Positions 1-47,438 of a DNA stretch of 47,438 nt are shown one piece after another. The notes under the pieces are model-generated. The model saw nothing but the letters and a program-made list of their open reading frames with translations. It did no database searches and was not told where the DNA came from. The translations under genes were made by a program, and so were the position numbers. The stretch covers positions 1 to 47,438 of the IMG/VR virus record IMGVR_UViG_3300018428_000041, one strand, 5' to 3'. The number at the start of each line of letters is the position of its first letter. The stretch's first letter is position 1. The DNA comes from a virus.

Positions 1-1
1 A

Positions 2-352
2 CAGTTTGAAAATTTAGATTTATTTCTTGAAAAATATAAAGAAATAGATTATGTAGTTGCTATGAGAGGTCATGGTCAAATGATAACGATAGGTATGAAT
101 ATACCTGGCATATATTTAAGCACGCAAGATAAAGTAAGAGACTTTTCAATTGAAAATGGATTTGAAGATTACAATGTTGATATGACAGACGAGTTCTGGT
201 TTGAAAAGCTAGAGAACTATATGGACAAACTCACAGAACATAAATCTAAGTACCTAAAAGACTGGTATGAGATTAGAGATGAATTTATAAAAAAATGTCA
301 CGATATAGATGAAAAGTGGTTTAAAGAAAAATTTAACAGATGGAGTGCATAA
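2..352 (+). CDS. Polysaccharide pyruvyl transferase family protein, C-terminal part (5' truncated)
   Basis: The frame is open from the window edge, so this is the end of a longer gene; the ATG at 62 is internal. The residues around it (VVAMRGHGQM, then IGMNIPGIYLSTQDK) match the C-terminal part of the pyruvyl transferase family, where an R-x-H-G segment lies in the nucleotide-binding half. Members transfer pyruvate from phosphoenolpyruvate to sugars of surface polysaccharides. Its 3' end overlaps the methyltransferase gene by 13 nt, so it is the upstream member of the glycan operon. Family assignment is from recognised motifs; the substrate cannot be seen. Confidence 0.7.
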   Translation, partial: QFENLDLFLEKYKEIDYVVAMRGHGQMITIGMNIPGIYLSTQDKVRDFSIENGFEDYNVDMTDEFWFEKLENYMDKLTEHKSKYLKDWYEIRDEFIKKCHDIDEKWFKEKFNRWSA

Positions 353-1038
353 TTTGTAACGGTAGTCTAAATAGAATTCAATATAAGGTAGATAGATGTA
401 CTAACTGTCAACATACCTATATCAGATACGACGGTGACGGATTACATTATCATAAGACTCTCTATCGTTCAGAAGGTCATGACGGTACTCGAGGAGGAGG
501 CGAAGTAGTAGATGGTAAATTTACAGATACGTTTCATCAAAGGAGACATGGTATTTGCCTAAATAGAATTAAGTTCTTAGAACCTATACTTAATAATGTA
601 GACAGTATATTAGACATAGGTGCAGGTGGAGGAACTTTTCTTAATATGGTTAAAGATAGAGTTAATTTAGCTGAAGGGACTGAAATAAGCGATATATGTA
701 ATAGTAATTTGTCTAGCGATGGCTATAAAATTTACCATGGAGCGTTTACTCAAATGAATATAAAAAAGACCTACGACTTAGTAACTTGCTGGCATGTGTT
801 AGAGCATATAGAAAACCTAAAAGACTTTCCTAAAAAACTTTACGACGTTACAGGTAAGTACGCAGTATTAGAAGTGCCTATCAACAGACACTTAAGGAAT
901 CCAGATAATAATTTTGATGGACATTTTCATTACTTTTCTGAAAAATCTCTACGATTATTATTTGAAGATTTATTTACTGTAGACTATATAAAAGACGGTG
1001 TACAGAAGCCATGTTTACAAATTAGATTAAGTAAGTAA
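340..1038 (+). CDS. Class I SAM-dependent methyltransferase with N-terminal zinc knuckle
   Basis: Residues 3-23 hold two CxxC pairs (C3/C6, C20/C23), a zinc-knuckle N-terminus common in sugar methyltransferases. The SAM-binding glycine loop LDIGAGGGTF is at residues 91-100, and the motif DLVTCWHVLEHIEN near 146-159 is the D/ExxxVLEH element of the Methyltransf_23/11 group. The C-terminus has the HFHYFSEKSL pattern of enzymes acting on nucleotide sugars or polysaccharides. It starts inside the pyruvyl transferase gene and ends in a TAATG overlap with the next gene, consistent with translational coupling. Likely role: O- or C-methylation of a phage-made glycan. The acceptor is unknown. Confidence 0.8.
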   Translation: MECIICNGSLNRIQYKVDRCTNCQHTYIRYDGDGLHYHKTLYRSEGHDGTRGGGEVVDGKFTDTFHQRRHGICLNRIKFLEPILNNVDSILDIGAGGGTFLNMVKDRVNLAEGTEISDICNSNLSSDGYKIYHGAFTQMNIKKTYDLVTCWHVLEHIENLKDFPKKLYDVTGKYAVLEVPINRHLRNPDNNFDGHFHYFSEKSLRLLFEDLFTVDYIKDGVQKPCLQIRLSK

Positions 1039-1742
1039 TGAACTTTCAAAAAAAATATACAGGCAGAGATATCTTAATAATAGGAGGTGGAACATCTACA
1101 TTAGATAGGAACTGGGATAAGTTAGTTAATGATAAAACATATATATGGACTTGTAACGACTTTTTTATGAACGAAAAAGTTTGTAATCAAAATATAGATC
1201 TCTTTCAATTAGGATGGACCACAGATTTAAAAGACCCAAGACTACTTAATAAGTTAAGAGAAAACAAACCTTTTACTTATTTCGAATATGATCATTATAA
1301 GAGTAAATGGAAGGAACCTCAATTTAAAGAGTTCCAGCAGAGTATAGGATATGCTGTTCCTGGTATGAATATTCCGATGGGAGATTTATATACTAGACCT
1401 GCACAGAAATCAGGAGCAATGTTTAGATTAATTTTACTTGCTCTACAGACATATGCAAGGAACATATACTTTGTTGGGTTTGATGGGTTCAATAAAGACT
1501 TTAGTAATGCTCATGCATTTACTGGTCATGTAGGATTAAAAGATACTGATACGAGAAGAGATTATTCAGGAACACCGTTATCGTATGTGACAGTCTTTCT
1601 TGATGCTTATGAAGCATTAGCCAATAACGAGACATGTAAGAGATTACAAAACTTAGGAGAAGGATTAGACTATAATTTAGGATCAAGGATAAGCAAAAGA
1701 TTCTTTCCATTAAGACCAGAAGTTTATGAAGCCATTAGATAG
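1038..1742 (+). CDS. DUF115/sialyltransferase-like putative glycosyltransferase
   Basis: A short N-terminal strand plus the loop DILIIGGGTSTLD (residues 11-23) and a later SGAMFRLILLALQ followed by NIYFVGFDGF recall the DUF115/MptE-like and GT29/42-like proteins, which read G-x-G-x-S near the start and a conserved SGA...G-x-D segment near the middle. These families handle nucleotide-activated or pterin substrates in surface glycan clusters. It overlaps the upstream gene by one base and the cytidylyltransferase gene by 17 nt, a natural pairing if it uses a CMP-activated sugar. The link to CMP-sugars is inference from position. Fold-level similarity is moderate, so function remains provisional. 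Confidence 0.5.
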   Translation: MNFQKKYTGRDILIIGGGTSTLDRNWDKLVNDKTYIWTCNDFFMNEKVCNQNIDLFQLGWTTDLKDPRLLNKLRENKPFTYFEYDHYKSKWKEPQFKEFQQSIGYAVPGMNIPMGDLYTRPAQKSGAMFRLILLALQTYARNIYFVGFDGFNKDFSNAHAFTGHVGLKDTDTRRDYSGTPLSYVTVFLDAYEALANNETCKRLQNLGEGLDYNLGSRISKRFFPLRPEVYEAIR

Positions 1743-2415
1743 TATAGCGATTGTAATCCAAGCAAGACTTAATAGTCAAAGAGTACCTAAGAAGATGATT
1801 AGACCATTTGCTGGTACTACTTTATTTGATTTAGTATTAGATAAAGTCATAGAAGCTTTACCATCTAAACAAGAACATATTTGGGCATCAGTATATGAGC
1901 CAGAGCTGTTTGATATTGCAATGAAAAAAGGTATCAATATTTTTAACAGAAGTAGAATATCAGCCAATAATGATGACTCTCTTCAAAAGATTTACGAATG
2001 GCATGATAAACTTCCTTCTGAGTACAAGTATGTTATGCTAGTTTCTGGTTGTAATCCATTGCTAAAGCCTGAGACTATTAGAGAGTTTTACAATCAATTA
2101 GTTAAACAAGAAGAAGAAAATTTATTTGCTGTCATGGAAAAGAAACAATACTATTGGAACAAAGAAGGTTCATTAGTAACACCATGGCCAGCAGATCAAA
2201 CTATTATGAATACAAAAGCAGTAGAACCTACATACGAAGCTGCTCATGTACTTTATGCATCCAGATTAGATATTATTAAAGATAATAGGTTCATGGGAGA
2301 CTTTCAAGCTCCTGGCGGTATAAAATTATTTAAGATGGATGAGTTAGAAGCATTTGATATAGATTACGAATGGCAGTTTGAAGTAGGAGAGAAATTATAT
2401 AATATGAATTTATGA
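1726..2415 (+). CDS. SpsF/NeuA-like sugar cytidylyltransferase
   Basis: The N-terminus carries the family signature I-Q-A-R-L-N-S-x-R-x-P-x-K (residues 11-22), the CTP-binding P-loop-like region of acylneuraminate and KDO cytidylyltransferases (CTP_transf_3). At 229 residues it matches the single-domain length. Such enzymes activate sialic, legionaminic or similar nonulosonic acids, or KDO, as CMP-sugars for glycosyltransferases. It lies between a sialyltransferase-like gene and the APS kinase gene, with a 17-nt overlap upstream and ATGA coupling downstream. A phage enzyme of this sort would provide a donor for a modified glycan. Exact sugar specificity cannot be read from the sequence. Confidence 0.75.
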   Translation: MKPLDSIAIVIQARLNSQRVPKKMIRPFAGTTLFDLVLDKVIEALPSKQEHIWASVYEPELFDIAMKKGINIFNRSRISANNDDSLQKIYEWHDKLPSEYKYVMLVSGCNPLLKPETIREFYNQLVKQEEENLFAVMEKKQYYWNKEGSLVTPWPADQTIMNTKAVEPTYEAAHVLYASRLDIIKDNRFMGDFQAPGGIKLFKMDELEAFDIDYEWQFEVGEKLYNMNL

Positions 2416-2846
2416 TATACTGGTTTACAGGACAGCCATGTGCTGGCAAGACAACTCTAGCAGATAAACTAAAAGAAAGATTACCTAATGCTTTTAGAAT
2501 AGATGGTGACGACATAAGAGAGTTACTTTCTAACAAAGATTATTCGATTAAAGGTAGAGTAGAAAACGTAAGTACTGCACAACGCATTGCCCACTATCTA
2601 CATAACCAAGGACATGATGTAATCGTATCTTTAGTAGCTCCCTACATTGATCAACGAGAAGATTTCAAAAAACTTATCGGTATTGAGAATATGGTTGAAT
2701 TCTACGTTCATACTTCTGAACCTAGAGAAAGAGATCATTTTAAAGCAATTGCATATGTCCCTCCAGTTTCTAACTATATAGATATCGATACTACTCATGA
2801 TACCCCAGAACAGAGCTTTGAGATAATTAAAAAATGGATTTATTAA
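2412..2846 (+). CDS. cysC: Adenylylsulfate (APS) kinase-like protein
   Basis: Walker A GQPCAGKTT is at residues 7-15, followed by RIDGDDIREL (29-38), the I/L-D-G-D-x-x-R motif of APS kinases, then a G-R-x-E-N segment and VIVSLVAPYIDQRE, matching the strand that carries the S-P-Y-x-x-x-R element. APS kinase phosphorylates adenylylsulfate to PAPS, the sulfate donor of sulfotransferases. At 144 residues it is shorter than typical CysC (about 200); the usual lid region with its GLY motif appears reduced. It is coupled by ATGA to the upstream gene. A sulfotransferase-like gene lies three genes downstream, supporting a PAPS role over a generic P-loop kinase. Confidence 0.8.
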   Translation: MIYWFTGQPCAGKTTLADKLKERLPNAFRIDGDDIRELLSNKDYSIKGRVENVSTAQRIAHYLHNQGHDVIVSLVAPYIDQREDFKKLIGIENMVEFYVHTSEPRERDHFKAIAYVPPVSNYIDIDTTHDTPEQSFEIIKKWIY

Positions 2847-3199
2847 TGGAAAAGAAAAACACTTACTTTGTAGATATAGACGGAACTATATTTATATATA
2901 GAAAATTTGAAACATATACTGAGACTGATGCTCAGGTTATTAAAGAGTCAAAACAGTTCTTGCAAAAAGTTAGAGATGAAGGACATACTATAATCCTAAC
3001 TACAGCTAGACCAAAAAGTTTAAGGTTACATACTGAGTATGAACTTAATGTCAATAATATTCCTTATGATGAATTGATAATGGAGATAGGAAGAGGACCT
3101 AGGTATTTAATCAACGACGTAGACCCTAAAAAACCAGATCAGTTAAGAGCAATCGGCTGGAATTTAGTTAGAGATGCAGGTATAAAAGGAAACAAATGA
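2846..3199 (+). CDS. HAD-superfamily phosphatase-like protein
   Basis: VDIDGT (Asp10 and Asp12 from the ATG at 2846) is HAD motif I, TTARP is motif II, and LINDVDPKK is a reduced motif IV. At 117 residues it has no large cap domain, like KDO-8-P or capsule-type phosphatases and the small phage HAD proteins. I chose the ATG at 2846 because it overlaps the stop of the APS kinase gene as TAATG, as elsewhere in the operon; an ATG 12 nt earlier is possible. A role in dephosphorylating a sugar intermediate, or 3'-phosphoadenosine phosphate left by sulfotransfer, is possible but not shown by the sequence. Confidence 0.65.
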   Translation: MEKKNTYFVDIDGTIFIYRKFETYTETDAQVIKESKQFLQKVRDEGHTIILTTARPKSLRLHTEYELNVNNIPYDELIMEIGRGPRYLINDVDPKKPDQLRAIGWNLVRDAGIKGNK

Positions 3200-3552
3200 A
3201 AAAGTATAGCTTATTTATAGGACGTTGGCAACCTTGGCATGATGGTCATCGATGGTTGATTGATCAAAGATTAAAAGAAGGTAAGCATGTTTGGATAGCA
3301 ATCAGAGATGTAGAGCCAGATGAAGATAATCCTTGGACAGCTCAACAAATACTTATGAATTTAGAGTATAGATTAGGTGAGCTTATTCAAGAAGGTAAGA
3401 TACGTATCTCTATTATACCTGATATTGAATCTATTAACTACGGTAGAGGAGTTGGATACGAAGTTATTGAACACGTTCCCCCAGATGATATAAAAGAAAT
3501 ATCAGCTACTAAGATTAGAAAACAAATGAAAAATGACGGTGAGCTAAAATGA
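3196..3552 (+). CDS. HxGH-type nucleotidylyltransferase (cytidylyl/NMN adenylyltransferase-like)
   Basis: Residues 9-18 read GRWQPWHDGH, the G-R-x-Q-P-x-H-x-G-H signature of the nucleotidyltransferase alpha/beta-phosphodiesterase superfamily, and ISATKIR near residues 102-108 is the matching C-terminal S/T-x-x-R motif. At 118 residues it is a minimal single-domain form. NadM-like NMN adenylyltransferases and glycerol-3-phosphate or sugar-phosphate cytidylyltransferases share these motifs, so the substrate is open. ATGA overlaps on both sides place it in the sulfation group. ATP sulfurylase has a related fold, but its signature differs and its size is far larger, so I do not call it that. Confidence 0.7.
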   Translation: MKKYSLFIGRWQPWHDGHRWLIDQRLKEGKHVWIAIRDVEPDEDNPWTAQQILMNLEYRLGELIQEGKIRISIIPDIESINYGRGVGYEVIEHVPPDDIKEISATKIRKQMKNDGELK

Positions 3553-4067
3553 AAATTTTAATTCTACACACACCTAGAGTTGGTGCTACCTCTCTAATGG
3601 AATCTCTTGCTAAGGAACACAATGCTGTTGCTGTTAAGAATCCAATTAGTGAAGTTTTTACTGATGAGAACATACCTTGGGAAGAAGAAAACTTAGTAGT
3701 TAAACAAGATATGTTGTATCCCTTAGGTAATAAGTACGATGTAGATAGTGATAAAGTAAATTTTTATACAGAGTTAGCTGGTAAATTTGATATAGTTAGA
3801 TTAATAGTACGAAATGATTTAGTATCACAGGCAGAAAGCTTTGGGTATATGTTGGATAATCCTGAGCAGGAAGGCAAAAAGTATAACTACAGAAAAATAA
3901 GTGAAGAACATTTATTAAATTGTTTAGTACATGTACAGCAGTTAGAAGTTGGTTTGAGAAAAGTAAGGGCTAAAATAAATGGAGAAATAGAATGTTATGA
4001 AGATTTGTTCGATCAATTTAGTGCTGCAAGGCATAGACAAATTAAAGAAGAAGGTAGATTAATATAA
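3549..4067 (+). CDS. Sulfotransferase-like protein
   Basis: The N-terminus reads LHTPRVGATSLMESL; P-R-x-G-x-T-S-L corresponds to the 5'-phosphosulfate-binding loop of PAPS sulfotransferases. Further on, LIVRNDLVSQAESF resembles the 3'-phosphate-binding segment (R-x-D-x-x-x-Q-A-x-S) of Stf0-type enzymes. At 172 residues it is short, close to a minimal core. It should transfer sulfate from PAPS to an acceptor hydroxyl, probably on a glycan given its neighbours. It lies 3' of the APS kinase gene, which would supply PAPS, and overlaps the DUF2061 gene by one base. The assignment rests on motifs and context together. Confidence 0.65.
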   Translation: MKILILHTPRVGATSLMESLAKEHNAVAVKNPISEVFTDENIPWEEENLVVKQDMLYPLGNKYDVDSDKVNFYTELAGKFDIVRLIVRNDLVSQAESFGYMLDNPEQEGKKYNYRKISEEHLLNCLVHVQQLEVGLRKVRAKINGEIECYEDLFDQFSAARHRQIKEEGRLI

Positions 4068-4282
4068 TGGTAAGTAGAAAAAGACATATACTTAAAACTA
4101 TCACTTGGAGAATAATAGGTACATTAGATACTATGATTCTTTCATGGATAATTACAGGCAATTGGAAATTTGGAATTGCTATCGGGGGTGTCGAGTTAAT
4201 AACAAAAATGGTTCTTTATTATTTCCACGAAAGAGCCTGGTATAGGTTTAGTAAATATGGAGTTAAAAAAACTAATAAGTAA
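4067..4282 (+). CDS. DUF2061 small membrane protein
   Basis: A 71-residue protein with a basic start (VSRKRHILKTITWRIIGTLD) and two hydrophobic segments, roughly residues 17-32 and 36-52, ending in FHERAWYRFSKYG. This is the DUF2061 pattern: K-x-x-x-W-R, two helices, then H-E-R-x-W. The biochemical role of DUF2061 is unknown. I recall members lying near sulfate-activation genes in bacteria, and its place right after a sulfotransferase-like gene fits that, but the association needs a database check. It starts at the last base of the sulfotransferase stop codon and overlaps the next gene by 26 nt. Confidence 0.8.
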   Translation: MVSRKRHILKTITWRIIGTLDTMILSWIITGNWKFGIAIGGVELITKMVLYYFHERAWYRFSKYGVKKTNK

Positions 4283-5054
4283 AGTAGACGATAGTTACGA
4301 AAGAATAAAGTTACTTAAAGACGCTTGTAAAGGAGAAACTATATACATTACTACTCCTGGTCCTTCCTTGACTTCTCACAATAGAGATATATTAGTAGAA
4401 AAACTAAAAGATAAGATAGTTCTTGCATGTAAGCAATCATATAATTACGTTAAAGAAGTTGCCACCTTTCATCTAATGTCAGCCTATGGATACCAACCTT
4501 ATGATTACTACTCAGATGATACTATAGTTCATTGGCAGCTTACTGCTATGAATGTACCAGGTGAGTTACAAAGAATAAAACAGGAATGGAAACATAAAGC
4601 AGATATAATGATTCCATGTTACTCTACTCCTTGGGTTGATATGTATAACACTACGGCATTTAGTAGACGATTTGATCAATTCGAATCATACAGTGAAGGA
4701 AAGATTATTTGGGGACCTGGTATAATGTATGAATCAGGTATTCCTTTAGCTATGCATTTAGGAGCTAAAGAAATAGTTACTATAGGATGGGATATTGGAG
4801 ACTTATCTAAATTTGAAAGTGAAAAAGGATACAAATTAGGAGATGACGATTGGAGAAAAGAGCATGCTGAGGATTTATATGCTGAAGGAGTGCATGCTGG
4901 AGCAGGACCTGATTATGAAGAATTAAAAGAGACTATCGATAGCACGAAAGAAATGTACGATTATTTCTTGGAAAAGGGAATTAAATTTCGTATATTATCT
5001 AATACCAGCCCTGCTGATGGTAGATTTAAACGTATTACTATAGATGAGTTATAA
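4257..5054 (+). CDS. DUF115/MptE-like protein, putative glycosyltransferase
   Basis: TIYITTPGPSLTSHNRDIL, at about residues 29-47, matches the G-P-S-L loop of DUF115-like proteins, followed by a strand predicting a nucleotide-binding fold (KIVLACKQSY). Later AMHLGAKEIVTIGWDIGDL is the second conserved strand. This is the second member of this broad group in the operon, but the two sequences differ strongly outside the loops. It overlaps the DUF2061 gene by 26 nt and the next gene by 11 nt. Donor and acceptor are unknown; membership of the glycan operon is the main functional clue. Confidence 0.5.
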   Translation: MELKKLISKVDDSYERIKLLKDACKGETIYITTPGPSLTSHNRDILVEKLKDKIVLACKQSYNYVKEVATFHLMSAYGYQPYDYYSDDTIVHWQLTAMNVPGELQRIKQEWKHKADIMIPCYSTPWVDMYNTTAFSRRFDQFESYSEGKIIWGPGIMYESGIPLAMHLGAKEIVTIGWDIGDLSKFESEKGYKLGDDDWRKEHAEDLYAEGVHAGAGPDYEELKETIDSTKEMYDYFLEKGIKFRILSNTSPADGRFKRITIDEL

Positions 5055-5859
5055 ATTAGCAATATACATAAAAACTTATAGTGGAGATTTTTTAAGGATT
5101 AAAAACCTTTTGAGATCAATACAAGAATTTAATATTGATGATATACCTGTATTTATATCTTGTCCTAGAGATCAATCTGGTTCTCTATTCTCAATGATTG
5201 GTAAAGAAGGATATACTTATATACCTGATGAGTATATATTTACTCCTTCATATAGAATACCCGGATGGGAAGAACAAATGCTTGTTAAATTAAATGCTTG
5301 GAAAAACATCGATGCTGACAACCTTCTTATTATAGATTCAGATGCTGAGTTTGTTAGGGAGTTTTACTTAGATGATTTTATAGCATACGATAATGTACCT
5401 TATACTATCATGCATGAGAATAAGCAAGTATCAGAATATGAGGCAGCTCTCAAGGGTGGTGATTATTCTAAGACTGGGTATGTTAAAGCAGTATTAGCCT
5501 ACAGAGAGTTGTTTGGAGGTAAATCTAAGAAGATATACGATTATGGACCTAATCCTCACTTATGGTCTAGGAAAGTATTAGAAAGCTTCGAAGAAAATTA
5601 TCTTAAGTATAATGACTTAACTATGGAAAACTTCTGTTTTGGTATAAAGAGTCAGTATGATATACATTTTAGAGAGACGTTAACATACGGAGAGTATCTT
5701 TTAGCTGGTAGAGCAATAGATATAGTTCCTTGTGGGCCTTTCTTTAAAACGTATCATTGGAAAGAGATGTGGGACTTTGAAGAAGGTACTGGGTTAGAGT
5801 TAAAAGATAATATAAAGAAAAGTTATTTAGGTATCATTAAACAATCTAATTGGTCATGA
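5044..5859 (+). CDS. DUF6492-like putative glycosyltransferase
   Basis: The N-terminal LAIYIKTYSGDFLRIKNLLRSI and the acidic triad LLIIDSDAEFV (near residues 96-106) fit a GT-A fold with a D-x-D metal/nucleotide-sugar site, as in DUF6492 proteins. A later YDYGPNPHLWSRKVL segment is also typical of that group. Length (271) is that of a single GT-A domain. It overlaps its upstream neighbour by 11 nt and its downstream one by 4 nt (ATGA). It is probably cytosolic, as no signal or membrane segment is visible. Sugar specificity is unknown. Confidence 0.55.
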   Translation: MSYKLAIYIKTYSGDFLRIKNLLRSIQEFNIDDIPVFISCPRDQSGSLFSMIGKEGYTYIPDEYIFTPSYRIPGWEEQMLVKLNAWKNIDADNLLIIDSDAEFVREFYLDDFIAYDNVPYTIMHENKQVSEYEAALKGGDYSKTGYVKAVLAYRELFGGKSKKIYDYGPNPHLWSRKVLESFEENYLKYNDLTMENFCFGIKSQYDIHFRETLTYGEYLLAGRAIDIVPCGPFFKTYHWKEMWDFEEGTGLELKDNIKKSYLGIIKQSNWS

Positions 5860-6734
5860 TATTATATCAAGTACATCATATGTGGTATGAGACTAGCATG
5901 ATAGACGAATGCTGGACATCGGTAAATAATGCATTAAAAGCTGCACCTAATGTTGATGTAAAGATACAGATATGTTTTAATTTTCAAACCTATATTGAAA
6001 AACCAAAAGGTGATATTAGAGTAATGTTAGAAAAGCATCAAGGTCATCCTTTGTTTAGAGATAACGATATAGATGTTACTATAAAAGATGATAATGATCC
6101 ATTTTACAACATAGCCGATTGGAGAAGAGAAGTGTATGATCCTAAAGCTAAGTACACAGTATGGGGTGAAACAGATACTATCTTACCTAGAGATTTTTTT
6201 GCTATACTAGATATGGTCAACATAGAACAGCCTCATGTATTAACATTTGCTGGTAGGCCGATGTGGGACAATAGTTGGGATGTAGTAACGCATGAAAAAC
6301 TATTAGGATACTCTAAGCCTTGTCAATGTGGTGATGAGCATAGAGAAGATTGTATTGAATTATTAGAAGCACCTCTTAAATATAAAGACTATATAACTCA
6401 GGAGGAACTAGATAAGTTCAATGATGAGGCTGGTGATATAAAAATAGAACAGGTACCTTGGAAGATTGATGGCAGTACGGTTTGTGTATCAGGAGGTTTA
6501 GAAACACCTTTTATTGCTCCTGGAATGCATTTTGTTAGATAGGATACTTGTTTAGAATTTTATCTTAGAAAGAAAAATATACCTCAAGTATGTATTAAGT
6601 CTAGGTTAAAAGGACATAATTACAAACACCCTAACAAAAGAGTAGGGACTGATTCTACTAGAAATGATAAAGTATTTAAAAAGTATGCTGATGTAAGTAT
6701 AGAATCAATGCAAAAATTTATAAGTGAACTATGA
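5856..6734 (+). CDS. Putative GT-A glycosyltransferase with in-frame amber codon at 6540-6542
   Basis: The reading frame starts at the ATG that overlaps the preceding TGA. It has a GT-A-like layout with an acidic motif WGETDTILPRDF in the middle. A TAG at codon 229 interrupts it after APGMHFVR, but the same frame continues for 63 sense codons (DTCLEFYLRKKNIPQVCIKS and on) to a TGA at 6732-6734 that forms a perfect ATGA overlap with the next gene. The exact fit of the extended end to the operon spacing argues that the full frame is the ancestral gene. Whether the amber is read through, is a mutation or is an assembly error cannot be told here. A two-His/two-Cys patch (CQCGDEHREDC) lies just before the last third. 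Confidence 0.6.
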
Positions 6735-7564
6735 TAACATTTTGTATAAGTACCTATAATAATTTACCTTATTTAAAACTAGCTGTAGATTCAGTTAGAA
6801 CATATTCATATTGGAAAGATGCTCCATTTATTATCCATGCAGAAAATTGTACTGATGGAACAAATGAGTGGTTAAAAGAAAATGCTTTAGATTTAAATCT
6901 AGAGTTTTATATCGATAAAAATGATAAACCAAAAGGGATAGGAGGAGGAATGAACTTCTGTGCCGAAAAAGTCAAAACAGAATACATTAACTTTCTTCAC
7001 TCAGACTTTTATGTCACCCAGAACTGGGATTTGGAACTAATGAAAGTTCACGAACAATTCCCAGAAAAAAAACTTTGGGTCAATTCATTTCGAATTGAGC
7101 CGAATATGTTTGGTGACCAAGACAGACCAGGTACCCATTTCGTACCAAAGAATGCTTTTGGTGCTTACCATGATGATTTCAACCCTATCAGAATGTGTAA
7201 ATATGCTAATGAGTTAGCGGAAAAAAATGATTTCCTTATTCCTAAAGGAGAAGGAGTATCTGGTCTGGTGAAGAAAAGTGTATGGGATGAAACTGGAGGT
7301 AATGATCCTTTATTTGCTCCTACAAGTTGGGATGACTATGATTTATTTTGGAGGATGTTACAGAATGGAGTAGAGTTTTTGATGCCTACTAAATAGGTTG
7401 TATGGCATTTTGGAGCTAGAGGCTCTCATAGATTAGAAGAAAATAATAATCAAACCTCAGATAGACAAAGAATGTCTGAACAAGCTAATGCTCAAAAGTT
7501 TTTTAATAAATGGGGAGGGTTACCAAAGTTTAACGAATATGGAATGATATGCGACATACAGTAA
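6731..7564 (+). CDS. Family 2 glycosyltransferase with in-frame amber codon at 7394-7396
   Basis: MITFCISTYNNLPYLKLAVD and the later INFLHSDFYVTQNWD are classic GT2 (GT-A) elements: nucleotide-binding start and D-x-D-like H-S-D. WDETGGNDPLFAPTSWDDYD is the acceptor-side E/D-D motif. A TAG at codon 222 follows EFLMPTK, yet the frame continues VVWHFGARGSH, a C-terminal element seen in related GT2 enzymes, and ends at a TAA at 7562-7564, overlapping the next gene by 16 nt like other pairs in this operon. Together with the neighbour upstream, it is the second consecutive gene with one internal amber. The catalytic core lies before the stop, so a shortened product might retain partial function. 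Confidence 0.7.
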
Positions 7565-8682
7565 TTATACCTTCATATAATACGTTACCCCATCTTAAGA
7601 ATACTTATGAGAGTATCAAAAGATATGGAGGCGATGTAGATATTATAATTATAGACGATGCATCTAACGATGGAACAGCTGAATGGTTAATAAGCTTAAG
7701 CGATGAAAGACTTAATAGAGTATTAGGTACTGAACGTAAAGGACATACTTATTGGTATGATGAAGGAATGAGAATAGCTGAGACAGAAATAGTTTCTATC
7801 TTACATTCAGATATGATTATAGGCCCTGGTTACTTTGAAAACTTACTTAAACATTTAAAGAGAGGTAAAGTAGTCTGTGCTACTAGAATTGAACCTCCTA
7901 TACATCCTGCTGGTAGAGAAAAAATAGTAAGGAACTTCGGGATGGAGGCAGATGAATTTGTATGGGATACTTTTGAAAAGTTTGTTATACAAGAAAAAGC
8001 TGATAGTGTCAACCTTACTACTAAAGGTATATTTGCTCCTTGGATGTTATATAAAGAAGATCATTTATCGATAGGAGGACATGATCAAAGATTTGCACCT
8101 TTTGGTTATGAAGACTCAGATATTTTTAACAGATGGATACTTGCTGGGTATGAAATGGTTCAAGCTAGAGATGCTCTATGTTATCATATGACTTGTAGAG
8201 GTCATAAATGGAACGCAGGAGTAGGAATAGAAAATCCTGATTACAGAGAAATAATGACTAGATGTGAAAGGGAGTATCAACGTAAATGGGGCGATTGGAT
8301 ACAGAATGATCATTATCAACATCCGATTATTAATCCAAAGTATGATAGAGGTATAATAATAAAAAATTGTACTGAAGAATTAATAGGTCAGTTGGAACCT
8401 TGGGGTGATACTTTATATGTTGATTGTCCATATAGAGACTATATCGATAAAGAAAGCAAAAGAACTGTCGTTGATCTTTGGAAAAAAATTAAACCGTATG
8501 ATAACGAAAAGAATAATGCTATTTTAGTTGAGGTAGATGCTAAGACATTCACTCAACAAGATTATATTTATATTAGACAACTAAGTCCAATACTAAAACA
8601 AAATCAACCTGAACCAGGACAGGTTACTTTAGGAAATTTAAAACTTAATATTATTAAATATGAAGAAGAAATACCTTGTTGA
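7549..8682 (+). CDS. Family 2 glycosyltransferase with C-terminal extension
   Basis: HTVIIPSYNTLPHLKNTYESI followed by IIIIDDASNDGTAEWL is the standard GT2 nucleotide-sugar binding pattern. VSILHSDMIIGPGYF carries the D-x-D-equivalent site, and GGHDQRFAPFGYEDSDIFNRW is the catalytic ED loop. The GT domain occupies about residues 1-245. The last ~110 residues (from about IINPKYDRG) form an unrelated extension of unknown role. It is intact, unlike the two genes before it. Its 3' end overlaps a small unannotated gene by 23 nt. Confidence 0.85.
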   Translation: MRHTVIIPSYNTLPHLKNTYESIKRYGGDVDIIIIDDASNDGTAEWLISLSDERLNRVLGTERKGHTYWYDEGMRIAETEIVSILHSDMIIGPGYFENLLKHLKRGKVVCATRIEPPIHPAGREKIVRNFGMEADEFVWDTFEKFVIQEKADSVNLTTKGIFAPWMLYKEDHLSIGGHDQRFAPFGYEDSDIFNRWILAGYEMVQARDALCYHMTCRGHKWNAGVGIENPDYREIMTRCEREYQRKWGDWIQNDHYQHPIINPKYDRGIIIKNCTEELIGQLEPWGDTLYVDCPYRDYIDKESKRTVVDLWKKIKPYDNEKNNAILVEVDAKTFTQQDYIYIRQLSPILKQNQPEPGQVTLGNLKLNIIKYEEEIPC

Positions 8683-8836
8683 GTTTACATATAACAACGG
8701 AGAAAAAGAAGAAGTTACTTTGACCACAGATAATATAAAATGGTCTATAGAACAGTATTGTAGGAACAGACATATTATTAATCATCAAATATTAGAAGAA
8801 GGCAATAGTTCTACTAAACAAATGCTTTTTGGTTGA
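8660..8836 (+). CDS. Small hypothetical protein (58 aa)
   Basis: An ATG-initiated frame inside the last codons of the preceding glycosyltransferase encodes a charged 58-residue protein starting MKKKYLVEFTYNNGEKEEVT. The alternating pattern VEFTYNNG...VTLTT suggests two beta strands, and IKWSIEQYCRNRHIINHQI an amphipathic helix. It fills an otherwise empty 150-nt gap in a region where genes overlap, which supports its being real. I recognise no family. The candidate late promoter of the next gene overlaps its 3' end. Confidence 0.55.
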   Translation: MKKKYLVEFTYNNGEKEEVTLTTDNIKWSIEQYCRNRHIINHQILEEGNSSTKQMLFG

Positions 8837-8843
8837 TATTTAT
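8836..8843 (+). promoter_or_regulatory. Candidate late promoter (ATATTTAT)
   Basis: ATATTTAT lies 23 nt before the ATG at 8859. It belongs to the [ACT]TATTTAT set found before several structural and lysis-type genes here. The motif is short and common in AT-rich DNA, so this single instance is weak. Confidence 0.35.
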
Positions 8844-8858
8844 ATAAAAGACTATTCA

Positions 8859-9236
8859 ATGAATAAAATAGAAAAATACGTAAAAAACTTTATATCAGAA
8901 GCAGCAAAGATAAATTTTGCAGGACATTCTTTTATTTTAAAAGTTGACACTAACGAAGATCCTCAAAAGAAAGGAGTAAAAGTACAATTCCTTCCTACTC
9001 AGTTTGGTGGCATTACTCCTACTGAACAAAATGATATTGCTATTGAATTAGAAACTAGATTAGAAAAAGGTTTATCTCAATTCGATATGAGAGTAGAAAG
9101 AGATAGAAACTTAAAAGATAAAACAGTTATTGGTTTCTTTATTTACATTGAGTATTTCGATAGAATTATTAGAAAGGCTCTTTCAGGACAAAATCCAGAC
9201 AGCTCTTCTATAGAAAAAGAACCAGAAGCTATTTAG
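8859..9236 (+). CDS. Hypothetical phage protein (125 aa)
   Basis: MNKIEKYVKNFISEAAKINF begins an amphipathic helix, followed by strands (HSFILKVDT, GVKVQFLPTQFGG) and a charged C-terminal tail. The frame is open 30 nt further upstream from a TTG, but the ATG at 8859 is the natural start. I do not recognise the family. The composition is soluble, with no membrane segment. It separates two blocks of glycan genes and is preceded by a late-type motif, so it could be a minor structural or late protein; this is inference only. Confidence 0.6.
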   Translation: MNKIEKYVKNFISEAAKINFAGHSFILKVDTNEDPQKKGVKVQFLPTQFGGITPTEQNDIAIELETRLEKGLSQFDMRVERDRNLKDKTVIGFFIYIEYFDRIIRKALSGQNPDSSSIEKEPEAI

Positions 9237-9265
9237 TTTCTAGTTACATAATAAGTTATAGTTAT

Positions 9266-10024
9266 ATGTTTAGAAAAATCTATACGTTTGGGTGCTCTTT
9301 CTCCGCACCGTACTGGCTTGAAGAAGAAAAAACATACACTAGCCTACTAGCTAAAAACTATAACTGTGAGGAGTTAAACAACTCTAAACCTGCTGACTGT
9401 AATGATGCTATCTTTTTAAAATTTACAGATCATCTTCCTGATTTTAAAGAGAACGATCTAATCATTTATCAATTTACTTCCTACAATAGAGAAGGATTCT
9501 ATATTAATAATCATAAAAAGTATTTTTCTACTGCAGGTTTGTCTCCTGACCCAGAACATAATAGAAAACTATTAGATGAATTTGGAGGAGGAAGAGCTAA
9601 GTATAAGATTACTGATGATGAAATAATGACTCTTTTAGATTATACTACAATATGGTCTATATACTCTCTTCGTAATAAATTTTTAAGAGTATATAATATT
9701 TTACAGTATTTAAAAGAAGAAAAAAATATAGACTACCAGGTATTATTTTTAGATAATCTATTTAGTTCTATAGTCTCTTCATATAACTTATTAAAGTTAC
9801 CAACTAGATCAAATGAATTAAATGTAGGTATAAAAGAATGGGTTACTGCTAATAAATTAAGGTTAATAGATATGCCTACTGTTTATCACAAACAAAGAGA
9901 TGAACATATTTCAATTGAAGAAGCAGGAATATACAAACAAGATAAACACCCTAATGAAAAAGCTCATGAATTGATAGCTAAAGCTATTATGAATAAACTA
10001 ACTGAAAAAGCATCGTTAATATGA
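9266..10024 (+). CDS. SGNH/GDSL hydrolase family protein 1
   Basis: YTFGCSFSAPYW places the putative nucleophile Ser11 in a G-C-S block I motif. KPADCNDAIF holds the block III-like Asn, and IYKQDKHPNEKAHELI supplies the D-x-H pair of block V near residues 228-243. Length 252 is typical. Such enzymes are usually O-acetyl esterases or acyl transferases on glycans or lipids. It is followed by a GT25-like gene with an ATGA overlap. No signal peptide is evident, so it is likely cytosolic. First of six divergent SGNH proteins in the window. Confidence 0.75.
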   Translation: MFRKIYTFGCSFSAPYWLEEEKTYTSLLAKNYNCEELNNSKPADCNDAIFLKFTDHLPDFKENDLIIYQFTSYNREGFYINNHKKYFSTAGLSPDPEHNRKLLDEFGGGRAKYKITDDEIMTLLDYTTIWSIYSLRNKFLRVYNILQYLKEEKNIDYQVLFLDNLFSSIVSSYNLLKLPTRSNELNVGIKEWVTANKLRLIDMPTVYHKQRDEHISIEEAGIYKQDKHPNEKAHELIAKAIMNKLTEKASLI

Positions 10025-10593
10025 ATTACAATGTAATAGTTTTATCGGTGAAGACAGATGTAGAGAGAAGAAAGCATATTACTAAAGTGTGTAAAACTTT
10101 GAAGCTTAATTTTGACTTCTTTAATGCTTTAACTCCAGTTGATTTAGATGATAGTTTAATAAATACATACTATAGCAACATGGATGTATATCAATATCCT
10201 GAATTAAATCATAAGGCAGTATTTGCTACATTTGAAAGTCATAAAGAAATATTAAAGACAATCTATACGAGTAAACAAAACACATTAGTTTTAGAAGACG
10301 ATTTAGTACCGATCAGGGACTATAATTTTACTGATATAGATTTCAGCTCTTTTGACCTACTTCAATTAATGTCTGAAATTAGTTGCTGTTGTCACTTTGT
10401 GAATTGGATATCAGCTGGGTTCCTTTATCAGAAATTTAATTCAAAAGATTATTATCCTACACAGGCTTTTGATTGGGAGTTACATAAATTAAGAAACGAA
10501 TTTAATATACAGACAGTAAACGAACCTGTCTTTGAACAAACAAATAATTTTAAATCACATTTAGCACCTTATGGTTACAAAAAAATTCATTAG
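10021..10593 (+). CDS. GT25-like (LPS-type) glycosyltransferase
   Basis: NVIVLSVKTDVERRKHITKVC matches the start of family 25 glycosyltransferases (V-I-x-L-x-x-x-x-x-R-R), and NTLVLEDDLVPI gives the conserved L-E-D-D. HKAVFATFESHKEI corresponds to the G-x-x-x-S-H segment. At 190 residues it is slightly shorter than the usual 200-250. Family members add galactose or glucose to LPS cores or proteins. It is coupled to the SGNH gene upstream and overlaps the next gene by 23 nt. Confidence 0.75.
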   Translation: MNYNVIVLSVKTDVERRKHITKVCKTLKLNFDFFNALTPVDLDDSLINTYYSNMDVYQYPELNHKAVFATFESHKEILKTIYTSKQNTLVLEDDLVPIRDYNFTDIDFSSFDLLQLMSEISCCCHFVNWISAGFLYQKFNSKDYYPTQAFDWELHKLRNEFNIQTVNEPVFEQTNNFKSHLAPYGYKKIH

Positions 10594-11353
10594 AATACTC
10601 TGGGGGAGTTTTGATAGATATAAAAATCAAATCGTTGAAGCTAGAAAAGATAACTTAAACGAAACAGTAGTGGTGTGGGGAGAAGATAATGCTAATTTAT
10701 TAGATGAATTAGGATACGATTGTCATTTAGTAAGCAACTCAGCTTATGATCCTTCTATAGCTGCTGATCATACATTTAAAGATCATAGAAGCTTGATACA
10801 CAAAATAGAAGGATTAAAAATAGCATTAGACTTACTGTATGATGAGATAGTATTTGTCGATTGGGACTGTAGAAAAGTAAAAGAGATAGATGATAACTTT
10901 TGGAATTTATTAAGACAAAAAGAATCTAAGCTTCAAGTTCCTCTTTACACATACCCTAAAAAAGCATTTAACATAATGCTAGAAGATACAAAAAGAGAAC
11001 CTCATATAAATAATTTCATCAAAAAGTTAAAAGAGTATATAGAAAAATATAGCTTTGAATATCAGACTAATCATATAATCCCTAATACTGGTTTTATGTA
11101 CTGTAATGATATTACTATCATAGATAAGTTACTAGAAATTATTAAGGCTAATGATCTTCAAACTGTACCTGACGAACTATCAGTATTTTTATACGGGCAG
11201 CATTTAGGTTTAAATCAGTTTATTAAAGAAATAGATCCATTAGTTATAGGTGGTAAGGTTCATGGATACGAATGGTGGAATAATATAGAAGATTCATTTG
11301 ATAAATACAAAGCATCGTTCGGTAATAAAACTAATTACTTTATACATTACTAA
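10571..11353 (+). CDS. Putative glycosyltransferase, FIHY-tailed family, copy 1
   Basis: The protein opens FIRILWGSFDRYKNQI, has VVVWGEDNANLLDELGYDCH, a D-x-D type site EIVFVDWDC near residues 94-102, YTYPKKA, and ends KTNYFIHY. The same order of elements (RALWG, VYVWGRVN, LFLDWDI, YSYPKN, final FIHY) occurs in the minus-strand gene at 30853-31563, so the two are paralogues. The D-W-D site and GT-A-like order suggest nucleotide-sugar use, but I cannot name an established family. It starts within the GT25-like gene. Confidence 0.55.
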   Translation: MVTKKFIRILWGSFDRYKNQIVEARKDNLNETVVVWGEDNANLLDELGYDCHLVSNSAYDPSIAADHTFKDHRSLIHKIEGLKIALDLLYDEIVFVDWDCRKVKEIDDNFWNLLRQKESKLQVPLYTYPKKAFNIMLEDTKREPHINNFIKKLKEYIEKYSFEYQTNHIIPNTGFMYCNDITIIDKLLEIIKANDLQTVPDELSVFLYGQHLGLNQFIKEIDPLVIGGKVHGYEWWNNIEDSFDKYKASFGNKTNYFIHY

Positions 11354-11354
11354 T

Positions 11355-12089
11355 ATGCATTTTAAAAAAGCTTTAATACAATCACAAGAAGGATCACCAA
11401 TACATTATTTGGCTCCTATACCTGTTTATATGAAACAATTCGATGATGATGACCTTCATCAAAGAGTTTATGATTTAGGAATAGAAAAATTAGATGCTGT
11501 TCAAAAGCAAATGGGACAAGAACTTCCTGAGCAGTTAGATTCAGAGAGGGTAGAGTCTTATTCGGTGAACTATGATAGACAAGATGATTGGGTAGAACCT
11601 AATGAGTTTCAACCTATAGGTAGTAGATTTTTTACTCCTCCTAATAATTTTCTTAACACTCCTGATCCAGATGTACAGGTTTTAGTTGATAGAATTAAAT
11701 CAGGATACATAGAACTTTTAGAAACATTACAACTAAAGAATAACAGGAACCCAGAAATCACAGAAAGCTGGATGCAGTACTATGATCCTTATAAAGGTAG
11801 AGGACATAATGCTCATAATCATTGTAGATGGAGCCCAGAAGAAGCTTCACCAACTTGTTTCTCTGGAGGATATTATTTGTCTGATGGTGAACCTATTTTA
11901 GATCATCCTTACAGTGGGGTGTTTACTTTTCACATAAGAGGAGCAGCTCATTTTATTAGACCTAAAAAGGGAATGTTAATTATATGGCCGTATGATATAG
12001 TACATTCTGTTAAACCATTTTACGGTAAATCAAATAGAGTAGTTATAAACTTTAACATTGAAGATTCAGAACTTAAAGGACTTTTATGA
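11355..12089 (+). CDS. 2OG-Fe(II) oxygenase-like protein 1
   Basis: The C-terminal half holds the double-stranded beta-helix pattern of 2OG-Fe(II) dioxygenases: HNAHNHCRWSP for the proximal metal ligand, FSGGYYLSDGEP, PKKGMLIIWP, and IVHSVKPFYGKSNRVVINF with the distal His and the 2-oxoglutarate Arg. This layout is common in phage-encoded putative 2OG oxygenases (PF13759-like). These enzymes hydroxylate proteins, nucleic acids or small molecules. The start ATG at 11355 lies 2 nt past the preceding stop; a longer in-frame extension lies inside that gene and was rejected. ATGA coupling to the next gene suggests glycan or tail-protein modification, which is inferred. Confidence 0.7.
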   Translation: MHFKKALIQSQEGSPIHYLAPIPVYMKQFDDDDLHQRVYDLGIEKLDAVQKQMGQELPEQLDSERVESYSVNYDRQDDWVEPNEFQPIGSRFFTPPNNFLNTPDPDVQVLVDRIKSGYIELLETLQLKNNRNPEITESWMQYYDPYKGRGHNAHNHCRWSPEEASPTCFSGGYYLSDGEPILDHPYSGVFTFHIRGAAHFIRPKKGMLIIWPYDIVHSVKPFYGKSNRVVINFNIEDSELKGLL

Positions 12090-13018
12090 ATAAAGATTTC
12101 AGAGTAGTTTTTGTAAATTGGACTAAGCCTTATTTTTATAAGAAACAAGCTGAAGGATACAACTTTGATAAACTTGCTGATTTAACATCAGAAGATTATG
12201 ATATGGTTGATTATGAATTAAGAATTCAACAAGCAGCTATAGACTCAGTTAGAAAATATATGCCTGGTAATAGAATTTATCTATATACAGACACTGCTGG
12301 ATATAATTTTTATAAACAAAAAGGAATGCTTCAAGACTTTGATTTTGTGAATATAGAAGTTTTAGATAACTATAATAAGACTGCTACTAATCCTGGTAAA
12401 TGGTGGACTAGCGGTAAGTCTGTAGTTATGGGACATGTTACAACTCCATTTTTATTTTTAGATAACGATTTCATATTGCAATCTGCAATACCAGATGAGT
12501 TTTGGGATTATGATTTAATTCATACACAATGGGAAATACAGAGAGGACATTTCTATGTCACTCAAGATATGTTTGATAAATTAGAGGTTCCTATAGATAA
12601 CTTTGAGGAAAAGATGCTAATGCCTAACACTTCTTTTGTGTGGATGAATAGCGATACAATTAAAAATAACTACTATGAAAATCATTTAAAAATAGTAAAT
12701 AAAGAGTATGAATCTATTCCGGAATGGCTATGGCTACTTTCTGATCAAGGGTTACTAGGTTACTGTGCTAGGGAACATCTTAATGCAAAAGTTGGAACTC
12801 TGGAGAAAAATGCTTATCTTTCTTATGCAGAGCATCCTAAAAAAGAGGATGAATGTGGGTACACTCCAATGTGGGTAGATATAAATAATAAGGATCACTT
12901 TGATCACATTAAATATCGCCACATATGGATTGATAAAAGGAGAATGAAAAACGATATACAATTCAGAAGAAAAGTACTATCGGAGATCGAATTAAGAGAG
13001 AAGAAAGATTTATTGTAA
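12086..13018 (+). CDS. DUF6734-like putative glycosyltransferase
   Basis: FRVVFVNWTKPYF opens the protein, and TTPFLFLDNDFIL gives a D-x-D site near residues 125-137, preceded by WWTSGKSVVMGH. This order fits the GT-A-like DUF6734 group; a related gene lies at 16756-17946. MPNTSFVWMNS and LLSDQGLLGYC are further conserved-looking segments around a putative acceptor site. It ends the first plus-strand glycan operon and is followed by a late-type promoter motif. The sugar is unknown. Confidence 0.6.
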   Translation: MNKDFRVVFVNWTKPYFYKKQAEGYNFDKLADLTSEDYDMVDYELRIQQAAIDSVRKYMPGNRIYLYTDTAGYNFYKQKGMLQDFDFVNIEVLDNYNKTATNPGKWWTSGKSVVMGHVTTPFLFLDNDFILQSAIPDEFWDYDLIHTQWEIQRGHFYVTQDMFDKLEVPIDNFEEKMLMPNTSFVWMNSDTIKNNYYENHLKIVNKEYESIPEWLWLLSDQGLLGYCAREHLNAKVGTLEKNAYLSYAEHPKKEDECGYTPMWVDINNKDHFDHIKYRHIWIDKRRMKNDIQFRRKVLSEIELREKKDLL

Positions 13019-13026
13019 ATATTTAT
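13019..13026 (+). promoter_or_regulatory. Candidate late promoter (ATATTTAT)
   Basis: ATATTTAT begins at the last base of the preceding stop codon region and lies 23 nt before the ATG at 13042, the same distance as at 8836. It marks a likely new transcription unit after the glycan operon. Confidence 0.4.
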
Positions 13027-13041
13027 TAAAAAGTAGACACC

Positions 13042-13452
13042 ATGGAATCAAAACCACCTATCAAATCATTAAGAAGGGTTCTACAAAATATACACCAGGT
13101 AGGTTTCAGAATAAGAAAAATACAACCAGATGTTGAAAGTATGAACAAAGCCGCTTTTATCAGAGTTTTAAAGAATCTAAAAAAGATAGAAGATAGAAGA
13201 GACTTTATGCAATCAGAAATCGGTATGGATGTGACTGCATATGAAGATTTATTCTTTAACGTAATAGAAGATATGTTTAAATTAATGTTCTCTAAAGAAC
13301 AATTAGCTCTTATTCAAATGTACCTTTATCAACTTCAACCAGATAAGGAATGGGATGGTACAATTATGTTAGAGAAAAATAAAAAAGAATTTAAAGTAAA
13401 TTTTAAAACTCCTGAGGACGTTTGGAATGTATTGAAAGAAATAGGAAAATAG
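13042..13452 (+). CDS. Hypothetical alpha-helical phage protein (136 aa)
   Basis: The sequence is rich in amphipathic helices (SLRRVLQNIHQVGFRIRKI, AAFIRVLKNLKKIEDRRDFM, then a central acidic region AYEDLFFNVIEDMFKLMF), and ends in a small strand pair (KKEFKVNF). No catalytic motif or membrane segment is visible and I recognise no family. A late-type motif precedes it and a host-type promoter begins at its stop codon, so it is a single-gene unit. Confidence 0.6.
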   Translation: MESKPPIKSLRRVLQNIHQVGFRIRKIQPDVESMNKAAFIRVLKNLKKIEDRRDFMQSEIGMDVTAYEDLFFNVIEDMFKLMFSKEQLALIQMYLYQLQPDKEWDGTIMLEKNKKEFKVNFKTPEDVWNVLKEIGK

Positions 13453-13484
13453 TTGTTTTTCTGCGTATTTTTTCTTATATTTAG
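13452..13484 (+). promoter_or_regulatory. Bacteroidota-type promoter
   Basis: GTTG at 13452-13455 and TATATTTA at 13476-13483 are separated by 20 nt, fitting the -33 TTG / -7 TAnnTTTG rule of Bacteroidota housekeeping sigma. The -33 element overlaps the stop of the upstream gene. Drives 13502 onward. Confidence 0.75.
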
Positions 13485-13501
13485 TAGTTAAAATTAGTTA
13501 T

Positions 13502-13855
13502 ATGAATAAAACTCTCAAAATGATTCCTTGCCCGAAATGCGGTGAGGACTTTCCAGAACTTAGACTAACTCAATACGGATACAATTACTGTGTTAATTGT
13601 TCTACTACTGAAAAAGTAGTTGGTATTACTACAGTAGAAGGTACTGGAGATCACACTTACAATGATATTATTATTATGGATGCTGCTAAGGCTAGAAGAA
13701 TAGCTGCTGCTGAGGCTGAGTATACAGGTAATAAGAAAGTAGCATTAGAATTACTAAACTATGATGATGAAAACGAGAATTCAGTATCGCAATCTATGAA
13801 AGAAAGCATACAAAGGGTTCTCGATGACGAAGACGATAACGATTATATCACATAA
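13502..13855 (+). CDS. Small zinc-ribbon protein with acidic tail (TraR/DksA-like), copy 1
   Basis: CPKCGEDFP and YNYCVNCS form two CxxC pairs, a four-cysteine zinc ribbon in the first 35 residues resembling the TraR/DksA finger. It is followed by an Ala-rich helix (IIMDAAKARRIAAAEAEYTG) and an Asp/Glu-rich tail. The protein at 25554-25790 has the same arrangement (CVNCS, then KDPEAARTIAAMDRR), so they are probable paralogues. DksA-like proteins bind the RNA polymerase secondary channel, so a transcription role is plausible but unproven. It sits directly behind its own host-type promoter and overlaps the next ATG (TAATG). Confidence 0.6.
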   Translation: MNKTLKMIPCPKCGEDFPELRLTQYGYNYCVNCSTTEKVVGITTVEGTGDHTYNDIIIMDAAKARRIAAAEAEYTGNKKVALELLNYDDENENSVSQSMKESIQRVLDDEDDNDYIT

Positions 13856-14487
13856 TGCCACGTCCTTCTAAAATAATTCCTAAAGAAGATATAGAAAGAG
13901 CACAGCTTAGAACTAGATCTAATATGGCTGCAGCTAGATATCTTCGTGTATCTTATGATCATTACAAAAAGTATGCAAAGATGTATAAGAACGAAGAAGG
14001 AGTTACTTTATTGGAAGCACATAAAAATCAGCAAGGTAAAGGTATTCCTAAATTTGCATTAAAAGGAAAAGATAAAATTCCATTGATGGATTTATTAGAA
14101 GGAAGAGTACCTATTGAGCATTTTGAAGCTCAAGAGATAAAACGAAGAATAATTTTCGAAGGACTTATAGAAGAAAAATGTGCTAAATGTAATTTTTCAG
14201 AGAGAAGAATAACTGATACTAAGGTTCCGGTTATACTTAACTTTATCGATGGCAATAAAAAAAATTGGCATCTTGATAACTTAGAGTTTCTCTGCTATAA
14301 TTGTTCTTTTCTATATGCAGCATCGCCTATTGAAGAGAAACAAGCAGAGGCAATGGAGAACTATGTTAAGACACGAAATGACGAACCAGACTGGGAATTA
14401 GATCAAGCTCATATTGAGCATTTAAAGAGTTTAGGACTGTATGATGAAGAGTCAGATGACGGATCTGAGTATATTTCTAGACTGTAA
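13855..14487 (+). CDS. HNH-like protein with N-terminal HTH-type region
   Basis: The N-terminal ~60 residues (DIERAQLRTRSNMAAARYL and SYDHYKKYAKMY) look like a helix-turn-helix. Cys pairs CAKC and CYNC flank LNFIDGNKKNWHLDNLEFL, the HNH finger pattern L-D-H-I-D-G-N...N-L. Here the usual D-H is N-F, so the first catalytic His is missing at its normal place. Cleavage activity is therefore doubtful and it may act as a DNA-binding or homing-derived regulator. At 210 residues it is in the size range of phage HNH proteins. It is coupled to the zinc-ribbon gene. Confidence 0.65.
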   Translation: MPRPSKIIPKEDIERAQLRTRSNMAAARYLRVSYDHYKKYAKMYKNEEGVTLLEAHKNQQGKGIPKFALKGKDKIPLMDLLEGRVPIEHFEAQEIKRRIIFEGLIEEKCAKCNFSERRITDTKVPVILNFIDGNKKNWHLDNLEFLCYNCSFLYAASPIEEKQAEAMENYVKTRNDEPDWELDQAHIEHLKSLGLYDEESDDGSEYISRL

Positions 14488-14489
14488 AA

Positions 14490-14497
14490 CTATTTAT
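14490..14497 (+). promoter_or_regulatory. Candidate late promoter (CTATTTAT)
   Basis: CTATTTAT starts 12 nt before the ATG at 14502. If it acts as a -10 element, the transcript would start at or next to the start codon, as at 32995 and 39637. Confidence 0.4.
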
Positions 14498-14501
14498 TAC
14501 C

Positions 14502-14654
14502 ATGGCCAAGAATAAAACAAATAAATTCTCCACTTGGAAAAAGAAGAAGCCCCTCGAGAGAAAAGTTGCTGACAAATTAGTCAACACACACGAACGTAAT
14601 GAAAAGTTACGTGAAAAAGAGATAGGGACTAAGTTCCTTGACATGTTTAACTAA
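14502..14654 (+). CDS. Small basic hypothetical protein (50 aa)
   Basis: A 50-residue Lys/Glu-rich frame beginning MAKNKTNKFSTWKKKKPLER and ending in FLDMFN. It has no hydrophobic segment and would be a charged helical protein. It lies between the HNH-like gene and the lytic enzyme gene, fills the only gap there, and is preceded by a late-type motif, which together support its being a gene. I know no family for it. Confidence 0.5.
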   Translation: MAKNKTNKFSTWKKKKPLERKVADKLVNTHERNEKLREKEIGTKFLDMFN

Positions 14655-14664
14655 ACTATAAAAT

Positions 14665-15264
14665 ATGAGAAACTTACCAATGGCGATTGGTGGGCTAGTA
14701 GTGATTTTATTGCTAATGGCTTTCACCTCAGTACAAAGAAGTTTTAACAAAGTAGAAATAATTAAATTAGAAGCAAAACCAATAGAGGTTATATTACCTG
14801 ACCCATTAGAGGGTATAAAGGTAGAAATAGATTACAAAGGACATAATGACTTTTTACAAGCAATAGGTCATAGAGAGTCTGGAAATAGATACGAAGTAGT
14901 TAATAGTTTTGGATATATGGGAAAATATCAATTCGGTAAATCGACATTAAAAGGTTTAGGATTTGATGTTACAGTAGATGAATTTATCAATAGTCCATAT
15001 ATTCAAGAAAAAGCAATGAATTCATTATTGTTGCATAATCAAAAAAAACTTCGTAAATTTATAGAACAATATGAAGGACAAGTAGTACATGGAGTATTAA
15101 TAACTGAGTCTGGAGTATTAGCTGCAGCACATTTAGCTGGAGCAGGTAATGTTAAAAAGTTTTTTAAAAGAGGATTTGAGTTTGAAGATGGATACGGAAC
15201 CAAAATGACATCGTACATGGCTCAATTCTCAGGATATACTTTAAGATTAAATGGCGGTAAATAA
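14665..15264 (+). CDS. Membrane-anchored lytic transglycosylase/lysozyme-like endolysin
   Basis: Residues 5-23 (PMAIGGLVVILLLMAFTSV) form one N-terminal hydrophobic helix, either a signal anchor or a SAR-type segment. The domain from about residue 66 reads IGHRESGNRYEVVNSFGYMG followed by KYQF, the E-S-G-N...G...G-x-Y-Q-F signature of lysozyme-fold lytic transglycosylases, with the Glu of HRESG as likely catalytic acid. LAAAHLAGAGNVKKFF is the conserved second half of the fold. It probably cuts peptidoglycan at lysis; SAR-type export would remove the need for a classic holin, but none can be assigned. Its 3' end overlaps the SGNH gene by 14 nt. Confidence 0.7.
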   Translation: MRNLPMAIGGLVVILLLMAFTSVQRSFNKVEIIKLEAKPIEVILPDPLEGIKVEIDYKGHNDFLQAIGHRESGNRYEVVNSFGYMGKYQFGKSTLKGLGFDVTVDEFINSPYIQEKAMNSLLLHNQKKLRKFIEQYEGQVVHGVLITESGVLAAAHLAGAGNVKKFFKRGFEFEDGYGTKMTSYMAQFSGYTLRLNGGK

Positions 15265-16003
15265 AATAATCTTTTTAGGAGATACATTTACAAGAGGAGA
15301 TGGAGCAGAATGGCCTGGGATGTTTTCCAAGCTAGGTGCTCTTCCTTTTGAATTTAAGCAAAATACTTGGCACCAAAGACTCAGAAAAGAGGTAAATGAT
15401 TTTAGTAAACTATCTCAAGACTTTAATAAGTTCTTCGGACCTCGGTTAGTTAAAAATGCTGAGTACGTAATAGAAACTAGAGAAAGTCAAGGCTGGGCAA
15501 AAAGAGTTGCCGATCATTTTAAACTCCCTTATAAGAATTATTCTAATAATTTCAAGTCAATAGGAGAGTACTTACCTTTTTTGAACTATCACAGTGATGA
15601 TGATTTAAAGAATTGCTTAGTAATAGCTGGAGTACTTCCTATAGTAAATGATTTTACATTTAATCATGCAAATCAAAAACAATTAAGAAATATTACTGTT
15701 CCTTATTTTGCTTCTCAGATACTTTTAATGAAAGAGTATGTAGAGAACAGAGGAGGTATATTTTTATATTTTCATACTACAGACTATCCTGAAGTATTAT
15801 ATGATCCAAAGTTTAATGAGTTTATTTTAGAACTTAGTCCTCTGTTACTTTTAGAGGGTATTTTTGAAAATAATATTGGTCAGTCATTCAGATTTAGAAA
15901 GTTCGACGGCATTCATTATGATATAGGAGGTCAAAAAGAGATAGCAAGAATTATTATAAATCAGTTGGAATCCTCCGAATTTATTCGTATATTTAAAGAA
16001 TAA
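15251..16003 (+). CDS. SGNH/GDSL-like protein 2 with Thr at the nucleophile position
   Basis: IIFLGDTFTRGDGAEW aligns with the block I G-D-S-x-T-x-G of the other copies, but residue 12 is Thr, not Ser. The block V region reads KFDGIHYDIGGQKEIA, keeping a D-x-x-H pair. The 250-residue length is normal. Replacement of the nucleophile suggests either a Thr-dependent enzyme or a catalytically weak, binding-type protein. A host-type promoter for the next gene is embedded in its last codons (15964-15996). It starts within the end of the lytic enzyme gene. Confidence 0.65.
   Translation: MAVNKIIFLGDTFTRGDGAEWPGMFSKLGALPFEFKQNTWHQRLRKEVNDFSKLSQDFNKFFGPRLVKNAEYVIETRESQGWAKRVADHFKLPYKNYSNNFKSIGEYLPFLNYHSDDDLKNCLVIAGVLPIVNDFTFNHANQKQLRNITVPYFASQILLMKEYVENRGGIFLYFHTTDYPEVLYDPKFNEFILELSPLLLLEGIFENNIGQSFRFRKFDGIHYDIGGQKEIARIIINQLESSEFIRIFKE
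15964..15996 (+). promoter_or_regulatory. Bacteroidota-type promoter inside the end of the SGNH gene
   Basis: GTTG at 15964-15967, 20-nt spacer, TATATTTA at 15988-15995, then TAAATAAAGGTTATG leading to the small zinc protein gene. Both boxes lie within coding sequence for the last 13 residues of the SGNH protein. Confidence 0.7.
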
Positions 16004-16012
16004 ATAAAGGTT

Positions 16013-16171
16013 ATGAAATGTTCTATTTGTAGAAAAACTATCGACGGTCATGGTAATAATCCTTGGCCTTTAGAAAGTTCAGATAAAGATAGATGTTGTG
16101 ATTCTTGCAACATGAATTTTGTTATTCCTGCTAGACTTAAACTTACTACCTATGGCGGAGAAACGTGGTGA
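16013..16171 (+). CDS. Small CxxC zinc-finger protein (52 aa)
   Basis: The frame begins MKCSICRKTI after a TAAAGGTTATG initiation region and holds two Cys clusters, CSIC and CCDSC, with a G-H-G-N-N-P-x-P-L segment between. This is a typical four-Cys treble-clef-like small protein common in phages. It has its own host-type promoter, so it is likely expressed early. It overlaps the next gene by 20 nt. Function unknown. Confidence 0.7.
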   Translation: MKCSICRKTIDGHGNNPWPLESSDKDRCCDSCNMNFVIPARLKLTTYGGETW

Positions 16172-16466
16172 AACAGAGAAGTTAGTTTATGACTTCAATA
16201 CAGCTGGTTGTTTAGAGATATTTATGAATGAGACTTGGTATCGTACAACAGCTAGAGACTTCAGATCATTTGATGGTCCTAGAAGAATAACAGAACCTAC
16301 TGATGTTAAGTTAGGTAATGTAAATGTTCCTATGAGAACATATGAGTATTGGGGACCGGTTTATATGTTTGGCACTAATAAAGAAATGGCCTACACAAAT
16401 TCTGGTTCTATGTACACAGGAAAAATATGGGAAAGAAATAGAAAAATATCAGATAGCAGAAGATGA
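16152..16466 (+). CDS. Hypothetical protein (104 aa)
   Basis: I take the ATG at 16152 (MAEKRGETEKLVYDFNTAG); a longer frame starting 33 nt earlier lies wholly inside the small zinc protein gene. The protein is beta-rich and aromatic (YRTTARDFRSF, YEYWGPVYMFG), soluble, and lacks known motifs. ATGA overlap with the following gene indicates one transcript with the zinc protein. Confidence 0.6.
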   Translation: MAEKRGETEKLVYDFNTAGCLEIFMNETWYRTTARDFRSFDGPRRITEPTDVKLGNVNVPMRTYEYWGPVYMFGTNKEMAYTNSGSMYTGKIWERNRKISDSRR

Positions 16467-16759
16467 AAAAATTTCAATTTAACTCAACAGAACAATTCGA
16501 GGATTTATTCTCTACCAGAAACTTAGAAGTTACTGATGCAATAGTAGAAGGAATAGAAAATGCTATGGTTCATAGAAAAAGAACAGCAAAGATTTTTAGT
16601 GTTACTTTTGCTAACTATGAGGTCGCATATGAGATTAGCTTACCAAAAGTAGAATGGGTAGGTTCTTTAGATTCCTGTTTAGACTTTTATCACGAAAATA
16701 ATGAAACCGATAAGGCTATTGATACTTGGAAGTTGAGAGAAACAGCTAAAGTTTTATGA
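16463..16759 (+). CDS. Hypothetical protein (98 aa)
   Basis: A mixed alpha/beta protein (MKKFQFNSTEQFEDLFSTRN, then KRTAKIFSVTFANYEVAYEI) without recognisable motifs. It is linked by ATGA overlaps to both neighbours and so belongs to the unit started at 15964. It may be an early accessory protein. Nothing more can be supported. Confidence 0.6.
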   Translation: MKKFQFNSTEQFEDLFSTRNLEVTDAIVEGIENAMVHRKRTAKIFSVTFANYEVAYEISLPKVEWVGSLDSCLDFYHENNETDKAIDTWKLRETAKVL

Positions 16760-17946
16760 GAATAGTTCAAAGTTATATTCCTTTTAACAAACATGCACAG
16801 CCAGAAGCAATAATCGGAAAGGATTATGCTTATCTTGCTTTGCTAAGTTCCTTACAGCTTAAAAAAGTATACGGTAATGTTACTTTATATACATCTAATA
16901 AATTAGCTGAAATGTTTGATAGTATGGACTTCCCATACGAATATAATACTTCGATTGATGATGAAAGAGCTGTTTATTTTGCAGCAGCTAAATTAAGAAC
17001 ATTTATGGATCAAAAAGAACCTTTTATCCATTATGATCTTGATACTTTAGTATTTGAAAAACCTAATCTTGATGTTAAGACTTCACCATTTGTATTTTCT
17101 CATAAAGATATGCCTAATGGTGGATACTGGAAAAAAGATAGAGTTGTACCTAAACTAAAACATAAGGCAATAAATAAACTTATTCAAGATAGATGGTTTC
17201 AAAACCTAATGGATTCTTACCTATTAGCTTATTATAATACAACTTATCTCCCAAATGATTATCCTTCTCATTTGATCAACCCTAATAATATTCCTAATAT
17301 GAATATCATTGCGGTGAAGGATCCTGAAACGTTTAAGAAAGCTACAGCCATAGCAATGGATATTGCAAACAAGAACGAAAAGATATTTGCTAACAATTGG
17401 CTGGCTTCTAATTTTATAGAGCAGTTAACTATTCCTCTTTACCTAGAATTGTTCAGTGAGGATTATAGAAAAGCATTAGATGATAAAACTCCGTTAGGTT
17501 CTCCTTTTATGTTCGAAAAAGATCCTTTTACAGTTCCAAGCTTAGGAACATCAGAAGAGGATGTAAAAAGACAAGTAAATAACCTTCCGGAATATCCATT
17601 TAAGTTCCAAAACTATTATGCTTGTGGTGAATGTTTAGAATGGCACAAGAAAGATATTCTAATCAACTCTAAAAAAGATCTTTTAAACAATCTAGATTTG
17701 TCCAAGGTTAAGTATGCACATATTGGAGGAGCAAATAAATCATTTGCATTGTGGCAAAGTATGATTATTCATACATTGATTGAAAACTACGGAGAAGAAA
17801 CTTTATACAAAGTCACTAATCATTACAGAAAGATGCACGAGAGAGATAATATTCCTTATAAATTATCTACTGGTGAACAAGCATATGAAACTCTTACAGG
17901 TAACAAACTATTTAGTCAAAAATACTTATATAGTTATATAATATAG
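16756..17946 (+). CDS. DUF6734-like putative glycosyltransferase, long form
   Basis: At 396 residues it is longer than the protein at 12086-13018 but shares the DUF6734-type start (RIVQSYIPF) and a D-x-D-like site in EPFIHYDLDTLVFE near residue 95. Gly/Asn-rich segments and a Cys pair (YACGECLEW) follow. No membrane span is present. The conserved C-terminal part includes HIGGANKSF and HYRKMHERD. It probably adds a sugar, but the family has no characterised reaction that I know. It ends the unit started at 15964 and is followed by a new promoter. Confidence 0.55.
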   Translation: MRIVQSYIPFNKHAQPEAIIGKDYAYLALLSSLQLKKVYGNVTLYTSNKLAEMFDSMDFPYEYNTSIDDERAVYFAAAKLRTFMDQKEPFIHYDLDTLVFEKPNLDVKTSPFVFSHKDMPNGGYWKKDRVVPKLKHKAINKLIQDRWFQNLMDSYLLAYYNTTYLPNDYPSHLINPNNIPNMNIIAVKDPETFKKATAIAMDIANKNEKIFANNWLASNFIEQLTIPLYLELFSEDYRKALDDKTPLGSPFMFEKDPFTVPSLGTSEEDVKRQVNNLPEYPFKFQNYYACGECLEWHKKDILINSKKDLLNNLDLSKVKYAHIGGANKSFALWQSMIIHTLIENYGEETLYKVTNHYRKMHERDNIPYKLSTGEQAYETLTGNKLFSQKYLYSYII

Positions 17947-17969
17947 TTACAAAAATAACTATTAAAATA

Positions 17970-18002
17970 GTTGCCTAGGAACTTAATTTTTCGTATATTT
18001 AA
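17970..18002 (+). promoter_or_regulatory. Bacteroidota-type promoter
   Basis: GTTG at 17970-17973, 20 nt, TATATTTA at 17994-18001; an AAAATAACTATTAAAATA stretch precedes it as at other copies. Drives the DUF932 gene. Confidence 0.75.
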
Positions 18003-18029
18003 GTATATAAATTTTTAATCAAATAAGTT

Positions 18030-18873
18030 ATGTCAGATGTTATGTTTAGTTTCGAAGGTCAGCAAGATTATATGACTAAGGAACAATTAAAAGAAGTATG
18101 TCCTTTAGCATTCGCTAAGGAAGCTACTAACCCACGTTAGTAAGAAATATCTATTCGTTAATACTGAAACGATTATAGATGATTTAGACAAATTAGGTTG
18201 GAAACCAGTTCAAGCTGCTCAAAGAAAAGGTAGATCTGGAACTTCAACTATCTTTTCAAAGCACATGGTTGCTTTCCAGAATCCAGAAATTATGATTAAA
18301 GGAAAAGATGGCGATGATGCTTTCCCTAGAATTATTATGACGAACTCTCACGATGGTATGCAAGCGTTTAAATTTAGCGTTGGTATATTTAGATTAGTTT
18401 GTTCTAATGGTTTAGTTGTTGCTGATGAGCAGTTTAGTGATTTTAAAATTAAGCACAAAGGTTATACTTTTGGTGAACTTAGAAAAGTTGTTAAGCAAGC
18501 TGTTGCGGATCTTCCTAATAAGGTTAAGGTTCTTAACGATATGAAAAATAGAATTCTTACTCAAGATGAGAAGAATAAATTAGCTTTAGATGCTATGTTA
18601 ATTAGAGCTGGTATCGAACCAGGTTCTGAGAAAGCTGAAAAATTTAACTACGATGATGAGACTATCGAAGATATTTTAGATCCTACAAGAGATGAGGATA
18701 AAGGAGATAATCTTTGGAAAGTATTTAACGTAGTTCAAGAGAAGATTACTCAAGGAGACTTTCACGCTGCATTGAAAGGTGCTAAAGTTAGAAAGGTTAG
18801 AAAGATCAAATCATTTGAGAAAGATCTTGTAGTAAATAAAAAGCTGTTTAAGTTAGCTACAGCATTAGTTTAA
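18030..18873 (+). pseudogene. DUF932-like protein gene with a frameshift near 18131-18138
   Basis: The first frame (ATG 18030) encodes MSDVMFSFEGQQDYMTKEQL and on to NPR, then hits TAG at 18138-18140 and TAA. From about 18133 the +1 frame continues HVSKKYLFVNTETIIDDLDK without interruption to 18873, matching the DUF932 pattern (V-S-x-K-Y-x-F-V, then L-G-W-x-P, then F-S-K-H-M-V-x-F). Joining the two gives a normal ~280-residue protein. Loss of two bases (an expected CCACAC read as CCAC) would explain the break. The 3' fragment could restart at the ATG 18265. Error, mutation or recoding are all possible. DUF932 proteins are common in mobile elements and phages, role unknown. Confidence 0.7.
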
Positions 18874-18891
18874 TTAATTATTGTAAGTTGG

Positions 18892-18920
18892 GAGAGGGCT
18901 TATACCCTCTCTTTGCTTTT
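18892..18920 (+). terminator. Rho-independent-type terminator after the DUF932 gene
   Basis: Perfect 7-bp stem GAGAGGG / CCCTCTC around CTTATA, followed by TTTGCTTTT. It ends only 3 nt before the lipoprotein ATG, so it might also act as an attenuator for that gene. Confidence 0.75.
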
Positions 18921-18923
18921 GTT

Positions 18924-20147
18924 ATGAAAAGGTTATTTAATATTATATTAATCTTTCTACTACTATTCGCTTTGTTTAGTTGTGAGAAAGAAGAGTTAGA
19001 AGGACCAGGTCCTATTTTTGATTGTGTTACTTGTTATGATCAAAATACTAACTATAAGGTTGAACATTGGAAAATAGACTTTCCGATGATACACAACGAC
19101 TATTACGAATCTAAAACGGAGAATGGTCCTAACTGGGGAGCTCCAACAGATTTTCTTATAGTAGATTACGATAATGACGGATACCTAGATGCGGTTACAG
19201 GTGATTCTGATTATACATCTAGTTTTGCTGGAGTAGCAAACCGAAGGTACTTTAAGTTCTTTAAAGGTAGTCCTAATGGAGATTTAACTTTAGATACTAG
19301 ATCTCAGTATCAAAATATAGTTGGACCTATACATGGTGCGACATCTTTTTTAGGGGATTATAATAATGATGGCAGACCGGATATGGTTTTTATTGATAGC
19401 GGAGTAGATGATCAGACCGGAACAGGAGCAGCTCCAGGATCTTATCCTATCATTTTGATGAGTAATGAACAAGGTTATTACGATAGGGTAGCATATGAAA
19501 ATGCTTATGGTGGATTTCATGATGGAGCATCCGCAGATATAGATAATGATGGAGATTTGGATATAGTCCTTCCTAGATGGTTCACTATGATAAATCAAGG
19601 ATATGGAACTTTTAGTATACAACCTTTTCCAATTGAGACTATAGATGATCCAACTACTTTAGTTATAGCTGATTTAGATAATGATGGAATGTTAGAATGG
19701 ATTTATGGCTCAGGAACTATGTATCAACCTCCAGGAGCATATCGTCACAGATCCTGGATTGGTAATCCTGTAGAAGGAATTAAAGATATTATTCCACATG
19801 TTGATAACTTTGGAATATTTTTAGATGTGAAGTTTTGGGATATTGACAATGACGGAGTGCTAGAAATGGTAGTCAATAGAGCATCAGATCAAAATCATCC
19901 TCAAGGTCATTGGATAGCATGGCATATGCAAGTGTTAGATTATACTGATGATGGTGTTATAGATATTACTAACAGTACTATCGAACAGAATACCTATTAT
20001 CCTACAACTCCTGGTTTAGGGTTTGGATGGATTAGTTCTATCAATATTAGAGAAGATAAATATGGAAATGTTTTCCTATTCTCTGATGATGGAAATACAT
20101 ATGTTAAATGGAAGTTAGAGAATGGATTTTTCAAAAGAGTTCTTTGA
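18924..20147 (+). CDS. Surface lipoprotein with FG-GAP/VCBS-type calcium repeats
   Basis: The ATG at 18924 follows the terminator hairpin; it gives MKRLFNIILIFLLLFALFSC, a lipoprotein signal peptide with lipobox LFSC (Cys20). The next residues EKEE fit the acidic, Lys-containing export signal of Bacteroidota surface lipoproteins. The mature part holds at least six D-x-D-N-D-G-type loops (DYDNDGYLD, DYNNDGRPD, DIDNDGDLD, DLDNDGMLE, DIDNDGVLE, DYTDDGVID), as in FG-GAP/VCBS beta-propellers that bind calcium. Total length 407. A phage-made surface protein could mask receptors or block superinfection, but it could also be acquired host material. No promoter of the common type lies in front, so expression may read through the hairpin. 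Confidence 0.8.
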   Translation: MKRLFNIILIFLLLFALFSCEKEELEGPGPIFDCVTCYDQNTNYKVEHWKIDFPMIHNDYYESKTENGPNWGAPTDFLIVDYDNDGYLDAVTGDSDYTSSFAGVANRRYFKFFKGSPNGDLTLDTRSQYQNIVGPIHGATSFLGDYNNDGRPDMVFIDSGVDDQTGTGAAPGSYPIILMSNEQGYYDRVAYENAYGGFHDGASADIDNDGDLDIVLPRWFTMINQGYGTFSIQPFPIETIDDPTTLVIADLDNDGMLEWIYGSGTMYQPPGAYRHRSWIGNPVEGIKDIIPHVDNFGIFLDVKFWDIDNDGVLEMVVNRASDQNHPQGHWIAWHMQVLDYTDDGVIDITNSTIEQNTYYPTTPGLGFGWISSINIREDKYGNVFLFSDDGNTYVKWKLENGFFKRVL

Positions 20148-20178
20148 TCCCATTATTTTTTTTCGTATATTATAAATA
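20144..20178 (+). promoter_or_regulatory. Bacteroidota-type promoter overlapping a TATAAATA box
   Basis: TTG at 20144-20146 and TATATTAT at 20166-20173 are separated by 19 nt, a slightly diverged host-type promoter. TATAAATA, the classical T4 late box, lies at 20171-20178. Either could serve the gene at 20188. Confidence 0.55.
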
Positions 20179-20187
20179 AAAGAAGTT

Positions 20188-20376
20188 ATGATTGAATATT
20201 ATTACGTACCAAGTACTAGAATTACTTCTAGGATTGCTGATCTTGTAATGCAAGGATGGCAAATAGGCATTGATGGTTACCACTACGACAGGTTGTCAAG
20301 AAGACCAAAAGGTAGAGCGATTATGCAAAGGTTAGTCAATGAAGAAAAACAAGAAAGAATTATTATTTATGCTTAA
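20188..20376 (+). CDS. Small hypothetical protein (62 aa)
   Basis: Starts MIEYYYVPSTRITSRIADLV close behind a promoter and ends in a basic/acidic region (RRPKGRAIMQRLVNEEKQER). Probably a compact alpha/beta protein; no motif is known to me. Its end overlaps the next gene by 8 nt. Confidence 0.6.
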   Translation: MIEYYYVPSTRITSRIADLVMQGWQIGIDGYHYDRLSRRPKGRAIMQRLVNEEKQERIIIYA

Positions 20377-20731
20377 GATTGGAGACTTAGGTTTAGGTAT
20401 GCTTATGTTTTTTGTAGCACACCTATTAACCTTTTATCAACTAAATGGTCAGTTCCTTAAATCTACTGACTGGTTTAGAAACAATGAGTTTATTGTAGCA
20501 TCAGCTGGAATTATTTTATCCTATTTTTATATCTGGGGTACAAAATATACAGTTTCCGGAACGGATGATCTTTTATGGCCAGCTAGATTTATCGGATTTA
20601 GTATTGGTATGCTACTTTATGCTCTTTTAGTAAATTATCATTTTAGTGAGAGTATGAATGCTAAGACATGGGTCAGTTTATCTCTTTGCGTTCTACTTAT
20701 ATGTATACAGGTATTTTGGAAAGTTAAATAG
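20369..20731 (+). CDS. Four-helix membrane protein (120 aa)
   Basis: From the ATG at 20369 the sequence has four hydrophobic segments (about residues 8-25, 39-56, 68-84 and 98-115), with short charged loops. An upstream in-frame ATG at 20339 would add ten charged residues (KKNKKELLF) and is possible. It resembles small phage inner-membrane proteins; a holin-like or accessory role cannot be judged. Its TAG stop is directly followed by the ATG of an SGNH gene. Confidence 0.6.
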   Translation: MLKIGDLGLGMLMFFVAHLLTFYQLNGQFLKSTDWFRNNEFIVASAGIILSYFYIWGTKYTVSGTDDLLWPARFIGFSIGMLLYALLVNYHFSESMNAKTWVSLSLCVLLICIQVFWKVK

Positions 20732-21436
20732 ATGGCAAAAGCATTCTTTTTTGGAGATAGTTTTACAAGAGGAGATGGGTTGTTAGATCCAGAATTGATT
20801 CCTAATATAGATAATATTCCTCATTGGACAGAATATGTTGCTACTGAGCTTGGCTATTCTGAGTATGAAAATCATGGTAGGCAGGGTAATTCTAATGATG
20901 AAATACTGTTAGATATTATTTCTACTATGGGTGAGTTTAATGATGGTGATTTAGTTTGTATCGGACAAACGTTTATGGAAAGACAAATTTTTCCATGTTG
21001 GAGGATAGATAAAGTAGATAGAACAGGAAGGTTAGAATATAAAGATAGACATGAATGGATTACAAGAGTAGGTAGTACGAATGCAGGTGTTGATGATCTT
21101 TTTCATCCTGAGGTACAAAAAAAGTTTGCAATGGAATCTGGGGAGTACATGGGAGATATGGTCATAGGAACTCAGGCGTATATTTCGTTTGTTAAGACCA
21201 GAATGCCTGCTCATTTTCAGCAATATTATAGATTTAGATTTGCAGAACTAGCCAGGTACTTAAATAAAATAGGAGTTCAGGTTTACTTATGGGACGTGCC
21301 CGATAATTGTCCTGATTATGAATCAATAAAGAAATTTACAAACGGGCAGATTATGGACGGACATTGGTCTTGGAACGGTAGTTTATTGTTTGGCAAAAAG
21401 GTTGTAAAAGATATTAAAAAAGGTAAATATATTTAA
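20732..21436 (+). CDS. SGNH/GDSL hydrolase family protein 3
   Basis: KAFFFGDSFTRGDGLL gives Ser10 in block I, NHGRQGNSNDEIL the block II/III Gly and Asn, and IMDGHWSWNG the D-x-H dyad near residue 209. At 234 residues it is a complete small SGNH domain. Compared with copy 2 (which has GDT), it shares F-T-R-G-D-G after the nucleophile, so these two are the closest pair. It is adjacent to two membrane protein genes, suggesting a membrane or envelope substrate. Confidence 0.8.
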   Translation: MAKAFFFGDSFTRGDGLLDPELIPNIDNIPHWTEYVATELGYSEYENHGRQGNSNDEILLDIISTMGEFNDGDLVCIGQTFMERQIFPCWRIDKVDRTGRLEYKDRHEWITRVGSTNAGVDDLFHPEVQKKFAMESGEYMGDMVIGTQAYISFVKTRMPAHFQQYYRFRFAELARYLNKIGVQVYLWDVPDNCPDYESIKKFTNGQIMDGHWSWNGSLLFGKKVVKDIKKGKYI

Positions 21437-21437
21437 A

Positions 21438-21659
21438 ATGATTGAAATAATTCAAATATTACAAATTATAGGATTGTATTTAGCCACAGGCTTTATATGG
21501 TCTAAGTTTATAGAGTATTGTGTTGTAGGCAAGGTACCAGGATCTGTTGGTATGCCTTTTTCTACAAAAGATCACGTTTGGCAAATGACACTATGGCCTC
21601 TCAGTGTGATAATTTTTATTTTTCACATAATTCGAAACTTATTTAACGGAGAATATTAA
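21438..21659 (+). CDS. Small membrane protein (73 aa)
   Basis: Two hydrophobic stretches, around residues 4-22 (IIQILQIIGLYLATGFIWS) and 48-66 (WQMTLWPLSVIIFIFHIIR), with a polar loop between. No family recognised. It starts one base after the SGNH stop and overlaps the reductase gene by one base, so these genes are co-transcribed. Confidence 0.6.
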   Translation: MIEIIQILQIIGLYLATGFIWSKFIEYCVVGKVPGSVGMPFSTKDHVWQMTLWPLSVIIFIFHIIRNLFNGEY

Positions 21660-22372
21660 TGAACGTATTAGTATTAGAGGAGATTATTAAAGTTACCTCT
21701 ACTAACTGGAGATTTATATTTTCAGATCCTTTAGTAGATAAACTTAATTTTATACCAGGTCAGTTAGTTCAGTTATTAGCAAGACCAGGAGAAGAAAATG
21801 CAGTTATTAGAAATTACTCAGTAGCCTCCTGGCCTGATGGGACTAATAGATTAGAGATTATTATCACTTATCTTGAAGGAGGACAAATGAGTGAATACTT
21901 ATTTAAAGAAGCTAAAGTAGGAGATGAATTTGCTTATAGAGGCCCAATGGGTGTATTTACTCTTCCTGATAATTTAGAAGAAAGAGAAATATTCTTTGTA
22001 GCCACAGGTTCAGGAGTATCTCCTTTTAGATCCATGCTAGGTAACATCTACAATAAGAAGATTCCTTTCAAAGGTATTAACTTATTCTTTGGTACAAGAA
22101 CAGAGAATGACCTCTTATATAGAGATGAATTTGAATTATACGAAAGAGAGTTAGTAAACTTTAACTATCATCCAGTTCTTTCTAGAGAAAAAGTAGACGG
22201 GATTAAAAGCGGTTGGGTGCATCCTCATTATCTAGAATTTGCTAATCTTTTAGATCAAAGACCATTAGTTTATTTCTGTGGTTGGGATAGAATGATAAGT
22301 AATGGTAGAAAGTTACTAGCAGAAAAAGGTTATGAAATGACTAAAGATATCAGAGTAGAAATATTTGGGTAG
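21659..22372 (+). CDS. Ferredoxin/flavodoxin-NADP+ reductase-like flavoprotein
   Basis: RNYSVAS (residues 51-57) is the FAD-binding R-x-Y-S motif, GPMGVF (95-100) the FAD phosphate/stacking loop, ATGSGVSP (115-122) the NADP-binding G-x-G-x-x-P motif, and YFCGWDRMI near 209-217 the C-G-x-x-x-M element that closes on the nicotinamide. At 237 residues it has both domains and matches bacterial FNR (Fpr) size. It would pass electrons between NADPH and ferredoxin or flavodoxin. No ferredoxin gene is visible in the window. Its stop overlaps a GTG start of another SGNH gene. FNR is unusual in phages and may support an oxygenase, a desaturase or nucleotide reduction. Confidence 0.85.
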   Translation: MNVLVLEEIIKVTSTNWRFIFSDPLVDKLNFIPGQLVQLLARPGEENAVIRNYSVASWPDGTNRLEIIITYLEGGQMSEYLFKEAKVGDEFAYRGPMGVFTLPDNLEEREIFFVATGSGVSPFRSMLGNIYNKKIPFKGINLFFGTRTENDLLYRDEFELYERELVNFNYHPVLSREKVDGIKSGWVHPHYLEFANLLDQRPLVYFCGWDRMISNGRKLLAEKGYEMTKDIRVEIFG

Positions 22373-23112
22373 TGCAGTTCAAAAGACTCATAGCGTTTGG
22401 GGATAGTTTTACTTTCGGGCATGGTCTTCCTGATTGTCAATCTATGGACGGAATTGGTCCAGGCGATGAACCAAGTAAGTTAGGTTTTGTTTCTGAGTTA
22501 GCTAATAGTCTAAATATTAAAGAAGTACTTAACTTTGCATCTCCAGGAGCCTCTAATAGGTTTATTTGCACTAGTATTTTAAACTTTCCTGAATTTAAAC
22601 CAGATGACTTAATCTTAACTCAATTTACTTATCACGAAAGAGATTATTATTGGAATGAAGATGGACAATCACAGTTTGTAGGTTCTTGGAATTTTGAAGA
22701 AGATCCTTTTGGTAAATACTTTGCTAGTAGAACTTATAAAGAAGCATTTCAAAGGTCCTATGAAGCTATATTGCTTTCTATTCTCTATTTAAAAAAACAA
22801 CACGGAGTTAACTTTGGATTTATAACTCCATCACCAGATGGGTTAGAATATTCTATATCTACAACGGATAAAACTATCTTAGATGAAGAAGCTGTAGTAA
22901 AGAATAGCAAACATAACAAATTTGTAGCTAACAGTATAGATACAGTTAATTCTTTTTTGAATGTTCAAGATGAGTACAAAGAAGCTAGTCTTTTTCATTT
23001 TGGTGTTAAAGATTTTGCTCCTGATAATTTACATTGGGGGTTGAAGAGTAACAAGCACTTTGCTCAAATATTGACAAATAGATTTGGTAAAAAACGTACG
23101 ATTTTACATTAA
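22372..23112 (+). CDS. SGNH/GDSL hydrolase family protein 4
   Basis: A GTG at 22372 overlapping the reductase stop gives MQFKRLIAFGDSFTFGHGL, with Ser12 in block I. FASPGASNRFICTS supplies the block II/III Gly and Asn, and FAPDNLHWGLKSNKHFA the D-x-x-H of block V. The 246-residue length is normal. An alternative ATG lies far inside the motif and would destroy it, so GTG is preferred. Last gene of the 20144 unit; a new promoter follows its stop. Confidence 0.8.
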   Translation: MQFKRLIAFGDSFTFGHGLPDCQSMDGIGPGDEPSKLGFVSELANSLNIKEVLNFASPGASNRFICTSILNFPEFKPDDLILTQFTYHERDYYWNEDGQSQFVGSWNFEEDPFGKYFASRTYKEAFQRSYEAILLSILYLKKQHGVNFGFITPSPDGLEYSISTTDKTILDEEAVVKNSKHNKFVANSIDTVNSFLNVQDEYKEASLFHFGVKDFAPDNLHWGLKSNKHFAQILTNRFGKKRTILH

Positions 23113-23128
23113 AATAACTTGTAAAACA

Positions 23129-23161
23129 GTTGTAAGTCTGCAGTTTTTTTCTTATATTTAA
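23129..23161 (+). promoter_or_regulatory. Bacteroidota-type promoter
   Basis: GTTG at 23129-23132, 20 nt, TATATTTA at 23153-23160, AGTATAAATA after it, and TTAAAGGTTATG at the start codon. Preceded by AAAATAACTTGTAAAACA, as at other copies. Confidence 0.8.
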
Positions 23162-23184
23162 GTATAAATATTTAATTAAAGGTT

Positions 23185-23970
23185 ATGACAAAAGCACAAA
23201 TTTTAGACGCTATCATAGAGAAGAAAAGAGACCTTCTTAGTGAAGCAAAAGCAAACTATTTTAAAGTCAAAAAGTCTAGAGATAGTAAGTATTTTACTAT
23301 TATTCAAGATTACTTCGGTGGTGATTCTATCTCTAATGAAGAGGTTTATATAGAAAAACCTAAACATGGAGGTACTACATATGAAGTTAGGAGACCTCAT
23401 CCTGAATACTCATATGATAAAGAGTTATTTACTATTAGAGTTAATGAAGATTGGAGAGAAGGTGGTTTTTCCGATATTACCACTTCTGTGTACTCTACTT
23501 CAGATAAATCTAGATATGAATTAGAAAGATTAGTCACTGTAGGAGAAGTTGCTTTGATTATTTTAGATCATGGTGATGATATGATAGCTGCTTTTAACAC
23601 AGTTACTGAGAAGTATAAAAAGAGATACAACAAAGCTCTAACTGAGGTTAATAGTATTGAAAAAGATATTAATTCTCTTATCAATGAGAAGAATCAAACA
23701 TTCCTAGATATAGCATCTGCTAAACTTAATGGAGAAGGATTAAAGTTCGACGGTAAGAAGAAAGGTACTATTGATCTAAGATGGGATTGGACCTTGAGAG
23801 GAATTACCTCTGCAAGGATTATAAGAACAACTGCTTCTGGAAAGTCTGCTGATATTGAGATTAGTTGTTACGGAGAAACTCCTAGAATTTACGAAAAAGT
23901 GAGAACTAGTAATATTGAGGCTCTTGAATGGCAGTATAGAGATTACGTTATTAACGCAGAAACAGAATAA
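23185..23970 (+). CDS. Hypothetical protein with coiled-coil regions (261 aa)
   Basis: The N-terminal helix (QILDAIIEKKRDLLSEAKAN) and a central helix (KRYNKALTEVNSIEKDINSL) suggest coiled coils, between beta-rich parts. The C-terminus (YRDYVINAETE) is acidic. It has no catalytic motif that I recognise. It is a single-gene unit with its own promoter and a hairpin downstream, so it is likely an abundant early or middle protein. Confidence 0.6.
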   Translation: MTKAQILDAIIEKKRDLLSEAKANYFKVKKSRDSKYFTIIQDYFGGDSISNEEVYIEKPKHGGTTYEVRRPHPEYSYDKELFTIRVNEDWREGGFSDITTSVYSTSDKSRYELERLVTVGEVALIILDHGDDMIAAFNTVTEKYKKRYNKALTEVNSIEKDINSLINEKNQTFLDIASAKLNGEGLKFDGKKKGTIDLRWDWTLRGITSARIIRTTASGKSADIEISCYGETPRIYEKVRTSNIEALEWQYRDYVINAETE

Positions 23971-23989
23971 TTGTTCATAACCTGGTGAT

Positions 23990-24006
23990 GGGGGCGTCCT
24001 GCCCCC
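23990..24006 (+). terminator. GC hairpin after 23970, possible terminator
   Basis: GGGGGC and GCCCCC form a 6-bp stem around GTCCT in otherwise AT-rich DNA, 20 nt past the stop. There is no T-tract, so termination strength is uncertain. Confidence 0.5.
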
Positions 24007-24025
24007 TGATCCTAATATTAGAATT

Positions 24026-24280
24026 ATGGAATTTAAAAATTTAGGATTTATACAGCACCCAGTAGTAAAGGGTATTATTGCTCAAGTATTTACCAATGAG
24101 GGTAAACGTATTTCAATAGTATGCGGAGAGGGTATGTATAGTTCTTCTAGAACTGGTAATAGACAGGCATGTTCTAGTGTAGAAGATGCTGCTAGTTTAG
24201 AAGTAATGATAGGAGATGCTGATCCATTAGGATGGCAATCAAGAGAGGATATAGATAAGATCTTAGCAGAGAATTTCTAA
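24026..24280 (+). CDS. Hypothetical protein (84 aa)
   Basis: A short mixed alpha/beta protein (MEFKNLGFIQHPVVKGIIAQ and following GKRISIVCGEG), with a Ser/Gly-rich middle (MYSSSRTGNRQAC). No known family. It follows the GC hairpin and has no clear promoter of its own, so it may be read through from upstream. It precedes a tiny membrane peptide gene. Confidence 0.55.
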   Translation: MEFKNLGFIQHPVVKGIIAQVFTNEGKRISIVCGEGMYSSSRTGNRQACSSVEDAASLEVMIGDADPLGWQSREDIDKILAENF

Positions 24281-24289
24281 TTTATAATA

Positions 24290-24400
24290 ATGAGTAAAGA
24301 TAGGCTTTTAGTAATTTTATTGATTTCGATTCCATTGTATGTTATCGCTATATCATTTGTATCGTTGCTGATAGCCTTATCTAACTCAATATGTTTTTAA
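24290..24400 (+). CDS. Tiny membrane peptide (36 aa)
   Basis: ATG at 24290 opens MSKDRLLVILLISIPLYVIA followed by another hydrophobic stretch ISFVSLLIALSNS. This forms one or two short membrane helices. It fits exactly between two genes (9 nt after one stop, 1 nt before the next ATG), which supports coding. Could be a small inhibitor or accessory of the membrane; no family known. Confidence 0.5.
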   Translation: MSKDRLLVILLISIPLYVIAISFVSLLIALSNSICF

Positions 24401-24401
24401 T

Positions 24402-24920
24402 ATGCAAACATTTCTACCTTATAGAAACTTTAAAAAATCTCTCGAGAGTTTAGATGATAAACGTCTAGGCAAACAGAGAGTTGAAACATTTCAGATTTTA
24501 AATAATCTGTTAGGACGTCCAAAGAAGGACGGTACGCCTTATAAAGGTTGGACTAATCATCCTTGTTGTGTTATGTGGAGAGGATATGAAGATGCTCTTA
24601 AATTATATTTGAACGAAAGTATCAACGTTTGGATAGCTAGAGGAAAGAACAATACAATGGAGTATGAAGAGTTTAATGTATGGAGAATTAAGATGCCTTG
24701 GTGGCTAGGATATGAGCCTTTCCATTCTTCTCATAGAGCTAATCTTTTGAGAAAGGATCCCGAATACTACAGTCAACATGGATGGACTGAAAATCCAGCT
24801 GATCCTTATGTATGGCATGATAAAGAAAACATGTGGTATAAGCAGCATGTAGGTATTCCAAAGAAAGAATATTTTACGGAAACAACTAGTGAAAAAGTTG
24901 TTAGTCTGCAGAATTATTAA
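24402..24920 (+). CDS. Pyrimidine dimer DNA glycosylase-like protein (MSMEG_6728 type)
   Basis: The start MQTFLPYRNFKKSLESLDDK and R-L-G-K-Q-R-V-E, then GWTNHPCCVMWRGYEDAL, PWWLGYEPFHSSHRANLLRK and DPEYY match the MSMEG_6728 / Pyr_excise family related to T4 endonuclease V (DenV). Such enzymes cut the glycosidic bond at UV-induced pyrimidine dimers; Thr/Arg near the N-terminus in DenV is replaced here by the Q-T-F start. At 172 residues it is of normal size. It suggests UV exposure of the host or virions. A promoter begins within its final codons. Confidence 0.75.
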   Translation: MQTFLPYRNFKKSLESLDDKRLGKQRVETFQILNNLLGRPKKDGTPYKGWTNHPCCVMWRGYEDALKLYLNESINVWIARGKNNTMEYEEFNVWRIKMPWWLGYEPFHSSHRANLLRKDPEYYSQHGWTENPADPYVWHDKENMWYKQHVGIPKKEYFTETTSEKVVSLQNY

Positions 24921-24929
24921 TATATTTAG
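24897..24929 (+). promoter_or_regulatory. Bacteroidota-type promoter overlapping the end of the glycosylase gene
   Basis: GTTG at 24897-24900 lies in the glycosylase coding region; TATATTTA at 24921-24928 starts one base after its stop. Spacer 20 nt. AAAATTAAGGTTATG precedes the downstream gene. Confidence 0.75.
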
Positions 24930-24950
24930 GTATAAATTAAAATTAAGGTT

Positions 24951-25163
24951 ATGAGATATTTGACAAAAGATTATGTAACGCAAGAAGTATTAGATACTAT
25001 CTCGCTTAAGCAATTAAACGGTGAAACTATCGATCTATCAAATGATAGAATTGAAGCTATCGTCGAAAGTATTATTTTTGAATGGAACGAAATTGGAGAC
25101 CCAGAAGAGGATTTCTCTCAACTCGTTACTTGGAATATTGATCAAAATTTAACTCACGGATAA
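24951..25163 (+). CDS. Small acidic hypothetical protein (70 aa)
   Basis: MRYLTKDYVTQEVLDTISLK begins a helix-rich, acidic protein with a central amphipathic segment (DRIEAIVESIIFEWNEIG). No motif recognised. It is the first gene of the promoter at 24897 and is followed after one base by the next ATG. Confidence 0.6.
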   Translation: MRYLTKDYVTQEVLDTISLKQLNGETIDLSNDRIEAIVESIIFEWNEIGDPEEDFSQLVTWNIDQNLTHG

Positions 25164-25164
25164 G

Positions 25165-25395
25165 ATGGCTAAAGATAAAAGATACGTAGTAACGATGGAC
25201 ATGTACGTCTATGCTGAGAATGATTATATGGCTCGTAAAAGAGCTCATAAGATGAAAGACAGTCTTGATAAGTATGGAAGAAATCCTTCTATTACTGAGA
25301 TAGGTGAGCAACCATTTGCTTCTTTCAATTACAGAAAGCTAGAAGACATTAGTGAACCGACAGATAAAAGTAACGATAAACCGTTACCATTTTAA
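25165..25395 (+). CDS. Small hypothetical protein (76 aa)
   Basis: KRYVVTMDMYVYAENDYMAR, followed by KRAHKMKD, suggests a beta strand followed by a helix, as in small phage proteins of unknown function with a ferredoxin-like layout. Its tail is polar and Pro-rich. It shares the promoter at 24897. No family recognised. Confidence 0.55.
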   Translation: MAKDKRYVVTMDMYVYAENDYMARKRAHKMKDSLDKYGRNPSITEIGEQPFASFNYRKLEDISEPTDKSNDKPLPF

Positions 25396-25396
25396 T

Positions 25397-25567
25397 ATGA
25401 TAGAATTTTTTAGACACATATTTGGTCTGTGTGGAGAGCATTTTCATCCGAATATTTGGACTGTGATGGCTTCTTCACCAATTATTGCTACTACTGTTTA
25501 CTGGATAAAATGTAAATGTGGTGGGTGGTTTAATAGACATAAAGACGATTGCGATGAAGTGTTGTAA
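25397..25567 (+). CDS. Small hypothetical protein with C-x-C motif (56 aa)
   Basis: I choose ATG 25397, one base past the previous stop (MIEFFRHIFGLCGEHFHPNI). A hydrophobic stretch (TVMASSPIIATTVYWI) precedes CKCGGWFNRHKDDC, which could bind a metal. It overlaps the next gene by 14 nt. Family unknown. Confidence 0.5.
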   Translation: MIEFFRHIFGLCGEHFHPNIWTVMASSPIIATTVYWIKCKCGGWFNRHKDDCDEVL

Positions 25568-25790
25568 ATGTCTTAATGAGATAAACCCTCTTAGGTTAAA
25601 AGCATTACCAGAGACTAAAGTATGTGTAAACTGCTCCGATACCTCTAGATGGTACGTTAGAAATGTTATTTCCGGAAAGACTACTTATGCTGAAACTGAA
25701 GTAATAAAAGACCCAGAAGCTGCTAGAACTATTGCTGCTATGGACCGTAGAACTGGTTGGGGGAGTAACTTGCATAAAGTACGAAAATAA
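25554..25790 (+). CDS. Small zinc-ribbon protein (TraR/DksA-like), copy 2
   Basis: MKCCKCLNEINPLRLKALPE is followed by KVCVNCSDTSRW, giving two CxxC pairs (CCKC and CVNC). The RLKALPETKVC segment matches TraR/DksA zinc fingers, whose typical finger reads R-x-x-A-x-P-x-x-x-x-C-x-x-C. The C-terminal KDPEAARTIAAMDRRTGW mirrors the Ala-rich helix of the protein at 13502-13855. It ends just before the strong promoter of the RecA-like gene. Possible transcription role, inferred from the finger only. Confidence 0.6.
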   Translation: MKCCKCLNEINPLRLKALPETKVCVNCSDTSRWYVRNVISGKTTYAETEVIKDPEAARTIAAMDRRTGWGSNLHKVRK

Positions 25791-25799
25791 TTAACCTTT

Positions 25800-25864
25800 T
25801 TCCGGAAATAACTATGGGGAAAGTTGCTAGTCTGCGTATTTTTTCCTATATTTAAGTATAAATA
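25800..25864 (+). repeat. Promoter-bearing direct repeat, copy A
   Basis: TTCCGGAAATAACTA, then a few differing bases, then AGTTGCTAGTCTGCGTATTT and TTTCCTATATTTAAGTATAA. The same sequence occurs at 27009-27073 with only the short stretch after AACTA different, so it is a duplicated promoter cassette. Confidence 0.75.
25823..25855 (+). promoter_or_regulatory. Bacteroidota-type promoter (repeat copy A)
   Basis: GTTG at 25823-25826, 20 nt, TATATTTA at 25847-25854. ATAATAAAGGTTATG follows at the RecA-like gene start. Confidence 0.8.
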
Positions 25865-25879
25865 TTAATAATAAAGGTT

Positions 25880-26620
25880 ATGAACATTCACACAGTAAAA
25901 ATGCAGGATCTAACTTTTGATCCTCAATTATTCCAACCGATGAAATCAGGTCGTGTTGTTGACTCTCACTTCTCTTCTGAAGGAGGTTTAATGAAAGGTA
26001 CTAATTACGCTATCGTAGGAGATCCAGGAATTGGTAAAACTACAGTAATGATGGATATGCTTGCTGATTTGCAGGCTAAAGGTCAGAAGGTTTTATTTAT
26101 CTCTGGAGAGATGAATCAGATCGATATGTACGGATACGTAAAACGTTTTCCTAAGTTTGGTCAGATCCCTATCTTGTTTATGGGTGACTATTGTAACGAT
26201 AATGCTCTTGAAGTATGTGAGAGTATATTATCAGAAGGATGGGACGTTGTTCTTATTGACTCTATGGCAGAGGTTCAAAATGCTGTTGTAGATACTCATA
26301 AAGGTTGGATGTCTTCTAAAAAAGCTGAAACTGAGTTATTGAACTTATTCGAAAAGCATAACTTAGGAGAAAATAAAACTAATACTAATACTGCTTTCCT
26401 AGTTATTCAGCAGGTTACTAAAGGTGGTGAGTTTGCTGGTAGTAACAGGTTTAAGCATATGATGACTAGTATGTGTCATATGAAGTGGACTAAAGAAGGT
26501 GATAGAACTTTCTTCTTCTCTAAAAACCGTAGAGGTGGGGATATGTCTACTAGAATATTTAACTTGAGTACTCCTAACCGAGTTGGTTGGATGGGTACTA
26601 TAGCAGCCGGTCAAGAATAA
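25880..26620 (+). CDS. RecA/KaiC-like P-loop ATPase (RadA/DnaB group)
   Basis: Walker A GDPGIGKTT is at residues 47-55, and a Walker B strand WDVVLIDS lies about 75 residues later, followed by QVTKGGEFAGSNRFKHM, which is the RadA/DnaB-like loop before a conserved T-x-x-x-H region, and finally FFFSKNRRGG, an arginine-finger-like end. Length 246 is close to the single RecA core. Likely acts on DNA in repair, recombination or replication. Behind the duplicated promoter, and overlapping the SWIM gene by one base. Confidence 0.75.
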   Translation: MNIHTVKMQDLTFDPQLFQPMKSGRVVDSHFSSEGGLMKGTNYAIVGDPGIGKTTVMMDMLADLQAKGQKVLFISGEMNQIDMYGYVKRFPKFGQIPILFMGDYCNDNALEVCESILSEGWDVVLIDSMAEVQNAVVDTHKGWMSSKKAETELLNLFEKHNLGENKTNTNTAFLVIQQVTKGGEFAGSNRFKHMMTSMCHMKWTKEGDRTFFFSKNRRGGDMSTRIFNLSTPNRVGWMGTIAAGQE

Positions 26621-27024
26621 TGGCACTGTGGGATGTTAATGGAGAGATTGTTTATTCGGAGGGAGCACTTTCGATAAGCAATCCTCCATCTAACCTCTGG
26701 GTTAAGAGGCATGTCTACGAAGTACCATATAGTAATGTTGGTAAAGGAGGATTTATAGTGAGAGATGGGAAAAAGATTCATACTCCATCGTACATAGAAG
26801 TACATCCTCAGACAACACATGATGATATTGTTGTAATGAAGAAACCATTTGAAGAGTTATTTGTAGAGGAAAAGACTTGGAAGTTCAGATCTGCTTCAAG
26901 TGATAAAGAATATACTGTGAGATATAATAAAGCAGGAAACTTAAGCTGTGATTGCTGGGGTTATATTGGTCACAAGAAGTGTAAACACATAAATGAGGTT
27001 AAAAATAATTCCGGAAATAACTAG
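26620..27024 (+). CDS. SWIM zinc-finger protein
   Basis: ATG at 26620 overlaps the ATPase stop as TAATG; a longer frame starting at 26587 lies in the ATPase gene and is not preferred. The C-terminus has LSCDCWGYIGHKKCKHINEV, the C-x-C-x(n)-C-x-H SWIM signature. The middle holds DDIVVMKKPFEELF. SWIM proteins bind DNA or partner RecA/Rad51-like ATPases, so pairing with the upstream RecA-like gene is meaningful. The last seven codons, coding NNSGNN and the TAG stop, lie in the promoter repeat, suggesting the repeat insertion reshaped the C-terminus. Confidence 0.7.
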   Translation: MALWDVNGEIVYSEGALSISNPPSNLWVKRHVYEVPYSNVGKGGFIVRDGKKIHTPSYIEVHPQTTHDDIVVMKKPFEELFVEEKTWKFRSASSDKEYTVRYNKAGNLSCDCWGYIGHKKCKHINEVKNNSGNN

Positions 27025-27073
27025 TGAAATAGTTGCTAGTCTGCGTATTTTTTCCTATATTTAAGTATAAATT
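27009..27073 (+). repeat. Promoter-bearing direct repeat, copy B
   Basis: Second copy of the cassette at 25800-25864: TTCCGGAAATAACTA, AGTTGCTAGTCTGCGTATTT and TTTCCTATATTTAAGTATAA are identical. Its first 16 nt form the end of the SWIM coding frame. Confidence 0.75.
27032..27064 (+). promoter_or_regulatory. Bacteroidota-type promoter (repeat copy B)
   Basis: GTTG at 27032-27035, 20 nt, TATATTTA at 27056-27063, AGTATAAATTAAAATT after it, then AAAGGTTATG at the gene. Confidence 0.8.
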
Positions 27074-27086
27074 AAAATTAAAGGTT

Positions 27087-27596
27087 ATGAATTATTCTTA
27101 TGCATCAAAAGAGATCAAAAACTACGAAGGATCTCTAATCGCTAAAAACGAAAAAAACGACTGTTTTGTTAGAGCTATGGCAGCTGCTACAAACTTAGAT
27201 TATGATACTACTCATAATTTCGTAAAAGAAAACTTCAATCGTAAAGAGAAGAAGGGAACTCAAAATGGTGAGATTATCTCAGCTATGAAAAAGTTTGAGA
27301 GAGAAGGTCTTACTATCGGAGATAAGAAATTTGAAGTAGAGGTTTTACAGAAGCCTCTCTTAACTAACTCTTATAAGCTTCACGGTAAAGTAATAAACAG
27401 AAAGAAAACTGTGAAGAGTTTTATCAAGAGTCTTCCTAATGGTACTTTTGTTGTACTTGTTAGTAAGCATGCATTCGTTGTTAAAGACGGAGTATTAATC
27501 GATAATAAAGGTGAGGAGTTTAGACCTACTAGAAAGGTATTAGCTGCTTACGCTATCGACTCAAAAGATATTTATAAGCAACTAAGCTTGTTTTAA
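27087..27596 (+). CDS. Papain-fold cysteine protease-like protein
   Basis: Start ATG 27087 follows AAAGGTT. NEKNDCFVRAMAAATNLDYD places the candidate catalytic Cys26 before a helix, and FVVLVSKHAFVVKDGVLID supplies His and Asp late in the protein, the Cys-His-Asp order of papain-like/C39-like peptidases. The pattern N-D-C-x-x-R-A is common in phage proteins of this group. Length 169 is small but complete. Possible targets are host proteins or a phage polyprotein; nothing points to one. A longer upstream start lies in the promoter and was rejected. Confidence 0.65.
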   Translation: MNYSYASKEIKNYEGSLIAKNEKNDCFVRAMAAATNLDYDTTHNFVKENFNRKEKKGTQNGEIISAMKKFEREGLTIGDKKFEVEVLQKPLLTNSYKLHGKVINRKKTVKSFIKSLPNGTFVVLVSKHAFVVKDGVLIDNKGEEFRPTRKVLAAYAIDSKDIYKQLSLF

Positions 27597-27832
27597 TGAA
27601 AGAAATTAGACAGCAGTTTACAAAAGCGCTCAAGGTCATTGACTCGTGCAATAGGCCTGAGCACTTTATGTCTGCTAAAACCTATATCAATCTATTCTTC
27701 AAAGTTAATAGCACTAAAGCTAAATATGGTACTTATGAAGTAGATCCTGTTATAGTCAATTATTATGAAACGCTCAAGAATAAATTAAAAAGAGCAAAAA
27801 GAAAGTTTTATATTACAAAAGAGGACTCCTGA
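27596..27832 (+). CDS. Small basic hypothetical protein (78 aa)
   Basis: MKEIRQQFTKALKVIDSCNR, ending in a Lys/Arg-rich tail KNKLKRAKRKFYITKEDS. Probably helical and nucleic-acid friendly by charge, with no known motif. It overlaps the protease-like gene by one base at its start, and its 3' end runs 20 nt into the opposite-strand SGNH gene, so the two transcripts converge. Confidence 0.55.
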   Translation: MKEIRQQFTKALKVIDSCNRPEHFMSAKTYINLFFKVNSTKAKYGTYEVDPVIVNYYETLKNKLKRAKRKFYITKEDS

Positions 27833-28520
27833 ACCTCTGGACGTGTTTATAAAACAGATGAGAAGCCCATGCTTCATGTCCTTCAGCAGAAGGATGTCCG
27901 CATGGAAGATCTGAAGTGAAGTTATTATGCTCTAAAAATTGAGCCATCACATCAGAAGTCCAAGATGGACGATCAGGGATGTCTTCATAGAAGTTATGAG
28001 ACATAAATTGGATTAGGTTAAGGTTATTTAAGTTAGCCCAGCCTTCTAAAAGTTCTTTGAATACTTGGTTGTTGAATTGATAATGAGCATCAGCATTGAT
28101 AAAGCCTACATAGTTTTGTAGGAAGTATTTTTGATCTCTATTCAATTTGTTAAGATTATGCATCTGAAGAAAAGGATAACGGTATAAAGTATCTGTGGTA
28201 TTGAACTCACCACTTCCATCTTCTCCAAACTCTTGCTTTTCAGTTGCTATAGGAATAGGATGTCTATGAGGTTGAGTCCATTGAAACACTACTAGATCTT
28301 CATCTGTTATGTAGCCGCTTCTTTGTAACCTCAATAGTGAGTATAATGATAAGTAATCATTTCCTCCTGGCACAGCGTAGTTACGCTCTGGAGTGTTGAA
28401 CATCTTTGATAAGTGAAAGGAGTATCTCTCTTTGAATTTATCTTTTAAACCTGCTCCGTAAGTGTAGGAACAACCGAAGTAATGAGCTTTGCGAAAGACA
28501 TCGCGAAATGGATATGACAT
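27813..28520 (-). CDS. SGNH/GDSL hydrolase family protein 5
   Basis: Read on the minus strand, ATG at 28520 gives a 235-residue protein starting MSYPFRDVFRKAHYFGCSYT, with Ser18 in a G-C-S block I followed by Y-G-A-G. NYAVPGGNDYLSL has the Gly/Asn blocks, and LPCGHPSAEGHEAWA holds the C-terminal His. A longer frame to 28601 lies over the promoter and is not preferred. A CTATTTAT motif stands 26 nt upstream. It is the only minus-strand gene in this part, between two plus-strand units. Confidence 0.75.
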   Translation of the reverse strand: MSYPFRDVFRKAHYFGCSYTYGAGLKDKFKERYSFHLSKMFNTPERNYAVPGGNDYLSLYSLLRLQRSGYITDEDLVVFQWTQPHRHPIPIATEKQEFGEDGSGEFNTTDTLYRYPFLQMHNLNKLNRDQKYFLQNYVGFINADAHYQFNNQVFKELLEGWANLNNLNLIQFMSHNFYEDIPDRPSWTSDVMAQFLEHNNFTSDLPCGHPSAEGHEAWASHLFYKHVQRFRSPLL

Positions 28521-28538
28521 ATTAATTAAAACTTTATT

Positions 28539-28546
28539 ATAAATAG
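28539..28546 (-). promoter_or_regulatory. Candidate late promoter (CTATTTAT on minus strand)
   Basis: On the minus strand CTATTTAT is 26 nt before the SGNH ATG. On the plus strand the same bases read ATAAATAG directly before the ATG at 28548, so it could serve both directions. Confidence 0.45.
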
Positions 28547-28547
28547 T

Positions 28548-28691
28548 ATGAAAAAGCACAGACAATATAGATCGAATCAAGGAAGATCTCCTAGACAGCA
28601 AGCTAGTAATGAGAAGATTACTATCTTAGCAGTACTTGGTCTTTTAATTACACTTATATTTACAGTTATTGATAACTTCATTAGAGGTTAA
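28548..28691 (+). CDS. Tiny membrane protein (47 aa)
   Basis: The ATG at 28548 opens a basic N-terminus MKKHRQYRSNQGRSPRQQAS and one clear transmembrane segment ITILAVLGLLITLIFTVI. The stop overlaps the next ATG (TAATG), the spacing typical for co-translated genes here. Could be a spanin/holin-type or an accessory protein; nothing settles it. Confidence 0.55.
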   Translation: MKKHRQYRSNQGRSPRQQASNEKITILAVLGLLITLIFTVIDNFIRG

Positions 28692-29371
28692 TGGTTACAG
28701 CTGTACTTACAAAATATAGAAGAGAGTGGTTATTTGATCAACAATTAGCTGCTGTTAAGGATCAGGAATTAGATGTTTCTGAAGTCCTTGTTTGTGATAA
28801 TACAGAGGATAATAAAGGAGTGTGGGAAAGGTTTAGATTAGCTCAAGAGGCTAGTAATGACTTTGTTTGGATATTAGATGATGATATCATACCCGGCCCT
28901 AAATACCTCAGTAATGTTTGGAATGAGTTTGAGAAGCAAGAAGGATTGTATGGTACTAGAGGACTTCTATTCAACTCTCCAGATAGATATCAATTCAATT
29001 ATAGAGAAGCAGGATGGACTAAACCTGTACCAGTTGTAACAGAAGTAGATTATGTGACTCACAGTTGGTTCTTTAGAAAAGAGTGGTTGGACATTTATTG
29101 GAGAGCTACTAACGTACCATTTGACAATGGAGAGGATATGAACTTCTCTTTTCAATTGCAGAAGGAAGGAATAAGAACATTTGTGCCTCCGAACCCTAGA
29201 GGTAAAAAAGAAGTATGGGGTAATACAGTAGGCATTATAAACGACATGCAAGGATTGTGGGATAGTAATCCTAAAAGAGATGGAGAGCACTTCAGAGATA
29301 GAATGTTTGTTTACTTTGATTATCTAATAGAACAAGGATGGGACTTAATAAATAAAAACAATTTAATATAA
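28691..29371 (+). CDS. Family 2-like glycosyltransferase
   Basis: Opens MVTAVLTKYRREWLFDQQLA, then SEVLVCDNTEDN, and contains FVWILDDDIIPGPKYLS near residues 58-74, the GT2 D-x-D region. FDNGEDMNFSFQLQ matches the acceptor-side E-D-x-x-x-S-x motif. Length 226 covers one GT-A domain. It lies next to SGNH copy 5 with a membrane peptide between, showing that glycan genes also occur outside the first operon. Confidence 0.75.
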   Translation: MVTAVLTKYRREWLFDQQLAAVKDQELDVSEVLVCDNTEDNKGVWERFRLAQEASNDFVWILDDDIIPGPKYLSNVWNEFEKQEGLYGTRGLLFNSPDRYQFNYREAGWTKPVPVVTEVDYVTHSWFFRKEWLDIYWRATNVPFDNGEDMNFSFQLQKEGIRTFVPPNPRGKKEVWGNTVGIINDMQGLWDSNPKRDGEHFRDRMFVYFDYLIEQGWDLINKNNLI

Positions 29372-29470
29372 ATGGAACATATTAAGAAGATGATAAAGGA
29401 CATATGGAGAGGTCTTACAATAGCTTCTAAGAACTATTTAGAAGGAAGAACAGGCTGGGGTAAGTTTTAA
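29372..29470 (+). CDS. Tiny hypothetical peptide (32 aa)
   Basis: ATG at 29372 directly follows the glycosyltransferase stop. It encodes MEHIKKMIKDIWRGLTIASK and an N-Y-L-E-G-R-T-G-W-G-K-F end. The sequence is amphipathic and basic. Small size and no relatives known; tight spacing is the main support. Confidence 0.4.
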   Translation: MEHIKKMIKDIWRGLTIASKNYLEGRTGWGKF

Positions 29471-29474
29471 ATTG

Positions 29475-29482
29475 CTATTTAT
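29475..29482 (+). promoter_or_regulatory. Candidate late promoter (CTATTTAT)
   Basis: CTATTTAT, continued by AAGAG, begins 42 nt before the ATG at 29517. Together with the strong terminator downstream, it marks a monocistronic unit. Confidence 0.45.
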
Positions 29483-29516
29483 AAGAGTAATTACATAACC
29501 TAAAATTCGAATTATT

Positions 29517-29717
29517 ATGGCAAATTTTAAATTATTATTTGAGCTTGGAGATGGATCATTCGTAAAGAAGACTATCTCTTGTGAGAAAGCAGACAAGGAT
29601 GCTGCTGTTGCTAGCTTTGCTGATACATTAGCAGGTGATGGACATACTGTAATAGCAAGTGCTGTACATGAGGACTGGCCTGCGGAGTATGAAGCACAAG
29701 CAGAGTACGGAGCATAA
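29517..29717 (+). CDS. Small hypothetical protein, likely well expressed (66 aa)
   Basis: MANFKLLFELGDGSFVKKTI is followed by an Ala/Asp-rich region and AEYEAQAEYGA-like acidic end. Two beta strands and a helix are likely. Its own late-type promoter candidate, strong terminator (29784-29806) and simple composition suggest an abundant small virion or decoration protein, an inference only. No family recognised. Confidence 0.6.
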   Translation: MANFKLLFELGDGSFVKKTISCEKADKDAAVASFADTLAGDGHTVIASAVHEDWPAEYEAQAEYGA

Positions 29718-29783
29718 ACTCACATTAGTTTTGAACGTTTCTTAAAACGTTACATGGAAGAAACAAAAGCATGTAAAAAGATT

Positions 29784-29806
29784 AGCCCCCTCAAGGGGCT
29801 TTTTTC
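29784..29806 (+). terminator. Strong rho-independent terminator
   Basis: AGCCCC and GGGGCT pair over a CTCAA loop, followed immediately by six T. It lies 67 nt past the stop of the gene at 29517. Confidence 0.9.
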
Positions 29807-29809
29807 TTG

Positions 29810-29850
29810 TGCGGAGGGGGCGTTTTCTCTCTCGCCCCCGAAGGGGCCAC
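29810..29850. other. GC-rich competing hairpins after the terminator
   Basis: GGGGGCG (29816-29822) can pair with CGCCCCC (29833-29839), while GCCCC (29834-29838) can instead pair with GGGGC (29843-29847) around CGAA. The GC-rich block stands out from the AT-rich surroundings and could form a second, minus-strand or switch-type structure. Confidence 0.5.
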
Positions 29851-30213
29851 GCGCATTTTCTCCGACCTTTCCACCCTCTCTACCATAAAAAGAGGTAAAG
29901 GACAATAAAGGAGATAGTCTGGGAATATACGTATCTAAGAGGGTACGGCTTTGACAAATACTCTATATCATAACCAATAAGAACTAACGGTAGATAAAGG
30001 CTATCATATGGAGATAAACGTATACACTCCTACTTATCCACTAACGACTACCATATATGGCTAGTGTATATATTCATATAAAGCTATATAGATATAAACA
30101 TATATAATGTGTAGGAGAAACCGTAGGTAATGTGTTAGAAATCATAGAGAGTTATCAGGGCTGTCTGTCTCCCTCGTTTTTTCTCTATATAGACAAAAAT
30201 AATTGTGTAAATA
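29851..30213. other. Gene-poor stretch without recognised features
   Basis: About 360 nt with no credible ORF (the longest start-to-stop frames are under 20 codons), no tRNA and no promoter of the common type until 30214. It starts with pyrimidine-rich tracts and becomes rich in TATATA-like runs (30055-30105). Possible leader, origin, packaging or small-RNA region, but I see nothing that decides. Confidence 0.4.
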
Positions 30214-30246
30214 GTTGCCTCCCTGCCATATTTTTCGTATATTTAA
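30214..30246 (+). promoter_or_regulatory. Bacteroidota-type promoter
   Basis: GTTG at 30214-30217, 20 nt, TATATTTA at 30238-30245, AGTATTAAAATAAAGGTTATG to the gene at 30264. Confidence 0.8.
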
Positions 30247-30263
30247 GTATTAAAATAAAGGTT

Positions 30264-30578
30264 ATGACATATCAGGACAAGGTAAAGGCTAGTAAGACCA
30301 TACTAGATCTTATTAAACAATTAAAGAAAGACGAGTCAGTAGAGCTATCTTACGGTAAGGACCGCAATGGTAAGCCTAAGATATTCAAGATAAGAGCCTA
30401 TAGTGACTATAAGGATGAGATGTCCTATAGTATATGGAATAGCTTTAGTGGTATGAATATAGATAAGATAGGTAAGACTACCATGAGAGGATATACATAT
30501 GATATGATGTCTCAGAAGACTACATATACCTTTAACCTATATCAATTTAATAAAGTAGACCAATATGAAGTTGTTTAA
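30264..30578 (+). CDS. Hypothetical protein (104 aa)
   Basis: ATG 30264 follows AAAGGTT; the frame is open further upstream through the promoter, which I exclude. It has a charged N-terminal helix (KVKASKTILDLIKQLKKDES), beta segments (VELSYGKDRNGKPKIFKIRA) and aromatic stretches near the end. Probably a compact DNA- or protein-binding protein, family unknown. Its 3' end overlaps a small membrane gene by 14 nt. Confidence 0.6.
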   Translation: MTYQDKVKASKTILDLIKQLKKDESVELSYGKDRNGKPKIFKIRAYSDYKDEMSYSIWNSFSGMNIDKIGKTTMRGYTYDMMSQKTTYTFNLYQFNKVDQYEVV

Positions 30579-30693
30579 ATCTATTATAAGGCCTATAAGG
30601 CGTAACTGGGAGCTTATTACATCATTCTTATTTATAGCTCTAGTGTTCTACCTTCTATACTTTTCTCTTTGGATATTTTGTCCTTGTGGCTAG
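30565..30693 (+). CDS. Tiny membrane protein (42 aa)
   Basis: MKLFKSIIRPIRRNWELITS is a basic head followed by FLFIALVFYLLYFSLWIF, a strong membrane helix, and the end C-P-C-G. It overlaps the preceding gene by 14 nt in a way common here. It may be a phage membrane accessory; unknown family. Confidence 0.5.
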   Translation: MKLFKSIIRPIRRNWELITSFLFIALVFYLLYFSLWIFCPCG

Positions 30694-30852
30694 ACTTCCG
30701 GAATTCTGACCAAACCTAGACCGTACGGTGATATAACCTTGCCATAACACTGCCAGTAAAGTTCCCTTACGGGTTGGTTATATGCGTGAAAATTCCATAC
30801 CTATCAGCATCGAGATGCTAGATCTCTAGATATAGTAATATATATTTATATA

Positions 30853-31563
30853 TTAATAGTGTATGAACTTAGATTCTTTAGGACCTATATAGTTATTTAG
30901 CTTTTCTATAATCTTCTGTTTTATATTAACAGGCTTACCGTCTACTATAGTCCATTTAGGAAATGTTTGATCACTCTCTCTTCCGTACATATATGGGCAA
31001 TCGTACTTATCTATATATTCATCTAATGTACTGTTAGCCCAGACATAAAATGCAAACTCTTCTATAAGTGTACTGAAGTTATATTTGTTATGTATATCAA
31101 TTAATTCTTTACCTAAGTTAAAATCTCTGAAGTATATAAGACAGGCATTTGGTAAAACATCTGTATCTCTTAGGTTCCAGCTATATTTCACAATATCTTC
31201 TTTTACTTTCTCTTCCATTCCAGGAAAAGTATAGTTTTTAGGGTATGAATATAGGGGCATACACGGGTTAGGAAATTTTAATTGTAAAATCTCATCTAAC
31301 AAAAGGGGGGTTTTTATATCCCAATCCAAAAATAAAATTTCGCCAAATTCTCTATGAGCTAAATCTAAAGCTTGTAGTTTATAGACAAAGGTTTGTTCGA
31401 GACTATCATTTTGGTACCTACAATTATAACCTAATTTAGTTAAATATTCATAATTTACCCGTCCCCATACGTAAACAACTTCATCAAACATGGGTTTTGA
31501 GGGTATTTCTTTACTATAATGGAATTCTAAACGTCTTCCCCAAAGTGCTCTTACAATTTTCAT
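30853..31563 (-). CDS. Putative glycosyltransferase, FIHY-tailed family, copy 2
   Basis: On the minus strand the 236-residue protein reads MKIVRALWGRRLEFHYSKEI, has EVVYVWGRVNYEYLTKLGYN, a D-x-D-like EILFLDWDIKTPLL near residues 76-89, LYSYPKNY and the final SKFIHY. This order parallels the plus-strand protein at 10571-11353, so the two are paralogues. It is coupled by ATGA to the SGNH gene upstream. Base composition looks slightly richer in G/C runs than the plus-strand glycan genes. Confidence 0.55.
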   Translation of the reverse strand: MKIVRALWGRRLEFHYSKEIPSKPMFDEVVYVWGRVNYEYLTKLGYNCRYQNDSLEQTFVYKLQALDLAHREFGEILFLDWDIKTPLLLDEILQLKFPNPCMPLYSYPKNYTFPGMEEKVKEDIVKYSWNLRDTDVLPNACLIYFRDFNLGKELIDIHNKYNFSTLIEEFAFYVWANSTLDEYIDKYDCPYMYGRESDQTFPKWTIVDGKPVNIKQKIIEKLNNYIGPKESKFIHY

Positions 31564-32312
31564 AGAGAATTATACCATTTTTCAAATGTACCACTTAAAT
31601 ATTCGTTACAAAGCCTCAAATGTGCTTCAGAATCATAGTGTCCATCACCGGGAACGGGTGAAATGTTGTTTTCTTCAAAAAATCCTCCTTCATTCATGCA
31701 ATTTTGCTCTATATAGGTAACATCGTCAAGTATCCATCGGTATTGAGGTAGTAGATAACTGCTTTTCAACGGTTCATTCCATGAGAAAGCTAAAAGTTTC
31801 TTGTTGAACTTGTTGCAAATAGTGATAAAGTTCATAAGATTTTGGTTTGAATAGTTTTTCATCCAATTCGACAGAGCAATTTCCCTAAAAATAAACTTGT
31901 GTATGTTTTGAGTCGGGTAGTTTGGCTTAAAGTGGTCCATAAATGGGGTTCCGAACTTCTTATCGCTTTGAATATTATGCCAAGTATACATTCCTATGTG
32001 TTTGACCCTTGCTCCATTGTGTTCTTTATCCTCTTCCCACTGCCATTCCTTGTTATCCCAGTGTCTAAACCCAAGAGTTAACCTTGTCGCACCAGAAATT
32101 TGACATATTACACCGTCGATTTCGTGTTCTTCCAGGTCATATAGCAGTTTATCGATGTACATTCCTACATTTGCTCCGGGAGACGCTCGTTGTATTAGTT
32201 TGAAGTCGAATTTTTCCGCTAAATGTTTACACCAAGGCTTACCTTTAGTGTTTCCTACTGCTCCAAAATCATCAGATGAGTGGGAGCATCCATAAACCGC
32301 TATAGTTTTCAT
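31560..32312 (-). CDS. SGNH/GDSL hydrolase family protein 6
   Basis: Start at 32312 gives MKTIAVYGCSHSSDDFGAVG, with Ser10 in block I. ASPGANVGMYIDKLL contains the Gly/Asn of blocks II and III, and VPGDGHYDSEAHLRLC the late D-x-H region. Length 250. It lies between the oxygenase and the glycosyltransferase with ATGA overlaps on both sides, giving a compact minus-strand glycan module. Confidence 0.75.
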   Translation of the reverse strand: MKTIAVYGCSHSSDDFGAVGNTKGKPWCKHLAEKFDFKLIQRASPGANVGMYIDKLLYDLEEHEIDGVICQISGATRLTLGFRHWDNKEWQWEEDKEHNGARVKHIGMYTWHNIQSDKKFGTPFMDHFKPNYPTQNIHKFIFREIALSNWMKNYSNQNLMNFITICNKFNKKLLAFSWNEPLKSSYLLPQYRWILDDVTYIEQNCMNEGGFFEENNISPVPGDGHYDSEAHLRLCNEYLSGTFEKWYNSL

Positions 32313-32788
32313 AATAATTGTGGGTTTTTAGGGACAGTCCACATGTTTAAAGAGAATCTCCTTCCTTTTGTAATGGTTTCTACACTATGATACACAGAGT
32401 TGCCGTTAAAAGTTAGTAGGTCTCCTTGATTTAGGGTAATTTTTTCCTTGCTAGTGCTCACAACAAACCTTCCTCCTTCGTAATTTTCGTTCAAACTAGC
32501 TACAAAAGTGAAAGAGCTATCAGTATCTATATGCTTAGGTAGTTTGCTCCCTTCTTCATATACGGTTATATTGATCCAAGTAATGGTGTGTTCATACCCA
32601 ACTAGGGGGGAAAATTTTGCGGAAATTTCTTTATATAGGGGGGTTTCTGGTGGAAGTGTAAATACATTAGTTCCGTATCTGGACTGTCTTTGGTCTAATC
32701 TATTATTATTGGTAAAATGTTCTTTATAATTCTCAATAAGATCACTACACCAGTCATAATCTAAAAATTTTCTATGTACTTGTACCAT
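32309..32788 (-). CDS. 2OG-Fe(II) oxygenase-like protein 2 (prolyl 4-hydroxylase type)
   Basis: INITVYEEGSKLPKHIDTDS has the H-x-D metal motif, and GNSVYHSVETITKGRRFSLN the distal His with the Arg that binds 2-oxoglutarate, about 50 residues later. LNENYEGGRFVV and LNQGDLLTFN fit the beta-helix core. At 159 residues it is a minimal P4H-like domain. Target may be a sugar, peptide or nucleotide. The tight coupling to an SGNH and a glycosyltransferase gene repeats the association seen near 9266-12089. Confidence 0.8.
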   Translation of the reverse strand: MVQVHRKFLDYDWCSDLIENYKEHFTNNNRLDQRQSRYGTNVFTLPPETPLYKEISAKFSPLVGYEHTITWINITVYEEGSKLPKHIDTDSSFTFVASLNENYEGGRFVVSTSKEKITLNQGDLLTFNGNSVYHSVETITKGRRFSLNMWTVPKNPQLL

Positions 32789-32942
32789 TTATCTTTTCCT
32801 TAACTTTAGATAAAGCAAGATCATACGCCAGTTGTAACTCTATATTAGGTTTTTCTTCCCTAATTGCTGTAACGTGTTTGAAAAGCTCGGTCCTCACTCC
32901 AAGCTCGTGTGCTTCCCATACTATATCTTCAATAGCTGACAT
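32772..32942 (-). CDS. Small hypothetical protein (56 aa)
   Basis: On the minus strand ATG at 32942 opens MSAIEDIVWEAHELGVRTEL, followed by KHVTAIREEKPN and a helical end ALSKVKEKINGTST. A Shine-Dalgarno-like AAGGAG lies 6 nt upstream of the ATG, rare in this genome. It overlaps the oxygenase gene by 17 nt and is the first gene of the minus-strand operon. Confidence 0.6.
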   Translation of the reverse strand: MSAIEDIVWEAHELGVRTELFKHVTAIREEKPNIELQLAYDLALSKVKEKINGTST

Positions 32943-32955
32943 AAAAACTCCTTAT

Positions 32956-32967
32956 ATAAATAAATAT
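32956..32967 (-). promoter_or_regulatory. Candidate late promoter of the minus-strand operon
   Basis: On the minus strand ATATTTATTTAT holds two overlapping [ACT]TATTTAT boxes, then ATAAGGAG and the ATG at 32942. It is divergent to the CTATTTAT at 32995 serving the plus strand. Confidence 0.45.
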
Positions 32968-32994
32968 AAGAAATAACAAGTTTAGAACCAACTA

Positions 32995-33002
32995 CTATTT
33001 AT
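32995..33002 (+). promoter_or_regulatory. Candidate late promoter (CTATTTAT)
   Basis: CTATTTAT starts 13 nt before the ATG at 33008, so a transcript from it would have almost no leader. Confidence 0.45.
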
Positions 33003-33007
33003 CAAAT

Positions 33008-33466
33008 ATGAAGCAGATGGACCCACATACACTATTCTCCATCTTTGAGGCTGGGGATGAGGAGATCTACAAAGAAAATAACGTTGAAGAGTTATTAGAA
33101 AATCCGTATGTGCTAATGGGAATGGTTCTAAGAGGTGTAGAGAATTGGTATATAATGGATGGTATGTATATAAGAACATACCCAGAAGATTATAAACGTG
33201 TAAGAAAGCTAATAAAGTATAAATACTATAATAAGCTTTTTGGTTATTTAAATAGAATACCTAATGATAAGTTTGATACTATATACAAAATAGGTGAAGC
33301 TTTTGAATCTGTTAATATACAAAAAGGTTTAAGTGACTTATTATACTTCTATCAAGATTTAGAAGAGTATGAGAAGTGTTCTGTTATAAAGAATTATATA
33401 GATTTACTTTCACATGAGATAATAACTCAAGGCTTACTAAAAAGCACCGGTATAGAAATACCATAA
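33008..33466 (+). CDS. Hypothetical protein (152 aa)
   Basis: MKQMDPHTLFSIFEAGDEEI and the following segments are mostly helical, with repeated Tyr/Lys patches (KRVRKLIKYKYYNKLFGYLN). Soluble, no catalytic motif. Its late-type motif and position upstream of the sigma factor region leave its role open. A host-type promoter starts 4 nt after its stop. Confidence 0.55.
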   Translation: MKQMDPHTLFSIFEAGDEEIYKENNVEELLENPYVLMGMVLRGVENWYIMDGMYIRTYPEDYKRVRKLIKYKYYNKLFGYLNRIPNDKFDTIYKIGEAFESVNIQKGLSDLLYFYQDLEEYEKCSVIKNYIDLLSHEIITQGLLKSTGIEIP

Positions 33467-33470
33467 AAAA

Positions 33471-33503
33471 GTTGTTAGTCTGCATTTTTTTTCGTATATT
33501 TAA
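33471..33503 (+). promoter_or_regulatory. Bacteroidota-type promoter
   Basis: GTTG at 33471-33474, 20 nt, TATATTTA at 33495-33502, then AGTATTAAATAAAGGTTATG at the gene at 33520. Confidence 0.8.
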
Positions 33504-33519
33504 GTATTAAATAAAGGTT

Positions 33520-33735
33520 ATGATTATAGATAAATTAAAATCTAAAGTACTTACCTACCTGTTCAAGGATTGGGTTGCAAACGAATACGATTTAGAAACA
33601 TTAGAACTTACTAAAGGAATGATCAATAATAGAGAGATTATGCTTAAAACTATTATAGATAAAGTTCAACATAAACCTGTACTAGGGTTTAGACAACATA
33701 TTAAACCTAAGAGACGTGGGAGTAAAAAGAATTAG
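33520..33735 (+). CDS. Small basic hypothetical protein (71 aa)
   Basis: MIIDKLKSKVLTYLFKDWVA begins a helical domain; the end FRQHIKPKRRGSKKN is strongly basic, as in DNA- or RNA-binding tails. No family recognised. It overlaps the GIY-YIG-like gene by 20 nt and shares its promoter. Confidence 0.6.
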   Translation: MIIDKLKSKVLTYLFKDWVANEYDLETLELTKGMINNREIMLKTIIDKVQHKPVLGFRQHIKPKRRGSKKN

Positions 33736-34225
33736 TATAAAAGAAGCTCAAGAGTTAATCAAAGTCTCTGATGATCAAACCGGCGCAGAGGCCGTATACT
33801 TTACGCTTACACCTTCTACTGATCCTCAGAAGTCAGCCGAAGGCTGGGAAGATGTGACTTATTACACTAATAGAAAGCGTAAGTTATCTATCCCGAAGGG
33901 TATGGCTGGAAGTCAATGGATATATGTATTAACTAATGAAACGATGCCAGGCTTGGTAAAGATAGGCTATACAAAGAATAAACCGTCTGAAAGAGTAAAA
34001 CAAATTAATAGTGCTACTGGAGTAGCTCAAGACTTCGTAGTAGAATGGGCTTATCCTTGTTTTAATGCTCACGATTTAGAGAAAGAAATACACAATTACC
34101 TACAAATAGAAGGATTTAGAGTAAATAATAGAAAAGAGTTCTTTACCTTATCTGTAGAAGAAGCTAAGTCTGTTGTAGAAAGAATAGGCCAACCTTATAA
34201 AATGGAATCTGATGAAATCATTTAG
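33716..34225 (+). CDS. T5orf172/GIY-YIG-like nuclease domain protein
   Basis: GSQWIYVLTNETMPGLVKIG followed by YTKNKPSERVKQIN matches the T5orf172/MUG113 form of the GIY-YIG fold (Y-V-L ... K-I-G-x-T ... R-x-x-Q-x-N), and ALEKE-type DLEKEIHNYLQ with the Glu of the catalytic helix, then RNRKEFF-like NNRKEFFTLS. The start is a GTG at 33716 inside the previous gene; no good ATG precedes the domain. Such proteins are common as phage nucleases of unknown target. Length 169. The stop is followed by an extra in-frame TAG. Confidence 0.7.
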   Translation: MGVKRISIKEAQELIKVSDDQTGAEAVYFTLTPSTDPQKSAEGWEDVTYYTNRKRKLSIPKGMAGSQWIYVLTNETMPGLVKIGYTKNKPSERVKQINSATGVAQDFVVEWAYPCFNAHDLEKEIHNYLQIEGFRVNNRKEFFTLSVEEAKSVVERIGQPYKMESDEII

Positions 34226-34922
34226 TAGAGATACAAAAGCTAAACTATCTCATAACCCTACTGGAGAACTAATTAAGATATTAACTCCATGTATTAAGAA
34301 GAAAATCGCGGGAAAACTTGCGCGTTTGCGCGCGACGCTCGCCTTTGTCCTTATACTCACCTCATGCTCCATCGACCCCCTCGATCAACCCCCTTGCGAA
34401 ACAGGAGATTGTGATGCAGTTGTTTTAGCTCCTTTTCAAAAAGATGAAAATGGTTATTATCATGCAACTTTAGATTGGACAAGAGAGTATTATCCTTATT
34501 TTAATATGGATATTGAAGCTACACGTACTTCAAGACAGTATTGGTATAACGATGAACCAGTAGTACAGGCGGAGTTCGACACAGATACGTATTTCGTATT
34601 AAGTGACTCTGTTGCTTTTACTATCCCTCTCTATAGACCCTACTTAGGTTTATGGACTTATGACGGTACTCCTATACCTTATGAAAATACAACAATATAT
34701 TTAAGTCAGTTTGAAGGCACTATTGTACCCGTTGTACAGAATGATACTAGAATTTACTTTAGTGATGATGAAGTTGGAAGGTTTACTACTCGAAGAGTTG
34801 TTGGGCCTTTTCCTCCTACAGTGATTGGAGATACCATTACTATATTCATGAAGGTAAAATGGGATTTAGGAAGTGAAATTTTAAGTAGAGAGAACTTTGT
34901 TGAAAAATTTATTATAAAATAG
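34212..34922 (+). CDS. Putative lipoprotein with GC-rich signal-peptide region
   Basis: The frame begins MKSFSRDTKAKLSHNPTGEL, but a lipoprotein signal appears only at residues 41-52 (ATLAFVLILTSC; Cys52 in a L-T-S-C lipobox). The n-region is thus unusually long; a TTG at codon 39 (34326) would give a compact 13-residue signal, MRATLAFVLILTS before the Cys. Bases 34306-34400 are GC-rich with CGC/GCG codons unlike the rest. The mature part is beta-rich and aromatic (YYHATLDWTREYYPYFNMDI) with repeated strand patterns, no family known. It lacks the EKEE-type signal of the other lipoprotein, so a periplasmic location is possible. Confidence 0.6.
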   Translation: MKSFSRDTKAKLSHNPTGELIKILTPCIKKKIAGKLARLRATLAFVLILTSCSIDPLDQPPCETGDCDAVVLAPFQKDENGYYHATLDWTREYYPYFNMDIEATRTSRQYWYNDEPVVQAEFDTDTYFVLSDSVAFTIPLYRPYLGLWTYDGTPIPYENTTIYLSQFEGTIVPVVQNDTRIYFSDDEVGRFTTRRVVGPFPPTVIGDTITIFMKVKWDLGSEILSRENFVEKFIIK

Positions 34923-34954
34923 TTGCCTTTCTGCAAAATTTTATATATCTTCAA
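34922..34954 (+). promoter_or_regulatory. Diverged Bacteroidota-type promoter
   Basis: GTTG at 34922-34925, overlapping the lipoprotein stop, and TATCTTCA at 34946-34953 at 20 nt. The CTTTCTGC after GTTG resembles the other copies. The -7 box is weaker than the rest. Confidence 0.5.
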
Positions 34955-35060
34955 TATATAGATTATATAAAGATATATTATTTATAAGATATTAAAATAT
35001 ATAGATATATAAATATATAAAAATATATAAGATATATGTATATTAAAAAAGGCGTATCAT
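34955..35060. repeat. AT-only low-complexity leader with a candidate late promoter
   Basis: Over 34955-35050 the DNA is nearly pure A/T with repeated ATATATA and AGATATAT units. TTATTTAT at 34978-34985 fits the late motif. The stretch could be a leader, a bent-DNA region or an easily melted site. Confidence 0.5.
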
Positions 35061-35077
35061 ATTAAACACCTAGCTAA

Positions 35078-35809
35078 ATGTTACAAGCAGAACAAATACA
35101 AAAAAATTACGATAAACACTTAAAAATAGTCGAACACTATATCACCGAACGAAAACAAGCAGTTCTTGATATGATATCTCACATAGGAGACGAATATGTT
35201 ATAGCACCCGCCAGTTCTAAAAGTTGGTTTCATAGTGCATACGCAGGTGGGTATGTGGATCATGTCAATAGAGTAGTGGAATATGCAGTGAAGCAAATGA
35301 AGTTGTACGCCGAAATGGGAGGAGAAGTAGATTTTACCGAAGAGGAGTTAGTCTTTGCTGCATTATTCCATGATCTAGGTAAACTAGGTAATGGAGACAT
35401 ACCTAACTATATACCTCAGACGGATAAATGGAGACAAGATAAGCTTTCAGAGATGTATACCTACAATCCAGAATTAGACTTTATGCTTATCCCAGACAGA
35501 TCTTTATTTATCTTACAGAAATTCGGTATAAAAGTTAATCAAAAAGAGTGGTTAGGTATTAGACTACATGATGGTGTGTTTGATAAAGCTAATGAAGCGT
35601 ACTTTTTCAGTAACGTTGAAAGCTCTAGACAAAAAACATCAATAGTATCGGTTCTTCACTCCGCAGACTTTCTAGCTTCTAAGGTAGAGTATGATATGTG
35701 GAAGAGAGCAGGCGGTACTACTATACCTAAAGCTAAAAAATCGCAATCCTCTACGGGTAAGAGAGTAAATTCTTCTCCAGGATTAGCTAATATGTTAAAA
35801 AATATTTAA
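35078..35809 (+). CDS. HD-domain phosphohydrolase
   Basis: DHVNRVVEYAVKQM gives His62, and ALFHDLGKLGNGDIPNY gives the H98-D99 pair, the core H...HD...D of the HD superfamily. RLHDGVFDKANEAYF and VLHSADFLASKVEYDMW (with the last Asp) complete the metal site. At 243 residues it resembles HD proteins seen in T4-like phages. It may hydrolyse nucleotides or cyclic signals. Its last 30 residues are basic and Ser-rich (KAKKSQSSTGKRVNSSPG). It is first in the unit with the late sigma factor. Confidence 0.8.
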   Translation: MLQAEQIQKNYDKHLKIVEHYITERKQAVLDMISHIGDEYVIAPASSKSWFHSAYAGGYVDHVNRVVEYAVKQMKLYAEMGGEVDFTEEELVFAALFHDLGKLGNGDIPNYIPQTDKWRQDKLSEMYTYNPELDFMLIPDRSLFILQKFGIKVNQKEWLGIRLHDGVFDKANEAYFFSNVESSRQKTSIVSVLHSADFLASKVEYDMWKRAGGTTIPKAKKSQSSTGKRVNSSPGLANMLKNI

Positions 35810-35812
35810 AAA

Positions 35813-36121
35813 ATGTTGGTAACAGAAATTATAATTACTATATTATCTATTGTATTATTAATTTTAATATACATAATTCGCAATCTCATGATTAAAGTAG
35901 AGAAATATGAAGATGTAACAGTTGATCAAACAACTTACCTTCAGAATATCTCAGACATAATTGGGGATTCAAAAAAGCACCTTAAAAGTCTCGACGAGAG
36001 TGGGGTATTCCAGGCAGATGATGAGGTCGGTTATTTCTTTGAACAAATGAAACTAGTACAAGAAGAGCTAGACCGATACATGCTCCCGGAAAATTATGGC
36101 GAGAAAGAAAAGCAGCAATAA
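35813..36121 (+). CDS. Hypothetical protein with N-terminal membrane helix (102 aa)
   Basis: Residues 4-24 (TEIIITILSIVLLILIYIIR) form one membrane helix, followed by a charged helical tail ending in a Lys/Gln-rich KEKQQ. Its topology resembles small phage anchor proteins. It starts 3 nt past the HD stop and overlaps the sigma factor gene by 26 nt, so it is co-expressed with both. Family unknown. Confidence 0.6.
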   Translation: MLVTEIIITILSIVLLILIYIIRNLMIKVEKYEDVTVDQTTYLQNISDIIGDSKKHLKSLDESGVFQADDEVGYFFEQMKLVQEELDRYMLPENYGEKEKQQ

Positions 36122-36803
36122 CTACTTTACTAAAGAGACAGAAGACTACATTGTAAAATATAATAACTCAACCGATTCAGATTATCGAGCTAAAATATTT
36201 ACAGAACACATTTACTTTCCTTTTTATAAGTTAGCAGAGAACATTATACACACCTTTAAGTTCTACTATACAGACGTAGAACAGATAGAAGACTTAAAGC
36301 ATGAAGTTGTAACAGTCCTTTTAGAGGAGAAAATAGATAAATTCGATCCTACAAATGGTGCAAAAGCGTATTCTTATTTTGGCACTATAGTAAAGAGGTG
36401 GTTAATAAACTACAACAATAAGAATTATAAGAAGCTTAAACAGATAGGCTCCTTCGACGATATTCAAGAATCATATGATCCATCTGAAGAAAGAAAAGAA
36501 GGGTATGAGCAGGTACTAAGTAATTTTATAGACGAGTGGGTAGATGAGCAATACCTAGTTATAGATGAACATTTTACAAGACAGAACGAAAAAAAGATAG
36601 CAGACGCAGTTTTAACTATTTTTAAAACCCGACACGATTTAGAAATATTTAAGAAAAAAGCTCTTTATATCTATATAAGAGAAATGACAGACTGCGAAAC
36701 CCCTCATCTTACTAGAGTTATATCCAAACTCAAACAAACGTTTTATACAAAATATCAAAAAGCCTACGATGAAGGTCATTTTGAAGAATATACTGCCAAC
36801 TAA
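36096..36803 (+). CDS. Late-transcription sigma factor, T4 gp55-like
   Basis: QIEDLKHEVVTVLLEEKIDKF, followed by DPTNGAKAYSYFGTIVKRWL and INYNNKNYKKL, matches the sigma-2-like region of phage late sigma factors related to T4 gp55 (F-D-P-x-x-G...Y-F-x-x-x-x-x-R-x-x-x-x-x). Length 235 is slightly above gp55 (185). In T4, gp55 binds core RNA polymerase and recognises TATAAATA boxes with a sliding-clamp coactivator. It stands immediately before the structural genes, many of which follow a related (A/C)TATTTAT motif. Start ATG lies in the previous gene. Confidence 0.8.
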   Translation: MARKKSSNNYFTKETEDYIVKYNNSTDSDYRAKIFTEHIYFPFYKLAENIIHTFKFYYTDVEQIEDLKHEVVTVLLEEKIDKFDPTNGAKAYSYFGTIVKRWLINYNNKNYKKLKQIGSFDDIQESYDPSEERKEGYEQVLSNFIDEWVDEQYLVIDEHFTRQNEKKIADAVLTIFKTRHDLEIFKKKALYIYIREMTDCETPHLTRVISKLKQTFYTKYQKAYDEGHFEEYTAN

Positions 36804-36804
36804 G

Positions 36805-36812
36805 ATATTTAT
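36805..36812 (+). promoter_or_regulatory. Candidate late promoter (ATATTTAT / TATAAATA)
   Basis: ATATTTATAAATAAA holds the (A/C)TATTTAT motif and, overlapping it, TATAAATA as in T4. It lies 20 nt before the ATG at 36825 and is the best late-promoter candidate in the window, heading the structural genes. Confidence 0.55.
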
Positions 36813-36824
36813 AAATAAAATATT

Positions 36825-37196
36825 ATGGCACTAGATAAGACAATTTTTGGCGACAAGAAACTATCTGACCTTTTCCAAGAGATACACGACAACTCTACTA
36901 AAACAAGAACTCAGGTTTCTGCTTTAATATCTGAGCTAAAACCTCTTATAGAAAATATAGGAGACGCTACTCTCATAGTACCTATGATTAAAGAGTATAT
37001 GGAAATAGGTGTAAAGAACGATGAACACCTAATTAAAATGGCTGCAATTATACAGAGAATAGAAGCTGTCCAAGCTAAAGGAGGAGACGGCGATATGTTC
37101 GATCCATCAGAATTAGCAGACCTTCTTGCAGATATGGAAGAAAATGAAGAGAGATTAGAAGAAGTTAAAGGAGAAGATACAGAAAGTGAAGATTAA
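36825..37196 (+). CDS. Small acidic structural-operon protein (123 aa)
   Basis: MALDKTIFGDKKLSDLFQEI starts a predominantly helical protein with an Asp/Glu-rich end (EENEERLEEVKGEDTESED). It is the first gene after the late motif and overlaps the gp5-like gene by 11 nt. A coiled-coil or chaperone-like role in baseplate assembly is plausible. I know no named family. Confidence 0.6.
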   Translation: MALDKTIFGDKKLSDLFQEIHDNSTKTRTQVSALISELKPLIENIGDATLIVPMIKEYMEIGVKNDEHLIKMAAIIQRIEAVQAKGGDGDMFDPSELADLLADMEENEERLEEVKGEDTESED

Positions 37197-38337
37197 CAGC
37201 TTAGGACTTAGTAATATAGTAAAGGATAAATCAACCTCTACAGCTCAGGAACTTATACAGTTTCCTGCAAGAGTTGTTGATATAATACTTAACGACCAAC
37301 ACCCTGAAGTGTCTGATGGTTCATTAGAAGCATCTGAAGCTCTTGGAGCAATTAAATTTAGACCCTTACACCTAAAGGTAGATGAATCAGATCCTACTAT
37401 ATTAGAAGTTGCTTACCCTATTGATAGTAATTTTAAAAACTACCCACTGTTAAACGAAATAGTATTCGTAACGCCTGCTCCATCTTTAGATAGAGGAGAG
37501 GATGGACAAGTACGAAATACAAGGTACTATTACAAAACTGTAATAAACCTTTGGAACAACCCACATCATAACGCATGGCCAGATCAACTACAAAACCCAG
37601 GCGAACCTGATTTAGGGTATAACTTTGAAGATAAATCTAATGTAGCCCCACTATTGCCATCTCAAGGAGATGTTATTATAGAAGGTAGACAAGGACAAAC
37701 TTTAAGATTTACTGGAACTGATTTTGAGAAAAAATTTGTAGAAGTAAATGATCAAAAACCAATTACCATAATCAGTAACGGAAAACCTGGAGGTGACCCA
37801 AGCACACCGGTGATTGAAAACATAGACGATGACCCGGCATCTATATACATGGTTGAAGATCATACAGTAAAGCTAACACAAGCTAATGAAAAAAGAGATG
37901 CATGGGATAGCGAACCAGATAAAGCAGACGCATATCAAGGTGCTCAAGTTCTTATTAACTCAGGGAGACTATTCTTTAACGCAAAAGAAGAAAGTATACT
38001 ACTATCGGGAACTGAAGCGATTGGAGGAAACGCCAAGACAGTTTCTTGGGACGGTGAAGAGTATGTAGCTCTTGATGCTACTAAGGTTTATCTTGGAACA
38101 GAAGCATTTAATGAAAGAGAACCAGTACTACTTGGGGCAACAACTCAAGACTGGATGAAACAATTATTATCTGAATTAGAAAGGTTAGGTAAAGCATTAG
38201 CAGCAGTAGCACCGGCAGGATCCTCTGCAGCAGGATTAACACAAATCAAGACACATGGAGCTTCTATGGCTGCTCCACTAGCACAGATTAAAAAAGCTAT
38301 AGACGACTTAGATTCATTAAAAGTATTTACAGAGTAG
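37186..38337 (+). CDS. Baseplate spike/hub-like protein with gp5-type OB region
   Basis: The protein contains PRAVVDIILN-like FPARVVDIILND, LHLKVDESDPTILEVAYPID and YPLLNEIVFVTPAPS, the order of OB-fold segments in gp5-like spike proteins, then GDVIIEGRQGQTLRFTG, a pattern frequent in T4-like phage needle proteins. The C-terminal third is Gly/Ala-rich (KALAAVAPAGSSAAGLTQIK). No lysozyme domain is seen. Length 383. Adjacent to gp25- and gp6-like genes, as expected for a baseplate hub. Confidence 0.65.
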   Translation: MKINSLGLSNIVKDKSTSTAQELIQFPARVVDIILNDQHPEVSDGSLEASEALGAIKFRPLHLKVDESDPTILEVAYPIDSNFKNYPLLNEIVFVTPAPSLDRGEDGQVRNTRYYYKTVINLWNNPHHNAWPDQLQNPGEPDLGYNFEDKSNVAPLLPSQGDVIIEGRQGQTLRFTGTDFEKKFVEVNDQKPITIISNGKPGGDPSTPVIENIDDDPASIYMVEDHTVKLTQANEKRDAWDSEPDKADAYQGAQVLINSGRLFFNAKEESILLSGTEAIGGNAKTVSWDGEEYVALDATKVYLGTEAFNEREPVLLGATTQDWMKQLLSELERLGKALAAVAPAGSSAAGLTQIKTHGASMAAPLAQIKKAIDDLDSLKVFTE

Positions 38338-38338
38338 T

Positions 38339-39631
38339 ATGCCGTTTGAAAAGTTTAAACCACCTAAATTACATGGAGCTATCGGTACTCAAATCGGTAA
38401 AGCTCAAGGTGTGATTATTGCTAAGGCTTACAAGACCGTAACTCAAGCTACTAACAAAATGAGAGCTAAAGGGTGTCCACCACCTGATGAGCTTAAAAAA
38501 GTAGAATCACAGCTTAAAGGATTAAGCTCACTATCCGGAACTTTAGTTAGTAATGTAGCAAAGTTTAAATCTATACCGCCTTCAATAAAAGCACCGGTAT
38601 CTGGATTGAAAGCAGCTCTTAAAATTATACTTACACTACCTATACCACAAGCTATCGGTATTCCCCCAGGCCCTCCTGGTGGTTTAATATTTGCACAACC
38701 AGCTAAATTTACAACCAAGTTTGCCGATACTATGAACCTACTAAAAGAGTTTATTGCATCAGCAGAAATAACCGTTGATGCTATAGAACTATCCCTTAAA
38801 CAAATTGACATAGCATCAGCTACAGTAGCTTCTAGAATTAAAGACTTAGAAACCCCAGTTAAAGCTTGTAAAATAAATCAAGTACTAGAAGAGAAGTTAA
38901 CAAAAGAACAAGCCGGTAAACTAGGGCTTTTAGATAAAGACGGAAATTTAATTACCTCTACATTAGGCTCATTAACACTGGAAAAGGATAGTAGTAGGCC
39001 TGCATCAGAACAACTTAAACTAGACCTTAGTAATAAACTAGGGATCGATGTGAACCTTAAAGGGTCTATCAACATAGATGATATAAAAATAGAAGATTTA
39101 GACGAAGGTGATGCATTTAGGTTAACTCCTCCCGGTACCTATAAAACCGATTTAGGTGAAACAAAAGAAATTACAGGTAAAGAAATAGGAGTTTTTGATG
39201 GCAACAAGATAACTATTAATGAAAACGAATCACTTAAACCAGGAGGTTTAACTGGTAAAGCAGTAGCTTTAGCTCAGTTTGAAAACGCTCTTAATAACAT
39301 TTCAGACAGACTTAACGCTATTTCTGACGGACTAGCTCAATCTACAGATTTATCTGTTGAGGAACTAGAAGACTTAAAGGAAGCACTATCAGACATTAAC
39401 GAAGACTTAGTAACTACTGAATCTGAAGCAACATCTGTAGGCGACTTCACCTATAAGGGATACACGTTGAGAATCGTTAGAGATTCCAACTCACCTGCTT
39501 TAGCTCCTAAGCATTTTGCTATAGCAATTAAAGACGGTAAAACAAGATTAAAAGGACCTTCTTCTTTTAGTTCATCAAAAGATGTACTATTAGACGAAAT
39601 AAAATTTAGAATAGACAATCAACTTTCTTAA
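38339..39631 (+). CDS. Probable baseplate/tail structural protein (430 aa)
   Basis: The first 190 residues are helical with a Pro-rich loop (PQAIGIPPGPPGGLIFAQPA). The middle looks linker-like with charged repeats, and the end (about 370-430) is a beta domain (FTYKGYTLRIVRDS). Coiled-coil-like segments (LEELKEALSDINEDLV type) occur around 335-365. No name can be given, but it lies between gp5-like and gp25-like genes with tight spacing, supporting a hub or wedge role. It begins one base after the preceding stop. Confidence 0.55.
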   Translation: MPFEKFKPPKLHGAIGTQIGKAQGVIIAKAYKTVTQATNKMRAKGCPPPDELKKVESQLKGLSSLSGTLVSNVAKFKSIPPSIKAPVSGLKAALKIILTLPIPQAIGIPPGPPGGLIFAQPAKFTTKFADTMNLLKEFIASAEITVDAIELSLKQIDIASATVASRIKDLETPVKACKINQVLEEKLTKEQAGKLGLLDKDGNLITSTLGSLTLEKDSSRPASEQLKLDLSNKLGIDVNLKGSINIDDIKIEDLDEGDAFRLTPPGTYKTDLGETKEITGKEIGVFDGNKITINENESLKPGGLTGKAVALAQFENALNNISDRLNAISDGLAQSTDLSVEELEDLKEALSDINEDLVTTESEATSVGDFTYKGYTLRIVRDSNSPALAPKHFAIAIKDGKTRLKGPSSFSSSKDVLLDEIKFRIDNQLS

Positions 39632-39636
39632 CTTAA

Positions 39637-39644
39637 CTATTTAT
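39637..39644 (+). promoter_or_regulatory. Candidate late promoter (CTATTTAT)
   Basis: CTATTTAT starts 12 nt before the ATG at 39649, in the only gap of the structural genes. A start of transcription at the usual distance would be at the ATG. Confidence 0.5.
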
Positions 39645-39648
39645 ATAT

Positions 39649-40104
39649 ATGAAACTCGATCAATTACGTAAAATTATTAGAGAAGAAGTGCGTACTGCTG
39701 TTAAGGAGGAGTTACAAGACATGTTAAACGAAGCTGTCGAATACGCCTCTAAACCAGATAAGAACGTAAACCTATACAAAGCAGACAAGATAGGCGGGTA
39801 TACTGCTGTTAAACAAAAAGATTTGAAAAGATCTTGGTCTGTAGGTAAAATGAACACTGGAACGGTTCCATTAGAAGAAATGCTAGCTGCTACTAAACAG
39901 AGTATGACCAGAGAAGATTACGGTAATGTTATGGGGACTCAACCACCGACTGCACCTAACTTTGCATCTCAAACAGCTACTAAAATGGGACTAACAGAAG
40001 CTCCATTACCAGGTATAGATATTACTAAGCTACCTTTCATGAATAAAGCTAAAGCAATATTAGACGCTGCAATGGAAAAAGATAAAACTAGAATTAAAGG
40101 ATAA
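39649..40104 (+). CDS. Hypothetical structural-operon protein (151 aa)
   Basis: MKLDQLRKIIREEVRTAVKE begins a long charged helix continuing to LQDMLNEAV, as at the N-terminus of several phage virion-associated proteins. The middle is Gly/Thr-rich and flexible and the C-terminus ends MEKDKTRIKG. Overlaps the gp25-like gene by one base. Probably a baseplate- or tail-assembly protein, by context. Confidence 0.55.
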   Translation: MKLDQLRKIIREEVRTAVKEELQDMLNEAVEYASKPDKNVNLYKADKIGGYTAVKQKDLKRSWSVGKMNTGTVPLEEMLAATKQSMTREDYGNVMGTQPPTAPNFASQTATKMGLTEAPLPGIDITKLPFMNKAKAILDAAMEKDKTRIKG

Positions 40105-40514
40105 TGGCATTTGAAGTTAAAAGAATAGACCCATTAGATTTACAGCCAAGAAAAGCTGTAGGTGTAGAGATACCTTTCTCTGCTAAAAACGTCTTTGCTT
40201 CTAACTATCAAACTAAAGATGCTATAAAAAATAATTTAATTAACTTTTTTTTAACTAATAGAGGCGAAAGATACCTTAATCCAACTTTCGGTAGCTCATT
40301 AAGAGAAAAGTTGTTTGAACAGATAAACAGTAATACTGAGTCTGATATTGAAGGAGTAGTAGATACTGCATTAGAAGTTTATTTCCCTAGAGTAGAAAAA
40401 ATAGATATGCAAGTAAACTCAAATCCGGATAATAATTTAATTTCGTTTTATTTATCATATAGAATAAGCGATACAAATATAGAAGACGAACTTCTTATTA
40501 ATATAGAAGCATAA
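40104..40514 (+). CDS. Baseplate wedge protein, gp25-like
   Basis: The order FSAKNVFASNYQTKDAIKNN, then LINFFLTNRGERYLNPTFGS, then LREKLFEQINS and EVYFPRVEKID fits the GPW/gp25 family (conserved N-x-x-x-x-x-x-x-x-G-E-R and L-x-x-x-L-F/FE). Length 136 matches gp25 (132). It is part of the wedge interface joined to gp6 and the tail tube start. The next gene, gp6-like, follows directly with a one-base overlap. Confidence 0.85.
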   Translation: MAFEVKRIDPLDLQPRKAVGVEIPFSAKNVFASNYQTKDAIKNNLINFFLTNRGERYLNPTFGSSLREKLFEQINSNTESDIEGVVDTALEVYFPRVEKIDMQVNSNPDNNLISFYLSYRISDTNIEDELLINIEA

Positions 40515-42325
40515 TGGCAGAAACTAGAGACATAAGATACATTAACAGAAACTTTGACGACTTTAAGTCACAGCTGATTGAGTATGCAAAAGCATACTTC
40601 CCTGATGCATATAACGACTTTGGCCCTTCGTCTCCTGGACTTATGTTTATAGAAATGGCCGCATATGTTGGGGATGTACTATCTTTTTATCAAGACAATC
40701 AGTTACAAGAAACATTCTTACAACATGCAAAAAATCCTGGCAACCTATATGCGTTAGCATATATGATGGGATATAGACCTAAAGTAACAACAGTAGCAAA
40801 AGCTAACTTAGAAATAACTCAAAAGGTAGACGCAGTAGGAACTGATAATAAACCTAACTTAGACCAAGCTCTTATAATTTCAGAAAACAGTACAATTAAA
40901 TCTACGGCTAAAGGTCAGCAAGTGTTTGTATTAGATGATAAAGTAGACTTTACTTTTTCTAGTTCATATGACCCAACAGAGATAACAGTAGCTACATTAA
41001 CTAATAATGAACCATCAGAGTTTCTTCTAAAAAAATATGCTACAGCAACCTCAGGTAAAATTAAGACCAAAAGTGTTTCTTACACAACATCACAAAAATT
41101 TGCAACAGTAGACATTTCTGATGACAATATAATAGGTATAGTTGATATTACAGACAGTGACGGTAACATTTGGTACGAAGTACCTTTCTTAGGACAGGAT
41201 ACGGTTTTTGTTAGTGAAACTAATACTGCATTAGATAAATCACAAGCACCTAATTTATTAAAACTTAAAAAAGTATCTAGAAGATTTGTAACTAGATTTA
41301 CATCTCAAGGAGTACTACAAGTACAGTTTGGATCAGGTATAAGTACTGAAGATGATAATGAGTTCTTACCTAACCCTACAGCTATTGGATACGGTACTCA
41401 ACAAGGAGTAAAAAGAATAGACTGGGCTTATGACCCATCGAACTTCTTATTTACTAAATCATACGGATTAGCTCCTAGTAATACAACACTAACTATAAGA
41501 TACTTAACTGGAGGCGGTGTACAAGCTAACGCACCTGCCAACACGATAACAAGTATTGATGCAGTAACCACCTCTGGAGTAGATACATCTAAACTTTCAT
41601 CTCTTGCATTTAATAATCCAAAACCTGCACAAGGTGGTAGAGATGGTGATACTGTACAAGAATTGAGAGAAAACTCTTTAAGATCTTTTGCAGAACAACA
41701 ACGTACAGTTACTCTTCAGGATTATACAGTAAGAACACTAGCACTTCCTCCTAAATATGGAAGTATAGCAAAAGCATACGTAACTCAAGACTCGTCTACT
41801 AGAAGTACCGAAACAGTATTAAGTGATAACAGACTAGCTCTTTCTCTTTATGTCCTTGCATATAATAACTTAGGACATCTAGTACCAGCAACCAACTCAC
41901 TTAAAACCAACCTAAAAACGTATCTATCCCAGTTTATGATTATGACTGATGCGGTTGATATAAAAGATGCGTTTATTGTTAATATAGGAGTTAAATTTGA
42001 AATAGTAACGCTTCCTAATTACCAATCAAGAGACGTGCTACTTGCATGTACAGAAAAAATGAAAAGTGAGTTTGATAGAGATAAACTGACAATTAATCAA
42101 CCTATCAATATTTCAAACTTATATACTTTACTTGACAAAGTAAAAGGAGTACAGACAGTAAAATCTGTAATCATAACTAATAAAGCCGGAGGTAGGTATT
42201 CTGAATATGGATACGATATCAACGGAGCAACAAAAAATAACGTACTTTACCCTTCATTTGACCCTTGTTGTTTTGAAGTTAAGTACCCCAATCAAGATAT
42301 AGAAGGAAGAGTAACAACTTTATAA
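40514..42325 (+). CDS. Baseplate wedge protein, gp6-like (BaseplateJ)
   Basis: RDIRYINRNFDDFKSQLIEY, SPGLMFIEMAAYVGDVLSFYQ and NLYALAYMMGYRPK are the gp6-type N-terminal motifs; QGGRDGDTVQELRENSLRSF is the BaseplateJ core and the rest forms alternating strands and helices. Length 603 is close to T4 gp6 (660). It forms the inner wedge ring of contractile tails. Its stop is one base before the next ATG. Confidence 0.85.
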   Translation: MAETRDIRYINRNFDDFKSQLIEYAKAYFPDAYNDFGPSSPGLMFIEMAAYVGDVLSFYQDNQLQETFLQHAKNPGNLYALAYMMGYRPKVTTVAKANLEITQKVDAVGTDNKPNLDQALIISENSTIKSTAKGQQVFVLDDKVDFTFSSSYDPTEITVATLTNNEPSEFLLKKYATATSGKIKTKSVSYTTSQKFATVDISDDNIIGIVDITDSDGNIWYEVPFLGQDTVFVSETNTALDKSQAPNLLKLKKVSRRFVTRFTSQGVLQVQFGSGISTEDDNEFLPNPTAIGYGTQQGVKRIDWAYDPSNFLFTKSYGLAPSNTTLTIRYLTGGGVQANAPANTITSIDAVTTSGVDTSKLSSLAFNNPKPAQGGRDGDTVQELRENSLRSFAEQQRTVTLQDYTVRTLALPPKYGSIAKAYVTQDSSTRSTETVLSDNRLALSLYVLAYNNLGHLVPATNSLKTNLKTYLSQFMIMTDAVDIKDAFIVNIGVKFEIVTLPNYQSRDVLLACTEKMKSEFDRDKLTINQPINISNLYTLLDKVKGVQTVKSVIITNKAGGRYSEYGYDINGATKNNVLYPSFDPCCFEVKYPNQDIEGRVTTL

Positions 42326-42326
42326 T

Positions 42327-43382
42327 ATGGCAGTATATAGAATATATCCTGAAAAAGACACTACAATCTGGTCTAAACCTAACACAGCCGGGCAATACGG
42401 TAATGCTGGTTTAGATGAGATAATAGAGATTCGTTCATACCCTGATGACGATGGAATAGGACGCTCAAGCCGGATACTAACTAAATTCAAAGATCGAGAC
42501 ATAACTAGTGCTATCAACACTAAAGTATCCGGCCCCTATTCCGCTTCTTTACACTTTACTCTAGCTAACGTAAGTGAACTACCGACGGATTACCTACTAC
42601 AATGTCACCCTATCTCATCCTCATGGGATAACGGTACAGGTAGAGTTGCGGATAATCCTATCAATACAACAGGTGCTACCTGGAAGCATAGACTAGCAGG
42701 AGCTACAGGTCAATGGACTTCTCTAGGAGGTGACTATATTTCTGGTTCATACTCTAGTGAGCAAAGACATTTGATGGACTCTGACCATGAACTGAACATA
42801 AACGTTACACCATTCATAGATGCAGTATACTCTGGATCTATTACTAATCATGGTCAATTAATAAAGTTACAAGACAGTCAAGAAAATGAAACTACATCGT
42901 CAATAAAACTACAATACTTCGGGGTTGATACAAATACAATTTTCCCACCGTACTTAGAATTTAAGTGGGATGACTCTTCTTATAGTAGTAGTCTAACTGA
43001 ACTGAGCACAGATATAGCTACTATCTCAATTAAGAATCATAAGGGTAAATATGTAGATTCTGATAAAGTAAGATTTAGATTATCAGCAAGACCTAAATAC
43101 CCTACAAGATCATTTACAACAGGTTCTATATACCTTACAGAGTATAAACTACCTCAAAATACGTATTGGGCTATTAAAGACGAATATAGTGAAGAAATGA
43201 TAATCGATTTCGACACTTCTTATACTAAAGTTAGTGCTGATAATACTAGTAGCTATTTTGATGTCTATATGGATGTACTACAACCAGAAAGATATTATAG
43301 ATTACTTTTAAAAACAACACTTGCAGATAGTAATGTCGTAATAGATAATAATAACGTATTTAAGGTGGTTAGAAATGGCTAA
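42327..43382 (+). CDS. DNRLRE-like virion structural protein (351 aa)
   Basis: AVYRIYPEKDTTIWSKPNTA, followed by NAGLDEIIEIRS, recalls DNRLRE domains (D-x-x-I...N.G....I.I), and the following LTKFKDRDIT and ASLHFTLANV fit its beta-sandwich. The C-terminal half has further strands with Ser/Thr/Tyr-rich segments. Soluble, no enzyme motif. It lies behind gp6 and before a large tail protein, so likely a baseplate or fibre attachment protein. The name of the family is a tentative match. Confidence 0.55.
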   Translation: MAVYRIYPEKDTTIWSKPNTAGQYGNAGLDEIIEIRSYPDDDGIGRSSRILTKFKDRDITSAINTKVSGPYSASLHFTLANVSELPTDYLLQCHPISSSWDNGTGRVADNPINTTGATWKHRLAGATGQWTSLGGDYISGSYSSEQRHLMDSDHELNINVTPFIDAVYSGSITNHGQLIKLQDSQENETTSSIKLQYFGVDTNTIFPPYLEFKWDDSSYSSSLTELSTDIATISIKNHKGKYVDSDKVRFRLSARPKYPTRSFTTGSIYLTEYKLPQNTYWAIKDEYSEEMIIDFDTSYTKVSADNTSSYFDVYMDVLQPERYYRLLLKTTLADSNVVIDNNNVFKVVRNG

Positions 43383-43737
43383 GGATATAAAAATTCAAAA
43401 AACCGTATATAAGAAAGACGCTTTCGGGAAAGTAGTAGACAGCTCGTTTAGTACATTTAAGCAACCTGAACCCGTCGCTATATCTAAAACTATAGATGAG
43501 TTTTTCAAAGACTATGAAGATCTATATTTAGAAATTGCTATAAACGGGGATGAAAAATCACACGAATACTTAGTTGAAAGAAGCAGTGAGCTATTAAACA
43601 TTCAAGATGCTTTAGTAGACATACAACCACTATTAGATGAAATAGCTGATTTAAGACAACAGCTTTTAGAGGCTAATCAAGAAAATATAGATTTAACAAT
43701 AGAAAACGCAACATTACAAGGCGGTGGTGGAGAATAG
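43375..43737 (+). CDS. Coiled-coil structural-operon protein (120 aa)
   Basis: A polar N-terminal region is followed from about residue 66 by heptad-like helices (IQDALVDIQPLLDEIADLRQ, QLLEANQENIDLTIENATL) and a Gly-rich GGGGE end. This looks like a short trimeric or dimeric coiled coil. It overlaps both neighbours by 8 and 14 nt. A connector role is likely; unnamed family. Confidence 0.6.
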   Translation: MAKDIKIQKTVYKKDAFGKVVDSSFSTFKQPEPVAISKTIDEFFKDYEDLYLEIAINGDEKSHEYLVERSSELLNIQDALVDIQPLLDEIADLRQQLLEANQENIDLTIENATLQGGGGE

Positions 43738-46700
43738 TAAATATATAGTAACCCAATTAAATATTGAGAATACATCTTTGGAAGAAAAAGATGAAATTCT
43801 TGTTGGGCCTTACTCTATATCAAATACTTTTGATTCATCCAAAGACTTTATAGACCTACATATCTATACAGTTGAAGAAGAACTATTAAAATCTCAGCTA
43901 AATTATAAAGGATCTGCTCAGTCATTATTAGCAGCAGGTGCAGGACAAGAAGGAGCATCTAATATACAGCTTTCACCAGAACTAGATGCTGTTCAGAACG
44001 GCTTCTCAAACGGTGATGTAATTTTAAAATATAACTTTTTTTCAGATCTATTAAATAAAAAAAATGTACCGACAAGGTATTTTATAGAAAATATATCTGC
44101 TGATAGAACAGAATTACAGCTTCTTACACTTGAAATACCTGACGTCAATATACCGAACCTTGTCAAGTCAGCTAAAAATAGATTACAAAACAATCCCTAC
44201 TTTCAGGAGTTTAAACTTAATTTTGGTAATAATACTGTACTTACTGCATTAAATGTAGATTCATTAGAATATGAAGACGGACAATCTATTGTAGTAAAGC
44301 TTTATGAACCTCTACCACAAACATTAGGAGTAAAGGATATATGTACAGTTTTAGAAATAGTAGCTGATTCAGTACAGTTTCAAGTTGAACTAAAAGAAAT
44401 AGTAGAAGAAATAAAAGTACCCTACCTTAAAGGTCCAAACTTTGATATAGAAGTACTTAAAGATGATGAAAACCCTACTGAGTTTTTTAACTATGATCAG
44501 CTTTTTAGCTACCCTGTCACCGGCTCTTACTATCAACTATATTCTCTATTTAATGAAAAAGGTGCTCAAATAAGTGTAGATCACTCTAACTACTCTGACT
44601 TTATACACTTTTCTAGTGCTGAGGAAAGATTACGTAACTTTAAATATAAATTAGACCTAATTCACAGTTACGAAGACAGTAAAGCATCTATTAAAAGCAC
44701 AGGATACAATAAGCTAGGTATATCAGGTAGTACAGAATACTACGATGGGTTAGTAGAAGGCATAGTTAAAAACTTTGACCACTACGACAGATACCTTTAC
44801 TACGAAAGCAGCTCTTACTCATGGCCTAAATCTAATAGTAAAGCACCGTATTATAATCAGAGAAGCAGTACTAACGAGTCAATTAGTTGGTTTAATAATC
44901 AGCTAACATCTGCATCTAATTTTGACGTTACTAACTACGATGTACTAACTAATGCAGTTCCTACTTACCTAAGAGAAGATTCTGCTAACGAACCTTTATT
45001 AATGTTTGTCCATATGCTAGGACAACATTTTGATAACTTATGGATATACTTTAAATCCGTTTCAAATAAATACGATGCTGATAACAGATTAAATTTTGGT
45101 ATATCTAAAGACATAGTTAGAACAGCAGTAGAAAGCTTTGGTGTTAAGCTATACAATAGTAATAAGAACTTAGAAAACCTATTTTCAGCCTATACTGGAC
45201 AGAACTACGACTCAGGAAGTATTAATGAAGTTATTTCTACATACCAACAGATTACCTCTGGTAGTGGTTTAGAACACTTACAACCAATGCCTCTTGATAA
45301 TTACCAAAAAGAGGTATACAAAAGAATTTATCACAATATACCATTTATTACTAAAGGAAAAGGTACCCATAGAGGATTAAGAGCATTAATAAACTGTTTT
45401 GGTATACCTGATAATATTCTTACTATAAAGCAGTTTGGTGGAACAGCAATTGACAGTAATAGACATTTCTCTAGTCAACAAGCAGTAACAAGTTCTTTCG
45501 ATAAAGTAAGACTTGATAATACAGGAAGTTTAGTTAGCGGAAGCACTCTGTCTCTCTACAGTTCTATTGTAGATAAGACATATGTTTATTCTGATGATGT
45601 TCATACAGTAGAGGTAGGATTTGATATATCAGATACTACAAACGATATAATTCAAACAAGACTTAGTGCGAGCTTTGATTACGATCAATATATTGGAGAC
45701 CCTAGAGATAATTACGAAACAAAATACCTAACGCTCAATAGATTAGCACAAGCAGTAATACAAGGAGAAGAAGACGGAAGTGTCCTTAACTACTGGAACA
45801 ACGTTACTCAAAACTGGGAAAATGCAAACTGGAATTGGAATGATGCTCCATTCACTGCATTTAGAACTGTAGCAGATTTTATTAGATTAGTTAAATTTTT
45901 TGATAATTCTATTTTTAGAACGATAAAAGAATTTATTCCTGCTAGATCTAATATTAACACAGGTGTTGTAGTAAAGTCTCACCTACTACATAGAAGTAAA
46001 ATCAAACAAGTACAAGTTAGTTACGAAAACACCATATATACTGGTAGCTTAACTATCGACCCTATAACAGGATCTTCAGCAGGAGCATTTGATATGACTC
46101 CTAAAGTACCGTTTACAACTAACTACTCTGCTAGTTTCATGTCACCTATAGGATTAGTACCAAGAGATACTATAGACGAAAGCCCAAGGTATACCGGAGA
46201 GTTTAGCGGTTCTTTATTGGTTGCCTCTGACGGTGAGTTGAATAAAGCAAACAATTTTAAAAACCAAGCTCAACCTATCGCTCAGTTCTCTTTAAGAGCT
46301 TTTAACTTCTCACTACCTATACCACTTGCGTGTGATATCATATTAGAGGTAACTAAGGTTGGAGAGTTTTTCCAATTCTCTCCTGTTGGTCCTGGAACAG
46401 TATCTTCTACTTACCCAAGCACTATAGCAGCATCACAAAACACTATATCTGCATCAGTAGATTTCGATACATATCAATTTATAAACGCAGTTGGGGCTCC
46501 TACATACCCTTACTACTTTGAAGGATGGTACGACGGACCAAGCGATATAACAGACACACTTATACAAACTGGTAGTACGTTAACTATTTATAGTGATACG
46601 AACATAACTATTGATCACTACTATGCTCATTTTAGTACTGAACCAGCAAATAGAATAAACTATAGAATAGCTACATTGATAGATGGAGTTGACGGAGCAA

Positions 46701-46969
46701 CTAACACAGGTACATACGGAACAGTTGATGCTGTGTCGATGGTATACCCAACTGTAGTAGCGGCAACAGGTAGCTTTGTACATAGTCAAAACTGGAATCA
46801 ATACGGACAGTTTATTGTAGAGGCTATAGACGGATATCCTGATCATTTTGTCGGGTGGTATGATGCAAATGGAACCGAGTTACAACCAGCATCAGCCGGT
46901 AATACCCTATCAGTAACCTCAGGATCGTTTGCAGGAGTTACAACATTTTATGCAAAATTTGAAGCATGA
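43724..46969 (+). CDS. Large baseplate/tail-fibre-type protein with C-terminal InlB-like repeats (1081 aa)
   Basis: A GTG start (43724, with another GTG at 43727) lies in the previous gene's end. Residues 1-700 are mixed strands and helices with many Asn/Ser/Tyr; NIPFITKGKGTHRGLRALIN and FGIPDNILTIKQFGG (about 543-577) are like segments of T4-like wedge/fibre adaptors. Near residues 930-955 and 1040-1081 occur two F-x-G-W-Y-D ... Y-A-x-F units (FEGWYDGPSD / YYAHF; FVGWYDANGTE / FYAKF), the divergent InlB B-repeat pattern often found in Bacteroidota surface proteins. This suggests adhesion or immunoglobulin-like tips on a virion protein. Receptor unknown. Confidence 0.6.
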   Translation: MVENSKYIVTQLNIENTSLEEKDEILVGPYSISNTFDSSKDFIDLHIYTVEEELLKSQLNYKGSAQSLLAAGAGQEGASNIQLSPELDAVQNGFSNGDVILKYNFFSDLLNKKNVPTRYFIENISADRTELQLLTLEIPDVNIPNLVKSAKNRLQNNPYFQEFKLNFGNNTVLTALNVDSLEYEDGQSIVVKLYEPLPQTLGVKDICTVLEIVADSVQFQVELKEIVEEIKVPYLKGPNFDIEVLKDDENPTEFFNYDQLFSYPVTGSYYQLYSLFNEKGAQISVDHSNYSDFIHFSSAEERLRNFKYKLDLIHSYEDSKASIKSTGYNKLGISGSTEYYDGLVEGIVKNFDHYDRYLYYESSSYSWPKSNSKAPYYNQRSSTNESISWFNNQLTSASNFDVTNYDVLTNAVPTYLREDSANEPLLMFVHMLGQHFDNLWIYFKSVSNKYDADNRLNFGISKDIVRTAVESFGVKLYNSNKNLENLFSAYTGQNYDSGSINEVISTYQQITSGSGLEHLQPMPLDNYQKEVYKRIYHNIPFITKGKGTHRGLRALINCFGIPDNILTIKQFGGTAIDSNRHFSSQQAVTSSFDKVRLDNTGSLVSGSTLSLYSSIVDKTYVYSDDVHTVEVGFDISDTTNDIIQTRLSASFDYDQYIGDPRDNYETKYLTLNRLAQAVIQGEEDGSVLNYWNNVTQNWENANWNWNDAPFTAFRTVADFIRLVKFFDNSIFRTIKEFIPARSNINTGVVVKSHLLHRSKIKQVQVSYENTIYTGSLTIDPITGSSAGAFDMTPKVPFTTNYSASFMSPIGLVPRDTIDESPRYTGEFSGSLLVASDGELNKANNFKNQAQPIAQFSLRAFNFSLPIPLACDIILEVTKVGEFFQFSPVGPGTVSSTYPSTIAASQNTISASVDFDTYQFINAVGAPTYPYYFEGWYDGPSDITDTLIQTGSTLTIYSDTNITIDHYYAHFSTEPANRINYRIATLIDGVDGATNTGTYGTVDAVSMVYPTVVAATGSFVHSQNWNQYGQFIVEAIDGYPDHFVGWYDANGTELQPASAGNTLSVTSGSFAGVTTFYAKFEA

Positions 46970-47438
46970 CAGAGTTAGAATTTAAAAATACAAACCCAGT
47001 CTCCTACGGAGAAGGAAATGTGAACTTACTCTACAGTAGTAGTATAAGTACAGGATCGTATGAGCTGCCTTCTAACAAGTATGGAGCTTCAGGTTCTTTT
47101 TCTTATGATAAAGAGCTAAGCGGAGTAGGTACAGGACCTAATTTTAAAGAATACTATTTAGCTGACGGTTTATTTCCGCCATACAGAATTTTAGGACTTA
47201 CTATACCTTTCCAAAGTGCTAATGCAGTACAATTAGAACAAACACTTTCTGCTGTTACAAAAATAAGATTTGACTTTGGAGGTTCAGAAGCTGTATGTAA
47301 TGTAGACCAGGTTACTAAAAGAGCAGGATATTATCATATTAGAGTATTCCCTGTAGACATACTTACGTTTTTAGAAGGAGTAGATAATTCAGGAACACCT
47401 TATATACAGACCGTAGAGTTTATTTTTGAACCATATCT
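46966..47438 (+). CDS. Structural-operon protein, start only (3' truncated)
   Basis: ATG overlaps the preceding TGA (ATGA). It reads MTELEFKNTNPVSYGEGNVN and then a beta-rich region with TGPNFKEYYLADGLFPPYRI. The frame stays open for 157 codons to the window edge, so the C-terminus is missing. No named family visible; by position a baseplate or tail protein. Confidence 0.6.
   Translation, partial: MTELEFKNTNPVSYGEGNVNLLYSSSISTGSYELPSNKYGASGSFSYDKELSGVGTGPNFKEYYLADGLFPPYRILGLTIPFQSANAVQLEQTLSAVTKIRFDFGGSEAVCNVDQVTKRAGYYHIRVFPVDILTFLEGVDNSGTPYIQTVEFIFEPY

Follow-up and report, generated by a model that had tools for sequence, protein, structure and literature searches.

The phage exclusion lipoproteins of E. 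coli phages, Llp of T5 and Rtp45, are directed at receptors, work on the periplasmic side and are very small, Rtp45 being about 6 kDa (PMC12685063). In Bacteroides, the surface lipoprotein BtuG is a seven-bladed beta-propeller that binds vitamin B12 and forms a stable complex with a TonB-dependent transporter; it is not phage-encoded (PMC10404256). Lauber et al. found in Capnocytophaga that C-X-K-(D/E)2-X is the optimal surface export signal and is enough to send a periplasmic lipoprotein to the surface; the F. johnsoniae consensus SDDFE is also functional (PMC5080379). Little is understood about the phages that infect the abundant marine Flavobacteriaceae-type bacteria, and most of their receptors are unknown.

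The gene described here lies in a 47-kb linear virus record, analyzed over its whole length of 47,438 nucleotides (the window). The open reading frame at 18924-20147 is real, as judged from the list of reading frames and the translation, and codes for 407 amino acids. A TTG at 18888 opens a longer reading frame, and the signal peptide starts at the ATG at 18924. Read from the sequence, with a regular-expression scan for the lipobox, the protein has the lipobox L-F-S-C20 followed by E-K-E-E, with a linker leading to an FG-GAP propeller.

18924..20147, + strand: gene for the FG-GAP beta-propeller lipoprotein, 407 aa (open reading frame; PF13517 at E 4e-15; homologues)
18924..18980, + strand: type II signal peptide, residues 1-19, MKRLFNIILIFLLLFALFS (sequence; helix 2-18 in the model)
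18981..18995, + strand: lipidation Cys20 and export-signal-like EKEE (C-X-K-(D/E)2 as in PMC5080379)

Judged by its genes, the window covers part of the genome of a relative of Flavobacterium phage immuto. Identity to immuto is 69% for the DUF932 protein, 53% for the HNH protein and 58% for the baseplate wedge protein, and both genomes run in the order glycan genes, HNH, DUF932, small genes, baseplate. The virus probably infects marine Flavobacteria-type bacteria, with Bacteroidota as the host phylum backed by the homology to immuto. FG-GAP lipoproteins are encoded in five distinct immuto-like viruses. Identity to the window protein is 99% in G037/L001, 62% in G008, 30% in L002/G006, 25% in G010 and 19% in G004. 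An additional viral contig, G040, codes for a 22% homologue, though its membership in the phage group is unclear. Among 78 records found through DUF932, five carry the gene, all of them among the 13 nearest (DUF932 identity of at least 84%) versus none of the other 65 (Fisher 6e-5), with gene absence uncertain in the many fragmentary records. The gene follows DUF932 in the window and G008, precedes a RecA-like gene in L002, follows the gene for an FNR-type oxidoreductase in G010 and lies about 9 kb downstream of DUF932 in G004. In all five immuto-like carriers it is thus within the accessory region around DUF932, at differing positions.

18265..18873, + strand: DUF932 gene, conserved backbone anchor (PF06067 at E 5e-25; 69% to phage immuto)
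20188..20376, + strand: 62-aa gene after the lipoprotein gene, conserved in the clade (same 3' neighbor in G008)

Cultured phages gave no homologue of the window protein at E 1e-5 and one insignificant match at E 1; two other phage homologues as queries found nothing in them at E 0.01. In titles and abstracts, searches for FG-GAP phage lipoproteins and for Bacteroides-phage exclusion lipoproteins turned up no such protein.

The first-pass annotation had likened Cys20 and EKEE to the Bacteroidota signal for outward display, and the C-E-K-E-E of the window protein does fit C-X-K-(D/E)2-X. The residues from the Cys onward are C-S-K-E-D in L002, C-T-K-E-E in G040, C-E-K-E-N in G008, C-Q-K-E-P in G004 and C-S-V-E-P in G010. 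Five of the six phage homologues therefore have C-x-K-[D/E], which is retained down to about 20% identity; the chance of this is about 5e-11 assuming independence, which the homologues partly lack. This conservation and the homology to immuto support the earlier description of a phage-encoded, lipidated, surface-directed propeller of the calcium type. Display of the window protein on the infected cell is the natural prediction from its sequence, and a well supported one. The relative L006 codes at 1292-3588 for two lipoproteins with export-signal-like starts (CTKEE and CSKKDE), adjoining an SGNH-like gene.

The propeller repeats are recognized by FG-GAP_3 (PF13517; E 4e-15, 56.6 bits against a cut-off of 26.9) and FG-GAP (PF01839; E 4.7e-6, 26.8 bits against a cut-off of 22.1). 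Where six D-x-D-N-D-G loops had been counted earlier, we find five calcium-type loops: four exact matches at residues 81, 205, 250 and 306, and DYNNDG at 145. No more than one strict or three relaxed loop matches occurred in any of 20,000 composition shuffles. The loop of blade 6 is degenerate in the window protein and canonical in several homologues, for example DIDKDG in the alignments. We rejected DYTDDG near residue 339, as the model has no blade loop there.

19164..19181, + strand: calcium-type loop of blade 1, DYDNDG (motif scan; between model strands 77-80 and 89-92)
19356..19373, + strand: calcium-type loop of blade 2, DYNNDG (motif scan; model)
19536..19553, + strand: calcium-type loop of blade 3, DIDNDG (motif scan; model)
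19671..19688, + strand: calcium-type loop of blade 4, DLDNDG (motif scan; model)
19839..19856, + strand: calcium-type loop of blade 5, DIDNDG (motif scan; model)
20043..20069, + strand: degenerate loop of blade 6, residues about 374-382, REDKYGN (alignments; model)

An AlphaFold model from 19 homologues (pLDDT 72.6, pTM 0.76), which replaces an earlier seven-sequence model with pTM 0.66, has six four-stranded blades by our reading of the strand list. Each canonical loop falls between the first two strands of its blade. Foldseek against the PDB gave CRTAC1 as the best match (E 1.5e-7, TM 0.52 by query) and also matched integrins; against BFVD two entries were close, one named a repeat-domain protein of an uncultured phage. 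By sequence, the window protein had no match in the PDB, no PHROGs family at E 0.01, no match to the anti-phage and defence models of PADLOC at E 0.1, and nothing in NCBIfam, where some homologues had matches below threshold only.

We also examined the likely hosts. A search of 250 Flavobacteriaceae genomes with the window protein gave a strong match in one of them (G118, E 3e-24). A profile search, carrying out the host comparison that the first-pass annotation had suggested, found full-length homologues in G118, G378, G219, G322, G406 and G427, all Flavobacteriaceae, where they sit among ordinary chromosomal genes. The phage proteins do not form one clade in the tree. The protein of phage G004 groups with that of host G219 (54% identity over 450 aa, support 100/100), the one of phage G010 groups with those of hosts G322 and G406 (40%, support 100/99), and the window and G008 are a third lineage. 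L002 groups with the window lineage at 95/93 in a 19-row tree, a placement left open in the 12-row tree. The AU test rejects a single phage-specific family, at p 1e-69 for 17 rows and 7e-47 for 12 rows from which the longest branches were left out. At least three passages of the gene between hosts and these phages are therefore needed to explain the tree. The tree itself gives no direction; transfer was presumably from host to phage, because diversity is wider among the hosts and the setting there is chromosomal. Our conclusions leave out the hosts G383, G650, G270, G723 and G130 and the viral contig G040, which are distant or long-branched. The distribution among immuto-like viruses and the separate host-phage transfers are new here.

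In the window, the gene does sit directly behind a terminator-like hairpin, as stated earlier.

18890..18913, + strand: terminator-like hairpin between DUF932 and the lipoprotein gene (9-bp stem with 5 G-C pairs, then TGCTTTTG)
17987..18007, + strand: phage promoter-like element upstream of DUF932, TTTTTCGTATATTTAAGTATA (element search)

The 60 nt behind DUF932 have a folding energy of -17.5 kcal/mol. The 17-22 kb scan gave three terminator-like sites where 2.2 were expected. By number alone the hairpin is therefore not significant, but it is a strong one. It is present in G037/L130, whereas the other phages showed none ahead of their FG-GAP gene. A few relatives (L089, L091, L092, L096-L098) have unrelated hairpins after DUF932. 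The promoter-like element TTTTTCNTATATTTAAGTATA has eight sites at three or fewer mismatches against 0.07 expected and precedes DUF932 and other genes; across the window none precedes the lipoprotein gene. With the hairpin ahead of it and no such element, the lipoprotein gene in the window probably depends for its transcription on read-through from DUF932 or else on its own weak start. The homologues in G008, L002 and G010 either overlap the gene upstream or come immediately after it, so the low expression proposed earlier is not a property of the whole family. TTTTTCNTATATTTAAGTATA is found at 17987, 23146, 24914, 25840, 27049, 30231 and 33488 with a TTG about 20 bases upstream, and together these resemble the Bacteroidota housekeeping promoter. 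TATAAATA occurs 23 times on both strands of the window against 13 expected (no shuffle reached 23), in part overlapping the promoter-like elements. The DUF932 frame of the window is broken at 18134 by a length difference from G037/L001, the result of either an assembly error or a real frameshift.

Surface sugars are a theme here, as nearby genes show: they code for glycosyltransferases, a methyltransferase, a cytidylyltransferase and SGNH-like proteins. The glycan cluster at 340-13018 codes for the methyltransferase, the cytidylyltransferase, several family-2 glycosyltransferases and DUF6492 and DUF6734 proteins, and immuto has a comparable cluster in the same place. Three window proteins (15251-16003, 20732-21436 and 22372-23112) open with GDSxT-like motifs and two of them weakly match Lipase_GDSL; the relatives L002 and L006 encode more proteins of this type, directly upstream of or one gene from their FG-GAP genes. 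An FNR-type FAD/NAD oxidoreductase is encoded at 21659-22372 near the variable region, a gene that many members of the clade keep at 54-69% identity. Directly behind DUF932, L078 has a different small lipoprotein (10608-11045, 145 aa, LTSCSGD), so the site can hold other lipoprotein cargo. More distant relatives (L099, L101, L102, L105, L117-L119, L123) encode downstream of DUF932 an SPFH/band-7-like protein of about 280 aa with a lipobox-like N-terminal anchor. L002 also codes at 8663-10879 for a 738-aa protein with two Hedgehog/intein-like motifs (CFPAGTVITLSNGD... and CFTYDSQVEMFDG...), with a related 596-aa protein in L078.

Between the window and G008, the lipoprotein gene has dN 0.31 and dS 1.50, a dN/dS of about 0.2. 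Its rate is close to that of the neighboring oxidoreductase gene, whereas DUF932 and HNH evolve more slowly. The lipoprotein gene is therefore kept functional, under less constraint than core genes. The window and G037 differ by 50 substitutions across 47 kb, of which the lipoprotein gene has four, all changing amino acids. Diversifying selection was rejected as a claim, four changes being too few (P 0.04 for their number, uncorrected). A minus-strand reading frame at 27813-28601 also has four amino-acid-changing substitutions and no silent one in this comparison.

We propose that immuto-like phages of marine Flavobacteriaceae-type bacteria carry a host-type surface lipoprotein as accessory cargo. 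Infected cells would make the protein, Sec would export it, and after lipidation at Cys20 it would be taken to the outer membrane, where the EKEE signal would flip it outward. Its six-bladed propeller, stiffened by calcium, would then stand on the infected cell and may bind the kind of surface partner that its host relatives bind, either a glycan or a transport complex of the outer membrane. A surface covered or changed in this way would be a poorer target for adsorption of further phages, as would cell debris for the progeny. We put the probability of the whole proposal, a displayed host-type propeller lipoprotein that lowers adsorption, at roughly 0.38. Receptor masking is the most attractive function, held only tentatively. 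More doubtful is the general idea that immuto-like marine phages repeatedly take host propeller lipoproteins and that the displayed proteins, as mimics of a receptor or partner, block adsorption from outside in an exclusion peculiar to Bacteroidota. With these results, what the first-pass annotation observed is partly confirmed and its interpretation partly supported.

We favor display and exclusion because the signal peptide, Cys20 and EKEE match a signal that is enough for display in Capnocytophaga, because of the predicted six-bladed fold and its CRTAC1 and integrin matches, and because the genes are confined to the closest relatives of the window, at varied accessory sites. The pairing of phage proteins with host proteins rather than with each other, the dN/dS, the nearby glycan and SGNH-like genes and the Bacteroidota phage backbone also argue for it, and the BtuG-transporter complex shows that such complexes exist in Bacteroidota. 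The proposal is weakened by the small size and periplasmic site of the characterized exclusion lipoproteins (PMC12685063), by the position of the window gene behind a hairpin without a phage-type promoter, and by the minority of related phages that carry the gene. It is also weakened by one host homologue, which points to nutrition. In G219 the homologue lies between genes for an SSF symporter and a sulfatase, with an ATGA overlap with the latter, and in G322 it is near a sulfatase gene and a BNR/sialidase-like gene. Such calcium propellers are common in Flavobacteriaceae. A displayed propeller that captures algal or sulfated polysaccharide, as the host relatives may do, keeping carbon flowing during infection, is therefore the main rival, almost as likely as the proposal but less likely than not on its own. 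However, no sulfatase, SusC or SusD gene was recognized among the window reading frames searched, and the other host homologues are outside such operons.

The fold is also related to that of the biofilm protein Bap1, besides CRTAC1 and the integrins, and an InlB-type stalk domain (PF18998) is frequent among the host homologues. An adhesin-like cargo might let infected cells attach to particles or clump together, shifting the site of progeny release or raising contact with new hosts. We consider this unlikely, as the phage versions lack the stalk and no adhesion partner is known. Slightly less likely again is transient host cargo of no benefit to the phage, brought in by illegitimate recombination in a hot spot of gene exchange. 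Patchy presence and changing position fit such cargo; three or more separate lineages belonging to a single rare host family, the intact frames and export motif, and the low dN/dS between the window and G008 do not. Least likely is a virion protein for receptor binding or decoration. The gene is carried on a phage genome and beta-propellers occur in phage structural proteins, but the product has a signal peptide, lipobox and export motif, the baseplate and tail genes lie well away from this gene, at 38-47 kb, and most relatives lack it.

For the displayed propeller lipoprotein that we favor, repeated gene exchange with hosts suggests that the virus gains from remodelling the surface of its host. 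A host-type surface protein that is exchanged repeatedly with its export motif intact is a pointer to a surface structure relevant to infection, and the binding partner of the propeller could identify a phage receptor.

Flavobacterium phage vB_FspM_immuto (G067) shares the DUF932, HNH and baseplate genes and the glycan cluster with the window, in the same order, but lacks the FG-GAP gene. The FG-GAP/VCBS surface lipoproteins of Flavobacteriaceae (G219, G322, G406, G118, G378, G427) are like the phage proteins in propeller homology, type II signal peptide, acidic residues after the Cys and, in most, a closing W-K or W-E strand, at up to 54% identity to a phage member; they differ in being chromosomal and, in several cases, in having the stalk. 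The propellers of CRTAC1 and integrin alpha share the predicted fold and the calcium-type D-x-D-x-D-G loops, whereas they are eukaryotic, have no lipid anchor of this kind and have seven blades against six in our model. BtuG, absent from the listed fold matches of the model, is like the predicted window protein a surface-anchored beta-propeller lipoprotein and can sit on a transporter. Like Llp and Rtp45, the window protein would be a phage-encoded outer-membrane lipoprotein with a possible effect on adsorption. Unlike these tiny proteins, which act from the periplasm, it is about 45 kDa (407 aa) with an outward export motif, so a block of adsorption by it would be a different mode, an exclusion that uses the outward flipping of Bacteroidota lipoproteins.
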